Shown: positions 1 to 51,617 of the stretch, piece after piece | Layout of the letters: each line of letters starts with the position of its first letter | Position numbering within the stretch: position 1 is the stretch's first letter | Virus record (IMG/VR): IMGVR_UViG_3300011114_000297 | Location: 1 to 51,617 of that record | Length of the DNA: 51,617 bases | Direction: 5' to 3' (one strand) | Origin: a virus | Program-made: the position numbers and the translations under genes | Notes under the pieces: model-generated | Told to the model about the DNA's origin: nothing | Database searches by the model: none | The model's input: the letters and a program-made list of their open reading frames with translations, nothing else

Positions 1-306
1 AATATGATGTATGAAGCAGTAGCAACTTCTAACGCCACTTCTTATGCAACTTCAACAGCTTCATTTTTACAAACAATTCAAACACCTGTGTCGAGCCAAA
101 TTTTTGGCGCGGTAGCCAGTGCAACTTATTTCAACATGATTGTTGTAAAAGGCACAGTGTCAATCAACGCTGGCGGCACATTCATTCCGCAATATTCGCT
201 ATCAGCCGCACCAGGTGGGGCTTACTCAACAGCCGCTGGTAGCTACATCCGAATCAATCCGCTTTCCGCATCTGGCGCAGCGACTAACGTCGGCACTTGG
301 GCATAA
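1..306 (+). CDS. C-terminal part of a tail-fibre/structural protein (5' truncated)
   Basis: The frame is open to the left edge of the window (one codon precedes two ATG codons at 4 and 7), so this is probably the 3' end of a longer gene. The visible 100 residues are rich in Ala, Ser and Thr and poor in charged residues, as in beta-rich phage fibre or decoration domains. No enzymatic motif is seen. It lies 9 bp before another fibre-like gene on the same strand. Whether translation starts at the ATG pair or outside the window cannot be decided here. Confidence 0.6.
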   Translation, partial: NMMYEAVATSNATSYATSTASFLQTIQTPVSSQIFGAVASATYFNMIVVKGTVSINAGGTFIPQYSLSAAPGGAYSTAAGSYIRINPLSASGAATNVGTWA

Positions 307-315
307 GGAACAATC

Positions 316-1329
316 ATGGCTATCTCAATCTCAGGAACATCTGGCATATCCCAGACCGGGTCGTTTGATTCGGCATCCACGTTTGGTTTCAAAAACCGCA
401 TCATCAACGGCCTGATGATGGTCGATCAGAGAAACGCCGGGGCAGCACAAACCATCACTGCGGCAGCAGCATTGGCTTATACCGTGGATAGGTGGTATGG
501 TTACTGCACAGGCGCGAACGTCACAGGTCAGCAGGTTGCTGGCGCAACAACACCATCAGTCACCCAGAACAGATACAGGTTCACAGGCGCAGCATCAGTT
601 ACCGCCGTAGGCTTTGGTCAACGTATTGAGCAGAAAAACTGTTACGACATGGCTGGCTCTACCGCAACATTGTCAGCAGACTTGGCTATATCGGCAACAC
701 TGACTACAGTCACATGGACGGCATACTACGCCACAACCACCGCAGACACGTTTGGCTCATTGGCTGTTCCCACAGTCACCCAGATTGCCACAGGTACATT
801 CACAGTTACTTCAACTGTTACCAACTTCTCTACAAACATCAGCGTTCCTGCGGCGGCGACAACAGGCATACAGATTGTGTTTACTGTAGGCGCATTGACA
901 GCGGGTCTGACATGGACAATCGGTAATGTCCAGTTTGAGAAGTCTGCAACAGCAACGAGCTTTGATTACAGACCATATGGGACTGAGTTGCAGTTGTGTC
1001 AGAGGTACTTGCCAGCGTTTAATGCTGTTGGTGCAAGTGACCCAATCTGTTCTGCATTTATGCAATCTACAACGGCATGTAGAGCTGTATTTCCACACAA
1101 AGTTTCTGCAAGAGTACCGCCAACTGGCGGAACATTTACCGCTGGAAGCACATTTCAATTTTCTGGAACTGCGGGTGTTAATGGTTCTGGCTCTATGTCT
1201 TTTTTAGCAGGTTCTACAGAAGCGAGTTGGGTGCAAGTAACTATGGGTGCAACTACAGCAGGAATAGGGGGTCAATTAGCGGCTGTGTCATTGCCATGTC
1301 AAATATTATTAACAGGATGTGAATTATGA
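316..1329 (+). CDS. Tail-fibre-like protein, 337 aa
   Basis: The N terminus reads MAISISGTSGISQTGSF and is followed at about residue 25 by FKNRIINGLMMVDQRNAGA, a segment common near the start of receptor-binding C-terminal modules of phage fibres. The rest is Thr/Ala/Gly-rich with few charges, consistent with a beta-sandwich or beta-helix. The first 10 residues resemble those of the gene at 1511, suggesting a shared anchoring tag. The stop overlaps the start of the next gene by 4 nt (ATGA). Role in host binding is inferred from composition and position only. Confidence 0.7.
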   Translation: MAISISGTSGISQTGSFDSASTFGFKNRIINGLMMVDQRNAGAAQTITAAAALAYTVDRWYGYCTGANVTGQQVAGATTPSVTQNRYRFTGAASVTAVGFGQRIEQKNCYDMAGSTATLSADLAISATLTTVTWTAYYATTTADTFGSLAVPTVTQIATGTFTVTSTVTNFSTNISVPAAATTGIQIVFTVGALTAGLTWTIGNVQFEKSATATSFDYRPYGTELQLCQRYLPAFNAVGASDPICSAFMQSTTACRAVFPHKVSARVPPTGGTFTAGSTFQFSGTAGVNGSGSMSFLAGSTEASWVQVTMGATTAGIGGQLAAVSLPCQILLTGCEL

Positions 1330-1508
1330 AAATATATAAACTTTATAAAACACCATTTGGCAAAGACGCGGCAGTCACGGTCAATGAAGATGGTTCTTCA
1401 ACCAGTTTTTTGTTTGATCCTGCCAACACCGACTACCAAGCCTACCTTGCATGGCTTGCAGAGGGCAACACACCACTTCCAGCGGATGAACCCGCACAAG
1501 GAGCATAA
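1326..1508 (+). CDS. Small hypothetical protein, 60 aa, between fibre genes
   Basis: It starts in an ATGA overlap with the preceding fibre gene and ends 2 bp before the next, so it is translationally linked to both. The sequence begins MKIYKLYKTPFGKDAAVTV and ends in an acidic, Pro/Ala-rich tail. No known domain is recognised. Its place between two fibre-like genes would fit a fibre chaperone or accessory protein, but nothing in the sequence proves this. Confidence 0.65.
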   Translation: MKIYKLYKTPFGKDAAVTVNEDGSSTSFLFDPANTDYQAYLAWLAEGNTPLPADEPAQGA

Positions 1509-1510
1509 AC

Positions 1511-2143
1511 ATGGCAGTCACAATTAGCGGAACATCCGGGGTAACGTACCCCAGCGGTGGCATAGATAACGTAGCTGGCGCAGGCGTTGGCACAACCGAT
1601 ACTCAGACGCTGACAAATAAAACGTTGACCAGCCCAACAATTACTGGCGCGGCAGTAAGTTCAATGGCATCCAGTGTTATTACCTCTGGCACTGCTGTTG
1701 CATCTACCAGCGGTACAAGCATTGATTTCACAAGTCTACCGAGTTGGGTGAAGCGTATTACTGTGATGTTTAGCGGCGTAAGTACGAGCGGCACAAGCCC
1801 CATTCAAATTCAAATAGGTACATCTGGCGGTATACAAACGACAAGTTACACAAGTGGCGCATGGATCGCAAACACAACAAACGCAAACAGCACAACAGGA
1901 TTGTTGATTACTGCTGGTGGCGGTGCAACATACTTATTCGATGGAATGGCATATTTAACACTATTGAATAGTGGAACAGGACTATTTACATTTAACTCAA
2001 TTTTTTCTGGCAGCGTTTCTGGTATGAATTCTATTGGCGGCGGGGCAAAAACATTATCTGGAACACTTGACCGAGTACGCATCACTACAGTAAATGGAAC
2101 GGATACCTTTGATGCTGGTTCAATCAACATTCTTTACGAGTAA
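1511..2143 (+). CDS. Tail-fibre-like protein, 210 aa
   Basis: The N terminus MAVTISGTSGVTYPSGG matches the fibre gene at 316 in its first ten residues. A segment TQTLTNKTLTSPTITGA follows, a repeat-like motif frequent in phage fibre and tail-collar proteins. The remainder is Ser/Thr/Gly-rich with very few charged residues. No catalytic motif is seen. It probably forms part of a receptor-binding or decoration structure. Confidence 0.7.
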   Translation: MAVTISGTSGVTYPSGGIDNVAGAGVGTTDTQTLTNKTLTSPTITGAAVSSMASSVITSGTAVASTSGTSIDFTSLPSWVKRITVMFSGVSTSGTSPIQIQIGTSGGIQTTSYTSGAWIANTTNANSTTGLLITAGGGATYLFDGMAYLTLLNSGTGLFTFNSIFSGSVSGMNSIGGGAKTLSGTLDRVRITTVNGTDTFDAGSINILYE

Positions 2144-2148
2144 ACACC

Positions 2149-2316
2149 ATGACACACAGAATTGAAGTTAATTGCGAAACAGGCGTAACCACTCAGGTGG
2201 AGTACACCGCTGAAGAACAAGCTGCATACGATGCGGCAGTAGTCCAACAAGCAGCAGAGCAAGCCGCAGCAGAAGAAGCAGCACGACTGGCGGCACAGCC
2301 TCCAGTACAAGGGTAA
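2149..2316 (+). CDS. Small acidic Ala/Gln-rich protein, 55 aa
   Basis: This short gene begins 5 bp after the preceding stop and reads MTHRIEVNCETGVTTQVEY, then an Ala/Glu/Gln-rich helical stretch ending in PPVQG. Small proteins of this shape, a short beta start followed by an Ala-rich helix, are common just after fibre genes in related phages. Function is unknown. The call rests on tight packing in the same strand and a clean frame. Confidence 0.55.
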   Translation: MTHRIEVNCETGVTTQVEYTAEEQAAYDAAVVQQAAEQAAAEEAARLAAQPPVQG

Positions 2317-2412
2317 AAAATTGATCCGCTCAGCCTTCTTCTTGCCGCCAATGCCTGTGTCGCTGCTATCAAGCAGGGATGCAAGCTGTACAAGGACGCT
2401 AAAACGTCTTTC

Positions 2413-3000
2413 ATGGAGGTCAAGAAGACTGTCGATGAGATTGTTTCTGATGCAAAGCAGGTTCGCAGTTTTTGGCAAAAGTTGTTCGGAGCAGACCCCG
2501 AGCCGCCCAAGCCTGTGGCGAAAAAGAAAGAAGCCTACGTTGCCGTTGACGAAACCCAAGTCATGGCAGACATTGTCAGCCAGCTTACCAAGCTTTTCAG
2601 GCTTGAAGAGCAACTAGCAACGCACATCCGGGAGGAAGAAGAAAAATCCAGAAACGTCTACGACCCCGATGCCAACTTGATGGAAGCTGCATTGCAGCGA
2701 GTGATGGCACAGCAGCAGATGGCGGAACTGATAGTGACGGTTAGGGAAACGATGGTGTACCAATCCCCGCCTGAGATGGGGGCGCTGTACAGCAAAGTGT
2801 TTGAGATGCGGGAAGTCATTCAAGAGGAGCAGGCGCAGGCAAGGCTGAAACAGGAATCGCAGCAGAGGTACAAGCTATGGCAACGGCGGGAAAAGCAAAG
2901 AAGCTTCCAAGCAAAGTCAGCGTACCTAGTGGCGACTACTATATTCCTCCTGTATCTCTGGGCGTGGCTCCTGTTGTTGAATCGGTGGGGGAAGACATAA
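2413..3000 (+). CDS. C-terminally anchored membrane protein of the lysis region, 195 aa (possibly 226 aa)
   Basis: The protein is mostly charged helix and ends with one strong membrane segment (about 168-188, with LLYLWAWLLLL) and a short basic tail. The first in-frame ATG is at 2413. The frame stays open upstream to 2317 and encodes DPLSLLLAANACVAAIK, which looks like a genuine N terminus, so translation may begin at an ATT codon at 2320 preceded by AAGGG. The 3' end overlaps the next gene by 124 nt. Its position before the holin suggests a lysis role, but the function is unproven. Confidence 0.65.
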   Translation: MEVKKTVDEIVSDAKQVRSFWQKLFGADPEPPKPVAKKKEAYVAVDETQVMADIVSQLTKLFRLEEQLATHIREEEEKSRNVYDPDANLMEAALQRVMAQQQMAELIVTVRETMVYQSPPEMGALYSKVFEMREVIQEEQAQARLKQESQQRYKLWQRREKQRSFQAKSAYLVATTIFLLYLWAWLLLLNRWGKT

Positions 3001-3158
3001 TGGGCTGGATTGCTGCTTTGATTTTGGTCGGCCTGATGTTGCCACTTCTGGGAATGCTGTACGTGGACATCCTGACAGCAAAGAGTGAGGTCAAGGCGCA
3101 GGTGGAAAAGGTAGAGAAACTCAGGCGAGAGCTTGAACAGAAAGAACGGGAAAAATAA
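2877..3158 (+). CDS. Small membrane protein with coiled-coil tail, spanin-like, 93 aa
   Basis: Residues 42-64 form a hydrophobic segment (WIAALILVGLMLPLLGMLY), followed by a Lys/Glu-rich coiled coil to the C terminus. One membrane anchor plus a short coiled coil resembles i-spanins, though the coil is short. The start at 2877 has AGAGG eight bases upstream and lies inside the preceding gene. An alternative ATG at 3000 overlaps that gene's stop by one base and would give a 52-residue protein. It sits directly before the holin. Confidence 0.6.
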   Translation: MATAGKAKKLPSKVSVPSGDYYIPPVSLGVAPVVESVGEDIMGWIAALILVGLMLPLLGMLYVDILTAKSEVKAQVEKVEKLRRELEQKEREK

Positions 3159-3670
3159 TGTTGCCCATCGTTGCATCCTTACTCGGTAGCTTGGCTCAAA
3201 ACGGGCTGGGGCTGCTATCGTCCGCTATCCAAGCCAAAGGCAAAGAAGTTGTTGAGAACACGCTGGGCGTGAAGATTCCTGACAATCCAACCGCAGAAGA
3301 TGTCTCCAAGCTGCGTGAGTTGCAGTTTGCCCATGAGGAGAAGCTCCTTGAGCTTGGGATTGAGAAAGCCAAAATGGAGTTGGCTGAGATGGAGATGTTT
3401 GCCAAGGCTGCGCAAAGTGATGCCGACAATGTTACAGATCGCTGGCAAGCCGACATGAGCAGCGATAGCTGGCTGTCCAAAAACATCCGACCCATGTCCC
3501 TGATTGCCATTTTTATAGGCTATTTTCTGTTTGCAATGATGTCAGCGTTTAATTACAACGCCCGTGAGTCTTACGTTTCCTTGCTTGGTCAGTGGGGAAT
3601 GCTTATCATGGGCGCATACTTCGGTGGCAGAACCATTGAAAAGCTGGCTGAACTGAAAGGCAAAAAATGA
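3158..3670 (+). CDS. Holin, 3-TM GTA-holin-like family, 170 aa
   Basis: The N terminus is hydrophobic (MLPIVASLLGSLAQNGLGLL). A charged helical middle follows, then WLSKNIRPMSLIAIFIGYFL and a last hydrophobic segment with the end GGRTIEKLAELKGKK. This layout matches the family named holin of three TMs for gene-transfer release (PF11351), judged from memory. It would form the inner-membrane lesion that releases the endolysin. It overlaps the endolysin gene by 4 nt (ATGA). Confidence 0.75.
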   Translation: MLPIVASLLGSLAQNGLGLLSSAIQAKGKEVVENTLGVKIPDNPTAEDVSKLRELQFAHEEKLLELGIEKAKMELAEMEMFAKAAQSDADNVTDRWQADMSSDSWLSKNIRPMSLIAIFIGYFLFAMMSAFNYNARESYVSLLGQWGMLIMGAYFGGRTIEKLAELKGKK

Positions 3671-4008
3671 GTCTATCTGACGAACAAGCCGCATTCCTGC
3701 TGGATGCCTGCAAACTCATTACCTACGCCACCGACCAAGGCTTTAAAGTCACCGGTGGTGAGCTTGCCCGTACACCTGAGCAGCAAGCCATTTACTTCAA
3801 GACGGGCCGATCAAAGACCATGAAGTCCATCCACCTGAAACGGTGCGCCATAGACTTGAACTTCTTCAAGGATGGGAAGATAATCTGGGACAAGGCGACC
3901 ATTGCGCCCTTGGGCGCATACTGGGAGTCACTGCACCCAAAAAACCGCTGGGGCGGGAATTTCTCCAACCTTGTAGACTGCCCTCATTTTGAGCGTAACG
4001 TGGGTTAA
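3667..4008 (+). CDS. Endolysin, M15-family zinc peptidase, 113 aa
   Basis: This is a single-domain protein with the M15 zinc-site motifs: SIHLKRCAIDLNFF (His56, Asp63) and CPHFE (His107). Such enzymes (L-alanyl-D-glutamate or D-Ala-D-Ala peptidases) cut the peptide part of peptidoglycan. The length is typical of T5-like endolysins, and there is no signal peptide, in keeping with release through the upstream holin. Its stop codon shares the TTAA at 4005-4008 with the stop of the convergent endonuclease gene. Confidence 0.88.
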   Translation: MSLSDEQAAFLLDACKLITYATDQGFKVTGGELARTPEQQAIYFKTGRSKTMKSIHLKRCAIDLNFFKDGKIIWDKATIAPLGAYWESLHPKNRWGGNFSNLVDCPHFERNVG

Positions 4009-4730
4009 AAAATGTTATTACCTTTTTTCTTCCAGTACAATTTCATGGCATCAGACTGTCGCTTGCGTTGCTCTGGTGAACGAAGTGTAGCGGCACGTTT
4101 TGCAGCAATAACCGGGTCACTGTTTAAGACTTTATGGAACTCCCGCATGGGGTGTGTTGTATCTAGTAGTTTTTGGCGCAGTGCTTCTTTGTGCGCGTCG
4201 CTATGTTTTGCTTTACCTATTTTTTCTTTTTTCCGTGCTTCACGAAAAGCGGGGTCATCCCATTTTGCCTTAATCTTGGCTCGGACTTCTGGGCGTTTAG
4301 CGGGGTTTGCGTCCCCCATAAATTTTTCACGCACATCAGCATCTTTCATCCGTTTACGTTGTTTTGCACGGGCTTCTAAGCTGCGAATGGGGTGGCGCGG
4401 ATCAAGCATGGCGATCCTAAGTTTTTCTTTGTGTTCTGGGGTTGGTGTATGAGTACCATCTCCGCCACTTGTAAGATTGGTGAGAGTTCCCTTGCCTGTT
4501 TGTATTCTTCCAAATTCAGCAATCAATGCGCGTTCAAGTGCAACCCCATCTTCGACAGAACTTACTGGTCGAATCTCTACGGTAATAAGATCTACCCCAA
4601 TTTCAATCAATTTTTGTTTACACAGCCAATTGCGGTTACCGTCGTTGCGTGGGTTTGTACGGCGGCGGTTTTTTGTAAATCCAACATAAAATGGAACATT
4701 GGCGGGGTCTTTCCAAATATATACAAACAC
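4005..4730 (-). CDS. GIY-YIG homing endonuclease, 241 aa
   Basis: The N-terminal GIY-YIG nuclease domain shows VYIWKD at residues 3-8 and YVGFTKNRR at about 15-23, then a catalytic-type Glu in ERALIAEFG and TNLTSGGDG. The C-terminal half is basic and carries repeated short helices (TPEHKEKLR, SDAHKEALR, SPEQRKRQS) like NUMOD DNA-binding motifs. Translation starts at GTG with AGGAG six bases upstream. It is the only minus-strand gene in the late block and is probably a free-standing mobile gene that cuts a related phage lacking it. Confidence 0.85.
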   Translation of the reverse strand: MFVYIWKDPANVPFYVGFTKNRRRTNPRNDGNRNWLCKQKLIEIGVDLITVEIRPVSSVEDGVALERALIAEFGRIQTGKGTLTNLTSGGDGTHTPTPEHKEKLRIAMLDPRHPIRSLEARAKQRKRMKDADVREKFMGDANPAKRPEVRAKIKAKWDDPAFREARKKEKIGKAKHSDAHKEALRQKLLDTTHPMREFHKVLNSDPVIAAKRAATLRSPEQRKRQSDAMKLYWKKKGNNIF

Positions 4731-4762
4731 GGTGTTCTCCTAATTGATGGCGGGTCATTATA

Positions 4763-7141
4763 ATGCTACAAAAGATGTTGTTCAAGCCCGGTGTAAACAA
4801 AGAAAACACACGGTACACAAACGAAGGCGGCTACTATGACTGCGACAAGATTCGCTTTCGCCAAGGTACGCCCGAGAAGATCGGTGGCTGGGATAGGATT
4901 TCTGGGTATACCTACGTAGGCACTTGCCGATCACTCTGGTCATGGGCTTCCCTTTCCGGCATCGTTTACGTCGGGGTTGGTACTTACTTAAGGTTTTACA
5001 TCGAAGAGGGCGGTCAGTACAACAGCATTACGCCGATCCGAGCTTATGGAACAGGGCTGGTTGGCCCTTTTGCAGCTACCGCAGGATCAACCACCGTCAC
5101 TGTGACAGACGCATCTCACGGCGCTACTGACGGCGATTACGTTACATTCCTTGGCGCTGTAGCTCTTAGCACGCAGACGTTTACACGTACAACAGCCACC
5201 AACTTTGTATTGTCCACGGCACTTGCAGCCAATACACCTGTTGTCCTTACGATCTCTTCTGGCGGCGCTTTACCGACCGGACTGCTGACCGGGGTTCAGT
5301 ACTACATACAAGTAGTGTCCGGCACAACAATTCAGTTTGCCAACGTCCCCAGCGGTGCAGCGGTCAGTACATCAACGGCTGGCTCAGGCACATTCTCTTT
5401 GTATGTAAACAGTGGCTTAACAGCAGATGTACTGAACCAGAGTTTTGCTGTTACTGTTGTGGACGGCAACACCTTTACTATCACTACGCCGGTAGCGGCG
5501 GGAACCTATGACACAGGTAGCGGTGGGACAGTTAATGCCTACTATGAGATTCACATTGGCGCAGATAATGCCCAGCCCATCACTGGCTGGGGTACAGGGT
5601 CATGGGGTTCAGGCTCATGGGGTACAGGGCAGTCTGGTACGTCTGCGGCTCGTCTCTGGTATCAAAACAACTTTGGTCAAGACTTGATCTACGGCTACCG
5701 TGGCGGAGTAATATATTACTGGAACGCTTACATTGGCACGCAGCTATTGCCTTTTACCATTACTATTGCCGTTCCCGGCGTTGTAACTTTGTCCAGCGGC
5801 TCCTTTATTAACGGCACAGCAGTTGTTCTAGAGTCCACCGGTACACTTCCAACAGGTTTGACGATTGGCACAACCTACTACACAGGCGGAGCATCAGGCG
5901 CAACGGTAAGATTGGCAACGACCTACGCCAATGCATTGGCAAGTACATTCATCACGACCTCTGGCACGCAGACTGGTACGCACTACATCCTGCCTAACGG
6001 TATTCCGGTCACCTCCTTGGGCGGAGCGTCAGATGTCCCCGCCCTTGCCAATTTTATAATGGTGTCGGATGCCAGCCGTTTCACAATAGCATTTGGTTGT
6101 TCAGTCTATGCAGCCACAGACACAGTGGTAGACCCCATGCTGATTCGTTGGTCTGACCAAGAGTCGGTAGTCAACTGGACTCCGGCGGTTACCAACCAAG
6201 CGGGTTTCTTGCGCTTATCTCACGGGTCGGAGATCGTAACCGCTGTACAGACCCGGCAAGAGATTGTGGTCTTCACGGACACTTCTATTTATTCACTTCA
6301 GTACCTTGGCCCACCCTACGTCTGGGGTTCGCAGCTTTTGGGCGATAACGTATCTATAGCCGGATACAACACCGCCCTCGTTGCATCTGGAGTTATTTAC
6401 TGGATGGGCGTAGACAAGTTCTATAAATACGACGGTCGGGTTCAAACCCTGCGTTGCGACCTGCGTCAGTTTATCTATGGGGACATTAACCTTGACCAAC
6501 AAACGCAGTTCTTTGCTGGCACAAACGAAGGCTTCAATGAAATCTGGTGGTTCTACTGCACATCAGGCTCTACGGTCATCGACACCTACGTCATATACAA
6601 CTACGCCGAAGATATTTGGTACTACGGCACAATGGGCCGGACAGCATGGCTGGACTCTGGCCTGACCAACTACCCGCTGGCGGCAACGTACAGTTACAAC
6701 TTGGTGTTCCATGAGTACGGTATCGACGACAACACAACGAATACAACGCAAGCCATAGAGGCGTACATCACCTCATCGCAGTACGACATTGGGGACGGGC
6801 ACAATTTTGGCTTTGTCTGGCGCATCGTGCCTGACCTTACCTTCCGAGGGTCGTCTACTACAGGGGATACCCCGCAAGTGACCATGTACTTACTACCGCT
6901 CCAGAATTCAGGATCAGGCTATAACGACCCGGTGGAGTCAGCCAACCAGTCGGTTGGCGGTGTGAGCTACGCCAACATAGACCGCATCGGCACATATACG
7001 GTAGATCAGTTCACTGGTCAGATTTATACCCGCGTGCGTGGTCGTCAGATGTCTTTGAAGATTTCATCTAACCAGATTGGCACGATGTGGCAGCTTGGTG
7101 CGCCCCGTATAGATGTGCGTCCTGATGGGCGACGAAGCTGA
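4763..7141 (+). CDS. Tail hub/nozzle-like structural protein (P22 gp10-like DNA stabilisation type), 792 aa
   Basis: The N terminus (KPGVNKENTRYTNEGGYYD, then KIRFRQGTPEKIGGW) is the typical opening of podophage DNA-stabilisation or nozzle proteins. At about residues 112-255 there are Thr/Gly-rich beta segments with ASHGATDGDYVTF, a motif often labelled FCCH-like in phage proteins. The C-terminal half is Tyr/Trp-rich beta structure. It probably closes the portal channel and joins the tail. The assignment rests on recalled family style, not a search. Its stop overlaps the next start by one base. Confidence 0.7.
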   Translation: MLQKMLFKPGVNKENTRYTNEGGYYDCDKIRFRQGTPEKIGGWDRISGYTYVGTCRSLWSWASLSGIVYVGVGTYLRFYIEEGGQYNSITPIRAYGTGLVGPFAATAGSTTVTVTDASHGATDGDYVTFLGAVALSTQTFTRTTATNFVLSTALAANTPVVLTISSGGALPTGLLTGVQYYIQVVSGTTIQFANVPSGAAVSTSTAGSGTFSLYVNSGLTADVLNQSFAVTVVDGNTFTITTPVAAGTYDTGSGGTVNAYYEIHIGADNAQPITGWGTGSWGSGSWGTGQSGTSAARLWYQNNFGQDLIYGYRGGVIYYWNAYIGTQLLPFTITIAVPGVVTLSSGSFINGTAVVLESTGTLPTGLTIGTTYYTGGASGATVRLATTYANALASTFITTSGTQTGTHYILPNGIPVTSLGGASDVPALANFIMVSDASRFTIAFGCSVYAATDTVVDPMLIRWSDQESVVNWTPAVTNQAGFLRLSHGSEIVTAVQTRQEIVVFTDTSIYSLQYLGPPYVWGSQLLGDNVSIAGYNTALVASGVIYWMGVDKFYKYDGRVQTLRCDLRQFIYGDINLDQQTQFFAGTNEGFNEIWWFYCTSGSTVIDTYVIYNYAEDIWYYGTMGRTAWLDSGLTNYPLAATYSYNLVFHEYGIDDNTTNTTQAIEAYITSSQYDIGDGHNFGFVWRIVPDLTFRGSSTTGDTPQVTMYLLPLQNSGSGYNDPVESANQSVGGVSYANIDRIGTYTVDQFTGQIYTRVRGRQMSLKISSNQIGTMWQLGAPRIDVRPDGRRS

Positions 7142-7791
7142 TGGCTACGTTTGACCCCAAAACGCTTGATTTCCGCAACCCGGTAGCTCCAAACCTGCCG
7201 CTTGCAACGCAAGAGTACGACCGTCAGTTCCAAGATCAGTTTGAGAACATTCTGCGTCTGTACTTTAATCAACTTGACAACATGTTTGGTTCTTTGCTTG
7301 GGCCAGCCGGTGGCAAGTATCTGAAGTTCCCGTATGGTGCATTCCATGACTCCACAACTCAGACGGCGGCGGCAACAGGTACAGCTTACGCTGTCACGTT
7401 CAACTCTACAGATTTGAGCAACAACGTGTCTATAGGCACTCCGACATCCAGAATTGTGGTTGCCGACCCGGGCGTCTACAACTTCCAGTTCTCTTTACAG
7501 CTTGATAAAGCCTCTGGCGCAGCAGGCCATACTTACATCTGGGCGCGTGTAAACGGAACAAACATTGCCAACTCGGGTAGTGAAGTTGCTATTCAAGGAA
7601 CTACGTCAGAAGCCATCCCTGCTTGGAACTTCGTCCTTGAGATGCAAGCCGATGATTACTTTGAGTTGATGTGGAGCGTGGATGACACTAACATCCAGCT
7701 TAAAGCAGTTGCAGCAACGGCTCCAGTACCTGCCATACCGTCAGTGATTTTGACGGCAACCTTTGTCTCAAGACTCCCAACAGTGATATGA
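7141..7791 (+). CDS. Structural protein with C1q/TNF-like C-terminal domain, 216 aa
   Basis: About 60 residues of helical N terminus containing DRQFQDQFENILRLYFNQLD probably trimerise or attach the protein. From about residue 75 the sequence reads like a C1q-type jelly roll (IVVADPGVYNFQFSLQLDKA, then YIWARVNGTNIANS, DDYFELMWSVDD). Such domains are frequent in phage fibres and baseplate-associated proteins. The gene starts in a TGATG overlap with the preceding one and ends in an ATGA overlap with the cupin gene. Confidence 0.7.
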   Translation: MATFDPKTLDFRNPVAPNLPLATQEYDRQFQDQFENILRLYFNQLDNMFGSLLGPAGGKYLKFPYGAFHDSTTQTAAATGTAYAVTFNSTDLSNNVSIGTPTSRIVVADPGVYNFQFSLQLDKASGAAGHTYIWARVNGTNIANSGSEVAIQGTTSEAIPAWNFVLEMQADDYFELMWSVDDTNIQLKAVAATAPVPAIPSVILTATFVSRLPTVI

Positions 7792-8129
7792 ACGATCTAA
7801 GTACAAACCCTAACTACAAAAAGATTCCGCTTGATTACGTGGAGTTTGATGAAGTCGATGATATTTGGATCCGGTCATACACAGTGGAGAAGGCGCAGAC
7901 TGTCCTTGCCCAGCATTCCCATGCTCATGACCATGCAACGATTGTTTCACGTGGGGCAGTAGAGCTTTGGCTCGATGATGAAATTATTGGACAATATGCT
8001 GCCCCTGCTGTGATAAAGATCCCTGCTGGAAAGAAACATCATTTCAAAGCGTTGACAGACGATGTCGTTCTTTGCTGTTTGCACAACTTGCGTGGGACTG
8101 ACTTAGCGTCGCCCGAAATTAAGGAGTAA
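7788..8129 (+). CDS. Cupin-domain protein, 113 aa
   Basis: A single small cupin barrel is indicated by HSHAHDHATIVSRGAVELWL (first cupin motif, His-rich) and PAVIKIPAGKKHHFKAL (second motif with paired His). The clustered histidines could bind a metal. Cupins of this size occur in phage structural operons, but their role is not established; sugar binding or a structural use are both possible. It is translationally coupled to the C1q-like gene upstream. Confidence 0.75.
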   Translation: MNDLSTNPNYKKIPLDYVEFDEVDDIWIRSYTVEKAQTVLAQHSHAHDHATIVSRGAVELWLDDEIIGQYAAPAVIKIPAGKKHHFKALTDDVVLCCLHNLRGTDLASPEIKE

Positions 8130-8133
8130 CACC

Positions 8134-10008
8134 ATGTTTATTGAAGCATTTGCGCTTGCCGCCCCCGAAGTTCTTGGCGCAGAAACAGCTTTTGCCTTTG
8201 CGCCCGAAGCGTTATACGGCGCGTCTGAGTTTGGTACTGCGGCAGCGTTTGATGCACTTGGTGCGGGGGCGTTGGGTGCGGGTGCATTAGGTCTAGAAGG
8301 TCTCGGCATGGCGGGTCTGGAGGGAATCAGTGCCGCTGCGCCATCTCTAGGCGAATCTATCACTCAAGGTATTCTTAGTGGTGGCCCCGGTGCTGGCGGT
8401 GCTGGTGTCAATGAAGCTTTAATAGCTCAGCAACAAGCAAATGCTGCACAGGTTGCAAATTCTGGAATGCAGCAAGCAGTACCAATGGTAGAAGCCCCAG
8501 TTGCGCCACCTGCATCACCAGTAGGTTTAGAACAAGTGCCAGAACCACTTTCTGAAGCTGCACAACGAACAATAGAAGGGGCAAAAACGTATGGCCCTGC
8601 AACCAATGCAGAATTTGCTGATGCGCAACTACAAGCAGAAAAGGCTAGAGAGGCTGCAAACTATGAAGAAACAATACAGAATCTATCAAATAACGGAATA
8701 AAACAAGTAAGCGCGGCTGATACTATGCCTCAAATACCGTATGACGCTGCAAGACCAATGGCTAGTTATCCGGGTTCTTATCCAGAAGCTCAATCACTTT
8801 ATCCGCAAAATGTAGCATCGCAAGTACCGAATGCGCCTTCGGCAATGAACGACGCCTCTAATGCAGCAAACCGTTTTACTGATGCAATGCAAGGGCCGGG
8901 TACAAATTCGTCTCCATTTGGCTCCCCATCTGCAATGAATGAGGCTTCTGGCACAAGTCGTTTTACTGACGCAATGCGGGGGCCGGGTACAAATTCGGCT
9001 TCTACCCCAGTTCAGTCTGCAATGAACGAAGTAGCGGGTGGACAACCTGCGCCATATGAATGGGCGGGGAATAATGCCAATCAAATTTCTTCTGTTGCAA
9101 GTGGGCCAGCAGGCGGAATAGCAAACGGGCCAGCAGGCGCAGCTACTGATCCTTTATCCACAGGCTTCAACAAGGCGCTTGACTTTGCCAAAAATAATCC
9201 GTTCTCTGCGGCATCTATGGCTTATACAGCCTATAGCTTACTTAATAAGAAAACACCGGAACAACAAAAGGCTGAGGAGTATAACGGCCCGCTGAAGAAC
9301 TACAGGATGTCTCCTAACTTCCAAGGACGTCAAGCTAATCCTGCTGATTTCCAATATACCCCAAGAACCTATGCTGAAGGTGGGATTGCTTCTTATGACA
9401 AGGGCGGTGAGATTGCAATGGACTATTGGAGATCCCAGCAGCATCAGGCAGCCAACCCGCCGTCTGGTAAGTCAGATCCCGGCGCTCGCTATGCTGGCGA
9501 TGTTGTTTATGACCTTGACCCAGATACTAAGTATCTTGATCCAGTAACCGCTGCGCAAGTACGCATGGCGAAGATCAACAAACGCGCCAATATGCAGACC
9601 CCGGGTATGAAACGTCCTACTCCGATGGGACAGTTAAATCTTGCACCACCCGGAATAAAAGCGGCAGCGGCAGCTCAGTCTATTGACCCGGAAACTTACG
9701 CGGCGCATGGCGGAATCATGCACTCTAGTCTGGGTGGCTATGCTACTGGTGGAAACCCTAGGCTGCTCAAAGGCCCGGGCGATGGCATGTCGGACAACAT
9801 TCCTGCCACAATCTCAGGCAAACAACCTGCTCGACTGGCTGATGGTGAGTTTGTTGTACCCGCTGACGTGGTATCCCACCTTGGAAATGGTTCAACTGAA
9901 GCGGGGGCAAAAATCCTGCACGCAATGATGACCAAAGTACGTAAAGAACGTACTGGCAACCCCAAGCAAGGTAAACAGATCAACCCCCGTAAATTTGTAC
10001 CCACCTAA
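8134..10008 (+). CDS. Internal-virion-type structural protein, Ala/Gly-rich, 624 aa
   Basis: The N-terminal 90 residues are almost all Ala, Gly, Leu and Glu and may be membrane active. The middle carries imperfect repeats of FTDAM-GPGTNS with SAMNEAS (about residues 230-305). A motif YAEGGIASYDKGGEI lies near residue 412. The C terminus has GPGDGMSDNIPATISG and ADGEFVVPADVVSHLGNGS, a pattern often seen in environmental phage virion proteins. It may be a tape-measure or ejection component; no catalytic motif is seen. Confidence 0.65.
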   Translation: MFIEAFALAAPEVLGAETAFAFAPEALYGASEFGTAAAFDALGAGALGAGALGLEGLGMAGLEGISAAAPSLGESITQGILSGGPGAGGAGVNEALIAQQQANAAQVANSGMQQAVPMVEAPVAPPASPVGLEQVPEPLSEAAQRTIEGAKTYGPATNAEFADAQLQAEKAREAANYEETIQNLSNNGIKQVSAADTMPQIPYDAARPMASYPGSYPEAQSLYPQNVASQVPNAPSAMNDASNAANRFTDAMQGPGTNSSPFGSPSAMNEASGTSRFTDAMRGPGTNSASTPVQSAMNEVAGGQPAPYEWAGNNANQISSVASGPAGGIANGPAGAATDPLSTGFNKALDFAKNNPFSAASMAYTAYSLLNKKTPEQQKAEEYNGPLKNYRMSPNFQGRQANPADFQYTPRTYAEGGIASYDKGGEIAMDYWRSQQHQAANPPSGKSDPGARYAGDVVYDLDPDTKYLDPVTAAQVRMAKINKRANMQTPGMKRPTPMGQLNLAPPGIKAAAAAQSIDPETYAAHGGIMHSSLGGYATGGNPRLLKGPGDGMSDNIPATISGKQPARLADGEFVVPADVVSHLGNGSTEAGAKILHAMMTKVRKERTGNPKQGKQINPRKFVPT

Positions 10009-10010
10009 AC

Positions 10011-10418
10011 ATGCCCTTATACCAAGTCCATCCCCGCGAGTTGCCAGAAGTATGGCCTGTTGCTGCGCCTTTGATTCAGCGGGCAATCGACCTTGACCCA
10101 GACCTCAACAAGATTGACTTAATTGAGTATGCGGTTCGCACAGGTAAAACATATTTGGTTGTGTGGGATGAGCCGGGTGAAGGCATTACTGGCGCAGCAA
10201 TAGTGGATATTGTTGATACGCCGTGTGAGCGTATTGCGCACGGGAACTTGATGGGCGGTAAAGCTATTGTGCGCCCACACGTGATTGAAGAGCTTTATAA
10301 ATGGATGCGCTTACATGGCGCAACAACAGCACAACTCTGGGCCAAAGGCACTTTGGTGAATATGTATGAAAAGATTGGGTTAAAAGTTACCCATCAAGTA
10401 ATGAGGATTAAATTATGA
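10011..10418 (+). CDS. GNAT-like acyltransferase-fold protein, 135 aa
   Basis: The sequence has the shape of a small GNAT fold: an N-terminal helical stretch, beta strands in TYLVVWDEPGEGITGAAIV, an acceptor-loop-like GNLMGGKAIV, and a C-terminal MYEKIGLKVTHQVMRI resembling the end of N-acetyltransferases. Similar proteins stand next to internal virion genes in T7-like phages, where they may be structural rather than enzymatic. It overlaps the next gene by 4 nt. Substrate unknown. Confidence 0.6.
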   Translation: MPLYQVHPRELPEVWPVAAPLIQRAIDLDPDLNKIDLIEYAVRTGKTYLVVWDEPGEGITGAAIVDIVDTPCERIAHGNLMGGKAIVRPHVIEELYKWMRLHGATTAQLWAKGTLVNMYEKIGLKVTHQVMRIKL

Positions 10419-12763
10419 ACGCCTTCAAGTTTATCTATGGTCTTATCCACCCACTGGGCATTGTTGCTCGGTTTACTCTTTGGGGTGGCGGCTCAGGTGG
10501 TGGCGGTTCACAGAGTAGTACCAATACAACGTACCAGACCAATATCCCTGAGTACGCAAAGCCGTACGTCGAGACAATGCTTGGCGCGACTCAGAAACAG
10601 TTGTTCCAAGGAACTCCTACTGAGGGAGGGGGCTTCGATATAACTGGCTTCCAACCATACAAAGCTTATGGCGGTACGTACGACGAGCAGGGCAATCAGA
10701 CTTCCTATGACCCCAGTAAATCTATAGCTGGCTTTCAACCAATGCAGCAACAGGCGATGTCTACCGCTGCAAATATGCAATCTAACCCCGAAACATTTTC
10801 GCAAGGTGTTGGCGGATACATGTCGCCGTTTGCCCAGTATGCGTTGCAACCACAACTCCAAGAAGCAGCACGGCAGTCTGCAATCCAAGGCACTCAACAA
10901 CAGGCTCAAGCTGCGCAAGCTGGGGCTTTTGGCGGGGGGCGTGATGCACTCATGCGCTCAGAACGTGAACGTAATCTTGGTCAGCAGCAGTCCAACATTA
11001 TGGCGACTGGGATGCAGAACGCATTTAACCAAGCGCAGCAGCAGTACAACACTGGATTCCAGCAGAACCTTGGCATCAATGCCTTGCAAGCTCAGTATGG
11101 TGGTCAACAGCAGGCGTTGGAGCAGCAGAAGATTAACCAGTCTATGCAGGACTTTGCCAATGCGCAGCAGTACCCGCTCATGCAGTTGGGTACTATGTCC
11201 AATATGATCCGTGGCTTGCCCATGCAGGCTTCTACTACCAACCAATACGTGGCGGCTCCCAACTCAGTCACTCAAGCTATCGGGGCTGTGGGCGCGGGTA
11301 CATCACTGTTGGGCGCGATGAGTCCATCAAAAGCCAAAGGCGGTGTTATTAAAGGATACGCCAAAGGCGGCATCCTGTCGTATGACGTGGGTGGCGAAGT
11401 TGAGAGCGATCTCTACAACATGGATGAGTCAAGTCTACAAAGACAACTTAAAGAATCATCTAGCCCATCAGTCAAGCGTATGGCGCAACGCATTTTGCGT
11501 GAACGTCAGTTGGAGAAACAACCCCAGCAGCCACAACCTAGCTATGCTGGTGGCGGCATCATTGCGTTTGCTGAAGGCGGTAAACCAACATCTTCAGAAG
11601 AGTTGCACCAACGTGTTTTGCAAGGAAACCCAGCTGGAGACATAAAAGCTAATCCTGTTCCTATTCAATCAGGTATCCTTCCAGAACCGCGTGAAGCTGT
11701 ATCAGAAGGCGCAGCTCCAGCTCCCAGAATACCTACTACAGTGGAAGCACTACGGGCATCTCCTGACATGAACCCTCTTATGAAGAGCATGTATAGCGAT
11801 CTTGCAGCTGACTATGCTCCATCAGTTTCAGAACGTATGGCGAATAAACAAGCAGAGCGTCAGGCGCTTGGCATTGGTAACCCGGGTGTTGAGCAGATGT
11901 CTAGGCTCATGGCTGAGAAAGCCAATGCTGAAGATGAAGCTAGTCGTAATAGATGGCTGCGTTCCGCTCAATTCTTTGCAAAATGGGGATCAACCCCCGG
12001 CCCAACTTTGGCTGCTGGTTTGAAAGCTGTGAATGAAACTATCCCTGATGTAATCACTGACGAAAAAGAAGCCAAGAGATCTCGTATGGAGATTGAAAAG
12101 GCTATGGGTAATATTGAAGAAGCTACACGTCTTGAGAAGAAGGGCGACTGGGAAGCATCTACAGCTGAAAAAGAAAAAGCTGCGGCGCGTATGCAAGCAC
12201 TTAGCGCGAAGTGGGTTGAACTACAAGAAGTTGAACTGAAAACCCAAGCGGCTGAAAACAGAGCAAATATCCGTGGTGATATTGAACTCAAGAAAGTTGC
12301 GATGCAGGATGCGCACAGGTTGGAGCGGGAAAGAGAACTTAGAGCAGCTGATAACGCTAGCGCTGAACGTGTTGCACAAATTCGGGCTGGTGTAGAACGT
12401 GGTCAACTGTCTGAAGCTAAACTCCAGACTGCTTTGCAAGCGTCATTGCATGAGTTTAATTACATCGACATAAAAGCGCAAGATATAAGAAGTAAAGGTG
12501 ATTATAAAGATGCGAGCGATATCGTAGCCCAGCTCAAAGGAAAAACAGATCTGACTCAAACACAACAAAACATGTTGACCAAGGCGCAAGGCGTAATTAA
12601 AGATACTGAAGAAAACATTGCTGGCATGAAAAAACGCGCCAGTGAAAATTATGAAAACATACGCAATAAAGTTCAAGGCAAGTCTGGTAAAGAAACTGGG
12701 GGCAATTCATCGCCTTCAGATAAGAATACTCCTCCTCCCCCACCCGGCGCTAGAGTAGATTAA
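10415..12763 (+). CDS. Internal virion / ejection-type structural protein, 782 aa
   Basis: A hydrophobic N terminus (about residues 4-22) is followed by a Gly/Ser linker and a Gln/Ala-rich helical region. Two copies of the glycine motif seen in the 624-residue protein occur here, YAKGGILSYDVGGEV near residue 315 and YAGGGIIAFAEGGK near 378. The last 250 residues are highly charged coiled coil ending in a Pro-rich tail. This architecture fits a T7 gp14/gp15-like ejection protein, but no family is proven. Confidence 0.65.
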   Translation: MNAFKFIYGLIHPLGIVARFTLWGGGSGGGGSQSSTNTTYQTNIPEYAKPYVETMLGATQKQLFQGTPTEGGGFDITGFQPYKAYGGTYDEQGNQTSYDPSKSIAGFQPMQQQAMSTAANMQSNPETFSQGVGGYMSPFAQYALQPQLQEAARQSAIQGTQQQAQAAQAGAFGGGRDALMRSERERNLGQQQSNIMATGMQNAFNQAQQQYNTGFQQNLGINALQAQYGGQQQALEQQKINQSMQDFANAQQYPLMQLGTMSNMIRGLPMQASTTNQYVAAPNSVTQAIGAVGAGTSLLGAMSPSKAKGGVIKGYAKGGILSYDVGGEVESDLYNMDESSLQRQLKESSSPSVKRMAQRILRERQLEKQPQQPQPSYAGGGIIAFAEGGKPTSSEELHQRVLQGNPAGDIKANPVPIQSGILPEPREAVSEGAAPAPRIPTTVEALRASPDMNPLMKSMYSDLAADYAPSVSERMANKQAERQALGIGNPGVEQMSRLMAEKANAEDEASRNRWLRSAQFFAKWGSTPGPTLAAGLKAVNETIPDVITDEKEAKRSRMEIEKAMGNIEEATRLEKKGDWEASTAEKEKAAARMQALSAKWVELQEVELKTQAAENRANIRGDIELKKVAMQDAHRLERERELRAADNASAERVAQIRAGVERGQLSEAKLQTALQASLHEFNYIDIKAQDIRSKGDYKDASDIVAQLKGKTDLTQTQQNMLTKAQGVIKDTEENIAGMKKRASENYENIRNKVQGKSGKETGGNSSPSDKNTPPPPPGARVD

Positions 12764-12765
12764 AC

Positions 12766-15700
12766 ATGACACTCCAAACTGCTACCAATCCTGATACTGG
12801 TGAACGCTTTGCGTTGGTTGACAACGAGTGGGTTCCTTTTTCTAAAACGGCAAGCAATCCCGATACAGGGGAAAAGTTTGGACTAATAAAAAATCAATGG
12901 ATGGCTTTACCAGTAAAAGCCGCGCCTGCCTCCCCCGTTGACCAAATCCCCGGGCAGTCTGTTAAAGCGCCACCTCCCAAACCAGAAACGGATATGAACC
13001 CTGTCTTGCGGGGTATCACTAACCATCCGGGTTCAACTGAAGGCTTGATTGGTTCAGCACAAGCGCTTTATGGTATTGGGCTGCATAAAGTAGGTCTTGA
13101 AGAAGCTGGTAAAGGCCAAATAGAACGCGGCCTGAGCAAGATGAAAGAAGGTGAATCCCGCACTGTTTCTAAAGCAACGGATGAGTTAACTGAAGCGTGG
13201 AATAAAGGTATCTGGACTGTTGCTACAGAATACTTGCCTTACCAACTTGGCGTAGGTTTGGCTAATTTAGGCGAATCTCTTGCATTCTCTGGGCTGGGCG
13301 CGCTTGCAGGTACGGCTTTGGAACCCGGTGGCGGCACTGCTGCGGGAGCTGCGGTAGGATTCTTTTCTGACAATATGGTCAAGCTTGGTATTAAACAAGC
13401 AGCAAAAGAAGTCCTTGAAAAAGAAGCCGCTAAAGCTGTAGCAGAAGGCGCTACACGTGCAGAAGCAAAGCAAATTGGTAAAGATGCAGCCACCAAGTTT
13501 GTTGTAGATGAAACTGCAAAAGTAATTGCCAAAACAGGTGGTAAAGGGGTCTTTGAAGAAGGCGCAAAAGCCTATGGTAAAGAAGGCGCGAAACAACTTG
13601 GTTCTTATGCAGGTACTGCTACGCAAGCAGTGGCGCATGGCTTTGGTGAAGTTGGTCAACGTGCGCTTGAAGAAGGCGAAAAGCGCGGTGAAAAACCAGA
13701 AGATATGGATTTCAGTCGTGTATTGCCCGCTGTTGCCGTACATGCTGTAGCTAACTTTATCAATGAACGTGTCGGACTTGGCGCGTTGAAGATTGGCGAA
13801 AAAGCTGCTGAAGGTTTACTTGCTGAAATTGCTAAACGTATTGGTATCACAGGCTTAAAAGAAATGGGCGGTGAAGAAATTCAAACGCTTGCTGAACGCT
13901 TTGGTGCAAAGCTTTCTCTTGCTGATGCTGATGCTTTGAAAGACTATATCAATACGGCTGGTGCATCGTTTGGTATGGCAATTGGCCCCGGCGCTATTGG
14001 TGGGGCGCGTACTCACTTTGCAGGTAAGCGGGCAGAAGCAGCTGCATCTGCGGCAGGCCAAGACCTAAGAAACCAATTCACCACGGCGGGAGGAGACCCA
14101 CAAGCAAATGCGCCCCAGCCAGAAGCGCATCACTTGGCTTTGATTGCGCCTGCTACAGATGCAAAAGGTAATCCACTAGTAGGTGGCACAGCCACGCCTG
14201 CTCCTGCGGCTACAACTCCTGCGGCTACAACTCCTGCGGCTACAACTCCTGCGGCTACAACTCCTGCGGCTACAACTCCTGCGGCTGCTCCTACGGCTAC
14301 CCCTGTGGCTGATCCAATAGTCAAGGCGCAAGCGTATCTGGATGAATTGAGTGCAGATCAAAACAAAAAACCAAACGCATCAAAGCTGAAGGGCTTGGTC
14401 AAAGAACTTGGTATTGACGTGCCTGCTGGCGAAGGATTCAACACCCGTGCAGTTGAGGCTATTAAAACGCATTTGGGGCAGACGACTACAAGTACGGAGG
14501 CCGTACCTGATTTTGTTGTTAGCTACGACCAAGAGGCTACGCAAAAAGAAATTAACAAAATAAATGTAATACTTGATGCAGCACTTAAAGACCCAACACT
14601 TATTAGTTTAGAACAACTTAAGGTATTAGAAAAACGCCTTGATGAATTGTCAAGTAGGCAGCCAAAACAAGAAACACTTGCTGCTTTACGAACCTCAGAA
14701 ATTACAACTCAGGGAGCAACAGTTGGAGCTGACACTACAACAAGTGGAACAAGTACTACTGTGGCTACACCAGCCATTACTACAGACAATGCCCCAAAAC
14801 CTCCGGTCAATACCGCCGGAACTGTGGGAGGAGCTGGAGCAGCTGTATCTACAGGTACTGTGGGAGCGAAGACTCAACTCTCTTCACTAAGCCAAGAGAC
14901 TCAAGACGAAATCAATCGCCGCCGTGATGAAGTGCAGACATTGATCGAGGATGGCAAGCCTTCCAAGCTTATCCAAAACAAGTTGGGCTTCCTCAACAAG
15001 ATGGAAGATACACATGGCGTGGAGCGTTTTGTTCCTACGTCAGATGGTCTACCCGCAAAGAAACCAAGTTATGTTTCTGTCCGAAGTTTGATTGACCGAG
15101 GTATGCAAGCCGCTGCATCGTTCATCAATCGCACCCCTGCTTATGAAGGCAAGGATCTTGAAGGTGCAATGAAGCTGGCTGACCAGTACGATGCGCAAAC
15201 GGAAAAAGAACGCCAAGAAGCTCTTGAAAAACCTAAAGCAGCAAAAACTAAAAACATCAAGGTTTCAGATGAAATCATTGAAGAGTACAACGCCACACGT
15301 GAAGAAGTAAATAAAAGGGCGGACGAAGATGACAGCAAGCGAAAGCAGCTTGCAGATAACTTAGACAAACTTCATGAAGAACGTAAAGCGGCTGAAGCTA
15401 AGCTTGAAAATGAAAACCTCAACGATCCTGCCAATGAAGCCCATATTAAATACTTAGACGAGCAAATTGTTGCGGCTGAAGCGGAATTGCAAAAACATGG
15501 TGGTAAGAGAAGTAAGCTCCCTAACTGGAACAAAGAGATTACCGCAGCTGAAAAAGAAGTTTATCTTGAGCATATTTTTGACAACACTGTCGAGGAACAC
15601 AATCAAGCTGCTAAGGCGTTGATCGAGCATAGACGTGAACAAGGAGCTAAGAGCCGTGAGGGTGAAGGTTCACTTGATCGTACAGAACAGCGCCTTGCAA

Positions 15701-18700
15701 AGATCTATGACGATAACCGCAAAGCTACCGGCAAATTCTTTGGGTTTGAATTTCCAACATGGGATAAGTTGTCTCCCCCTGCAAAAGCAGTTTATCTGCG
15801 TGAACTGGCGGGTAAGGCGTTGACCGGACACCAGCAAGACAATGCGTTTGCGCAGTTGGCAAAACACCTTATCAGTAAAAATGCAGAGTTGTCCGAGGCG
15901 CGTAAAGCTGAGGAAAACAAACGTATTGAAGAACGTAAGAAGGTTATTCAAGAGCGTTCAAGGGAAGAAGAAAAACGCAACAAAGAACGCTTGGCAAAGT
16001 ATGAGCGTCAATCCCTTGGTGCGGCAAGAACTTCAGAGTTTGTTCCAAATAATGTTGTTCAGGCAGTTAAAAACAATGACCTAGCTGGAGTCCTCAACGG
16101 GATCGTATCTGCGCTGGACAAGACGCTTGCCCCGCACCGCAGGATCTATAAACAAATTGCAAACTTGACGGCGAAGCTTGGGTTGAAAACAAAGATTCAA
16201 CTGGTCGATAGCTTGCCAGAAGGTGACTTGGCGATCTATGACTCTGTAACTGACACGATCAAGGTCACATCAGAAGGCCTGACCTATACGACTATTCTTC
16301 ACGAAGTAATCCACGCCGCCAGCGTACGCGTGTTGAACCATTACATGGAAGGCCGCAAGAATCTGTTGACTGAGTCTCAGATCAAAGCAGCGGAACATAT
16401 TCTGAAGATCATGCGGGAAACACAAGAAGCACTGGGCGAATACCACCCAGATGCCTATACAAACCCATATGAATTCTTGGCCTATTCATTGACCGACAAA
16501 ACATTGCAAGCTGACTTGCATGAGCAAGGGATTGAGTATGGCTTGTATTCTTTCTTGGGCCAGCAACGCGAAGACATCATCAGCATCATGCCGGACAAAA
16601 AGTCTGCATGGTCAGAATTCAAAAAAGCGATTGCAGGTATCGTTGGTTACAAACCCGGGCAGTTGAAGTCATTCAACTTTGTACTGGAACTGAACGCTGC
16701 ATTTGAAGATGTTCTGTCTGTGCCTACTGAGCCAATCTACCTCAACACGTCGTTGCCTGCAAAGACAATACCGACCGGCAAAAGCAAAAAGAATATCAAT
16801 AAAGGGGATATGGATGACCCCAAGACGCGAGAAGCGTATGCGCACAGTGAGAGAGAAGATCCAGAGTCATGGGTAAAGAAAATCAAACGTAACCTGTTTA
16901 CTGTTCAGGGTGCGCGGAATCTAGCTAAGCTTGCTGTTGATAAAACTTACCCATTGAGAAGCTGGGAGCTTCGGCATGAGCTTGGAAATTTGATCCACTA
17001 CTCTGGTGACCAATTCAATGCCATATCTTCTGCTCTGGACTTGTCTACGGGTGAAAAAGCTCAATTCATCACGCATTACTTGGATCAACCATTGACTGAG
17101 TTGAAAGCCGCTTTTGGTGCTTGGACAAACGATTTCAGCAAATCGTTCAAGGACGCGACGATTGACTTCCATATGTACGCTGAGGCTTTTACAGAAACAG
17201 AACGTCGTAAAGCCTTGTGGGTTATGTCCGTGCCTTTTAGTACAGACAATACAGGGCCAAAAGCTATCATTGAGAATGGTAAAAAAATCAGTGCCGCAGA
17301 ACGTCGTACACATATTGTTGGCGATAAAAGCAAAGGCATACCCGGACTGATTGACCAAGTAGCTTTATCTCCTGCACAAACAGAACAGCTGTGGAATGAG
17401 TTGACGTACCTTGCCGAAAACTATGCGGATGTAGCGGGATACTCACCCCGCGACATCAAGATCGACACCAAAAAACCAAATGCGCAAGATCACCTAAAGA
17501 TGTGGAGCGACTACTACACTGCGGTTGGTCTGGATAAAGATGCTGTCAAATCACGCATGGATCATTTCAATGCAAGGACGAATGCTGAAAAAGCGGCGAT
17601 CCTGCGCATATTTACGGCTGCAAAATCTCTTGCTGATGCTACAAAAGAACTTAACAAGATAGGTAACTACTGGTCATTCCCTGTGACGAACATCACAGAC
17701 ATGTACAACTACCAATACTACATGCCGTTTAAAGGCTTGTCGAAGTCTGAAACAGAAGACATGATTGACCCCAATACGGTGGGCAACGGTAAAGCTGTGC
17801 AAGAGATGGAACACGAAGCAATGGGTCGTTTTAGTATTGCAAATGATCCTTTGGCGCAGTTGATGCAGGATGCCTATAAAGGCGCAAACCGTGCAGCTAT
17901 ACGTAACTACACGTTGGCAATTAAAAATGCTCTACCAAAAAGCAAAGAAAATCCCAATGGAACTGGCATCCTAGATGGGCAAATAAAAGCGCACATACCT
18001 TATGCGGAAAGACAATCTGCCAAGTTAGAACAATACAAAGGTGGCCCGTACATCTTCCACTACAACTCCGACGGTTCAATTGATGTACTGGAGATAAGCC
18101 CGAAAGATGGGATGTTGGAGGCCATACGTTATTCGTTTAGAAAACCAAACCCTCTTCTTGATGCTATGAATAGTATCGTCGGGTGGATTGGAGCGAACCA
18201 CACACGATTTAACTACGACTTTGCCCCGAAGAACTTTGTCACTGACACAATGACCAACGCTTGGAACATGGGCGGTGGCATGATGGGGCCGTTGGCTGCG
18301 CCAAAGTATCTTGGAATGGTAGCGGGCAAAGTACTCACCAACGGGCTTGGTAAAGCATATCAAGTTGCGCTGTACCACACAGAAGGCGACCTAGGCAGTC
18401 AACAAGTCATGCTTAACATGGCTAAAGAAGATCCTTTCATGCGCGACATGATGGAAATGATTAAGGTCGGCGGCAAAACTGTTTACATTGATAGCATGTC
18501 GTTGAAAGCTAATATCCAGACGCTTAAAAATCTAAATCCGCATTGGGTTATTACCAAGTGGGAACAGTTCCAAGCGTTGGTGGATACATGGTCAACTATG
18601 TTTGAATTGACCAGCCGCACGGCTGCGTATCAGATGTTCAAGGATTACTACCTCCAACAGAATCTTAAAAAAGGATTATCTAAAGATGATGCGTTGCAAG

Positions 18701-20004
18701 CTGCGATTGTAAAAGCTGCTGCTGATACAAAGAACCTGACAAACTTTGAAAAAGTTGGAGAGTATGGAAGAGCGCTTGGCGGTTTATATATGTTCATACG
18801 CCCTTCTGCTATCAGTGCAGCCCGTGCGATTGAAACTGCTGGCCCTGCACTTGCCACAGAATCATCAATGATAAGTCGTATGCCTAAGGCGGTTATAGAA
18901 AACCAAGCAGCTAGAGACGCATACATGGAGAAATTTAAGACTCTAAGAACAAACTCACAGATCATGGTGGGGACTTTGACAGCAATGGGTTCAGCCGTGT
19001 TCTACATGCTCTCTATGATGGCCCCAGATGATGACTGGGGGCGTAACGCTGTCAAGACAGATGATATGAGTAGGTGGACTCGCAATGCGCGTTTCCATGT
19101 GCCAGATAATTGGGGTTGGAGCAAAGAGAAAGATCTCATAATCAATATACCTTGGGGCTTTGGTCTTGGCGCGTTCCCTGCGATCGGGGCACAGCTTGCA
19201 TCTATGCTTGGCGGCTACCAATCGTTTAAAGATGGTATAGGTAATATCATGGGGTCAATTTTGACTGACTCTTTCTTGCCTATTCCTATTTCACGTATTC
19301 CAATTACTGAACACCCTGTAAATTGGTTTTTTGATTCAATTGCGCCGTCTATTGTTCGTCCGGGTTTTGAATACGCAATGAACATGAATGGTATTGGGCA
19401 AACTATTAATAGTGCACAGCAACGTAAATTCGGTGCGGCCTATACTGGTGGGGATAAAGTACCGTCGATCTATAAAGACTTCTCTGAGTGGTTGTATAAA
19501 TACACAGAAGGTAAGCAAGATATTCCACCAAATACAATTTATTTCTTGGTGAATAGCTATGTAGACGGTTGGGCTAAATTTGCTCAGCTTCTATATAACT
19601 GGAATGATCTTGCAACTGGGTCAAAAGAATTCCATGCCAAAACTGACATGCCTGTAATCGGTGGATTCTTTGGATCAAAATCAAACGTAGATGCCCGTGA
19701 GTATGGGGAGCTGGAGAAGAAAATCATTGACTTAGATAAGCGGTTTAAAACACTTAGAAAAGTGGATATGGAAGCTTATATGAGACTCAAAGAAAAGAAT
19801 CCGATGGCTGAAAGTGCAATGCCAATATATAACCAACAAAAAAGTAGGTTAGATAAACTACATGCACGGGCAAATGAAATACGTGACAACCAATCTTTTA
19901 CACGTAAAGAAAAAGAAGAATTACTTAAATTCAACATTACTCAACAGAATATGTTGAAGCATGAGATGGTTGAACGGTTCAAGCTTTACGGTATTGACGA
20001 TTAA
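12766..20004 (+). CDS. Giant polyvalent virion protein with zincin motif and LPD38-like region, 2412 aa
   Basis: The start has two copies of an NPDTGE-F-L-N-W motif (residues about 7-20 and 29-43). Further on come Gly/Ala-rich possible membrane-inserting segments (about 165-210), a TAATP tandem repeat near 480-505, and long charged helices. The metalloprotease motif HEVIHAAS is at 1179-1186. A region with RFNYDFAPKNFVTDTMTNAW (about 1810-1830) resembles large polyvalent protein domain LPD38, and a hydrophobic segment lies near 2070-2085. Such giants are packaged and ejected with DNA, like T7 gp16. Peptidoglycan or host-protein cleavage is inferred from HExxH only. Confidence 0.8.
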   Translation: MTLQTATNPDTGERFALVDNEWVPFSKTASNPDTGEKFGLIKNQWMALPVKAAPASPVDQIPGQSVKAPPPKPETDMNPVLRGITNHPGSTEGLIGSAQALYGIGLHKVGLEEAGKGQIERGLSKMKEGESRTVSKATDELTEAWNKGIWTVATEYLPYQLGVGLANLGESLAFSGLGALAGTALEPGGGTAAGAAVGFFSDNMVKLGIKQAAKEVLEKEAAKAVAEGATRAEAKQIGKDAATKFVVDETAKVIAKTGGKGVFEEGAKAYGKEGAKQLGSYAGTATQAVAHGFGEVGQRALEEGEKRGEKPEDMDFSRVLPAVAVHAVANFINERVGLGALKIGEKAAEGLLAEIAKRIGITGLKEMGGEEIQTLAERFGAKLSLADADALKDYINTAGASFGMAIGPGAIGGARTHFAGKRAEAAASAAGQDLRNQFTTAGGDPQANAPQPEAHHLALIAPATDAKGNPLVGGTATPAPAATTPAATTPAATTPAATTPAATTPAAAPTATPVADPIVKAQAYLDELSADQNKKPNASKLKGLVKELGIDVPAGEGFNTRAVEAIKTHLGQTTTSTEAVPDFVVSYDQEATQKEINKINVILDAALKDPTLISLEQLKVLEKRLDELSSRQPKQETLAALRTSEITTQGATVGADTTTSGTSTTVATPAITTDNAPKPPVNTAGTVGGAGAAVSTGTVGAKTQLSSLSQETQDEINRRRDEVQTLIEDGKPSKLIQNKLGFLNKMEDTHGVERFVPTSDGLPAKKPSYVSVRSLIDRGMQAAASFINRTPAYEGKDLEGAMKLADQYDAQTEKERQEALEKPKAAKTKNIKVSDEIIEEYNATREEVNKRADEDDSKRKQLADNLDKLHEERKAAEAKLENENLNDPANEAHIKYLDEQIVAAEAELQKHGGKRSKLPNWNKEITAAEKEVYLEHIFDNTVEEHNQAAKALIEHRREQGAKSREGEGSLDRTEQRLAKIYDDNRKATGKFFGFEFPTWDKLSPPAKAVYLRELAGKALTGHQQDNAFAQLAKHLISKNAELSEARKAEENKRIEERKKVIQERSREEEKRNKERLAKYERQSLGAARTSEFVPNNVVQAVKNNDLAGVLNGIVSALDKTLAPHRRIYKQIANLTAKLGLKTKIQLVDSLPEGDLAIYDSVTDTIKVTSEGLTYTTILHEVIHAASVRVLNHYMEGRKNLLTESQIKAAEHILKIMRETQEALGEYHPDAYTNPYEFLAYSLTDKTLQADLHEQGIEYGLYSFLGQQREDIISIMPDKKSAWSEFKKAIAGIVGYKPGQLKSFNFVLELNAAFEDVLSVPTEPIYLNTSLPAKTIPTGKSKKNINKGDMDDPKTREAYAHSEREDPESWVKKIKRNLFTVQGARNLAKLAVDKTYPLRSWELRHELGNLIHYSGDQFNAISSALDLSTGEKAQFITHYLDQPLTELKAAFGAWTNDFSKSFKDATIDFHMYAEAFTETERRKALWVMSVPFSTDNTGPKAIIENGKKISAAERRTHIVGDKSKGIPGLIDQVALSPAQTEQLWNELTYLAENYADVAGYSPRDIKIDTKKPNAQDHLKMWSDYYTAVGLDKDAVKSRMDHFNARTNAEKAAILRIFTAAKSLADATKELNKIGNYWSFPVTNITDMYNYQYYMPFKGLSKSETEDMIDPNTVGNGKAVQEMEHEAMGRFSIANDPLAQLMQDAYKGANRAAIRNYTLAIKNALPKSKENPNGTGILDGQIKAHIPYAERQSAKLEQYKGGPYIFHYNSDGSIDVLEISPKDGMLEAIRYSFRKPNPLLDAMNSIVGWIGANHTRFNYDFAPKNFVTDTMTNAWNMGGGMMGPLAAPKYLGMVAGKVLTNGLGKAYQVALYHTEGDLGSQQVMLNMAKEDPFMRDMMEMIKVGGKTVYIDSMSLKANIQTLKNLNPHWVITKWEQFQALVDTWSTMFELTSRTAAYQMFKDYYLQQNLKKGLSKDDALQAAIVKAAADTKNLTNFEKVGEYGRALGGLYMFIRPSAISAARAIETAGPALATESSMISRMPKAVIENQAARDAYMEKFKTLRTNSQIMVGTLTAMGSAVFYMLSMMAPDDDWGRNAVKTDDMSRWTRNARFHVPDNWGWSKEKDLIINIPWGFGLGAFPAIGAQLASMLGGYQSFKDGIGNIMGSILTDSFLPIPISRIPITEHPVNWFFDSIAPSIVRPGFEYAMNMNGIGQTINSAQQRKFGAAYTGGDKVPSIYKDFSEWLYKYTEGKQDIPPNTIYFLVNSYVDGWAKFAQLLYNWNDLATGSKEFHAKTDMPVIGGFFGSKSNVDAREYGELEKKIIDLDKRFKTLRKVDMEAYMRLKEKNPMAESAMPIYNQQKSRLDKLHARANEIRDNQSFTRKEKEELLKFNITQQNMLKHEMVERFKLYGIDD
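14206..14280 (+). repeat. Five exact 15-nt tandem repeats inside the giant virion gene
   Basis: The unit GCGGCTACAACTCCT is repeated five times without change, flanked by degenerate copies on both sides. It encodes the pentapeptide AATTP repeated in frame. Exactness suggests recent slippage expansion; it forms a flexible low-complexity linker between helical regions. Confidence 0.95.
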
Positions 20005-20195
20005 CGGATGCGCCACGTGCGCACTCCGATGTGATCTTCTTTGACGACGATGTAGGACTTGACCCTGATACCGGCACGTTTTGCACCGCTGTCGATTGAG
20101 TAGATCATCTCAGCAAAGCGAAGGGTGGGGACAAAGAAACTGTCCCCTACCTCCATAACCTCAAACGGAAACGCCCAATCTGGCTCAGGAACCAT
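20001..20195 (-). CDS. Small hypothetical protein at the end of the replication operon, 64 aa
   Basis: The protein reads MVPEPDWAFPFEVMEVGDSF and ends GVRTWRIR. A core with VGDSFFVPT and an AKRAGIRVKS helix-strand resembles small phage proteins found next to replication genes. A GTG at 20207 would add four residues. It overlaps the primase gene's 3' end and shares the TTAA stop with the convergent giant virion gene. Function unknown. Confidence 0.65.
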   Translation of the reverse strand: MVPEPDWAFPFEVMEVGDSFFVPTLRFAEMIYSIDSGAKRAGIRVKSYIVVKEDHIGVRTWRIR

Positions 20196-23013
20196 TGAGC
20201 AGTTCACTCGGGATCTCTGTCCTAAACCAATACAGATATGCTGGATCGGTACTGATGGCGCTCTTCCAACCTGTAGTCAGCCGCCCCTTCTTGTCATCAA
20301 ACAGTACCTTGCGTTCCCGCATGTCTGCCTCAAACTCCCGTGCGCCGATCATGCGCTCTGATAGGTACTTCTTAAACTCAGACTTGGAGACTTGCAGAAG
20401 ATTCTCTTCACTGACGATACGGGCAACGATCTGGCCCCGGGGTTCCATTGTGGTCTTGCCATCTTTAAGCACAAGGATGTTCGCCATGTTCTTGTTGATG
20501 AAGTCGCCAAGCAGAGATTGGTAGTCTGTGAAGTTGACCCGCACCACTGTCTCTCTGATGTCGATCATCTGCTGGATAACCTTGGGATAGATACGCTCAA
20601 TGTCGTAGCCTGTCATATTGATCTCGTTGGCGATCGCTGCCCCTGTGAAGTTCGCCGCCACAAGGTTCTGGTAAAAACGGTACTCGCTGTAGTTACCGAA
20701 GTCCTTCAAGAATCTTGTCTCCCATTCCTTGATCCGATCCAGTACGTATTGGTCACCTTCCATCACGACGTGGCGCATAAATATCGGGCCAGCATGTCCA
20801 TAGTTGAACCGGAACGCATCGAAGATCTTTGGCCCTAGTGTGCCGTCCTGCTCAAGCAAGTGCGGCTTTCTCATGGCAAGCTCAATCAGTCGGGCAGCTT
20901 CGCCATCAAGGCTCATCTTCTTAGATTCCAATATGCCATAAAGCCCGTGGTTCGATGTAAGCACAGCGATCAGCGAGGCAGACATCTCATACTCCCGTTC
21001 AGCGTTGACCGAACTCTGCATCCTGATCTTGGCTTTGCCGTGAGAGATACCGTGGATCAGGTTGCCCAACTCCTCAGCCTTCTTGTCACCCACCTCGTCC
21101 AGACCAAACATCAGATTGTGCAGACCAAGGTAGCGCCCCGTCAATCCATTGTCAGTTGCCTTGACCACACTCAGATCCTTGGGATGCCCAAACACGCTCA
21201 AGCCACCATACATTGCGCCTGTCTTGCCGTTGCCAGACTTGCCAGTAAGGCTCATAACGACGCCCGAAGTGGACGTATATGGCATCAATGGAGAACCAAA
21301 CCCACTCATGGCGGCAAATGCGTGAAGTTCAAACTCTGGGTTGTTCAAGAAGTCTATCGACTCACGCCAACGCTGTAACGTGCCATGCTGTGTCAGGTGC
21401 TTGGCTATGCCCTTGACAAACGGCGAAGACGGTGCATCAATGATCTCCCCCTTGTATGTGATCTCTTTCTTGCCAATCACAAAGCTTCGTCTATCCCACT
21501 CGGGATCTGTACGCTCTTGCGTCCACCCCATCTGCATACGCATCAAAAGCGCTTTGTCGGTTGTCTGCATGAATTGTCCCCATTTAACGATGTAGTTCAT
21601 AAGATGTTGGTCATGTGCTGAGTTGAAGAAAACGCCATTGCTCGACATGATGGCCTTGAAGGCTTCCTTGGCATAGACATGCTTCATTGGAAGTAGGAAC
21701 TCACGGTATCCGTCTTTGGGTAATTCCAGACGCATCTGTAAGCACTCGCCGTCATGTGGACTGACCATGCGCACGATTGGGTAGAGATTGTTTGCAAGGA
21801 TGAGGATTGGATCGTCTTGGTGCTTCACGCCTTTCTTGTCAACCTTGGGAGCTGGGACAAAGTAAATACCGCCGTGCTGTCCCCGCACGTAGGGCATCAG
21901 AAATTCTGGGAAATCAGGAAGCGCTTGGGTATCCGATACTTCCCATACTGATTCCTCCTTATTTGCCTTGGCGGGTGTGAACTCTCGAGCAAGAGTGATG
22001 GGGCTGATGATGTTGCCTCTGTGCTGACATCCTTCGCATCGGCTGGGGTAGTTGTCAATGAACCAAGCGCAGGTGCGTGGAGCAGGAAAGCGACTTGCTT
22101 TTTCTTCTGTTTTTGCATGGTTGTAGTCAGGGTGATCCTCAGATAATTCATGTATGGCAGTAGCGCCGTCATCACAAAATTTGGCTATTGATAGCCCAGC
22201 GAACCACATAGGTTCTTCTAAAGTCTGTGCGTTCTCACATATAAATTTAATCTGTGCGCATCCACCTTCATCGTCTATGCTTTTTTGCGCCAGCACTGAG
22301 AACTTGCGGGGAAAGTTATCCAGCTTGAGCATCGCCTTGGTATCTTCATCCAAGCCTTTAGGTACGCTCGCAAGAATGTTCTGCGCCTCTTGTGGCTTTT
22401 CAATGATTTCACCTATATCACCATACAGGAATGATTTGAACTCCTGCCAGCTATACACGTGAATTGTGTTGGTGATGACCGACGTGGGGCGTGGGGTTCC
22501 CGTCTTGTAATTGAATGTCTCTGGACACCGCATGATCCGTGCGGCATCGGCTGTAACTACGGGGTCAATGGCTATGCACTCCAGACAGATTGTTTTAAAT
22601 ATTTCTGCGGCTGGTTTCCATACATCCTTAGGGATGTCTGTGTCCATAATCCAGTAGGCGTGTATGCCACCACCGGAGTCGATTACCACTGGGGTTGGTA
22701 ACCCTGCTACCCCTTCCAGTTTGTACAACGCAGCGTGGGCAGCTTCTTTACTGTCGTACTCTTTGCCTTCACCTACATCCAGATCAATGAAGAACGATCT
22801 GACGAATAAACAGTCATCTGCCTTACGGCTGTATCCTTCAAACGTCCCCAGTGCTACAAATACATCTCCATTCTTGTTTTTAAATTTTTCAATTTCTTCC
22901 AATACGCCGTCGAGTGTCTCTGCGAATCGGTTTGCCATTCTCCCGTTGGTCAAACCACTGACACAGTAGACACCCTGACTTGGCAATGCTTTCTCGTAGA
23001 ATTGTTTTAACAT
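20185..23013 (-). CDS. Primase-helicase: AEP-type primase fused to a helicase-like ATPase, 942 aa
   Basis: The N-terminal domain has archaeo-eukaryotic primase motifs: FFIDLDVG (Asp77, Asp79), SGGGIHAYW (His118) and RIMRCPETFNYK. A Cys-containing segment follows (CAWFIDNYPSRCEGCQHRG). The C-terminal domain, resembling DUF927-type or D5-like helicases, has Walker A GKSGNGKT at about 590-597 and a Walker B-like MFGLDEVGDKK, then LIAVLTSNHG. It would make primers and unwind the fork for the phage DNA polymerase encoded upstream in the same strand. Start ATG is preceded by a GGCGAG ribosome site. Confidence 0.85.
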   Translation of the reverse strand: MLKQFYEKALPSQGVYCVSGLTNGRMANRFAETLDGVLEEIEKFKNKNGDVFVALGTFEGYSRKADDCLFVRSFFIDLDVGEGKEYDSKEAAHAALYKLEGVAGLPTPVVIDSGGGIHAYWIMDTDIPKDVWKPAAEIFKTICLECIAIDPVVTADAARIMRCPETFNYKTGTPRPTSVITNTIHVYSWQEFKSFLYGDIGEIIEKPQEAQNILASVPKGLDEDTKAMLKLDNFPRKFSVLAQKSIDDEGGCAQIKFICENAQTLEEPMWFAGLSIAKFCDDGATAIHELSEDHPDYNHAKTEEKASRFPAPRTCAWFIDNYPSRCEGCQHRGNIISPITLAREFTPAKANKEESVWEVSDTQALPDFPEFLMPYVRGQHGGIYFVPAPKVDKKGVKHQDDPILILANNLYPIVRMVSPHDGECLQMRLELPKDGYREFLLPMKHVYAKEAFKAIMSSNGVFFNSAHDQHLMNYIVKWGQFMQTTDKALLMRMQMGWTQERTDPEWDRRSFVIGKKEITYKGEIIDAPSSPFVKGIAKHLTQHGTLQRWRESIDFLNNPEFELHAFAAMSGFGSPLMPYTSTSGVVMSLTGKSGNGKTGAMYGGLSVFGHPKDLSVVKATDNGLTGRYLGLHNLMFGLDEVGDKKAEELGNLIHGISHGKAKIRMQSSVNAEREYEMSASLIAVLTSNHGLYGILESKKMSLDGEAARLIELAMRKPHLLEQDGTLGPKIFDAFRFNYGHAGPIFMRHVVMEGDQYVLDRIKEWETRFLKDFGNYSEYRFYQNLVAANFTGAAIANEINMTGYDIERIYPKVIQQMIDIRETVVRVNFTDYQSLLGDFINKNMANILVLKDGKTTMEPRGQIVARIVSEENLLQVSKSEFKKYLSERMIGAREFEADMRERKVLFDDKKGRLTTGWKSAISTDPAYLYWFRTEIPSELLNGS

Positions 23014-23031
23014 GTCTCGCCAGAGTTGAAA

Positions 23032-23053
23032 AGAGCGAGGCTATGCTCGCTCT
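23032..23053 (-). terminator. Stem-loop between HTH gene and primase gene
   Basis: On the minus strand AGAGCGAG and CTCGCTCT pair across a 6-nt loop and are followed by CTTTT. An alternative pairing of the outer CCAGAG/CTCTGG is also possible. It lies in the 67-bp gap, so it could be a partial terminator or RNA-processing hairpin within the operon. Confidence 0.5.
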
Positions 23054-23080
23054 GGTTGATGATGTCGGGGTTGCCCCCGT

Positions 23081-23401
23081 TTAGTTCTTGTCGAATGACC
23101 TCCCGACCATTTCTTCAAGATAGGCTTTCGCTTGTGCATTGCTTGTCGCTGGAAGAATACCCTTTGCGGTATCACTCTCAATGAGGTCTGTGATAGCTTC
23201 GAGCTTCAGCATGTTTTTGTGTCGGATATGACCGCCACGGAACCAACTGTAGACCGTCATCCGAGTCACTTCCAACGCGTATGCTACATACTTTGCGGGC
23301 AGGTTTCCCTTCACGCAGGCATTAGCTAGGGCAATCCCTACTCTATTCGGGTTTGCCTTCTCCAACTCATCAAGGAACGGTTTACTGTATGTCCGTGGCA
23401 T
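23081..23401 (-). CDS. Helix-turn-helix DNA-binding protein, 106 aa
   Basis: Residues about 35-60 (LPAKYVAYALEVTRMTVYSW) fit a helix-turn-helix in which alternate positions match Cro/CI-like or homeodomain-like folds. The remaining sequence is helical with an AKAYLEEMVGRSFDKN tail. It sits between the primase and a putative ssDNA-binding protein, with an AAGGAG ribosome site. It may regulate early transcription or act in replication initiation; the target is unknown. Confidence 0.7.
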   Translation of the reverse strand: MPRTYSKPFLDELEKANPNRVGIALANACVKGNLPAKYVAYALEVTRMTVYSWFRGGHIRHKNMLKLEAITDLIESDTAKGILPATSNAQAKAYLEEMVGRSFDKN

Positions 23402-23410
23402 CCTTACTCC

Positions 23411-24247
23411 TTACTTCTTAGACCATTTTTTGACAACATCCGAGATGTCTTTTTCATCGGCGGCGGGTTTGGTTGTTGCAACCTTCGTGGGTTCTGGCAC
23501 TTGCTCAGGCTGTGCAACTTCCACCTCGCCAGCAACATCCACCTGATAGACGTTCATCTTGACAGCGGCTTCAGCGGCAGGGCTTTTCGCTTGACGTGCG
23601 ATAGTCTGCAAGTCTTCGTCTTCCACCTTGCCAGCGGGACTGAACAGAACCTTTGGCGTAGGAGATTTCGTATCGAAGGCCATCTTGGTAATTACCCTAC
23701 CAGCGCTGACGTTGTGTGACGCAAGATGCTGGATGTAAGGACGGAATGGGAATCGACCGTTGTCTTCTTTACCGAAGGCAGACGTAGCTGGCAGAACCAA
23801 CTGCATCACGTCACCAGCCGGATCATTAGGCAACACCACGGCAGTGCGCCAAGACAGGCGGCAAGCTGTACCAGAACCACCTTGACCAGAGCCTTTGACG
23901 GCCTTGTCGCAGTCTGCGCACTTGCTTGCTACGGGAGCCTTGACATCTGCATCGGGTGTCTCGGAGTCTGTTGACCAGCAGTTAGGGCTGATCTTCTGGC
24001 CTTCCTGATACACACCCTCGTAGAACATACGGGATGCTTTGTGTGCCATCTTCACAAAGATGACGTTCATGTGGCGGTCTTCGATCGCACCAATTTCCTT
24101 GCCGCCAGAATATTTGCGGAACACGCCGCCTTTAATCGAGATGCGTTTGTTGGAACGCGCACCACCTGCTACGGCAAGTGTGTCTTCATCCAAGCCCTCA
24201 ACGGGAACCATTGCACCACTGAACATTGTTGCGAGATCTGTACTCAT
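23411..24247 (-). CDS. Conserved-type replication-region protein, possible ssDNA-binding protein, 278 aa
   Basis: The middle contains SPNCWSTDSETPDADV followed by a CADCDK pair and CRLSWRTAVVLPNDPAGDV, which could hold a zinc ion or form a beta-barrel like OB-fold proteins. The C-terminal 60 residues are disordered and charged, ending DISDVVKKWSKK. Position among primase, helicase, nuclease and polymerase suggests a DNA-binding accessory. The ssDNA-binding idea is inferred from context only; an acidic tail typical of classical SSBs is lacking. Confidence 0.7.
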   Translation of the reverse strand: MSTDLATMFSGAMVPVEGLDEDTLAVAGGARSNKRISIKGGVFRKYSGGKEIGAIEDRHMNVIFVKMAHKASRMFYEGVYQEGQKISPNCWSTDSETPDADVKAPVASKCADCDKAVKGSGQGGSGTACRLSWRTAVVLPNDPAGDVMQLVLPATSAFGKEDNGRFPFRPYIQHLASHNVSAGRVITKMAFDTKSPTPKVLFSPAGKVEDEDLQTIARQAKSPAAEAAVKMNVYQVDVAGEVEVAQPEQVPEPTKVATTKPAADEKDISDVVKKWSKK

Positions 24248-24277
24248 TTGATTTTCCTTGTTTACTAAACTGACTGA

Positions 24278-24697
24278 TTAATTCGAGGGTTTACGCACGG
24301 TGATCGTGAATTCCCTCATTACATTCACTCCGGGCGGCAGGCCATCGGCTGTGCGTTCCTTAATGAATTCCTTGAAGTTGCCCTGATGGATACGTGCTTC
24401 CAACAGGTCAACCGCCTCGTTCTCCAACACAAACTTTCTGAAGCTTTCGCCATCAGCTACGGTGAAGCGTTCGTTCAATTTGCGAATCACTGTGCCGTTG
24501 TTTGTGCGGATGCTCTTGGCATTACTCTCATTGCAGGTCACCATGAAGTTCTGCTCAAGGACTTTCATCTCATCCTCAAGCGCCCTGTCTTCGACTTCCC
24601 ACTCAGCTTTCATCTTCTCACGTGCTGAACGTATTGTCAAGTATACCTTGACTAATTCATCCAGTTTTGTGTCTTCAATTTCTTCGACTGCGCTCAT
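24278..24697 (-). CDS. Hypothetical coiled-coil protein, 139 aa
   Basis: The N-terminal 60 residues form a charged coiled coil (REKMKAEWEVEDRALEDEMK) followed by a mixed beta region with NNGTVIRKLNERF and a C-terminal PPGVNVMREFTITVRK. Proteins of this outline are common beside phage recombination genes, but no named family is recognised with confidence. It starts in an ATGA overlap with the 48-residue gene upstream, so the two are co-translated. Confidence 0.65.
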   Translation of the reverse strand: MSAVEEIEDTKLDELVKVYLTIRSAREKMKAEWEVEDRALEDEMKVLEQNFMVTCNESNAKSIRTNNGTVIRKLNERFTVADGESFRKFVLENEAVDLLEARIHQGNFKEFIKERTADGLPPGVNVMREFTITVRKPSN

Positions 24698-24711
24698 ATC
24701 CCCAACTCCTT
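24694..24711 (-). repeat. 18-bp direct repeat at a gene junction, copy 1
   Basis: On the minus strand this reads AGGAGTTGGGGATATGAG. It carries the ribosome site, the codons for the ELGI C terminus and the ATGA start-stop overlap. An identical copy lies at 24837-24854. Together they bracket the 48-residue gene. Confidence 0.9.
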
Positions 24712-24840
24712 ACTGCATAAACCAACTTCCAAGTTAAGCCACCCAAGGCCAAACCAAAAGCCTTCCGTCTCGCCCTTACCAAACGCAAGCGCAGGCCAGA
24801 CAAGATAATGTGGCTGATTTTTTTCAAAATAAATTCTCAT
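24694..24840 (-). CDS. Tiny Trp/Gly-rich protein, 48 aa
   Basis: This short gene reads MRIYFEKNQPHYLVWPALAF and ends GLCSKELGI. It has ATGA overlaps with both neighbours and an AGGAG ribosome site. The 18-nt junction at its 5' end (end of the helicase gene, ribosome site and start) recurs at its 3' end, as if the gene had been inserted by recombination between the two copies. No known domain is seen. Confidence 0.7.
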   Translation of the reverse strand: MRIYFEKNQPHYLVWPALAFGKGETEGFWFGLGWLNLEVGLCSKELGI

Positions 24841-24854
24841 ATCCCCAACTCCTG
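24837..24854 (-). repeat. 18-bp direct repeat at a gene junction, copy 2
   Basis: Identical to 24694-24711. Here it ends the helicase gene (KQELGI) and starts the 48-residue gene. Both copies preserve reading frame and start-stop overlap. Confidence 0.9.
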
Positions 24855-26393
24855 TTTATAAAGATCGACCAACTTCTCATGTGAATCCACCTTGCCTTGA
24901 AGCATCTGGTACACCCTGCGCTCAACCTCCGCGCCCTGTAGATGCACCACCGTCATACTGTTGACCTGCCCAACTCGGTCGATACGGGCAATACACTGTA
25001 TGTACGTTTCTACGCTCATGACAGGCGACCAAAACACCACTGTGTCAGCGGCAGTCAGCGTTACCCCATGCGAGGCAGCTTGTGGCTGAATGACCAGAAC
25101 ACGTGGATCTTTTGCGGTTTGAAACTTGTTGATGATGTCAGACCGCAGTTTTGCACTGACGCTTCCTTCTATGATTTCATTTATTACCCCCTGTTGATTT
25201 AAATGCCGCGCAACCAACTGGATGGTGTGGCTGTACGGTACGAACACAATGACCTTGTTATTGGTCTCATCAATCACCTCCATCAAGGCATTGAGCCTTG
25301 GAGATACATCGAACTCAATGACTTCCCTGTCGTCTGTGTAGACAGCGCCACCAGCGATCTGCAACAGCTTGGTGAGCTTCGCCGCCGCATTGACGGCACT
25401 GACTGTTTCTCCCACTGCTTCGATGAGTAGTTGATCTTTCAACACCTTGTAGTACTTGGAGGCTTGCGGTGACAGTGGTATCTCTCTGGTCTGGTACATC
25501 ACCGTAGGCAAGTCAAGACACTGAGCTTTCTCAAACCGAATGGCAGGTTGCAATGCGTTGAACACATCCTGCTGTGAAGTCGCCTTGGGAACCCACTTGA
25601 ACGGCGTTACTTGGTGCATTACTTTGTCACGCCACGATGTCATGTACTTGGGCACACCGACGGGGTTGACCAGCTTCGCCAAGCCAAACGCATCCATTGG
25701 AGACTGTGAGGCGGGTGTGCCTGTCATCATCCAAAGACGGGTTGAGGGAGCGATGAGTTTTGCCAAGGTCTTCCAACGTTTTGTAGTTACCGTTTTATAT
25801 GCGTTCGCTTCGTCAATAACAATTAGGTCAAACCCTACTTTACCTATTTCTTCAGAAACTGTCCCCACTCCATCGAAGTTGATGATGACGAATTCGTACT
25901 CTCCGTTGATGACTTTCTTGCGTCTGTTCGCATCGCCATACGCCACGCCCACAGTGCGGTGCATCGCTGTCTTGAAGATGTCGGCTTGCCATGCGGAGTA
26001 CATGATCGACAGTGGGCAGATGACCAGTATCCGTTTGACCAGACCTTGATTTATCAGGTAGTCTGCCGCCCAGATGACGGACGATGTCTTGCCTGTGCCC
26101 GCTTCGTTGAAGCAGAAGGCCCGCTGTCTTAAGGCAAGGTATGAGGCAGTAGTTTTCTGGTGGACGAATGGCGTATACATACCGGGCCAGTCGTACTCAT
26201 TCGCCATTGGAGAAGGCGCATCGCCAAAAACTTTGGTGAGCCGTTGCATTTCTTGGATGCCCCAGTACACCATTACTTCAGCAAACTTGCCGTCGTCTCT
26301 TAGTACTTCGCACCTATCAATGTGCCCGACCAAGTGACCAAGTTCGTTTGACGGTATCTTCATGTGAACCGCCGTGTTATCAATGACTTGCAT
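24837..26393 (-). CDS. SNF2-family DEAD-like helicase/translocase, 518 aa
   Basis: Motif I is EAGTGKTS (97-104), motif II IDEAN (193-197) as a DEAN box, motif III MTGTPASQS, and motif VI CIARIDRVGQ near the C terminus, which together define SNF2-type superfamily 2 ATPases. There is no extra nuclease or HNH domain. It would translocate on duplex DNA to aid replication or recombination. Its stop overlaps the start of the 48-residue gene. A 174-bp gap without a gene lies upstream. Confidence 0.88.
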   Translation of the reverse strand: MQVIDNTAVHMKIPSNELGHLVGHIDRCEVLRDDGKFAEVMVYWGIQEMQRLTKVFGDAPSPMANEYDWPGMYTPFVHQKTTASYLALRQRAFCFNEAGTGKTSSVIWAADYLINQGLVKRILVICPLSIMYSAWQADIFKTAMHRTVGVAYGDANRRKKVINGEYEFVIINFDGVGTVSEEIGKVGFDLIVIDEANAYKTVTTKRWKTLAKLIAPSTRLWMMTGTPASQSPMDAFGLAKLVNPVGVPKYMTSWRDKVMHQVTPFKWVPKATSQQDVFNALQPAIRFEKAQCLDLPTVMYQTREIPLSPQASKYYKVLKDQLLIEAVGETVSAVNAAAKLTKLLQIAGGAVYTDDREVIEFDVSPRLNALMEVIDETNNKVIVFVPYSHTIQLVARHLNQQGVINEIIEGSVSAKLRSDIINKFQTAKDPRVLVIQPQAASHGVTLTAADTVVFWSPVMSVETYIQCIARIDRVGQVNSMTVVHLQGAEVERRVYQMLQGKVDSHEKLVDLYKQELGI

Positions 26394-26417
26394 ACTTCCC
26401 TTTACTGAATGAAACTG

Positions 26418-26436
26418 TGACCCCTTACGGGGGTCA
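26418..26436 (-). other. Hairpin in the leader of the SNF2 helicase gene
   Basis: TGACCCC and GGGGTCA form a perfect 7-bp stem around a 5-nt loop, 25-43 nt before the helicase start codon. The rest of the 26394-26567 gap holds a G5/C5 inverted repeat around an A/T-rich stretch but no convincing -10/-35 pair. It may control ribosome access or mark an RNA-processing point. Confidence 0.5.
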
Positions 26437-26567
26437 ATCGGTCAAGCCCGACGTGCGAAAGGAGAGGGATCTCGAAAACACCGCTTGACTGACATGGTTA
26501 ACGGGGGGCCAAAATTTCAGAGAAAAAACCCCCGTCACCGCACACTCATGCCTTAACGCGATGACTA

Positions 26568-26822
26568 TTACTTCATTGAACCATCTGAGTTTCTCTTGAA
26601 CGATCGGTTTTTGCTTGGTGCTTCAAGTCGGACTCCGTCTTTGTTTGATCCGCCTTTAGATAAAGCCTTGACGTGTGCAACATCTTTTCCCTTGCGGCTA
26701 ACACCCTCGGCATCAAGCTTGCGTCTGGCGCGTTGTCGTTCCATCCGGTTAGGCAACTCGCCTCGGTCTTTTTGTTGTTCATATTCTTTTTTGTATGGTC
26801 TTGGTTTGTTCTCGTATGGCAT
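26568..26822 (-). CDS. Small basic HNH-like protein, 84 aa
   Basis: The protein is very basic. Its C-terminal half, DVAHVKALSKGGSNKDGVRL, resembles the central His-containing part of HNH endonucleases, followed by SKNRSF. The usual preceding Cys pairs are missing, so it may be a reduced or inactive HNH fold used for DNA binding. ATG at 26822 has AAGGA eight bases upstream and is preferred over a TTG at 26828. It follows the nuclease gene by 2 bp. Confidence 0.6.
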   Translation of the reverse strand: MPYENKPRPYKKEYEQQKDRGELPNRMERQRARRKLDAEGVSRKGKDVAHVKALSKGGSNKDGVRLEAPSKNRSFKRNSDGSMK

Positions 26823-26824
26823 GG

Positions 26825-27478
26825 TCAACGTCCTTTATGAAAGTCACAGGTTGTCACAGGACACCAACCGCACAGGGGTGTCGGGTTTGGATTCCAGACG
26901 TTATTTTCGTATGAACCATCCATCCGTGCAAGATCAGACTTGAACGCATCCCACAGTGCAGGGATCTGATCCCGTGTGTATTCCTCAGTGACGAACCCAT
27001 CGTGCATCACAAACAGCAGGCCAGCCTTGACCCGCATGATCTGAGGGAACTTGGCAAAGGTCATCAATGCCATCAGCTTTAACTGTTTCGTATCAGGGTA
27101 TTTGCTACTGCCTGTCTTGTAGTCAAGGATGTGCGCAAGGTCATTGTCCAGAATCAGCAAGTCCACGATACCCCGCACCCAGTATCCCTTGCCATACTCG
27201 CTGGCGTTGCCGTCCCGATCAAGTGCCATCCTCAGTTCTGGAAGCTTCTCACCCTCAATATCCATCAGGGTATCCATCAGCGCCTTGAACCGTTCGTAGT
27301 TCTTGGCAAGTGGAGCGCCGTCCTTGACGTAGTTCTCAAGCGCCTTGTGTACCTCGTTGCCGTAGGTCATCTGTGGCGTAGGCTTGATGAAGAAGTTCTT
27401 CAGTACCTTGATTTCTTGGTACTGCTTAGGGCAGTTGACGTACTGTTTGAACGATGAGAACGACCATGTGTAGCTCAT
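26825..27478 (-). CDS. Cas4/RecB-like PD-(D/E)XK nuclease with Fe-S cluster cysteines, 217 aa
   Basis: Nuclease motifs are YGNEVHKALE (His44), RGIVDLLIL (Asp106) and ILDYKTGS (Asp119, Lys121), followed by QLKLMAL. Four cysteines (Cys16, Cys203, Cys206, Cys211) are placed like the 4Fe-4S ligands of Cas4 and AddB. It would be a 5'-3' or end-processing exonuclease in recombination or replication. There is no CRISPR array in the window. It is linked by ATGA overlap to the small gene upstream. Confidence 0.85.
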   Translation of the reverse strand: MSYTWSFSSFKQYVNCPKQYQEIKVLKNFFIKPTPQMTYGNEVHKALENYVKDGAPLAKNYERFKALMDTLMDIEGEKLPELRMALDRDGNASEYGKGYWVRGIVDLLILDNDLAHILDYKTGSSKYPDTKQLKLMALMTFAKFPQIMRVKAGLLFVMHDGFVTEEYTRDQIPALWDAFKSDLARMDGSYENNVWNPNPTPLCGWCPVTTCDFHKGR

Positions 27479-27702
27479 TTTTTAAGTGCCCTTATGTAGA
27501 TTGTCAACCCATCAATCGTGTCCTTGCCAAAGCCTTTGAGCTTCTCAATGTGCAGCGCCACTTCTTCGATGACTTTGTTCCTGTCCATGTTCAGCAGTTT
27601 CTCTCTGTCCTGCGTCATCTTGACAATCTCTTGCTTAGCCTTGCTCAGGCGCTCAATGTCGTTGAACGCTTCGTCTTCGGGGTCGATGTAACGGGATTCC
27701 AT
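27475..27702 (-). CDS. Small coiled-coil hypothetical protein, 75 aa
   Basis: Almost entirely charged helix (RLSKAKQEIVKMTQDREKLL and following). It lies between the DNA polymerase and the Cas4-like nuclease, with AAGGA about 10 bases before ATG and an ATGA overlap downstream. No domain is recognised. It may be a partner of one of its neighbours. Confidence 0.65.
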   Translation of the reverse strand: MESRYIDPEDEAFNDIERLSKAKQEIVKMTQDREKLLNMDRNKVIEEVALHIEKLKGFGKDTIDGLTIYIRALKK

Positions 27703-27726
27703 AAGTTAATTCCTTCTTTACTTATC

Positions 27727-29604
27727 TTAACATTCGCCGTAGCTATGTCCATACTTCGCCTCACAAGCCACGGGTAAACCCCTAGCCCATTCGGGTGGTA
27801 CAGACATGCACTCGATCACATACTTCATCGCCTCGTCCTTCTCAGTTTCAAGGGGTACGATCACTGCCGCATCATGCACGGTCAGGGCAACACGGTGGCG
27901 CTTCTGTATATCAAGCATCTGCTCACCCACGACAATCCTTGCCAACGCTTGAACCACGTTTTCCACCAGCGAGCCGCCCCACAGAGACACTGGCCCCTTG
28001 CGTGACTTGTATACGTATTGGCTTTTAGTTTCTTCAGTGTTGAGGTGAAGCTCAGGGTAACGGATCATCAGACCATTGGGCAGTTTGATGCCCTCAGGAT
28101 GCACTTCCAAACATTTGTTCTTGCCGTAGTAGTATGGCTTCTTGCCTTTAGGCCAGTCAGCCAAGTCCTTGATGACCCTGTCACCTTCCCGCCAAAGCTC
28201 GATCACCTTGTCGTTGGTATCACGGTATGTCTTAACAAACTCTTTAGCCTCGTCCTCAGTAACGACAGCCCCCGGGGGGCTTGTCTTGAGCGTGTGTTGA
28301 AGTTTTAACGCGCCAGTGCCGTAGCCTAGACCCAGAATACAGGTCTTGCCAACGAACCGTTCCACAGGATCTGCCTTTGTGATCGTACGACCATATATCT
28401 TGGAAGCAAAGACGGAGTAGACGTCCTCTCCGTTGGCGAACTGTTGAGTGACATCTTCCTGTCCCGCAAGCCATACGAGGATACGAGCCTCAATCTGGGA
28501 CGAGTCGCAGTTGATGACAACGTAATCGTCAGGCGGGATAACTGCGTTCTTGAGGGTTTTCTTTTTCTTATCTCGACTTGGCAGATTCTGGAAATTGACC
28601 TTATCAGAGCCAGCCCATCTGCCAGTGTGAGCGCCATAATATTTGAGAGGAATGGGGAGTCGTCCCTTGTTACGCTTGCCCGTGTCGATGAAACGTTGAA
28701 TGCGGGATTCTTCGAGGGTGGACATTGTGCCGAGTCGTACAGCGCAGAGTTGTTGAATGAACTCATCATCGCCTTCAGCCAACGCCAGAAAGCCTTCATC
28801 ATTTTTAGCCAACGCATAAGTCATCTCCCCTTTGGATTTCTTACCCTTACTTGGTTTCATCGGTACTTCAACGCCATGCTCCGTCAGGATAGCGGCAAAC
28901 TGCTTGCCACTTGCCAGCTTTTTGCGGACTGCTTCTTCGTCCTTGCACTTGAGTTGTTCCATGAGTGTCTGGAGCAACGCCATCTTTTCTTCTTTGAGTT
29001 CGATGAGGCGATCTTGCAGAAGTACATCATCCACATGGAACACAGGTTCGGTAAACATTCTTAGTGTCATGTCTATGAGATCTAATTCATTTTGCGGAAA
29101 CGCGCTCGCAAGAACTTGGAAAAGGTCAAACGTAAGATTCACGTCGTTCTTGCAATACTCACCGTATCGCTGGAGTTCTTCTTCAGTGAAGTCGAGCCTA
29201 CGCTTACCCTCCGCGTGTATCACCTCATCGCCCTTCTCACCAAGTCCATAACGCAAAGCCAACGCCTTGAGCGAGCCACCTGCTTCAACGCCGTGAATCG
29301 CCCTCGCCATGCACAAGGTGTCGTACAGATAAGCGGGGTGACAGTCGAAGTGCCAAGAGAGAATACAAGCATCGAACAACGTGTTGTGCGCAAGCAGGGC
29401 CGCCTCACTCCAGTTGATCTTCTTCAAATGTTCTTTTACCTCAGCGTGTGTTCCTGAGAACCATGTGGTTGGTGCATCGTCAATCCTTACCCCTACGCCA
29501 ATCACCTCAAAGCGACGATCACGTACGTACTCCTCAGTGGTCTGGGTTCTAAAGCCCAAGCCCTTGGTGTAATAGGATTCAAAGTCAAGCGCGATGAAGC
29601 TCAT
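27727..29604 (-). CDS. Family A DNA polymerase with 3'-5' exonuclease domain, 625 aa
   Basis: Exonuclease motifs are complete: IALDFESY (DxE), LLAHNTLFDACIL and YCKNDVNLTFD. Polymerase motif A is NCDSSQIEAR (about 365-374), motif B is RFVGKTCILGLGYG, and motif C is LTVHDAAV, where the usual acidic residue after HD is Ala. The start MSFIALDF at 29604 has GGAAAG upstream and is preferred over an in-frame ATG at 29637 inside the previous gene. It would replicate the phage genome with the primase-helicase downstream. Confidence 0.88.
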   Translation of the reverse strand: MSFIALDFESYYTKGLGFRTQTTEEYVRDRRFEVIGVGVRIDDAPTTWFSGTHAEVKEHLKKINWSEAALLAHNTLFDACILSWHFDCHPAYLYDTLCMARAIHGVEAGGSLKALALRYGLGEKGDEVIHAEGKRRLDFTEEELQRYGEYCKNDVNLTFDLFQVLASAFPQNELDLIDMTLRMFTEPVFHVDDVLLQDRLIELKEEKMALLQTLMEQLKCKDEEAVRKKLASGKQFAAILTEHGVEVPMKPSKGKKSKGEMTYALAKNDEGFLALAEGDDEFIQQLCAVRLGTMSTLEESRIQRFIDTGKRNKGRLPIPLKYYGAHTGRWAGSDKVNFQNLPSRDKKKKTLKNAVIPPDDYVVINCDSSQIEARILVWLAGQEDVTQQFANGEDVYSVFASKIYGRTITKADPVERFVGKTCILGLGYGTGALKLQHTLKTSPPGAVVTEDEAKEFVKTYRDTNDKVIELWREGDRVIKDLADWPKGKKPYYYGKNKCLEVHPEGIKLPNGLMIRYPELHLNTEETKSQYVYKSRKGPVSLWGGSLVENVVQALARIVVGEQMLDIQKRHRVALTVHDAAVIVPLETEKDEAMKYVIECMSVPPEWARGLPVACEAKYGHSYGEC

Positions 29605-30727
29605 TTGCTTTCTTTCCAGCCATGTTGTGTAACGCATCTGCTAACTGAGGTAAATTAAGATACTGATCTCTGTGGGGTGTGTCGTCTTCAATTTCTTCTG
29701 AAGGGGCAGTGTAGGTGCGGATGTCCGTATGGTACTCAGGGGCGGTTACATAACAAGAATAATTATTCCAACTGAAGACACTAAGACCTCTGATGTGTTC
29801 TCGTATCTTTGTTCTCTTGCCGTTTGAATAGTTGCGCTCATGTTCTTCTACAAGATGGATGATTCGCTTGGACGTGCCGTTCACAGTGACTACCTTGTCA
29901 CGGTTTTTGAAATAATCTTTGGTGTCTTTGGGGTCAATGTAAAAGACTGCTCTATGCCCATCTTTCTTGACAGTCGTTGACCACATGTTGCGCCTCTCGC
30001 CCCAAAAATTAAAGTGTTCGGTAACCCAAAAACATACTGCTTTGTCTGTGATGTCCTTGTTATCTTCGTCCCAGCTTGACATCTGCCACTGCTTGCGGGT
30101 GTATGCGCCACTCGGTGTTTTTACAGGTTTATGATGTAGCTGGTGTGTTGTGTTAACTGTTCCGTCGGCATCTATAGTCACAAAAAAATACACCCAGTAA
30201 ATTTTCTTTCTTTCCCTTGAGCGATACCCAAACCCGCATTGATATGCTGTTCCCTTTTTCTTAGCCACAAACCACGGGCACTTCTTCTGCTTGATGGCAA
30301 AGAAAAAATCAGGGTACATACCATCTTTATCTTCTAAATGCTTCTCACCCATGTTGTCAGCAATAAATAAAATTGCGGGTAACCCAGCTTCTTTGTTAAC
30401 TTTGTCGGCGTAGTTTTCTATATCTTTTTCATACGCGTGTCGTACGAAACTAGGCATGACAGACACACCGAATTTCTTGAGTCCGTCTACCTCTCGTTTG
30501 GGTAAAAATGACATGTCTTCATAGTCAATGCGCATCGCATCAAATGAGTAGTCGAGGTTGTCCAACAACTCCGACAGCGTTTTAGATTTGTTCTTGTTGT
30601 AGGCTCGCTTGGGGGCACTTGCAACAGGCTTGACTGGTGAGCTTTCTACCTCAGCCTTAACCTCGACTGCCTTTGGTTTGGTAAGTCTAGCCCATAGTGA
30701 TTTAAACCATTCAACGATCGTTTTCAT
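29585..30727 (-). CDS. Hypothetical protein, 380 aa
   Basis: A basic N terminus and linker (about 1-45) lead into a mixed alpha/beta protein rich in aromatic residues, with WFVAKKKGTAYQCGFGYRS, YWVYFFVTIDADGTVN and SWNNYSCYVTAPEYHTD. The C terminus is acidic then helical. No family is recognised. It overlaps the polymerase start by 20 nt and is itself overlapped by the small HTH gene upstream. It may be a polymerase accessory, but that is position only. Confidence 0.7.
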   Translation of the reverse strand: MKTIVEWFKSLWARLTKPKAVEVKAEVESSPVKPVASAPKRAYNKNKSKTLSELLDNLDYSFDAMRIDYEDMSFLPKREVDGLKKFGVSVMPSFVRHAYEKDIENYADKVNKEAGLPAILFIADNMGEKHLEDKDGMYPDFFFAIKQKKCPWFVAKKKGTAYQCGFGYRSRERKKIYWVYFFVTIDADGTVNTTHQLHHKPVKTPSGAYTRKQWQMSSWDEDNKDITDKAVCFWVTEHFNFWGERRNMWSTTVKKDGHRAVFYIDPKDTKDYFKNRDKVVTVNGTSKRIIHLVEEHERNYSNGKRTKIREHIRGLSVFSWNNYSCYVTAPEYHTDIRTYTAPSEEIEDDTPHRDQYLNLPQLADALHNMAGKKANELHRA

Positions 30728-30920
30728 TTTTTCCCTTTCTTATAAGCTTTCCTGCTTTTCTGAATATTGTCAACATCGACTTGTACGCAACTCCAAACCT
30801 ATCCGCAATTTCTTTTTTGGGTACACCCTGTGCATACAGACTGAAAGCCCTGCGCTCATCAATAGCGGGTAGTTTTCTACCTGAGTTAATTCTCGCCCCG
30901 CCATGTTTCTTTACAGTCAT
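30711..30920 (-). CDS. Small helix-turn-helix protein, 69 aa
   Basis: Residues about 20-55 (RRAFSLYAQGVPKKEIADRF, then GVAYKSMLTIFRKAG) fit a resolvase/Hin-like helix-turn-helix. The N terminus KKHGGARINSGRKLP is basic, like phage DNA-binding proteins with a GGARxxSGRK motif. It overlaps both neighbours (17 nt downstream, 35 nt upstream). A regulatory or DNA-packaging-related role is possible. Confidence 0.7.
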   Translation of the reverse strand: MTVKKHGGARINSGRKLPAIDERRAFSLYAQGVPKKEIADRFGVAYKSMLTIFRKAGKLIRKGKNENDR

Positions 30921-31059
30921 GCTGTTCCCCCGCTGTTTTCGTTGTAAAAATTAGATGACACTTGGTGCATCGCCAAAGCGTTCCTTGCTCGATGACAGTC
31001 CTGCGCCCACCACGCTCACCACGTAGCTTGCCAAAGAATGTTCTGATTGCTTCAATCAT
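30886..31059 (-). CDS. Small zinc-finger-like protein, 57 aa
   Basis: The core CTKCHLIFTTKTAGEQHDC has a Cys-x2-Cys and a His-x-Cys spaced like a classical zinc finger. The N terminus is a basic helix. ATG at 31059 has GGAG six bases upstream; a TTG at 31071 is less likely. It follows the 170-residue gene by 2 bp and overlaps the HTH gene by 35 nt. Nucleic-acid binding is inferred. Confidence 0.6.
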   Translation of the reverse strand: MIEAIRTFFGKLRGERGGRRTVIEQGTLWRCTKCHLIFTTKTAGEQHDCKETWRGEN

Positions 31060-31061
31060 CG

Positions 31062-31571
31062 TTATCTCCAAAATGCCCCAGTGATACCGCCCCAGAAACT
31101 TGGGTCAACGCCAATAGCCGCACCTTCTTGTCTGACCTGCGCTTGACCATACCCGCCCTGCACCACACCTTGCACATTAGTACTGCCATTGCTGCTGAGC
31201 ATTGAGTTCTGCGTTGCCATATTTTGTTGCGCCGCCGCATGTTGTATAGGGTTTTTTATTGCCTGCGCCGCCGCATTCTGTGCGGTTGTTTTAATCCTAA
31301 ATTTTTGCATTGGGTGTTCTTCTTGTTTTACTTCCTCGCCTGCAAGACGCTTCATGACTCGCTCGTTAAAGTCATCACGATAGAACTCCCTACGAGCATC
31401 TTCCAGCGCCTGTCGTTCTTCCTCGTTCGCAATACGCCATGCGTAGCTAATCAAGTCATTCCACTTCCCGCCAAACGATTCGCCCTCGTATGGCACATGA
31501 TCGTCTTTGAGGAACTCCTCGGGGTTGGTCTTCATCCGATCAAGCAAAATTTCTAATCCTGTCAGCATCAT
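31062..31571 (-). CDS. Hypothetical protein with Gln/Ala-rich tail, 169 aa
   Basis: The first 90 residues are charged helix (MMLTGLEILLDRMKTNPEEF and following). The second part is Gln/Asn/Ala-rich and ends VDPSFWGGITGAFWR, a tail likely to be exposed. The start at 31571 follows AGGAG by four bases; a second ATG at 31568 is equally possible. The upstream stretch to 31688 in this frame is not coding because it contains the terminator. No family is recognised. Confidence 0.65.
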   Translation of the reverse strand: MMLTGLEILLDRMKTNPEEFLKDDHVPYEGESFGGKWNDLISYAWRIANEEERQALEDARREFYRDDFNERVMKRLAGEEVKQEEHPMQKFRIKTTAQNAAAQAIKNPIQHAAAQQNMATQNSMLSSNGSTNVQGVVQGGYGQAQVRQEGAAIGVDPSFWGGITGAFWR

Positions 31572-31616
31572 CGCTCTCCTTAAATAACTGGCATCAAATA
31601 ACAGATTCAATGGGCG

Positions 31617-31643
31617 CAAAAAAAGGCATGGCGAACCATGCCT
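31617..31643 (-). terminator. Rho-independent terminator after the DUF3310 gene
   Basis: On the minus strand AGGCATGG and CCATGCCT pair around a 4-nt TTCG loop and are followed by seven T residues. It lies 5 bp after the stop of the gene at 31649, so it should end much of the transcript coming from the upstream early operon. Confidence 0.88.
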
Positions 31644-31648
31644 ACGAA

Positions 31649-32116
31649 TCAAGCCTGTGCTTTGTTGATCTCTCTGTTGAGATACCACTGAGCCTTCTGC
31701 AAGTCTTGCAGTCGATCGCCCTTGTGATCTGATCGTGTGATGTACTTCACCACGTTGCCAAGGTTATAGCCAAGATTCTTTGCCTCGATGAAGTCGATGG
31801 TCTCGATGCCACCTGTCTTGTAATGCTCGGGGTGATTCACTGGGTCAGCCTTCGGTTCTTCCATCTCGATCGGGAAGTGTGTCTCTACGATACTTGGAAC
31901 TTTATCTAACGACCCAGTGTCGGCTGGGGTCTTAATTACGCTGAACGTGCCGTCTATGTTTCTGTAAATCCCCAATGCTTTCCTCTGGGTGTTTAACAGC
32001 ACATGGGCTTGCTGTGTCGAACAGTCGAGCAACTCGACTACTGCCCCTGCTTTGGTGTTCGGGTTTCTGCGCAACAGCATTCTTACTTTTGCGGCCTTGT
32101 TGATTCTCTTAGTCAT
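31649..32116 (-). CDS. DUF3310-domain protein with N-terminal HTH-like part, 155 aa
   Basis: The C-terminal 65 residues carry the DUF3310 pattern: VNHPEHYKTGGIETIDFIEA, LGYNLGNVVKYITRSDHKGD and LQDLQKAQWYLNREI. The N-terminal 55 residues resemble a winged-helix DNA-binding unit. DUF3310 proteins are widespread in phages and sometimes called nucleotide kinase-like, without firm evidence. Codons near 31911-31931 contain a read-through copy of the CCCAG hairpin element. The gene ends just before a strong terminator. Confidence 0.82.
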   Translation of the reverse strand: MTKRINKAAKVRMLLRRNPNTKAGAVVELLDCSTQQAHVLLNTQRKALGIYRNIDGTFSVIKTPADTGSLDKVPSIVETHFPIEMEEPKADPVNHPEHYKTGGIETIDFIEAKNLGYNLGNVVKYITRSDHKGDRLQDLQKAQWYLNREINKAQA

Positions 32117-32312
32117 CTGCCTTCTCCTTTTTGGTACGGCGTTTCACTGATACGATTCCTGCCCCATGCAGGTCTCGGGCTTCTTGCATTTCATCGGCAT
32201 ACAGATATGCCTTCATTGGTATGTCGTGCGGTGCTTCTCCTTTCATGATTAAACCTATCATTGCAAACCCTGCGTGTAGATCACGCAAATTACTTCTGTC
32301 CTGCTCATCCAT
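32109..32312 (-). CDS. Small hypothetical protein, 67 aa
   Basis: A helical, charged protein (MDEQDRSNLRDLHAGFAMIG and following) with a basic C terminus RRTKKEKADD. It overlaps the DUF3310 gene by 8 nt and follows the tiny membrane protein gene immediately. The ribosome site AAGGAG lies inside that upstream gene. No domain is recognised. Confidence 0.65.
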   Translation of the reverse strand: MDEQDRSNLRDLHAGFAMIGLIMKGEAPHDIPMKAYLYADEMQEARDLHGAGIVSVKRRTKKEKADD

Positions 32313-32423
32313 TTAAAAACTCCTTGGTAATGCTGACGCTATCCACCAACCTAATATGACCAGTCCAGTCACCACAACCGCCAACATATTCAGTGCAAAG
32401 ACTGTCCACCAGAATACTTTCAT
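32313..32423 (-). CDS. Tiny single-span membrane protein, 36 aa
   Basis: The product MKVFWWTVFALNMLAVVVTG continues with LVILGWWIASALPRSF, almost entirely a membrane helix. It starts in an ATGA overlap with the VRR-NUC gene and its last codons carry the ribosome site of the next gene, which supports it being real. It may act at the host membrane early in infection. Confidence 0.65.
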   Translation of the reverse strand: MKVFWWTVFALNMLAVVVTGLVILGWWIASALPRSF

Positions 32424-32713
32424 TTGTTCACCTTGATGTATGCCTCGAACGCTATAAGGTTGGTCTCATCAACCACCCACACAGTGCCGCCTGATTGTTC
32501 TATTTCATGAATATGCTTGTTCTGCAACGCAGTTGTCGTGTTGCCATGCGCCTTGGCTTCTACTGCTAGAAAGTTTCCACCGAAACAGCACAAGAAGTCA
32601 GGTACGCCTGAGTTACCGTACCCTGTCCCCATCGGCATAGCGTAGTAAACACCATGTAATTGGAGAATCTTCTTGATGTTGGCCTTGACCTTGGCTTCGG
32701 GTGTTCTAGCCAT
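32420..32713 (-). CDS. VRR-NUC domain nuclease, 97 aa
   Basis: A single-domain PD-(D/E)XK nuclease: GVPDFLCCFGGNFLAVEAKA gives Asp39, Glu52 and Lys54, and LQNKHIHEI gives Gln64. VRR-NUC proteins cut branched DNA or act as Holliday-junction-type nucleases. It overlaps both neighbours by short coupling junctions within the early operon. Confidence 0.88.
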   Translation of the reverse strand: MARTPEAKVKANIKKILQLHGVYYAMPMGTGYGNSGVPDFLCCFGGNFLAVEAKAHGNTTTALQNKHIHEIEQSGGTVWVVDETNLIAFEAYIKVNK

Positions 32714-32993
32714 TGGCTTTCTCCCGCAATCTCTTTATTTGATCGTCCCACTTGAGTCCGTTCATGTGCTTCCACTTCTCAAGCTTGTCAGCTATGAATC
32801 TCTCATTGCCTTTGAACAGGCGGGTCTCCATCGCCATGTTCGCCACGACCTCCATGTCAACTGCGTGTTCACGTATTTCTTCTGCCCTGCGCTTAACGCC
32901 AGCAACTGCCGCCAAGATAATGTTCTGCATCATCACTGGGTCTTTTGAGCGATGCGCTACCTCGGATAAGAATTTTTGGTCTTCAATGTTCAT
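32706..32993 (-). CDS. Hypothetical helical protein, 95 aa
   Basis: Predicted to be nearly all helical and charged (MNIEDQKFLSEVAHRSKDPV, ending WDDQIKRLREKANG). It overlaps the VRR-NUC gene by 8 nt and is coupled by ATGA to the gene upstream. No motif is recognised. Confidence 0.65.
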   Translation of the reverse strand: MNIEDQKFLSEVAHRSKDPVMMQNIILAAVAGVKRRAEEIREHAVDMEVVANMAMETRLFKGNERFIADKLEKWKHMNGLKWDDQIKRLREKANG

Positions 32994-33295
32994 GTGTTCT
33001 TCTCCTTGAGTTTTGCCTCAATAAAACGAGTAAATGAAAGCAGGTCGCGCTCTACGGGTTTAAGTAAATACTCTTTGATTTCATCATTTGTCAATCCCTG
33101 CCATGTGCGCTGTGGAAAAGGCTTTGGGTTTTTATCCGCAATCATCCTAAAAAAGTCATCTGGCTGTGCTTTTGTTTGCCAATAATGCACATCACACAAT
33201 TCGCCTTGGTCAATATCATCCTTGTACAAATTGAAAGCATGGCTTCCGCATCTGTGGAATCCATCTTTCTCAACGTGTTTACATATCTTGTTCAT
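32990..33295 (-). CDS. Hypothetical Cys/His-containing protein, 101 aa
   Basis: The N terminus MNKICKHVEKDGFHRCGSHA and a later CDVHYW could bind a zinc ion. The start at 33295 overlaps the upstream stop as ATGA; the open frame further upstream lies inside that gene. The C-terminal half is helical and charged. Function unknown. Confidence 0.65.
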   Translation of the reverse strand: MNKICKHVEKDGFHRCGSHAFNLYKDDIDQGELCDVHYWQTKAQPDDFFRMIADKNPKPFPQRTWQGLTNDEIKEYLLKPVERDLLSFTRFIEAKLKEKNT

Positions 33296-33633
33296 GTGTT
33301 CTCTCCTCTCATTGCCATCAGTGTCGGGCGTGTCAGCACCATGCAGTAGTACGACTCGGATGCTCTCCATCCGATCTCGTCAAGCTCGATCGACTGTGTG
33401 TTGCTGTACAGATCTAATCGTTGAAGTTTGTGGTCGGGTATCACTGTGTGTTCAGTTGCAAGAATCATTGCTATCTTGGTCTTCAACTCATCCGGCAATG
33501 TGTCCTTGTCATACCTGCGGTGATACCCATCAGCGACGTACACAATGAAGTGATCTTCGACTCGGCGCAAGGGGACTCTCATCAAGTCCCATTTTGCTTT
33601 GTGTACAACAGGGGATAGGTCTTCACTCAGCAT
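33292..33633 (-). CDS. Hypothetical protein, 113 aa
   Basis: A mixed alpha/beta protein with RVEDHFIVYVADGYHRRYD and ESYYCMVLTRPTLMA. It overlaps the next upstream gene by 7 nt and the downstream one by ATGA. No known domain is recognised; tight coupling makes it a likely real member of the operon. Confidence 0.65.
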   Translation of the reverse strand: MLSEDLSPVVHKAKWDLMRVPLRRVEDHFIVYVADGYHRRYDKDTLPDELKTKIAMILATEHTVIPDHKLQRLDLYSNTQSIELDEIGWRASESYYCMVLTRPTLMAMRGENT

Positions 33634-34541
33634 GGGGTTGCCATCCAGATGTAGTCGTAATGTGTGGCTTGACTATGATAGAAAAACACTGCGTCCAGAT
33701 TCTCGTCATACATATCCTGCGCAGGGATGTAGCCGTTCTGCAAGCGATGCCCCTTACCCTCGTATGCAAGCTTGGTCATAGTCATCACAGGAATGAGATC
33801 ATCACGCTCGGTGATGTCTTTATAACGCTTGAATGGCTCAACGATCTCATACTGTTTCTCCCCTGTAACTTTGACTTTGCCAACTATGAAGTGACCAAAA
33901 CTATCAGCACCAATCATGTAGAAAGGATTGTGAAAGAACCGACCGACTTCTTCTAACTTCTTGACTTGTACTCTATCAGCTTCATTGTATTTGTCAAGTA
34001 CAATTTTACATTTAAGTGTGTCGATTGTAATGTGATTACCACTAGGACTTTCCCCTAGATACGCACAGATCAACGCTTGTATCTCATTAGGAGAGAGTTC
34101 ACCAGTTGACTTGTAAGCACTACCCATAGCCTTCTCCATGATGTCCTTTGCATCGGAAATCTTGCCCATCTTCTTGCCTAGTAACTTAGGTATATCAATG
34201 ATTGCTTTGACTCGTTTGATGCTAGACATCAATGAAGATACTTTGACACTACGCAGTGTCTCCTTGTCCTCCTCACTACTGCCACGCTCTTTCTTGTAGT
34301 ACGGTGTGCGATAGCAATACTCCAACTTGCCATCCCCTATTGTTTGAACAAACACCTTACCCACTGCCATGCCATTGGTGTGGCACATTTGAAACGCAGT
34401 GCCGTGTTGATACTCAGTTGTGCCAAGGACTTTCAAGTTGTACTTGAAGTTCAACTCACGCACCAGAGCAAACGCTTGATGATCTTTAATTTTTTGCTCA
34501 AGTTCTTCGCTCTCGAACCCTGCAAGAATATATCTGCTCAT
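33627..34541 (-). CDS. Hypothetical protein, 304 aa
   Basis: The first 90 residues look like a beta-rich domain (QHGTAFQMCHTNGMAVGKVF), followed by a basic helical middle and a second beta-rich part with FYMIGADSFGHFIVGKVKV. No enzyme motif is seen. Its leader contains a copy of the CCCAG hairpin element just before an AAGGGAAG ribosome site. It lies downstream of the VWA gene set and may belong to that module. Confidence 0.68.
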   Translation of the reverse strand: MSRYILAGFESEELEQKIKDHQAFALVRELNFKYNLKVLGTTEYQHGTAFQMCHTNGMAVGKVFVQTIGDGKLEYCYRTPYYKKERGSSEEDKETLRSVKVSSLMSSIKRVKAIIDIPKLLGKKMGKISDAKDIMEKAMGSAYKSTGELSPNEIQALICAYLGESPSGNHITIDTLKCKIVLDKYNEADRVQVKKLEEVGRFFHNPFYMIGADSFGHFIVGKVKVTGEKQYEIVEPFKRYKDITERDDLIPVMTMTKLAYEGKGHRLQNGYIPAQDMYDENLDAVFFYHSQATHYDYIWMATPC

Positions 34542-34561
34542 GATCTTCCCTTTCAGTTAGT

Positions 34562-34581
34562 GACCCAGCAATCACTGGGTC
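34562..34581 (-). repeat. CCCAG hairpin element in the leader of the 33627-34541 gene
   Basis: GACCCAG and CTGGGTC form a perfect 7-bp stem around a 6-nt loop, in the 45-bp gap before an early gene. It shares stem and A/T-rich flanks with six other intergenic copies in the early half. Confidence 0.85.
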
Positions 34582-34586
34582 GTTGA

Positions 34587-35567
34587 TTAATACTGCTGAA
34601 CAATCTCGCCATTGACCTCGATGTCATACCCCCACACGCTCGGCGGGTAATTCTCATACATCCCGTACCGCACAGACGTGAACACCTCGGGATGCTCTTT
34701 GTAGATGCGGGTATTCATGTGTCGCTTAAGATTCTCAAAAATTTCATGCGGCTCAGACCGATGCCAGTTAGGGTGCATGATCTGATCTTCAATCCTTCCA
34801 ACGCCCATCGACGTCGCATAGAGAATCATTGCATCAAGCGGTGCTTGATCTCGCAATTCTTCAGCAACCGCAAAGTCGTTGTCCCTTTTCTCATGTTCGT
34901 CAAGGACTTCCTTAGCTATACGCAAGAACGCATCCCTGTCCATCGCTTTGCACATGGTCTCGCTCACCTTGTAGAAGTGTTCGTATCCTGCAAGAACATC
35001 TTTGCCCACCTTGCGATTGACTTTCCGTCCGATGACGACGTACTCATCAAGCGAATTCATATCCCCCTCAGTTGATACTCTCATGTTCTTGAAGATCGGC
35101 ATGATTCGGTAGAACTCTCTCTGCCCAAATTCCCACACCATGCCACCCCTGCGTGAGTCGTTCTTGAACCATCCGGTAGTGGCGTCGCTGAGAAACTTCT
35201 TCTCACCCTGCCCATACGGATAGTTGCCCTCGGCATTGAACTGAAAGTACTTGGGATACACAGTACCTAAGATATGGATAGGATGGTCATACCTGACGTA
35301 CTTGGAACTCGCACTAGAATCTGTGTACTCATGTAAGTTCTTCTCACCCGCCGCCAACCCCGCATCGTATTCTTCCTTGGTAAGCTCGGTTGAGTGCCAA
35401 CGAGTCCCGCACGTCACGTCAAATACTTTTACGCCATTCTCTTCTCTGACGTAGAAGTTCTGAAGATTACGCCTACGACTCCCGATTGGAAACCGATTGG
35501 CTGTGCCACGAAACGGCTTCTCTACCTTTGTGATCTGCTCTAAACGAGCGTAGTCAAATCCTCTCAT
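34587..35567 (-). CDS. Hypothetical protein, 326 aa
   Basis: The start MRGFDYARLEQITKVEKPFR at 35567 has AAGGAG six bases upstream, so an ATG at 35594 is rejected. The sequence is alpha/beta with many aromatic residues (TGWFKNDSRRGGMVWEFGQR; YPPSVWGYDIEVNGEIVQQY). No family is recognised. It overlaps the gene upstream by 14 nt and lies between the VWA protein and the 304-residue protein, so it may work with them. Confidence 0.68.
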   Translation of the reverse strand: MRGFDYARLEQITKVEKPFRGTANRFPIGSRRRNLQNFYVREENGVKVFDVTCGTRWHSTELTKEEYDAGLAAGEKNLHEYTDSSASSKYVRYDHPIHILGTVYPKYFQFNAEGNYPYGQGEKKFLSDATTGWFKNDSRRGGMVWEFGQREFYRIMPIFKNMRVSTEGDMNSLDEYVVIGRKVNRKVGKDVLAGYEHFYKVSETMCKAMDRDAFLRIAKEVLDEHEKRDNDFAVAEELRDQAPLDAMILYATSMGVGRIEDQIMHPNWHRSEPHEIFENLKRHMNTRIYKEHPEVFTSVRYGMYENYPPSVWGYDIEVNGEIVQQY

Positions 35568-35901
35568 TACTTTCTCCTTTAGTTGATTCTTCACCTAACC
35601 ATAACAACACATCTCGCCACAGTCGTGAATTCTGTGCGTTGTTCTCTATCCTCTCCAAACAGTAGACGAAAGCAGAATCCCCCATGTCAATCAAGAGTTC
35701 CTCTGCTATCTCCTTGGACATACGATGACGCACGATTACCTCCTCTCCGCTACGGTACGCACTATTCAACGACGGTGCTCTGATCGCTTGAAAGATAAGT
35801 GACTTGAGCTTGTTGTCGAATGTCTTTGTCACGTCTTCTGCACCGTCCCAATAAGTTACCCTTCTCCAAGAGTAATCTTTGAATGGGTCTTCAGTCTTCA
35901 C
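35554..35901 (-). CDS. Hypothetical protein, 115 aa
   Basis: A charged alpha/beta protein (MKTEDPFKDYSWRRVTYWDG; IAEELLIDMGDSAFVYCLER). It overlaps the VWA gene by 11 nt and the 326-residue gene by 14 nt. No motif is recognised; coupling to the VWA gene suggests it could be a small partner. Confidence 0.65.
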   Translation of the reverse strand: MKTEDPFKDYSWRRVTYWDGAEDVTKTFDNKLKSLIFQAIRAPSLNSAYRSGEEVIVRHRMSKEIAEELLIDMGDSAFVYCLERIENNAQNSRLWRDVLLWLGEESTKGESNERI

Positions 35902-37168
35902 CGAACTTCACCAACTTGCCGACAGGCGGCTCAAACGATTTGTGTTCCGTCACCATCCAGAGTGTTGGGCTATGAATGTTCCATGTGATGTCGCTCTCAA
36001 CGTAGCCATCAGTGAACACGATCACGCACTCGGCATTGATCTTTTGCTCGTTGATGTAATTGTTGACGCATGACACATGAGTACCACCTCCGCCCATCGG
36101 CTTGAGCATTGCGGCAATGCCTTTGTAGTCACCCTCGAACACTTGTTCACCATGCACGTCGGTATCCCACCACAGAATACGCACTTTGTCGGGCGAACAC
36201 AGATCGCAAATAGAGACCAGTTCTGTAGCAAACTCAGTAATCTGCGCACTGCCGATCGACCCTGACGTATCAATGGCAACGACCACCTCGCCGATCGTCT
36301 CGTTCTCCATGCTTGGCAAGTAGATGTCATTAGCCATGTGACGCTTGTTCAGCTTACGCCATGTGAACTCATCCTTGCCCTTGATGGCACTCGCTACAAA
36401 GTCTCTCAACGCATCACGCCAATCAACCTTGGGTTCGAGTAAGTCGGAGATGGCTCGGGGAACTTTCGCACCCATGCGACCCGCCAACATCCCACCCTCA
36501 CGCAACGCACGATCTATTGCATCGTTGATCTCCTTGGCTTGTTCATGCGTAATATCTTTCAGGTTGCTGAGATCATGTTCGTCTGAGTTAGAAAGATCAT
36601 AGGTCTTGCCGTTGATCGTGATAGTGTCGCCATCACCATCGCCATCTTGCGACCCAGTGTCGGCTGGGTCGTTACCTTTCCCGCTACCTTTGCCGCCCTC
36701 ACCCTTACCCTTGCAATGCTTCTTGAGATAGTTGTATACCTCACGCATTGACCAGTTGTCGAACATCGGGTCATACACGCCACCTTTCTCCAACTCCACG
36801 ATACGCTCACTTGACCCACCGATCGTGCCTTTGATATTCACGATGATGCTATTCACTACGAAGTCAGCGGCAATGTTTGCGAGCTTGTGATTCTCAGTAA
36901 ACATATCCTTACCGAACGGTAACTGCTTCAACGCCACGTGCAGGTTCTCATGCAAGACCAGACCACGAAGTGTTGGCTCGGTATTCATAACCGTCTCCAA
37001 GAACTTGCGACCATAGACCTTGTTGACACCATCGGTGTATGCCGTAGGACATCCACTATCGACGACAGTGCTAGTACCCATCAACATCACGCCTGAGTAC
37101 AGCGCAGTCTCTGGGTGTTTCATCAGCGCAATGTGCGCCTTCTTCACTCGGGTTTCTTGTTTACTCAT
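35891..37168 (-). CDS. VWA-domain putative metallopeptidase (DUF2201-like), 425 aa
   Basis: The N-terminal domain has LHENLHVAL with His73-Glu74 and His77 (HExxH). A Gly/Asp-rich linker (about 150-185) follows, containing a read-through CCCAG hairpin copy that encodes PADTGS. The C-terminal VWA domain has the MIDAS motif DTSGSIG near residue 300 and VIVFTDGYVES. This fits the DUF2201 putative metallopeptidase/VWA layout and is CobT-like in its pairing with the MoxR/CobS-like ATPase at 37710. It would act as an ATPase-driven insertase or remodelling partner; the client is unknown. Confidence 0.85.
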   Translation of the reverse strand: MSKQETRVKKAHIALMKHPETALYSGVMLMGTSTVVDSGCPTAYTDGVNKVYGRKFLETVMNTEPTLRGLVLHENLHVALKQLPFGKDMFTENHKLANIAADFVVNSIIVNIKGTIGGSSERIVELEKGGVYDPMFDNWSMREVYNYLKKHCKGKGEGGKGSGKGNDPADTGSQDGDGDGDTITINGKTYDLSNSDEHDLSNLKDITHEQAKEINDAIDRALREGGMLAGRMGAKVPRAISDLLEPKVDWRDALRDFVASAIKGKDEFTWRKLNKRHMANDIYLPSMENETIGEVVVAIDTSGSIGSAQITEFATELVSICDLCSPDKVRILWWDTDVHGEQVFEGDYKGIAAMLKPMGGGGTHVSCVNNYINEQKINAECVIVFTDGYVESDITWNIHSPTLWMVTEHKSFEPPVGKLVKFGED

Positions 37169-37424
37169 CTCTCATCTCCTTTTTAAATCCTTTGTATCCG
37201 ACCTCAACATTGGCTAAGATATTCTCAAGCGGTACGCCATACACTAACGCACACTTGACAAGTGTTGTCGTGATCGAACCCATGACCAACCTCACATTGA
37301 TCTCGTTGACCTCATCTGAGTCATCAACTCCTTTGTCGTCGATGTACTCAAGCTCAGGTGCAGTGATGACATCCATCAACTGATAGCACATCTCATCAAA
37401 AATCATTTGTTGTCTTGATTTCAT
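37161..37424 (-). CDS. Small hypothetical protein, 87 aa
   Basis: The start MKSRQQMIFDEMCYQLMDVI at 37424 has GGAG six bases upstream and overlaps the previous stop as ATGA; the longer open frame is not needed. The protein is mostly helical and acidic (EYIDDKGVDDSDEVNEINVR). It overlaps the VWA gene by 8 nt. Function unknown. Confidence 0.65.
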   Translation of the reverse strand: MKSRQQMIFDEMCYQLMDVITAPELEYIDDKGVDDSDEVNEINVRLVMGSITTTLVKCALVYGVPLENILANVEVGYKGFKKEMRDE

Positions 37425-37507
37425 CCCACTCTCCAATAAAACATATCTAACACAAGAACAACCATCGCTAAGACATAGACGACAGTCAACCACTTTGCTT
37501 CATTCAT
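37421..37507 (-). CDS. Tiny single-span membrane protein, 28 aa
   Basis: The product MNEAKWLTVVYVLAMVVLVL plus DMFYWRVG is a membrane helix with short ends. It begins and ends in ATGA overlaps with neighbours, the best support for so short a gene. It follows another membrane protein gene, so the two may form a pair. Confidence 0.6.
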   Translation of the reverse strand: MNEAKWLTVVYVLAMVVLVLDMFYWRVG

Positions 37508-37698
37508 TTCGCAGTTACCTCCAACTCGAAACCATCCTCGGTCTCGGTCACCTTCACATTGCCCTTGGCAATACGCATGAAGATCTCTGTTGTTATGCGC
37601 CTGTGCATGTACAACTCGCCACGTAGTCTGAACCACATTGCAGTCATAACGCTGAACGCAACCAACAACACCAACTCCAACTCAGTAAAAGTTATCAT
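37504..37698 (-). CDS. Small membrane protein, 64 aa
   Basis: An N-terminal hydrophobic segment (ELELVLLVAFSVMTAMWF) is followed by a basic then acidic soluble tail (HRRITTEIFMRIAKGNVKV, then ETEDGFELEV). It starts after an AAGGAG site 11 bp downstream of the MoxR gene and ends in an ATGA overlap. It could tether the MoxR-VWA set to the membrane, but that is inference. Confidence 0.62.
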   Translation of the reverse strand: MITFTELELVLLVAFSVMTAMWFRLRGELYMHRRITTEIFMRIAKGNVKVTETEDGFELEVTAK

Positions 37699-37709
37699 TA
37701 CCCAACTCC

Positions 37710-38828
37710 TTAGAATAATTCGTGATTGTTCTTAGCCCACTCAGCGATCTTGGCATTGTTACGAGCAAGACGCACTGCCTTGGGACTACGCATCATCATG
37801 GTGAAGAACACTGCTTGCACTTCGCTTGAGTCGATACGACCGACGAACTCCATGAACGATGTCAACTCGTCTTGCGTCGCCAATGTATCTACTGCTTGAA
37901 ACATAATCATCAACTGCGCTGATATGTCTCTCGGCATAGTCACACTCAACGGGTTCTTCACGATGTCCTTGACATCTGTCAATGATTTCTCTAACGACAT
38001 GAATGCCGCCATGTCCCCCGCCGCTGACGCACCGATCGTGCCCGACAGTGCAACCATAGTTGCGTTCTCGCCTATCGCATCACGATGCTTCACGATCACA
38101 TCGCACTTCGCCAACGAACGAGGGGAACAGAACGACAACGCACCTGAGCTTGGCTTGAAGATGTATGGATTATCTTTCTGCATATCGCCCTCTGTATACG
38201 ATGCCATGACCCTCGGGAACATCGCCACGAACGCACGAACAACACGTGAGACACCATTAGCTGTTGCCCACTGCAACCACTCATCAGCTGTGGGCTTAGC
38301 CATACGCACAATACATACACGATTCGCCGCATGAGCAAGCATCGAGTCACCCACGCCATCGCTTGCATTGTTAGATGTTGCAATGATTTGTGACCCAGTA
38401 GGCAGTGGGTCGTCACCTAACATTCTCTCCAACATCAGGCGGGTATAGATGATCTGCATCAACTTGGGAGACTTCATCAACTCGTCGAGCAAGATGACCT
38501 TGGGCTTGTGGCTTTTGGTATTGAACAACTCAGCAACGTAGTACTCCAACTGCTTGGTCACGTGGTTGGGGATAGTCATACCTATGTCGGACATATCTTT
38601 GACCGGACAGTCAACATAGATGTAGTCGTACTTGTCACCCTCAATGCCTGTGCCATCCTTGGGACTGCGCCACTTGTCACCATTGTCAGCCGCCATCATG
38701 GATAACAGGGAGGTCTTGCCACACCCGGGCTCAGACTGTACGACCACTGTCAGATCTGAAGCTATTAGCGGAATCATTTTCCGTAGTTCGTTGATGGTCA
38801 CGGTATTCACGAAAGAAACTTTGCTCAT
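37710..38828 (-). CDS. MoxR/CobS-like AAA+ ATPase, 372 aa
   Basis: Walker A is SEPGCGKTS (32-40), Walker B VILLDELMKS (111-120), and sensor 1 is IIATSNNASDG, the normal order for MoxR-type AAA+ proteins. The PLPTGS codons just before sensor 1 contain a CCCAG hairpin copy (38392-38411). It pairs by proximity with the VWA protein and the DUF3150 protein, as in other MoxR-VWA systems, and probably powers their assembly or substrate remodelling. The AAGGAG ribosome site is 7 bases before ATG. Confidence 0.85.
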   Translation of the reverse strand: MSKVSFVNTVTINELRKMIPLIASDLTVVVQSEPGCGKTSLLSMMAADNGDKWRSPKDGTGIEGDKYDYIYVDCPVKDMSDIGMTIPNHVTKQLEYYVAELFNTKSHKPKVILLDELMKSPKLMQIIYTRLMLERMLGDDPLPTGSQIIATSNNASDGVGDSMLAHAANRVCIVRMAKPTADEWLQWATANGVSRVVRAFVAMFPRVMASYTEGDMQKDNPYIFKPSSGALSFCSPRSLAKCDVIVKHRDAIGENATMVALSGTIGASAAGDMAAFMSLEKSLTDVKDIVKNPLSVTMPRDISAQLMIMFQAVDTLATQDELTSFMEFVGRIDSSEVQAVFFTMMMRSPKAVRLARNNAKIAEWAKNNHELF

Positions 38829-38855
38829 TTGATTACTCCTTGGTTACTGAATTAA

Positions 38856-38996
38856 ACACACTGAAAAGAACTGAATGGGTGAGGGGTGAGGTTGGGATTT
38901 CTACAACCAACTCCGCTTCGGGTTAACCTGCGAACCCCATTGTTGGTCAGGTAACGGACACCCCTCATAAACTTACACACACTGAAAAGAACTGAA
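38856..38996 (-). repeat. 20-bp direct repeats around a 101-bp structured insert at a gene end
   Basis: The 20-mer beginning ACACACTGAAAAG occurs at 38856-38875 and 38977-38996. Both copies, read on the minus strand, encode FSSFQCV and a stop. Between them is non-coding DNA whose ends carry an 8-bp inverted repeat (GAGGGGTG 38881-38888, CACCCCTC 38959-38966) and smaller internal hairpins. It looks like an insertion that duplicated the gene's 3' end. Confidence 0.8.
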
Positions 38997-39893
38997 CTTA
39001 CTGAGGATGCTGTCAACATCCTCTTTGACTGCCGTTCGCACAGCGTCACTCTCCCTAATGCCCTTGGCATCCACGTCTGCCAATGCTCTCTCAAGCGATG
39101 CTCTGGCTAACTCGAGATCTGGATCGGCGCTTAGGTTGAAACCCTTGAACGTCTCGCACATCTCCAACGCTTTCTGAATTGTGGTGTCGTAGATCTTGCG
39201 CTTACGAATCTTGGTCTCCCCTGTGTTGTCGTCAACGCCCAACTCGTCGTAGCCACAGCAATGACTGATCGACTGCATGACCTCGATGAACCTTGTTTTC
39301 TGAGCCAGCACCACCTCGGTCACTATGTTCTCGGCTTGCCGTGAATATGTCTCAAACAAGTCATCAGCGATGTCCGACGCAATGCCACAGCGGAAATCAC
39401 TCATAGGCACTTCGCTCACATACAAATGCACACCGAACTTCGCTTGCAACTCATCGACCGCAGGGTAGTCGCTTCGATTAAACATATCTCCAGCCTTGAA
39501 CGCCATGTCGGACACGATCGAACTGTATGACGCAATGAAATCATCAACCAACTTGTCGAATGTCGCTTGATGCTCGCCGAACTCTTGCTTGAACTTCGGC
39601 ACATCAATGCTTGGTAACAAGTCGTTCGCATCATTCCAGCGATACGTCCTGCGCTTCGTCCAGTTATAGATTGTTTGGCGATAGTTGACGATCGCCTTGT
39701 GCTTGGGATGATCTGCCAACAGATTCTTCACGTACTTGCCCGCGTTGCGATTGGCTCGCTTTGAGTCAGCAACATCATTGCTGATGCCCCTGTCCTGTTT
39801 CGTTGCCGACCACACGTGGGTGTCGATGGATACCAACACCGCAGACGATGCCAAGCTTATGAGATGCTTTGGCTTTTGCAATTCCATGTTCAT
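38973..39893 (-). CDS. DUF3150-like protein, 306 aa
   Basis: A helical protein with LVSIDTHVWSATKQDRGIS near the N terminus, matching the DUF3150 style (LxxLDVxxWSG...), then long helices and FETYSRQAENIVTEVVLAQK. DUF3150 proteins recur next to AAA+ and VWA genes in phages, which agrees with the next gene being MoxR. The ribosome site AGGAG is seven bases before ATG. Its last seven codons are duplicated downstream. Biochemical role unknown. Confidence 0.72.
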   Translation of the reverse strand: MNMELQKPKHLISLASSAVLVSIDTHVWSATKQDRGISNDVADSKRANRNAGKYVKNLLADHPKHKAIVNYRQTIYNWTKRRTYRWNDANDLLPSIDVPKFKQEFGEHQATFDKLVDDFIASYSSIVSDMAFKAGDMFNRSDYPAVDELQAKFGVHLYVSEVPMSDFRCGIASDIADDLFETYSRQAENIVTEVVLAQKTRFIEVMQSISHCCGYDELGVDDNTGETKIRKRKIYDTTIQKALEMCETFKGFNLSADPDLELARASLERALADVDAKGIRESDAVRTAVKEDVDSILSKFSSFQCV

Positions 39894-39914
39894 GCTTTCT
39901 CTCCTTTAATTAAC

Positions 39915-39933
39915 AACCCAGCGATTGCTGGCC
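39915..39933 (-). repeat. CCCAG hairpin element before the DUF3150-like gene
   Basis: CCAGC and GCTGG pair around a 4-nt loop at 39918-39931, with AACAA before and CTCTTACTT after on the plus strand. It lies in the leader between the promoter at 39978-40006 and the start codon at 39893. Confidence 0.8.
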
Positions 39934-39977
39934 TCTTACTTACCAACCGAGACAGATTGCTTCCCGACTCAGTTATA

Positions 39978-40006
39978 AGTATAACACAACTTGACATATA
40001 CGTCAA
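39978..40006 (-). promoter_or_regulatory. Early sigma-70-like promoter 2 with palindromic operator
   Basis: On the minus strand the -35 is TTGACG, the spacer is 17 nt and the -10 is TATACT. The palindrome TTGACATATACGTCAA (39991-40006) covers the -35 box. It is nearly identical to the promoter at 42652-42680. It would drive the long early operon that starts with the DUF3150-like gene. Confidence 0.85.
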
Positions 40007-40046
40007 CCCCTTTACGCAAAATAGTTGTTGGCGTGATGCCAGTTAT

Positions 40047-40466
40047 TTACCAATCTCGCTCGATCGAACGGCTCATGTCCAACCAATCAAGGTCGTAGCT
40101 ACCGCCCTCCTTATGCTCGATGTCGTCATACTCTTCACCGATGCGCAGGAACATATAGGCGATCTCTGAATGGTTGTCCTCATCGTTCGCCCACTCGTCG
40201 GCAAGCTCGATCAACGCATCGTGGCATTTCACATCGGGGTAGTCGGTGTACCACTTCACATTGTCAGCAGAGAAATTAATTCGGTATCGTCCCTCGTCCA
40301 CGATGAACCCATTGCCCCCACTCCAGTTCTTTTGTTCCTCACTGAAACATGGGGCGGTAGCTGCCCTAGCCTTAGCTTCAGCTATGAATGTATAAAACGA
40401 TTGCTTGGCTCGCTCGTCATCAGTCGTGAACCTGATGGTGTATGCCACTTCTGATCTATATCCCAT
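40047..40466 (-). CDS. Hypothetical protein, 139 aa
   Basis: The start MGYRSEVAYTIRFTTDDERA at 40466 has AAGGAG seven bases upstream; the longer frame is rejected. The beta-alpha start and a tail with EEYDDIEHKEGGSYDLDWLD suggest a small alpha/beta protein. It is the last gene of the first early operon. The 16-bp sequence TAAATAACTGGCATCA begins at its stop codon. Confidence 0.68.
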   Translation of the reverse strand: MGYRSEVAYTIRFTTDDERAKQSFYTFIAEAKARAATAPCFSEEQKNWSGGNGFIVDEGRYRINFSADNVKWYTDYPDVKCHDALIELADEWANDEDNHSEIAYMFLRIGEEYDDIEHKEGGSYDLDWLDMSRSIERDW

Positions 40467-40470
40467 TGCT

Positions 40471-40866
40471 TTACTCCTTCTCATGTGTTGTTGAATCTTC
40501 TTCGCTTGCGCTATCGTGCGCTCGGGTCTTATCCACAGTTGTTTCACCTATGTCTCCTATCGCCTTGGCTAAAAGAATCATCAAGTCCTCGTCGGTCTGA
40601 TACCCATGTGGCTCGTCCTCATCGTCGGACATCACCTCGTATGGGGCATCTATCCGTGAATAGAACAACTGACCACAGACCACGCTCACCCCTTTCCCAT
40701 TCGGGAACTTGTACTTGGCGTAGAAGTGACCGCCTAGCTTTTTTTCAAACCTACCGCTAGGATGCCGCCCACTATCAACTATGAATTCATCGTATGGCAG
40801 GGCGGGTCTGTCCCTGTCGATCGGCAGAAAGACTGCCTCCATGTGGCTCATGTCATCTCGTCTCAT
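40471..40866 (-). CDS. Hypothetical acidic protein, 131 aa
   Basis: A beta-rich centre (GGHFYAKYKFPNGKGVSVVC) and an acidic disordered C terminus (DDEDEPHGYQTDEDLM; ASEEDSTTHEKE). It overlaps the stop of the gene upstream by one base and ends 4 bp before the next gene. No family is recognised. Confidence 0.65.
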   Translation of the reverse strand: MRRDDMSHMEAVFLPIDRDRPALPYDEFIVDSGRHPSGRFEKKLGGHFYAKYKFPNGKGVSVVCGQLFYSRIDAPYEVMSDDEDEPHGYQTDEDLMILLAKAIGDIGETTVDKTRAHDSASEEDSTTHEKE

Positions 40867-41093
40867 CAGATCACCCTCCCCAATTTCTCCAACACATACT
40901 CACGCATCAAGGCATACGCCTCGTCCTTGCGCCCCTCCCTGTCGTGTAACCATATCTTGGTCAACGTCTCGGTCTCGTCAAAGCTCACGCCTTGCGTACC
41001 TCGTTCTTTCAACTCCTCGACCAAGTCCTCGGTGTCGAACTCGCTCAAGTCCACGTCTACCTCGACCTCTGTGTAAATTGTTTTGGTACTCAT
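40866..41093 (-). CDS. Small acidic protein, 75 aa
   Basis: Starts MSTKTIYTEVEVDVDLSEFD and continues TEDLVEELKERG, with a helical C terminus. It resembles small phage proteins of the VDVDL-(D/E)F type whose role is unknown. It is linked by an ATGA overlap to the zinc-ribbon gene upstream. Confidence 0.68.
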   Translation of the reverse strand: MSTKTIYTEVEVDVDLSEFDTEDLVEELKERGTQGVSFDETETLTKIWLHDREGRKDEAYALMREYVLEKLGRVI

Positions 41094-41308
41094 CTGTGAA
41101 ACCCTCCTTTGTTGTTGATACCTTTCAAGTCAGCCATGTCAGTCAGCATCACGTAGTTGCTCTTGTGCATCGGCACGACAGTGCGCACGACTTGCTGTGC
41201 CACCTTGTCCCCGCATGGCAGACAGAACTTGTAACCAAGACCCCAGCGTTGTCTGGAGTACTGATCGCCGCAGTTGCGGCACTGTGGTGTGTGGTTCTCA
41301 TGGCTCAT
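41090..41308 (-). CDS. Zinc-ribbon protein, 72 aa
   Basis: Two knuckles CRNCGDQYS and CLPCGDKVA, 18 residues apart, form a likely zinc ribbon; the C terminus is a short helical tail. Small ribbons of this type may bind nucleic acid or host proteins. ATGA overlaps join it to both neighbours. Confidence 0.72.
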   Translation of the reverse strand: MSHENHTPQCRNCGDQYSRQRWGLGYKFCLPCGDKVAQQVVRTVVPMHKSNYVMLTDMADLKGINNKGGFHR

Positions 41309-41484
41309 AACTTCATCTCCTTTTGTTTCACCAAGACCTCGTACCCCAACACTTGTATGCGCTGGATGTCTCGGGGCAGTAGCGTGGTTGTCCCTGCGAT
41401 GTCGGCAAAGATCTTTGCCTTGTCACACACTGGGTAGATCTTGGACTGACCATAGACCTCCCTTATCTCGACTGTGATATTCAT
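41305..41484 (-). CDS. Small hypothetical protein, 59 aa
   Basis: The product begins MNITVEIREVYGQSKIYPVC and ends with a basic KQKEMKL tail. It overlaps the previous gene's stop (TAATG) and the next start (ATGA), so it is translated in series. No domain is recognised. Confidence 0.7.
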   Translation of the reverse strand: MNITVEIREVYGQSKIYPVCDKAKIFADIAGTTTLLPRDIQRIQVLGYEVLVKQKEMKL

Positions 41485-41663
41485 TACTCATCCTTCCATG
41501 TCATGACCATCTGCAACACACCCTCGGGTGCGGTCTCAACCACCTTGTCGTACTGTCCCCATGCCTGACACGCAGGGCACTCGGCATCATGCTCGGGGCA
41601 ACGCTCGCCCCAATAGAACAACATCGCTTCGTGTATTGCATTGCGCTCAGAATGCTTGTCCAT
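41484..41663 (-). CDS. Small Cys/His-containing protein, 59 aa
   Basis: The product begins MDKHSERNAIHEAMLFYWGE and contains CPEHDAECPAC, a likely zinc-binding cluster. A strong AAGGAGGTGAACA ribosome region precedes ATG. It overlaps the upstream gene by 17 nt and the downstream start by one base. Function unknown. Confidence 0.72.
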   Translation of the reverse strand: MDKHSERNAIHEAMLFYWGERCPEHDAECPACQAWGQYDKVVETAPEGVLQMVMTWKDE

Positions 41664-41829
41664 TGTTCACCTCCTTCTCTTGAAGCCAATAGTGAAACCC
41701 ACGCCCCTCGTCAGCTTCCTCCATGTGGCGTAAGACTTTCTCTGCCATTACCTTATGGGCAAACACATCCTCAATCCAAGGTCTCTGTGTGTCACTGCCC
41801 CACAATATCCAAACTAATCTCATGTTCAT
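41647..41829 (-). CDS. Small hypothetical protein, 60 aa
   Basis: Begins MNMRLVWILWGSDTQRPWIE and continues as a charged helix (HKVMAEKVLRHMEEADEG). The start overlaps the upstream stop as ATGA. It resembles small proteins that read an amphipathic strand then helix; no family is named. Confidence 0.65.
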   Translation of the reverse strand: MNMRLVWILWGSDTQRPWIEDVFAHKVMAEKVLRHMEEADEGRGFHYWLQEKEVNNGQAF

Positions 41830-42191
41830 TCCCCTGTGTAAGTCGATTGGTCGTGCATGATCTCAACAACGTAGTAGTCGTCGGGTGTCTCGGTGTAAAA
41901 CTCTCCCTCGGTGCAGACCCAGCACTCGTAGAACGCCAACGCCCTGTCCATGTATGAGCGATAGGGGAAACCATTCTTCATCAGCAGATAAACCTTTATC
42001 TCAGGCTTAACACTAATCACCGGCAGGCTCACCTCATGAGCTTGCAGTTCGTCGAGTATGCAATGTATGGCTTGAAGTTCTTCTGGTGTTGGCTTGAAGT
42101 TCTCCATGAGGACTCGCAACTCGTCGTCGTTGGGGCAGTCTTGATCTGCACGATATGCCATCTCGATGGCAATGTCTTTGAAACGTCCCAT
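41826..42191 (-). CDS. Hypothetical protein, 121 aa
   Basis: The start MGRFKDIAIEMAYRADQDCP at 42191 has AAGGAG six bases upstream; the longer frame runs through the hairpin element and is rejected. It has two parts, a helical N-terminal half and a beta-rich C-terminal half with FYECWVCTEGEFYTETPDDY. No known domain is recognised. Confidence 0.68.
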   Translation of the reverse strand: MGRFKDIAIEMAYRADQDCPNDDELRVLMENFKPTPEELQAIHCILDELQAHEVSLPVISVKPEIKVYLLMKNGFPYRSYMDRALAFYECWVCTEGEFYTETPDDYYVVEIMHDQSTYTGE

Positions 42192-42212
42192 AAAATTCTC
42201 CTTGGTGATAGA

Positions 42213-42238
42213 TAGCAACCCAGACATGGCTGGGCCGC
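42213..42238 (-). repeat. CCCAG hairpin element between early genes
   Basis: CCCAG and CTGGG pair at 42219-42234, flanked by GATAGCAA and CCGCTGATTGA on the plus strand. It lies between the 42259-42552 and 41826-42191 genes, just upstream of the latter's ribosome site. Confidence 0.85.
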
Positions 42239-42258
42239 TGATTGAAACAACTGTGTGA

Positions 42259-42552
42259 TTAAAGAATGTCGTAGCCAGTGCAGAACTGGAACAACTCAAC
42301 GTCGGACATGGACTCGGTAATGGTCAAGCCCTCATGCTCGTCGTCAATGTCTTGGAACTCGTCGAAGTCGTGACCTCTGTCCAAGAACTCTAAATTCTGA
42401 TTGAAATACGCATCGGCACGCATTGCATCACGACGCATGGTCTCGGTGAGATCTGTCTGCGCATGGTTGTAAACAGTGCGTGGCTTGTGCAAGCGGATGA
42501 TGGGGCGTGTTACCGATTGGGGCAACACAGGGGCAACGAAATACATTCTCAT
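42259..42552 (-). CDS. First gene of the early operon, hypothetical, 97 aa
   Basis: The product starts MRMYFVAPVLPQSVTRPIIR and has an acidic C-terminal half (DRGHDFDEFQDIDDEHEG). It is the first gene after the strong early promoter and a CCCAG hairpin, with AGGAG six bases before ATG, so it should be made very early. A host-takeover role would fit an acidic first product but is only inferred. Confidence 0.68.
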   Translation of the reverse strand: MRMYFVAPVLPQSVTRPIIRLHKPRTVYNHAQTDLTETMRRDAMRADAYFNQNLEFLDRGHDFDEFQDIDDEHEGLTITESMSDVELFQFCTGYDIL

Positions 42553-42587
42553 GACTATCTCCTAAATGGTCAACAACTTGAAATAAC

Positions 42588-42607
42588 AACCCAGCAACTA
42601 CTGGGTC
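42588..42607 (-). repeat. CCCAG hairpin element in the leader of the early operon
   Basis: CCCAG (42590-42594) and CTGGG (42601-42605) with an AACAA/TCACTGATTA context on the plus strand. It is in the untranslated leader between promoter 1 and the start at 42552. Confidence 0.85.
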
Positions 42608-42651
42608 ACTGATTAGAGTCGGTTAAGCTTTTCTTCCCCGACCCAATTCAT

Positions 42652-42680
42652 AGTATAGCACAACTTGACATATAGGTCAA
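42652..42680 (-). promoter_or_regulatory. Early sigma-70-like promoter 1 with palindromic operator
   Basis: On the minus strand the -35 is TTGACC, the spacer is 17 nt and the -10 is TATACT. The palindrome TTGACATATAGGTCAA (42665-42680) covers the -35 box. The transcript should start near 42645 and run into the gene at 42552. The flanking AACTATTTT upstream and GTCGGG leader downstream are also shared with promoter 2. Confidence 0.87.
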
Positions 42681-42711
42681 GTGTTTATATAAAATAGTTA
42701 ATCCAGCGGTT

Positions 42712-43083
42712 TGTTCTACGTGTTCTAGGTTTGTTCTATTTTCCTATGTAAAGTTAGAACAAAAATGGGTATTACTTGAAGCGGGTTTTGTGCTGTTTCT
42801 GTAAGGGGAAGTATTATTATTTTATAAAATAAATAGATAGATATGAAACTTGTTCTAATGTTCTACTGTTTTTAGAGGGGATACGGTTTTATTTCGATTT
42901 TTTCCGATGCGAGTTTGCACTCAGCAGGTAAGTCTTGATCTTGCAAAAATCTTCAAAAATAAGACCCCTATGCTCAAAATCGTAGAACATTAGAACAAAA
43001 AAAAATTCTTCAATGCTGACAAGGGGTTACAAGCGTTTTTCTGTTCTACTCGACCTCATTTGTTCTACTCTTTTTTTAGAACA
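42712..43083. repeat. Array of eleven TGTTCTA/TAGAACA heptamers, candidate origin or control region
   Basis: Exact copies start at 42712, 42721, 42732, 42851, 42859, 43042 and 43061 on the plus strand and at 42755, 42983, 42991 and 43077 on the minus strand. The stretch is A/T-rich with no gene. Chance would give well under one copy. The gap 42553-43344 holds no other open frame that looks real. Confidence 0.85.
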
Positions 43084-43206
43084 TGTATAGTTAGCTCGGA
43101 GAAAACACTGTTTTACATCAGCTAAGTTTCTCAGAAAATAACTTTGTAGGTTTGTGGTGGCATCGCTAAAGTTTATAAGAACTGATGGACAAGGATTCTA
43201 ACTAGC

Positions 43207-43226
43207 GACCCAGCCATTGCTGGCCT
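43207..43226 (-). repeat. CCCAG hairpin element between the iteron array and the small units
   Basis: CCAGC and GCTGG pair at 43210-43223, with CTAGCGA before and CCTCTTAAATAAG after on the plus strand, closely matching the copy at 39915. Confidence 0.8.
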
Positions 43227-43264
43227 CTTAAATAAGTTTCTTGTGCCATGCTACCCGATCGACT

Positions 43265-43299
43265 CGCGCGCGAGGAAATATAACTGGTTTCAAATAGGC
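43265..43299 (-). repeat. GAAATATAACTGG element, copy 1
   Basis: CGCGCGAGGAAATATAACTG with following GTTTCAAA. It stands next to a terminator and is repeated at 44119-44156 and 45091-45122. No clear -10/-35 pair explains it. Confidence 0.85.
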
Positions 43300-43300
43300 A

Positions 43301-43336
43301 AAAAAAATCCCGCATGGCGTGAACCATGCGGGATTT
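43301..43336 (-). terminator. Rho-independent terminator after paralogue 1
   Basis: AAATCCCGCATGG and CCATGCGGGATTT pair around a 6-nt loop and are followed on the minus strand by T-rich sequence. It lies 8 bp after the stop of the gene at 43345. Confidence 0.9.
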
Positions 43337-43344
43337 AATCTAAC

Positions 43345-43950
43345 TTAGGGTTTCCACTTAGCTAGGAAAGCAATGATTGCTTCATTCAACCTTGCTTCAT
43401 CAGCCGTGGCATCGCCTCGCCGTTTAGAGTTTTTGCACTTATCTTTCATTGCTGGGATGACACCCTTTTTAGGGTCAGTCAGCCATTCAGCAAAATCTAG
43501 ATTGGGAGCCCGTGGCGTAGGATTATCTTTCTTAAGGATATCCCTAGCTTTGCCCTTAAGGTCAGACAATGCGCCCTGACAATAGTCATTGATGCTGCTT
43601 CTGATCGGTTGCATCAGTGCATACATTGCTGGCTGAGACAATTTCAGTTTGCCAAACTCTTGCTGGGTGTAGCTGAAAATGTGGTGCATTCCAATTTCAA
43701 CCTTTTCAACCTTTTTATTTTTAACCATGTCAGCCGTGGCTTCGACATAATTCCCGTCGATCACCGCATACAGTTTTGCGGGATGTGTTGCATCCCAGCG
43801 TTGACGATACCCAGTGTAGAGCGCCGCTCTAGCTTCATCAGAGACATTCTCAGGAAAGCCCACAATCCGATCTATTGCAAATCGTGCGTGAGATGTAAGT
43901 GCATCACCAGTACCAGCCTGAGCAAAGCCCAATTCGATTAAGTCTTTCAT
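43345..43950 (-). CDS. Early protein of a tandem paralogue pair, 201 aa
   Basis: The sequence matches the gene at 44205 along its length: IVGFPENVSDEARAALYTGY, IDGNYVEA, SYTQQEFGKL, PAMYALMQP, RAPNLDFAEW and KRRGDATADEARLNEAI all have counterparts. It is about 34 residues shorter at the N terminus. Predicted soluble alpha/beta with a basic C-terminal part. It has its own leader and terminator. Function unknown; an early DNA-binding or host-takeover role is possible. Confidence 0.72.
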   Translation of the reverse strand: MKDLIELGFAQAGTGDALTSHARFAIDRIVGFPENVSDEARAALYTGYRQRWDATHPAKLYAVIDGNYVEATADMVKNKKVEKVEIGMHHIFSYTQQEFGKLKLSQPAMYALMQPIRSSINDYCQGALSDLKGKARDILKKDNPTPRAPNLDFAEWLTDPKKGVIPAMKDKCKNSKRRGDATADEARLNEAIIAFLAKWKP

Positions 43951-43996
43951 TTTGAATCCTATTCAAAGGTTTGTCCCGATCAGCGAATCCGATCAG

Positions 43997-44050
43997 GTAA
44001 AACCATATTAGCTGATGCGGCGGTATAAGTAAAGTTTTGTGGAGGGAAAT
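43997..44050 (-). promoter_or_regulatory. Conserved promoter-like leader module upstream of paralogue 1
   Basis: On the minus strand the module begins TTTCCCTCCACAAAACTTTA. TTTACT, 17 nt and TAATAT make the best -35/-10 pair. It aligns with modules before the genes at 44912 and 45572. Confidence 0.6.
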
Positions 44051-44060
44051 GACTTAAATA

Positions 44061-44084
44061 GCATCCCAGCCAGTACTGGGACGT
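44061..44084 (-). repeat. CCCAG hairpin element between paralogues
   Basis: TCCCAG and CTGGGA form an 18-bp palindromic unit (44064-44081), flanked by AAATAGCA and CGTTAAATAATG. Confidence 0.85.
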
Positions 44085-44118
44085 TAAATAATGTTTTTGC
44101 TCACGCACTCACTCTCCA

Positions 44119-44156
44119 CGCGCGCGAGGAAATATAACTGGTATCAAAGTCAAGGC
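44119..44156 (-). repeat. GAAATATAACTGG element, copy 2
   Basis: CGCGCGAGGAAATATAACTG with following GTATCAAAG; 27 of 28 core bases match copy 1. It lies just after the terminator of paralogue 2. Confidence 0.85.
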
Positions 44157-44157
44157 G

Positions 44158-44192
44158 AAAAAAAAACCCTGCAAGGCTAACCTTGCAGGGTT
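44158..44192 (-). terminator. Rho-independent terminator after paralogue 2
   Basis: AACCCTGCAAGG and CCTTGCAGGGTT pair around a 4-nt loop, followed on the minus strand by nine T residues. It is 12 bp after the stop at 44205. Confidence 0.9.
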
Positions 44193-44204
44193 CGGGTAGA
44201 TCGG

Positions 44205-44912
44205 TTAACCGATCAATACAGCCTTAAATGCGACGATCGCTTTATCAAGCTTTTCGGGGTCAGCGGTCTTGTCACCGCGTTTTTTTGCAGTCTTGCATCG
44301 TACCCGCATAGTCTCTAATACGCCAAGGGTTTCAAGCTTGCCGTTGACTGTTTCTTTACGATCGACCCAGTCGATAAAGTCTAGGTTCGGTGCGCGTTCG
44401 GTTGCACCTGCCTGTTTCTTTATGATTTTGCGTGCCCGACTTTTCAGATTACCTAAACAGCCCGACATAAAGTCGTTAACAGGTTCGCGCCAAGATTTCA
44501 AGACCGCGTACTTTGCAGGGTCTGTAGATCTAAGCTTGCCGTATTCCTGTTGAGAATACGAGTAGACAACGTCTACACCGATAACGACTTTTTCTTTTAC
44601 CTTGTCTTGCATATCTTTATCAAGACTATCAAGTAACAGATAATTGCCGTCTACGATGCCGTAAGTAACAGGCGCGTGCTTGTCGTTATAGCGCATCATG
44701 TAACCCTTGTACAATTTAGCCTTAGAGTCGTCGTCGATCTTTTCGGGAAAACCGTCGATTGAACTAATAGCGTATTTCGCTTGGTTGTCTGAGGCATCCT
44801 CAGTCTTGCCCTGTTGATAACCAAGGTCTATTAACGATAATATCGGGGCATCCAAAGCGATGGACAAGGGGTTGACCGCGTAAGCGATCGGGGTTTTTTT
44901 GGCTGTTGCCAT
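44205..44912 (-). CDS. Early protein of a tandem paralogue pair, 235 aa
   Basis: Homologous along its length to the gene at 43345 (IDGFPEKIDDDSKAKLYKGY; VDGNYLLL; SYSQQEYGKL; RAPNLDFIDW; KKRGDKTADPEKLDKAI). It has an extra basic N terminus, MATAKKTPIAYAVNPLSIAL. The AGGAG site lies seven bases before ATG. It is a single-gene unit with its own leader and terminator. Function unknown. Confidence 0.72.
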   Translation of the reverse strand: MATAKKTPIAYAVNPLSIALDAPILSLIDLGYQQGKTEDASDNQAKYAISSIDGFPEKIDDDSKAKLYKGYMMRYNDKHAPVTYGIVDGNYLLLDSLDKDMQDKVKEKVVIGVDVVYSYSQQEYGKLRSTDPAKYAVLKSWREPVNDFMSGCLGNLKSRARKIIKKQAGATERAPNLDFIDWVDRKETVNGKLETLGVLETMRVRCKTAKKRGDKTADPEKLDKAIVAFKAVLIG

Positions 44913-44966
44913 TGTTCATTCTCCTAAAATTGAACGTTGAAAAATATCGGTGCGGATCTGCAACCG

Positions 44967-45020
44967 ACAAATACAGTTTGACAGATCGGGGTTGAAAAGT
45001 CTAGTTTGAAGCAGGGAAAC
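44967..45020 (-). promoter_or_regulatory. Conserved promoter-like leader module upstream of paralogue 2
   Basis: On the minus strand it reads GTTTCCCTGCTTCAAACTAG followed by ACTTTTCA. The module at 45610-45664 is nearly identical for the first 28 bases. The best -10 is TGTATT, 17 nt after TTTTCA; exact hexamers are uncertain. Confidence 0.6.
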
Positions 45021-45032
45021 CCGCTATTTAGC

Positions 45033-45052
45033 GATCCAGCAACTACAGGGTC
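45033..45052 (-). repeat. CCCAG-type hairpin flanked by 13-bp direct repeats
   Basis: GATCCAG and CAGGGTC form a slightly degenerate copy. It is bracketed by CTATTTAGCGATC at 45024-45036 and 45054-45066, which may be the trace of its insertion. Confidence 0.7.
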
Positions 45053-45090
45053 ACTATTTAGCGATCTTGCCCGCACACGCACGCCACACA

Positions 45091-45122
45091 CGCGCGACGA
45101 AATATAACTGGCATCAATAGGC
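45091..45122 (-). repeat. GAAATATAACTGG element, copy 3
   Basis: CGCGCGACGAAATATAACTG followed by GCATCAATAGG. It lies next to the third stem-loop terminator, as copies 1 and 2 do. Confidence 0.85.
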
Positions 45123-45126
45123 CAAA

Positions 45127-45149
45127 AGAAAGGGAGCCGAAGCTCCCTT
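45127..45149 (-). terminator. Terminator-like stem-loop after the 53-residue gene
   Basis: AAGGGAGC and GCTCCCTT pair around a 4-nt loop, followed on the minus strand by TCTTTT. It is 3 bp after the stop at 45153. The T-tract is shorter than in the other two units. Confidence 0.72.
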
Positions 45150-45152
45150 CCC

Positions 45153-45314
45153 TTACATCGCCTGCATCTGGTGCTTGGTCATGTGGATCGCAACCCACAG
45201 CAAGTACAGCGCTCTTACAGTACCTACGTCGCGCCGCGCTTCATAGAAAGCATAGGCTTTGCCGTAGTGCCTGACGTTGTCCCGTACGTCGAACGGTGAT
45301 ATGAATAAAGACAT
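45153..45314 (-). CDS. Small early protein, 53 aa
   Basis: The product begins MSLFISPFDVRDNVRHYGKA and continues YAFYEARRDVGTVRALYLLW, ending in a His/Met-rich helix. A clear AAAGGA site precedes ATG. It is the second gene of the first unit left of the divergent region. No domain is recognised. Confidence 0.68.
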   Translation of the reverse strand: MSLFISPFDVRDNVRHYGKAYAFYEARRDVGTVRALYLLWVAIHMTKHQMQAM

Positions 45315-45332
45315 ATCGTTTCCTTTCAAAGC

Positions 45333-45348
45333 GGGGGCCGAAGCCCCC
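45333..45348 (-). terminator. G/C-rich stem-loop between two small early genes
   Basis: GGGGGC and GCCCCC pair around a 4-nt loop, in the 39-bp gap between the genes at 45354 and 45314. The T-tract is only three residues, so it may be a partial terminator or processing hairpin. Confidence 0.5.
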
Positions 45349-45353
45349 TCTGG

Positions 45354-45572
45354 TTAGCGGTAGTAACGCACCGCGACACGTTGACCAAATAGGTTGGTCA
45401 CCTTGCTGAACTGCTGCTTGGCTACCTTGTCCTTGCGGCTGTGCAAGTACATCCAAGTCAGTGCCTGCGACTTAGTCCACGACTTGTGCGTGGTAGCCAC
45501 GCGGTCAGTCAACTGGATCACTGTCGTGTACACACCATGTGTACGCAACCAACGGGTGAGAGCTTTAAACAT
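45354..45572 (-). CDS. Small basic early protein, 72 aa
   Basis: The product starts MFKALTRWLRTHGVYTTVIQ and is strongly basic (KSWTKSQALTWMYLHSRKDK, ending RVAVRYYR). It is the first gene of the early side next to the divergent control region, with AAAGGG before ATG. A nucleic-acid-binding or host-takeover role fits the charge but is not proven. Confidence 0.68.
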   Translation of the reverse strand: MFKALTRWLRTHGVYTTVIQLTDRVATTHKSWTKSQALTWMYLHSRKDKVAKQQFSKVTNLFGQRVAVRYYR

Positions 45573-45609
45573 ATATCCCTTTCGTGTCTGCCTCAGACCA
45601 TCTGAAGCA

Positions 45610-45664
45610 TTGAATATAGATTAGCAGATGTGGAGCTGAAAAGTCTAGTTTGGAGCAGGGAAAC
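45610..45664 (-). promoter_or_regulatory. Conserved promoter-like leader module upstream of the 45354-45572 gene
   Basis: On the minus strand it reads GTTTCCCTGCTCCAAACTAG then ACTTTTCA. TAGACT, an 18-nt spacer and TAATCT, or a later TATATT, may form the promoter. It matches the module at 44967-45020. Confidence 0.6.
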
Positions 45665-45688
45665 ACCCCAAAACCCCCGCCCTGCCTG

Positions 45689-45703
45689 CCCCCCACCCCC
45701 CTA
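45689..45703 (+). repeat. C-tract repeat, copy 1
   Basis: Six C, an A, six C, then TA. A near-copy lies at 45927-45940. The minus strand is G-rich in both places. Confidence 0.8.
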
Positions 45704-45820
45704 AATTAAAATGAGCCTCTCCCACGCCCCCATACCCTCTGAACAACACAAATAACCACATATTTTTCAAAAATCCAACCAACTAATATGTCAAGTTAAG
45801 AAATGGCGACTTTCCGCTGC

Positions 45821-45951
45821 GTGTAATTCGCCCCAAGTAATAATTCTTGGCTTTCGTGTAGTCGCCGCCCAGGTATGTGTAATTTGTTGAATTACACAGG
45901 GCCACTCGTCCGAAAAGGTCAGGCTACCCCCACCCCCCTATCGAATTACAC
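45821..45951. promoter_or_regulatory. Symmetric GTGTAATT array upstream of the small terminase gene
   Basis: The octamer occurs at 45821-45828 and 45877-45884 on the plus strand and at 45890-45897 and 45944-45951 on the minus strand. The inner pair forms a 23-bp palindrome (45876-45898); the outer pair extends to the 10-mers GTGTAATTCG and CGAATTACAC. The rest of 45573-46065 holds C-tracts, a partial early operator at 45786-45797, and an A/T-rich stretch at 46019-46032 that could be a late promoter. Confidence 0.75.
45927..45940 (+). repeat. C-tract repeat, copy 2
   Basis: Five C, an A, six C, then TA, matching 45689-45703. It lies just before the last GTGTAATT copy. Confidence 0.8.
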
Positions 45952-46065
45952 ATCCCGTAGCAACTTGGAAAAACGAAATGACCCCCGGGTAGGATTCCTT
46001 ACCTCCTCTTGCACTAAGATATATTTATATGTTACATTTGCCTAACTGCCGGAGATTCCGCTTAC

Positions 46066-46638
46066 ATGTCAGAACAGATCATGCCTTATATAGAGGAAAA
46101 CATCCCTCTGCCCAAGAACGCCTCAGATGCGTTCCCTGACCTGTCCCCGTCTGAAGAACTCACCATGAGAGCCAACGTGGTGAAGCTGATGTCTGACTTA
46201 ACAGGCCATCCCCTTGCCCCCACACAAGAGAACGCCAATCAGGCAAGAGAGATTGCTAAGCAGATGATTTCAGATCCGACGCTCAGACCTGACTTCTCTA
46301 AGTACCCCAACGAGACCCTTGCCATGCTTGCCGGTATGGTAGCTCAGATGAACGTGTCCATCGTTGAAGAGTTGTCTGACTTAAAGATGTATGTGGTCAA
46401 CAAGCTGGTAGCAGAGATTGAAAGTGCCAAGGACGCCAAGACCCGGGTAGCAGCACTATCTAAATTAGGTGAGATTGATGGTGTCGATGCCTTCAAGAAG
46501 CGCAGTGAAGTGACGCATAAGATCATGTCGATTGAGGAAGTTGAAAAGGAACTCTTGGATACCCTGACTAAACTCGAAGACAAAGCGATAGATGTTGAGG
46601 CCCGCGAAGTTGTCCGGGGCGAAGTTAAAAACGGATGA
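46066..46638 (+). CDS. terS: Terminase small subunit (putative), 190 aa
   Basis: A helical protein whose 4-nt overlap with the large terminase gene is its main support. The N terminus is acidic; a helical domain at about 30-110 with SPSEELTMRANVVKLMSDLT could recognise DNA, and the C terminus is coiled coil (EEVEKELLDTLTKLEDKAID). It would select the packaging site and activate the large subunit. It is the first late gene after the divergent control region. The ribosome site GGAG is 11 bases before ATG. Confidence 0.72.
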   Translation: MSEQIMPYIEENIPLPKNASDAFPDLSPSEELTMRANVVKLMSDLTGHPLAPTQENANQAREIAKQMISDPTLRPDFSKYPNETLAMLAGMVAQMNVSIVEELSDLKMYVVNKLVAEIESAKDAKTRVAALSKLGEIDGVDAFKKRSEVTHKIMSIEEVEKELLDTLTKLEDKAIDVEAREVVRGEVKNG

Positions 46639-48161
46639 CTGCACTTCCACAACTCTCTCCAGAACAACTGTTTAAACTACGGCAAGCCCTGCCGACGATG
46701 CCCGAGAAGCAGAAAAGGCGCACTCTTGAGCTACTGAAGACCTACGATGCCCAGATGACACAGACTTTGAGCAAGGAGAGCTTCCTTGACTTCGTCAAAC
46801 ACGTCTATCCGGGGTACAAAGTTGGCCCTCACCACCTGAAATTGGCCCAAATCTTCGAGGATATCGCCAATGGCAAGAAGAAAAGGGTGATTGTAAATAT
46901 TGCACCCCGCCACGGCAAGTCAGAATTGATTTCATACCTTGCTCCAGCATGGTTTTTGGGCAAACATCCTCAGAAAAAGATCATCATGGCCTCCCACACT
47001 GCCGATTTGGCGGTGAATTTCGGTCGTAGAGTGCGAAATTTGGTCGGAATGGAGACCTACAAGGACATTTTTCCGCAAGTTGAGCTGCAAGCTGACTCGA
47101 AATCGGCTTCCAGATGGGGTACAAACTTCCAAGGAGAGTATTTTGCAATCGGTGTGGGTGGCGCTCTTGCTGGTCGAGGTGCTGATCTATTCATTATTGA
47201 CGATCCTCATTCGGAACAAGACGCTAAAACTGGGCGAGCTGATGTTTTTCTTCCTGCTTGGGAGTGGTTCCAGTCTGGCCCTCTTCAGCGTCTTATGCCC
47301 GGTGGCGCGATCATTGTTGTGATGACTCGGTGGTCGAAACTGGACTTGACAGGGATGATTGTCAACCAGATGAACCGCGAAGAGGGTGTCGATCAGTGGG
47401 AAGTGGTTGAGTTTCCGGCAATTAAGCCCGATGGAGAGGCACTTTGGCCTGAGTTCTGGCCCGTTGAGGAGCTTTATGCGAAGAAAGCTGCACTTGATGT
47501 GCGGTATTGGAATGCCCAATACATGCAGAACCCCGTTTCAGAAGAAGGCGCTCTTATTAAGAGGGAGTGGTGGAAGATCTGGGACAAAGAGGAGCCACCC
47601 AACTGCGAATTCACCATCATGAGTCTGGATGCGGCGCAGGAAGCCACAAACCGGTCAGATTACAACGCATTGACGACGTGGGGGGTCTTCTTCAATGAGG
47701 AGACGAACAATTACGCGATCATCCTGCTCAACTCAGTCAAGAAACGGCTGGAGTTCCCAGAGCTGAAAGCCTTGGTGATCGAGGAGTACAAAGAGTGGCA
47801 GCCAGATGCGTTTATGGTGGAAAAGAAGTCCAACGGCGCGGCGCTGTACCAAGAGTTTAGGCGTATGGGTATACCCGTAGGGGAGTTCACCCCGGGCAAG
47901 GGGCAAGACAAGATCGCCCGTGTCAACGCAGTTTCCAGTTTGTTCCAAGGGGGCGTGGTCTACGCGCCGGACAGACGATGGGCGAAGGAGGTCATAGAAG
48001 AATGCAACGACTTCCCTAGCGGAGCGAACGATGACTTGGTAGACTCCACAACACTGGCTCTGTTGAGATTCCGGCAGGGTGGCTTTATTCGTCTGGATAC
48101 TGATGAGCCAGAAGACAATTTCATGAAAAAAATGTTTCGCAAAAAAGCGGCATATTATTAA
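46635..48161 (+). CDS. terL: Terminase large subunit, 508 aa
   Basis: ATPase motifs are Walker A APRHGKSE (90-97) and Walker B LFIIDDPHSE (185-194); the C-terminal nuclease has MSLDAAQEATNRSDYNA near 325 and NDDLVDSTTL near 467. The order and spacing match large terminase subunits that drive DNA into the prohead and cut it. It starts in an ATGA overlap with the small subunit gene. Length is typical. Confidence 0.93.
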   Translation: MTALPQLSPEQLFKLRQALPTMPEKQKRRTLELLKTYDAQMTQTLSKESFLDFVKHVYPGYKVGPHHLKLAQIFEDIANGKKKRVIVNIAPRHGKSELISYLAPAWFLGKHPQKKIIMASHTADLAVNFGRRVRNLVGMETYKDIFPQVELQADSKSASRWGTNFQGEYFAIGVGGALAGRGADLFIIDDPHSEQDAKTGRADVFLPAWEWFQSGPLQRLMPGGAIIVVMTRWSKLDLTGMIVNQMNREEGVDQWEVVEFPAIKPDGEALWPEFWPVEELYAKKAALDVRYWNAQYMQNPVSEEGALIKREWWKIWDKEEPPNCEFTIMSLDAAQEATNRSDYNALTTWGVFFNEETNNYAIILLNSVKKRLEFPELKALVIEEYKEWQPDAFMVEKKSNGAALYQEFRRMGIPVGEFTPGKGQDKIARVNAVSSLFQGGVVYAPDRRWAKEVIEECNDFPSGANDDLVDSTTLALLRFRQGGFIRLDTDEPEDNFMKKMFRKKAAYY

Positions 48162-48170
48162 GGGCACATC

Positions 48171-48587
48171 ATGGCAACCGGACTAAAACAGTACAGTGGA
48201 GATCAAGGGTTAGCCCCCTATGGGTTACGCCACTCTGGTGAAGGGGCCAAAGGGAAAGGTTATTTTGGCGAGCTTCCGGCTAAAGACGGGAATGTTGCGA
48301 CTGAGATATCTTCTGACAATGATGAGGGAGAGTACCCGCTTATTGTCCCGACACTAACAGGAAAAGAACTTAAACATCTTTTGGCAGATAAGAAGCCTAC
48401 AGATAAGATATATGATAAAGCGGAATCATGGGCGCGTACCCGTCGTAAAAGTGGCAAGAGTCCGTTTGCTGATCCTACAGAATTAAGAATGCCGATCCCT
48501 AAGAAAAAGGGCGGTGTAGTATCAGCTTCTTCCCGTGCAGATGGCATAGCCAAACGGGGCAAGACTAGAGGGAGAATGGTCAAGTGA
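48171..48587 (+). CDS. Hypothetical virion-associated protein, 138 aa
   Basis: The core GYFGELPAKDGNVATEISSD and YPLIVPTLTGKEL is a pattern seen in phage virion-associated proteins, sometimes inside larger internal proteins. The C terminus is basic and Gly-rich. It lies between terminase and portal genes. A structural role is likely but unproven. Confidence 0.65.
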   Translation: MATGLKQYSGDQGLAPYGLRHSGEGAKGKGYFGELPAKDGNVATEISSDNDEGEYPLIVPTLTGKELKHLLADKKPTDKIYDKAESWARTRRKSGKSPFADPTELRMPIPKKKGGVVSASSRADGIAKRGKTRGRMVK

Positions 48588-48847
48588 CTACACAGAAGTT
48601 TATGGGACGCAATCAGTTGGTTGATCGACTTGCAGCACAAGTGGGCAACAAGGATACGGCGATCGCCATACTTAAACAACGTGGGCACATGAAAGATGAT
48701 GGGTCACTGACAGCAGCAGGACAGAAGCGCAACATGATGACTGCTGAAGAACGGGCAAAAGATCGTGCGGTGAAACGCACAGGTCACTCCGCGAAAGATT
48801 TTACGTATTCAGCTCGTACAAACCGAGCAACTCTAAAGGGTAGATGA
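48584..48847 (+). CDS. Small basic hypothetical protein, 87 aa
   Basis: Translation probably starts at GTG in a GTGA overlap with the preceding stop. The product, MTTQKFMGRNQLVDRLAAQV and following, is helical and basic with a tail YSARTNRATLKGR. It overlaps the portal start by 4 nt. Position suggests a packaging or portal-assembly accessory. Confidence 0.65.
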   Translation: MTTQKFMGRNQLVDRLAAQVGNKDTAIAILKQRGHMKDDGSLTAAGQKRNMMTAEERAKDRAVKRTGHSAKDFTYSARTNRATLKGR

Positions 48848-51363
48848 TGGCAACAAACATGGACAAATCAGTCTATACAGACGCACCTCAGGGCTTGGAA
48901 CAACTTGGTGACGAGCAAGAGCCGATTGAGATCACTATTGAAGACCCGGAGGCTGTGAATATTAAAGGCCCGGGCTTTGAGATTGATATGGAGGAGGCTG
49001 AGGACGAGGACGAGTTCAACAAGAACTTGGCTGAAGAGATGAGCGAGGATGACTTGATACGCTTATCTGGGGACTTGGTCGGTGAGTATGAGGCAGATAT
49101 TGCCAGTCGTAAAGATTGGATACAGACCTACGTGGATGGCTTAGAACTCTTGGGTATGAAGCTTGAAGAGCGTATGGAGCCTTGGCCCGGAGCGTGCGGC
49201 GTGTTCCACCCCATCCTGAGTGAGTCTGTGGTTAAGTTCCAAGCTGAGACCATGATGAGTACTTTTCCGGCGGCGGGGCCGGTCAAAACACAGATTATTG
49301 GCAAAGAAACACCGGATAAAAAGAAAGCGGCTGAGCGCGTGCAGGTGGATATGAACTACCAGCTTACAGACGTTATGAAGGAGTTTCGCCCTGAGCATGA
49401 GCGTATGTTGTGGGGTTTGGGTCTGGCGGGCAATGCGTTCAAGAAGGTGTACTTCGATCCCAGCTTGAATCGTCAGGTCTCTATGTATGTGCCAGCCGAA
49501 GACGTGGTTGTGCCGTACGGGGCTTCAAGTTTGGACTCTGCGGAACGTGTAACTCACGTGATGCGCAAGACAGCCAACGAGTTGAAACGTCTCCAACATG
49601 AGGGTTTTTACCGAGACGTGGACTTGGGCGATCCAGTCAATGTCATGGACGAGGTGGAGAAGAAGATTGCTGAGAAGCTTGGCTTCAGAGCATCTGAGGA
49701 TGATCGTTTCAAGCTCTTGGAGATGCAGGTCGAGATGGACTTGCCCGGCTACGAGCATACGGACGATGATGGAGATGAGACTGGGATAGCCCTGCCTTAC
49801 ATCGTCACTATCGAGAAGAGTTCGGGTGAGGTGTTAGCGATCCGCAGAAATTGGAGGCCAGAAGATGAACAATGCCTTAAACGTACTCACTTCGTGCACT
49901 ACGGCTATATACCGGGCTTTGGATTTTACTGTTTCGGCCTTATTCATCTTATTGGTGCTTTTGCCAAGTCTGGCACTTCTATCCTTCGTCAGTTGGTTGA
50001 CGCTGGTACGTTGTCTAATCTTCCCGGTGGTTTTAAAACGCGTGGTCTACGCTCTAAAGGAGATGACACACCGATAAGTCCCGGGGAATTCCGTGATATG
50101 GATGTCCCAAGTGGCTCCATCCGCGACAACATCATGCCCCTGCCATACAAAGAACCAAGTCAGGTTCTGGCTGCTCTTCTCCAAACAATCATTGATGAAG
50201 GCCGCAAGTTCGCTGGCACTGTTGACCTGCAAGTGGCTGACATGTCTGCCCAGTCCCCGGTCGGGACAACGCTGGCAATCTTGGAGCGTCAACTCAAAAC
50301 CATGAGTGCAATTCAAGCGCGTGTCCATTATTCAATGAAGCAAGAGTTCAAGTTGCTCAAGGATATCATCCGCGACTACACCCCTACAGAGTACAGCTAC
50401 GACCCAGAAGAAGGCGGTCGTCACGCCAAGCAGAGCGACTATGACTATGTGGAAGTGATTCCAGTCAGCGATCCCAATGCAGCAACGATGGCTCAAAAGG
50501 TTGTTCAGTATCAGGCGGCTCTTCAGTTAGCCCAGACTGCGCCTCAGTTGTATGACTTGCCCCAGCTTCATAGACAGATGCTGGACGTGATTGGCATTAA
50601 GAACTACCAGAAATTGATACCAGTTGCAGAGGACATGAAGCCGCGTGACCCAGTCACAGAGAACATGAACATACTCTCCAATAAGCCGGTCAAGGCTTTC
50701 TTGTATCAGGATCATAAAGCACACATCGCTGTTCACATGGCGGGTATGCAGGATCCTCATGTACAAGAGATGGTAGGCCAGAACCCTCAAGCAGCGCAGA
50801 TGTTGCAGGCAGCTATGTCAGCACACATTGGTGAGCATTTAGGTATGGAGTACCGTAAGGAGATTGAGCAACGAATGGGTAGGCCGCTTCCTCCTTATAA
50901 CGAGGATAAAGACGAAGTCGAGATGTCACCAGAGGTGGAAGTTCAAGTATCTCAGTTAGCGGCGCAAGCGGCTCAGCAGTTATTGCAGCAACACCAGCAA
51001 GAATCTCAACAGAAGAAAGCTCAACAGCAAGCTCAGGATCCGCTTATTCAGTTGCAGCAACAAGAGTTGCAGATCAAGCAGCAAGACCTACAGCGCAAGT
51101 CTCAGAAAGACATGGCTGACATGCAGGCCAAGATGGCTCAGATCCAAGTTGAGATGAAGCGTATTGAGGCCAATCAGGAGACAGAGGGAGCCAAGCTTGC
51201 ATTGCAACATCAGAACAATGAGAACCAGCGGCAGACTCAGCAGCAAGAACAAGGGTTCCGTATGGGCATTGAGATGACTAAGCATAGAGAGCAGTTGAGC
51301 CATCAGTCACAACAGCAAGACAAACAGCAACGTAATCAACCTCCGGTAAAAAAGGATAAATGA
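48844..51363 (+). CDS. Portal protein, 839 aa
   Basis: After an acidic N terminus (about 1-80), the core reads as a podophage-type portal: RKDWIQTYVDGLELLGMKLE, RMEPWPGACGVFHPILSESV and FQAETMMSTFPAAGPVKTQI. A segment VRDYTPTEYSYD-type domain and LKTMSAIQARVHYSMKQEFK follow. The last 170 residues are Gln-rich coiled coil (LLQQHQQESQQKKAQQQAQD), a long barrel or crown-like extension. It forms the dodecameric DNA gate. It lies right after terminase, as usual. Confidence 0.85.
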   Translation: MMATNMDKSVYTDAPQGLEQLGDEQEPIEITIEDPEAVNIKGPGFEIDMEEAEDEDEFNKNLAEEMSEDDLIRLSGDLVGEYEADIASRKDWIQTYVDGLELLGMKLEERMEPWPGACGVFHPILSESVVKFQAETMMSTFPAAGPVKTQIIGKETPDKKKAAERVQVDMNYQLTDVMKEFRPEHERMLWGLGLAGNAFKKVYFDPSLNRQVSMYVPAEDVVVPYGASSLDSAERVTHVMRKTANELKRLQHEGFYRDVDLGDPVNVMDEVEKKIAEKLGFRASEDDRFKLLEMQVEMDLPGYEHTDDDGDETGIALPYIVTIEKSSGEVLAIRRNWRPEDEQCLKRTHFVHYGYIPGFGFYCFGLIHLIGAFAKSGTSILRQLVDAGTLSNLPGGFKTRGLRSKGDDTPISPGEFRDMDVPSGSIRDNIMPLPYKEPSQVLAALLQTIIDEGRKFAGTVDLQVADMSAQSPVGTTLAILERQLKTMSAIQARVHYSMKQEFKLLKDIIRDYTPTEYSYDPEEGGRHAKQSDYDYVEVIPVSDPNAATMAQKVVQYQAALQLAQTAPQLYDLPQLHRQMLDVIGIKNYQKLIPVAEDMKPRDPVTENMNILSNKPVKAFLYQDHKAHIAVHMAGMQDPHVQEMVGQNPQAAQMLQAAMSAHIGEHLGMEYRKEIEQRMGRPLPPYNEDKDEVEMSPEVEVQVSQLAAQAAQQLLQQHQQESQQKKAQQQAQDPLIQLQQQELQIKQQDLQRKSQKDMADMQAKMAQIQVEMKRIEANQETEGAKLALQHQNNENQRQTQQQEQGFRMGIEMTKHREQLSHQSQQQDKQQRNQPPVKKDK

Positions 51364-51566
51364 TGCTGCACGAAGTAAGACAAGCGCTGGAGTACACAGC
51401 GAAACAAATTGACGAGAAAGTCAAACAACTCGAAGATGCCTTGGGAGCGCGAGCTGCTAGGTCATACGACGAGTACTGCGGGATGTGTGGGGAAATTACA
51501 GGTCTGCTCACCGCTCGTAGATACATCACAGACCTGACGAAAAACATGGAGAACTCGGATGAGTGA
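51360..51566 (+). CDS. Small helical protein, 68 aa
   Basis: Begins MMLHEVRQALEYTAKQIDEK and is nearly all charged helix, with YCGMCG in the middle. It is coupled to the portal gene by ATGA and overlaps the next gene by 8 nt. It may help assemble the portal or head; no family is recognised. Confidence 0.68.
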   Translation: MMLHEVRQALEYTAKQIDEKVKQLEDALGARAARSYDEYCGMCGEITGLLTARRYITDLTKNMENSDE

Positions 51567-51617
51567 AACCTTAGATCTTGGACTGGCAGTCGATTTATCG
51601 GCAATCATGCACAAGAA
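51559..51617 (+). CDS. Start of a gene cut by the right edge
   Basis: The 19 visible codons read MSETLDLGLAVDLSAIMHK, overlapping the preceding gene. The gene continues beyond the window and cannot be identified. Its position after the portal would suit an assembly protein such as a co-chaperonin or scaffold, but the fragment does not decide this. Confidence 0.55.
   Translation, partial: MSETLDLGLAVDLSAIMHK

Follow-up and report, generated by a model that had tools for sequence, protein, structure and literature searches.

In the Cluster A mycobacteriophages L5, Bxb1, and TipsytheTRex, one repressor reads short asymmetric operators or stoperators, some within early promoters and others away from promoters, according to two reports (PMC9283540, PMC6550527). 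These phages are temperate, the sites number 20–30 genome-wide and lie mostly in one orientation, and the reader is a helix-turn-helix immunity repressor. In Cluster K, repeated short sequences and inverted repeats (SAS/ESAS) are located just upstream of the starts of non-structural genes; according to PMC3203893, the SAS is a 13-bp sequence 3–7 bp before start codons, and the ESAS is well conserved among Cluster K genomes.

The DNA in this study was a 51,617-nucleotide stretch of a viral record (IMGVR_UViG_3300011114_000297), hereafter the window. Two promoters, P1 and P2, carry an 11-bp half-site, TAWGTMAAGTT, in their spacers. As in Cluster A, the site is asymmetric and occurs both at early promoters and elsewhere. 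In contrast to Cluster A, each of 15 records, some possibly fragments, had 1 to 6 exact sites instead of 20–30, and orientation was mixed (P1/P2 versus the promoters of a two-copy gene family, family 1) instead of mostly uniform. A helix-turn-helix repressor is known in Cluster A, whereas neither a helix-turn-helix nor any other DNA-binding protein was found among the scanned window ORFs, which counts against a repressor model. The L5 consensus presumably has TGTCAAG in common with the half-site.

PeSLs of T4-type phages, reportedly described by Arbiol in 2010, are said to consist of an early promoter followed by a stem-loop, to recur before genes, and to form mobile cassettes shuffled between positions. 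P1 and P2 are likewise each followed by a stem-loop in the leader. By comparison, the positions of P1 and P2 are fixed, though stem-loops also occur inside a coding region. The stem sequence here is common within one genome and different between genomes, unlike PeSLs and unlike the ESAS.

The nearest named genomes by large terminase (48–53% identity) were Pelagibacter phages HTVC027P and HTVC023P, DSL-LC04, and 023Pt_psg01. TAWGTMAAGTT was absent from stretches of HTVC027P (41 kb), DSL-LC04 (34 kb), and 023Pt_psg01 (39 kb). A pelagiphage paper (PMC9599517) nowhere uses the word "promoter", and titles and abstracts, with partial coverage, gave no account of the motif or of genome-private stem-loops.

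Conservation of the promoter pair

Sites, conservation, spacing, and co-occurrence were computed. The features of the two promoters are as follows.

42652..42680, minus strand: P1 promoter preceding gene A, TTGACC-17-TATACT, TG before the −10
39978..40006, minus strand: P2 promoter preceding gene B, TTGACG-17-TATACT, TG before the −10
42259..42552, minus strand: gene A, first behind P1, 97 aa, without a family match
38973..39893, minus strand: gene B, first behind P2, 306 aa
42665..42680, strandless: TTGAC-N6-GTCAA dyad in P1, made up of the −35 hexamer and the inverted half in the spacer
39991..40006, strandless: TTGAC-N6-GTCAA dyad in P2

The preliminary description had placed two TTGAC(C/G)-17-TATACT promoters at these positions, each with a TTGAC-N6-GTCAA palindrome, within a shared block of about 50 bp. 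Both promoters, on the minus strand, and both palindromes were present. The shared block measured 44 nt at 84% identity (39963-40006 and 42637-42680). The P1 promoter was also aligned across 12 leaders. With 17-nt spacers, P1 and P2 fell within the sigma70-type range (hexamers 16–18 nt apart), and in a scan of 31617-51616 they were the sole minus-strand sites at 10/12 with a 17-nt spacer and TG before the −10. A sigma70 consensus match by itself carries little weight, because the scan gave 23 sites overall against 22.9 in shuffles.

The relatives of gene B (47 loci) were picked by protein only, blind to promoters. The promoter element was upstream of gene B in all 43 relatives for which 150 bp or more of preceding sequence was available, against a chance expectation of about 0.008 elements per locus in a reversed-sequence control. 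Exactly two same-strand copies, 1.0–2.9 kb apart, were found in 54 distinct contigs. Therefore, the P1/P2 pair is not due to chance. These sequence comparisons supported P1 and P2 as genuine promoters, strongly conserved, that precede leftward genes of the early type. Gene B is followed by genes for an ATPase (phrog_1297) and for a phrog_1314 protein.

Within gene-B-anchored promoters, both arms of the palindrome were intact in 15/43, TTGAC in 23/43, and GTMAAGT in 34/43; among paired promoters, GTMAAGT was found in 99/108 versus TTGAC in 75/108. The palindrome thus did not hold as a conserved unit. On its own it is not rare, since bare copies also occur in the window at 38599 and 51409. TTGAC is an ordinary −35 hexamer, and the spacer half-site persists in clades without it. 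As judged from these alignments, the conserved unit is the asymmetric spacer half TATGT(C/A)AAGTT rather than the dyad. Covariation of the arms was rejected: TTTAC with GTAAA was absent among 155 relaxed matches, and GTAAA paired with TTGAC in 39/44. A divergent promoter was likewise rejected as the explanation of the palindrome, P2 and most relatives having no opposite-strand −10 (judged by eye); the opposite strand of P1 reads TTGACA-17-TATAAA at 42665-42693 (+).

Half-site copies and the two-copy gene family

Five copies of the 11-mer were found in the window; 40 dinucleotide shuffles gave 0.125 on average and never more than 1.

42662..42672, minus strand: proposed operator within the P1 spacer, TATGTCAAGTT
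39988..39998, minus strand: proposed operator within the P2 spacer, TATGTCAAGTT
42745..42755, plus strand: TATGTAAAGTT, 65 bp upstream of P1, adjoining GTTCTA repeats
44026..44036, plus strand: TAAGTAAAGTT, ahead of gene 43345-43950
45787..45797, plus strand: TATGTCAAGTT, 279 bp before the first gene on the late strand (46066)

Across 15 whole viral records including the window, there were 42 copies against 3 of the backward-read pattern. The context of the copy at 42745..42755 was alike in several relatives. The partial 12-mer reported earlier before the late genes, ATATGTCAAGTT, was confirmed at 45786-45797 on the plus strand. In non-redundant late-side regions, the half-site was on the plus strand in 27/51 and on the minus strand in 0/51 (shuffles 0.03); by this comparison, the 45786 copy is likewise conserved. 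The recurrence of the sequence built into the promoters near other phage genes suggests a shared regulator.

Family 1 is represented in the window by two genes.

43345..43950, minus strand: family-1 member, half-site in its promoter, no named relative
44205..44912, minus strand: second family-1 member, own promoter with a diverged site only, no named relative

Read on the minus strand, TAAGTAAAGTT is AACTTTACTTA, the −35 of TTTACT-17-TAATAT before gene 43345-43950. The exact reverse half-site was upstream of 83/119 family-1 genes, and a 9-of-11 match upstream of 102/119. The exact half-site was missing at 36/119, including window gene 44205-44912, which counts against an operator model. Among 68 distinct family-1 contexts, a −10-like hexamer (at least 4/6) stood 17 nt from the site in 35; at 13–16 and 18–21 nt, the number was 1 to 7. 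Family 1 was present in 51/56 element loci with room, and the element was missing at 2/62 family-1 loci with room.

The assignment of family 1 to a known regulator was rejected, with scattered weak Pfam and PHROG matches and one PDB sequence (E 0.15). Neither gene B nor family 1 had a match in 50,697 phage records. The AlphaFold2 model of family 1 had a mean pLDDT of 94.3 and a pTM of 0.71. No Foldseek match fell below E 0.001, the best values being 1.9 in PDB and 0.55 in BFVD, and the best VIA Z was 5.1. The fold is neutral on DNA binding, because the structure searches gave no significant match. From its position behind the half-site, gene 43345..43950 is a candidate target of the reader of the site and possibly a regulator.

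Other candidates were also searched for. HTH_3 was found in 3/15 viral records, one above the curated cut-off, and an integrase in 0/15 (records may be fragments). A zinc-ribbon-like ORF at 41090-41308 was rejected on sub-threshold matches. CtrA sites, the subject of PMC9437464, were rejected because the motif departs from the CtrA consensus. Rfam gave nothing at gathering scores.

Proposed mechanism and alternatives

P1 and P2 are most likely host-sigma70 early promoters bearing an operator for a putative regulator, which is probably a repressor. The full model has about an even chance of being correct. P1 and P2 would serve as the two principal leftward early promoters in a group of phages using host RNA polymerase, each a strong sigma70-type promoter with a −35 TTGAC, a 17-nt spacer, and an extended −10 TGnTATACT. 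The 11-bp asymmetric operator TATGT(C/A)AAGTT would be embedded in each spacer and lie over the −35 of the family-1 promoters, with single copies upstream of P1 and near the late-gene start. One trans-acting protein would read all half-sites; as suggested in the preliminary description, a single factor might in this way connect early shut-off with late control. We infer binding, repression, timing, and the phage origin of this protein. Repression is most likely because the half-sites, whichever way they face, cover −35 or spacer DNA. The early promoters would fire on entry and shut once the protein accumulates. Since its own promoters carry the half-site, the 43345/44205 family is the leading candidate for this presumably phage-made reader. 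A repressor blocking the −35 had been proposed earlier; the promoter overlap fits repression, but the half-site of P1 and P2 lies in the −35/−10 spacer and not on the −35. At the family-1 promoters, a −35 is indeed covered. Relative to transcription, the half-site faces opposite ways at P1/P2 and at the family-1 promoters, which counts against one operator.

A rather unlikely alternative dispenses with a dedicated regulator, the spacer being part of a strong promoter favoured by the RNA polymerase of this host. The constant distance of the half-site from the extended −10 in P1 and P2 agrees with it. The full element was found in six genome_contigs stretches; five were Firmicutes-type MAG contigs with differing flanks, whose similar spacer-plus-−10 strings also favour this reading, and the sixth was a phage-like contig in an actinobacterial MAG. 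Host-side operators were rejected on these matches. Against a polymerase preference, the 11-mer also occurs at 42745 and 45787, away from any clear −10, and inverted as the −35 of other promoters, and shuffles did not reproduce it. MotA stands in for the −35 at T4 middle promoters. By analogy, the half-site might recruit a phage protein replacing the −35, as an activator or polymerase-appropriation factor. Clades lacking TTGAC (L048-L059, L042/L063) retain the half-site, exact or altered, and P1 promoters of the L048 type carry a pair of copies 20 bp apart. Such a role is nevertheless quite unlikely: a good −35 is retained in most P1/P2 copies, which would need no help, and the family-1 and late-side sites are in the other orientation or have no −10.

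The symmetric dimer operator of the preliminary description, TTGAC-N6-GTCAA at the −35, is highly improbable. Both arms were intact in 54/108 paired promoters, and the arm distance of 11 bp is about one helical turn. However, one arm is the −35 itself, only 15/43 gene-B-anchored promoters keep both arms, and changes in one arm occurred without a matching change in the other. Spacer differences between P1 and P2 averaged 2.78 within a contig and 4.05 when shuffled between contigs (sd 0.16, 0/5000). Flank differences were 9.91 versus 10.75 upstream and 10.22 versus 12.26 downstream. Gene conversion may contribute, since the likeness within contigs reaches the flanks, more weakly. That P1 and P2 are alike merely through copying or recombinational homogenisation is barely credible despite this flank likeness, as the P1 and P2 flanks form two distinct types across contigs (by eye) and the likeness peaks in the functional core.

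Leader stem-loops and implications

The stem-loops of the two leaders are as follows.

42616..42644, minus strand: first stem-loop of the P1 leader, GGGTCGG/CCGACTC, predicted fold
42590..42605, minus strand: second stem-loop of the P1 leader, CCCAG/CTGGG, member of a repeated family
39918..39931, minus strand: P2 leader stem-loop, CCAGC/GCTGG, same family as CCCAG/CTGGG

Compensatory changes were found in the second P1 stem-loop. As a tentative and rather doubtful extension, the paired promoters may lie at the heart of a control code with two layers in a large group of uncultivated phages, with a shared DNA operator and genome- or clade-private stems serving as a self-tag. The operator layer would be common to the early promoters, the early gene family with two copies, and the junction to the late genes. 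The stem layer would be private to a genome or clade and identical at unlinked places, including inside a coding gene. Private genome-wide stems would imply a co-evolving phage protein or RNA recognising its own messages. If so, the self-tag could set phage transcripts apart from host transcripts and from those of rival phages.

The earlier pattern has become a testable regulatory motif across some ninety stretches of uncultivated phage DNA, and leader stem-loops whose changes run in parallel within one genome have been brought to light. Should a trans-acting factor be identified, it would offer a way into early and late timing in phages that encode no recognisable polymerase, and a natural variant set for studying the co-evolution of operator and reader.

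Paired early promoters and their genomic setting

The 51,617 bases of the window, a single IMG/VR virus record, carried no end repeat of at least 20 bases. Pelagibacter phages HTVC027P and HTVC023P, along with phages DSL-LC04 and 023Pt_psg01, had large terminases 48–53% identical to that of the window. Structural genes lay on the plus strand, from 46066 to the window end and from the window start to 20004, and replication and early-type genes occupied the minus strand between about 45.6 kb and 20 kb. Because no RNA polymerase was found among the families matched by the scanned window ORFs, transcription by the host polymerase was assumed. The late-strand ORF at 12766–20004 (plus, 2412 aa) had an LPD38 domain close to its end and a 15-bp tandem repeat at about 14186–14305.

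Paired early promoters
42680..42652, minus strand: P1, preceding gene A (97 aa)
40006..39978, minus strand: P2, preceding gene B (306 aa)

Both promoters were located exactly where the preliminary description had placed them, on the minus strand, and the dyad TTGAC-N6-GTCAA within them and a 12-mer at 45786 were found as described. Gene B was followed by an ATPase (phrog_1297) and then a phrog_1314 protein. A protein-only search for gene-B homologues gave 47 loci; in 43 of them the start was genuine and the upstream sequence ran to 150 bp or more. The element, the promoter sequence shared by P1 and P2 (match at 17 or more of 26 key positions), preceded gene B in 43/43 loci, at about −110 to −175. 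In reversed and complemented control sequence, 179 stretches per 4.7 million positions reached the element score, which corresponds to about 0.008 per locus. A tighter pattern, TTGACN6GTMAAGTTNTGNTATACT, occurred in 91 stretches of viral contigs, and exactly two element copies on the same strand, 1.0–2.9 kb apart, were present in 54 distinct contigs.

Of the 43 gene-B promoters, 23 contained TTGAC, 34 GTMAAGT and 15 the full dyad; the corresponding counts for the 108 paired promoters were 75, 99 and 54. Therefore, it is the spacer half of the element that remains stable, and the dyad arises wherever a standard −35 also occurs. The palindrome earlier proposed as a repressor site is thus present in P1 and P2 but is not the stable unit. 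The element is real and conserved; as sigma70-type promoters, P1 and P2 are ordinary.

In one clade (L048–L059), TTGAC was mostly absent, and the P1-type promoters carried two half-sites in the same direction, 20 bp apart. A GTAAA-like word 20 bp 5' of the half-site was seen in 27/108 promoters, many of them related P2 copies, versus 0 to 3 at nearby offsets. L234, a 7.6-kb contig that was assigned to an actinobacterial MAG and is probably a misbinned phage contig, also carried an element of the P2 type, flanks included, at 135–163. On the strand opposite P1, TTGACA-17-TATAAA (42665–42693, plus; absent at P2) is, from its sequence, a possible divergent promoter overlapping P1.

Spread of the spacer half-site

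The half-site, TATGT(C/A)AAGTT (TAWGTMAAGTT), occurred exactly at five places in the window, every one intergenic; shuffled sequence gave 0.125.

Exact half-sites in the window
39988, minus strand
42662, minus strand
42745, plus strand
44026, plus strand
45787, plus strand

Across 15 records the half-site was found 42 times (1 to 6 per record) versus 3 for the reversed pattern. The partial copy at 45786, reported before the late genes, is too weak to trust when taken alone. It was backed by the relatives: a relaxed half-site lay within 500 bp 5' of the gene 46066 homologue in 50/66 (window included), and the exact one, in a non-redundant test, in 27/51 on the plus strand and 0/51 on the minus strand.

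The ORFs at 43345–43950 and 44205–44912 were paralogues in an early gene family (family 1) of 125 members, present in 83/144 non-redundant loci. The family libraries searched gave no name for it; its structure model was confident. Among the 119 members with upstream sequence, 83 had an exact reverse half-site, mostly 60–100 bp before the start, and 102 had a 9-of-11 match. In the window, the first gene had an exact half-site and the second only a diverged one. At these promoters the half-site serves as the −35 (TTTACT 44, TTTACA 23 and TTGACT 1 in 68 distinct contexts), and a −10-like hexamer was enriched 17 nt from it (35/68). Family 1 was present in 51/56 element loci with room, and the element was absent from 2/62 family loci with room.

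Of the 31 GTTCTA/TAGAAC words in the window, 11 lay at mixed spacing in the AT-rich non-coding stretch at 42690–43100, which may be a replication origin or another binding array. A block present in three copies (43262–43307, 44116–44161 and 45086–45131) read CCAGTTATATTTC on the minus strand, followed by a CGCG-rich stretch. Two copies lay directly 3' of strong terminators, and similar text occurred in the leaders of relatives.

Predicted stem-loops in the leaders

Stem-loops were predicted 3' of both promoters (mean z −1.23 for 54 P1 leaders and −0.72 for 53 P2 leaders). For the second leader stem, 12 aligned leaders showed both-side changes at 5/5 pairs, and 91.5% of cells were paired versus at most 45.5% when slid, the structure having been read from the same alignment, which biases the test in its favour. 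This stem is a member of a repeated family. In the window, exact CCCAG/CTGGG hairpins occurred six times from 31.9 to 44.1 kb and once in a late gene.

CCAG/CTGG stem-loops before several genes of the window
31913
34565
36654 (inside the phrog_1314 coding gene)
39918
42220
42591
43210
44066

At the equivalent positions, relatives carried hairpins whose stems differed and were genome-private. A 5-nt arm was common to the P1 and P2 leaders of one contig in 42/54 pairs (permuted mean 15.1, maximum 25), a genome's own arm recurred elsewhere in the locus 1.8 times on average versus 0.35 for other genomes' arms, and in 67/82 loci of at least 9 kb a stem recurred more than in every one of 5 shuffles. 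The hairpin within phrog_1314 had the same arm as the P2 leader in 16/52 loci versus 3.1 (maximum 11). The window was a miss here: its P2 arm CCAGC and in-gene arm CCCAG have CCAG in common, not five in-register letters. Because related genomes share stems, all these stem counts do not represent independent events. The leader stem-loops are a separate finding, more unusual than the promoter element. The leader part of P1 and P2 resembles PeSLs.

A putative shared regulator

The half-site would be the operator of a putative repressor. This is the easiest reading because the site covers the −35 at some promoters and the spacer at others, in opposite orientations. An activator reading the half-site would be expected to show the same geometry at all sites; instead, position and orientation change. 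The regulator hypothesis was given about an even chance. P1 and P2 of the same contig differed less than pairs shuffled between contigs in the spacer (2.78 vs 4.05), in TTGAC (0.39 vs 1.40) and in GTCAAGTT (0.44 vs 0.67), each with 0 of 5000, which fits one shared putative regulator. Recombination between the copies has to be reckoned with as a source of this likeness, since the flanks were alike too: 10.22 vs 12.26 in the 20 bp after the −10 and, slightly, 9.91 vs 10.75 in the 20 bp before the −35 (P 0.0014). As to the kind of repressor, an integrase in 0/15 records and HTH_3 in 3/15, records that may be fragments, speak against an ordinary lysogeny repressor.

The nearest working parallel is the Cluster A mycobacteriophage operator/stoperator system (PMC9283540, PMC6550527), from which the present sites differ in number and orientation. 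The leader part also resembles SAS/ESAS (PMC3203893). No description of the half-site motif was found by title or abstract in the literature searched; what is new is the asymmetric site held in common and its regulon-like distribution.

L006 and L007 had both promoters altered together (TTGTG and GTATA). These loci held close gene A relatives (92 and 81%), with P1 and P2 lacking both arms, and some family-1 promoters of L006, L007 and L020 read TTGACA/TTGACT without the AAC...TA flanks. The three loci offer natural variants for probing a possible co-evolution of the site and its putative regulator.

Follow-up and report, generated by a model that had tools for sequence, protein, structure and literature searches.

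A conserved heptamer array as the probable replication origin of a large family of uncultured phages and the primase-helicase proposed to read it

The heptamer array and its layout

Does a dense cluster of one short repeat in a gene-free gap mark the place where an uncultured phage starts to copy its DNA, and if so, which of its proteins reads the repeats? The window that we analysed is an IMG/VR virus record of 51,617 bp, and all coordinates given below are window positions. Exact copies of TGTTCTA or its complement TAGAACA start at 42712, 42721, 42732, 42755(-), 42851 and 42859 in the left part of the cluster and at 42983(-), 42991(-), 43042, 43061 and 43077(-) in the right part, which confirms the eleven copies between 42712 and 43083 that a preliminary description of this DNA had reported. 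The whole window holds 21 copies compared to 6.1 expected. In 1000 dinucleotide shuffles of the 792-bp gap at 42553–43344, the mean number of heptamers was 0.17 and the maximum was 2, and no 7-mer whatever reached more than 6 copies. A motif-free search returned TGTTCTA as the most over-clustered 7-mer in the whole window. The array was also said to be free of genes, and our ORF scan found no ORF of at least 40 aa in it. Its parts are as follows.

42712–43083, no strand assigned: iteron array of 11 TGTTCTA heptamers, proposed replication origin (motif search; syntenic array in relatives)
42712–42761, no strand assigned: left satellite iterons (42712+, 42721+, 42732+, 42755-)
42809–42848, no strand assigned: A/T-rich tract, the least stable 40 bp in the whole window, proposed DNA unwinding element
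42851–42865, plus strand: inner core pair TGTTCTAaTGTTCTA, direct, 8 bp apart
42914–42927, no strand assigned: conserved box in mid-core, TTTGCACTCAGCAG, reading CTGCTGAGTGCAAA on the other strand (alignment of relatives)
42983–42997, minus strand: opposing core pair TAGAACAtTAGAACA
43042–43083, no strand assigned: right satellite iterons (43042+, 43061+, 43077-)

The two core pairs face each other and span 147 bp when measured between their outer edges, and the A/T tract abuts one of them. A generic detector of this geometry (a direct 6-mer pair with an inverted pair 85–190 bp away) found a single site in the 51.6 kb, the array core, and nothing in eight stretches from other phages. The frequent pairing of copies at 8–11 bp that had been described holds for four neighbouring pairs (8, 8, 9 and 11 bp), while the other neighbours are 16, 19, 23 bp or more apart. 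A LexA-type box, GTTC-N7-GTTC, was rejected as it fits just one heptamer spacing. The Rfam scan of the window gave no match, and the literature search for the heptamer gave unrelated matches only. To the right of the iterons, at 43090–43200, lies a second repeat type in one to three copies, which reads TTCTGAGAAACTTAGcGATG in the window; it occurs at the same place in L015, L020, L021 and G033 and reads CATCGCCTACCGTTCTCAGAACTGA in others, and these repeats are possibly sites for another protein.

Conservation, concerted change and melting in relatives

Using the flanking genes as bait, we obtained 15 distinct contigs, and the array was found wherever a contig reaches the locus, with spacings nearly unchanged in relatives down to 48% protein identity. 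The TGTTCTA core pattern was found in 56 viral contigs, and a search of the bacterial genome collection with this pattern found no array. The core is 146–148 bp long in most of the 56 contigs and 134–136 or 141–142 bp in some, and its geometry persists even where the sequence in between has diverged. Cores with a similar layout and a less constant length are spelled TGTTCCA in at least 120 contigs and AATTCCA in 13. Each genome has one such array, and the repeats and their spacing are kept in well over 100 relatives. Core lengths cluster near 120, 128 and 140 bp (Rayleigh R 0.50 at 10.5 bp, n=111), which is suggestive of helical phasing, with the loci being related and the best period being 11.2.

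The copies within one genome switch together between TGTTCTA, TGTTCCA, AATTCCA and AAGTTCT while their positions are kept; L306, L331, L323 and L289 are examples in which the whole layout stayed intact. This concerted drift suggests that one sequence-specific protein reads all copies. The array is also recovered when genomes are chosen independently of it, since all eight contigs that were found with an HTH gene as bait and contain the locus have both the array and the melting minimum described below, with three further contigs (G038, G039, G042) stopping before the locus and so being uninformative on the array. With the gene for a 306-aa protein as bait, array and melting minimum were present in most loci. 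In the distant contig G106 (L542), an AATTCCA array begins right after the stop codon of a DUF927 gene, which ties the array type to the type of DUF927 helicase independently of synteny. A scan of relatives shows that the array is conserved in phages with the same replication genes, contrary to one of the two refuting conditions named in the preliminary description. In the analysed stretches of HTVC027P, HTVC023P, 023Pt_psg01 and DSL-LC04, which have only the terminase in common with the window phage, and of Pseudomonas phage Rollin (26% for the primase), there was neither a TGTTCTA cluster nor a core of this geometry, and no relative with this origin was found among the named isolate phages compared.

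We calculated duplex stability from nearest-neighbour energies in 40-bp windows over the whole genome. The genome-wide stability minimum falls inside the array in all 16 array-bearing genomes, in all 8 HTH-chosen genomes that contain the locus and in all 5 additional genomes that carry other iteron classes, and thus in 29 of 29 testable genomes; with windows of 60 or 100 bp, a few genomes contain at least one less stable site outside the array. The cumulative GC-skew minimum, which had been proposed as a check, falls within 5 kb of the array in 28 of the 29 genomes (the exception is G036). However, transcription diverges 1–4 kb from the array and coincides with the skew minimum, so that GC skew is weak evidence here and was rejected as proof of an origin. 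At third codon positions, the coding-strand skew is +0.040 in genes to the left of the array and -0.038 in same-strand genes between the array and the terminase, and the right-side value is lower in 11 of 12 genomes; since the genes between array and terminase mostly belong to one family, this flip is only suggestive. DnaA boxes (TTWTNCACA) number 3 in the window compared to 5.7 expected, with none in the array, and Pfam scans of 25 window proteins, among them the products of most of the conserved early genes, found no Rep_3-type initiator.

Taken together, the array geometry, the genome-wide melting minimum, the single array per genome, the linkage to the replication module and the concerted drift support the earlier suggestion of origin iterons, and the array is very probably where DNA replication starts in a large phage family whose members are uncultured and mostly aquatic.

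The candidate reader and the competing explanations

The preliminary description had left open whether the repeats are origin iterons or clustered sites for a phage regulator, and had named the HTH proteins at 23081 and 30711 as candidates. The relevant genes of the window are the following.

20185–23013, minus strand: primase-like N-terminus fused to a DUF927 helicase, proposed initiator (PHROG, Pfam, NCBIfam, phmmer)
20188–20451, minus strand: C-terminal winged-helix-like domain of the same protein, proposed iteron reader; wing Arg911 at 20281–20283
23081–23401, minus strand: XRE-like HTH protein, encoded immediately upstream of the initiator gene, unlikely reader

The DUF927 domain of the 20185–23013 protein matches Pfam PF06048 above the cut-off (E 2.4e-19), and phmmer aligns the protein with PDB 5dgk (E 1.2e-9). 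Its N-terminal 200 aa or so match PHROG DNA-primase profiles (phrog_10514, E 4.6e-8), and the motifs DLDVG and SGGGIHAYW were seen by eye. The C-terminal domain gave an AF2 model with a pLDDT of 79.5, and the top Foldseek matches of this model are 5dgk (E 1.3e-3) and 8tch (E 3e-3), both with a probability of 1.00 and TM-scores of 0.38–0.45. The primase-helicase is found in every checked array contig of at least 40 kb, bar one that lacks the whole early arm. Proteins common to all 16 array genomes include the primase-helicase, HTH 23081, an SNF2-type helicase, a nuclease, PolA, a MoxR-like ATPase and the 306-aa protein of unknown function. The sole match of the 306-aa family in the bacterial collection is L537 (CAIPLJ010000099.1), a 7.6-kb contig in an uncultured-actinobacterium bin, which is possibly a hint to the host or a mis-binned virus.

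In order to separate the candidate readers, seven genomes with a changed iteron were used, and the identity of each protein was compared with the expectation from the other proteins. The primase-helicase falls 11.8 points below expectation between TGTTCTA and AATTCCA genomes, or about 3 SD (SD among TGTTCTA pairs 4.0), and 8.2 points for AAGTTCT. The corresponding drops of HTH 23081 are 4.2 (AATTCCA) and 8.5 points (AAGTTCT) with an SD of 5.4, and most other proteins show a smaller drop or none. Since the AA genomes differ more among themselves in the primase-helicase, the whole-protein drop partly reflects faster change. Over the last 80 aa or so of the protein, identity is 74% within TGTTCTA genomes, 70% from these to TGTTCCA genomes and 39% to AATTCCA genomes, while it is 69% within the AATTCCA genomes.

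One residue in the wing of this domain follows the repeat. It is Arg in 37 of 37 TG-type genomes, down to 21% identity, within KKGRLTTGWK or KKRM/KKxR[LMIV]. In the seven AA-type genomes it is His six times, within KKHLETGWK, and Gln once, within KKQMAAGWK in G104, which stands apart from the six on the tree, so that the His and Gln switches are independent. The tree requires that AA-type arrays arose at least three times, and on it the class comprises one clade and two long-branch lineages, G104 and G106, and the wing of G106 is not alignable. Between TGTTCTA and TGTTCCA genomes, no diagnostic residue is valid across all lineages. Contacts of Arg with G and of Gln with A are common between proteins and DNA, and we give an even chance to the idea that the residue at Arg911 recognises the first two iteron bases directly, with Arg corresponding to TG and His or Gln to AA. 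If this is true, the helicase sequence of an uncultured phage could serve to predict its origin and the specificity of that origin, and the repeats would co-evolve with their reader while a fixed geometry for loading two rings is kept.

An arrangement as in lambda O/P, in which the array is the origin and the XRE-like protein at 23081–23401 reads the iterons and recruits the primase-helicase, was the reading first favoured: the protein has a confident HTH model, is present in 16 of 16 array genomes, has its gene immediately before that of the helicase in almost all of 80 loci and shows an altered helix in G035 and G037. It was dropped because G045, G036, G056 and G065 changed the repeat with the helix unchanged and because the TGTTCCA phages vary the helix. 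The recognition helix TRMTxxSWFRG is essentially the same in TGTTCTA phages, in the TGTTCCA phage G045 and in AATTCCA phages, whereas TGTTCCA phages differ from one another (SRMTVYAW, SRNTVHLW, SRQTLHMW), and G081 has the array and no match to the HTH protein. We therefore regard this arrangement as unlikely. HTH 30711 was rejected as the reader since it occurs in only 3 of the 16 array genomes. Hence neither HTH candidate bears out the regulator reading, and it is the primase-helicase that changes along with the repeat.

Two explanations unrelated to the start of replication were also weighed. The early promoter that had been described beside the array does exist (TTGACC-17-TATACT, minus strand, 42680 to 42652), and close relatives retain it. 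The closest heptamer is about 30 bp upstream of its -35 box, so that the array might be an operator or enhancer of this promoter. We consider this very unlikely, since a second copy of the promoter module at 39963–40006 lacks adjoining heptamers, the symmetric core of fixed length with the genome-wide melting minimum lies 170–320 bp upstream of the promoter, and the G106 array directly follows the helicase gene. A centromere-like or packaging (pac) site would also suit a repeat cluster in a gene-free gap about 3 kb from a putative terminase small-subunit gene. However, the array is neither inside nor next to the terminase genes in any genome examined, its type follows the replication helicase while terminase identity between TG and AA genomes (81–83%) is close to that within TG genomes (83–92%), and neither model gives the melting tract a role; this explanation is the least credible of those considered.

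The preferred reading is that the C-terminal winged-helix-like domain of the 20185–23013 protein recognises the heptamers. Two helicase rings would nucleate on the two opposing core pairs, with additional binding provided by the satellite repeats. The complex would then open the adjacent A/T tract at 42809–42848, and the two rings would load and move apart with bidirectional forks, while the fused primase would make primers that the phage PolA extends. Judged from sequence, this joint reading (the array as the family origin, recognition by the C-terminal domain of the phage primase-helicase, two rings and A/T opening) is likely. Speaking against it are the 20 kb between array and initiator gene, the Foldseek E-values and TM-scores given above, the make-up of the AA class and the lack of a residue that separates TGTTCTA from TGTTCCA in all lineages. 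It provides a testable origin and initiator for a large uncultured phage family, and the concerted repeat switches together with the matching protein residue are natural experiments on a joint change in initiator and origin specificity.

Comparison with known initiators and features flanking the array

In the staphylococcal pathogenicity islands (SaPIs), the iterons are read by the C-terminal domain of Rep (PMC7581432). The system proposed here is similar to SaPIbov1 Rep (PDB 8tch) in having iterons that adjoin an A/T-rich melting tract and possibly in the fold of the C-terminal domain, which matches 8tch by Foldseek. The differences are a helicase with a fused primase, a phage of about 60 kb as the replicating element, and the place of the origin. 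In SaPIs the origin lies directly downstream of rep, whereas here 20 kb separate it from the initiator gene in the window and the two are also distant in relatives; the SaPI-like order occurs in the distant contig G106 only. The Cch protein of SCC elements, for which no origin had been identified before that work, contains DUF927, with no fused primase reported (PMC7581432). SCCmec Cch (PDB 5dgk, NF047345) shares the DUF927 MCM-like helicase with the window protein, which carries a fused primase and scores far under the NCBIfam equivalog cut-off (E 1e-9; 37 compared to 700 bits for NF047345, SCC Cch1). The domain order resembles that of the PrimQH family (primase, PriCT/Zn, DUF927 or VirE ATPase, winged helix), of which the window protein is a candidate member. 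Primase-DUF927-winged-helix proteins have been described, and their winged helix was suggested to read the origin (PMC5862659); that paper predicts origin reading only, whereas here there are a matching origin and a co-varying residue.

The origin most likely works in a SaPI/Cch-like way, which would link phage replication to the self-loading DUF927 helicases of staphylococcal islands. We did not file it as a member of the SaPI/Cch type because the origin is not beside the initiator gene and the binding is putative. The alpha protein of phage P4 and its ori1 and crr sites are, we assume, comparable in combining a primase-helicase initiator, a C-terminal DNA-binding domain and short iterons, and presumably differ in the helicase family and in having two separate origin sites.

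Several other features lie around the array.

42652–42680, minus strand: sigma-70-like early promoter reading away from the array (left), palindrome over the -35 box
43345–43950, minus strand: conserved gene of unknown function beside the array; in relatives it lies some 0.6 kb to the right
44205–44912, minus strand: tandem paralogue of 43345–43950
39907–39938, 42209–42240, 42580–42611, 43199–43230, 44055–44086 and 45029–45061: copies of a small hairpin element

The early promoter module is duplicated (39963–40006 and 42637–42680, 84% identical over 44 bp), and both copies have the palindrome CTTGACatatAnGTCAAG over the -35 box, one of them without iterons. The genes at 43345–43950 and 44205–44912 belong to a fast-evolving family of about 200 aa that flanks the origin in relatives; neither has a Pfam or PHROG match, and the first has no NCBIfam match either. 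The hairpin element, ACCCAG-N5-CTGGg, occurs in six mostly intergenic copies and has no Rfam match. Its stem differs in relatives (e.g. CCACGC...GCGTGG) and is alike across the copies within one genome, which is possibly another case of concerted change. A homing-endonuclease-like gene (4005–4730, minus strand; phrog_314, E 1e-9) is inserted against the late operon and has no relative in the other 15 genomes. Closed relatives are 62–65 kb long with end repeats of 123–127 bp, so that about 10 kb that would join the two ends of the window are probably missing from it. In L014 and L289, a short HTH-like ORF (MLLKPIESQ... and MFTKMIYR...) directly follows the array, and the same place in the window holds the promoter and a 97-aa gene.
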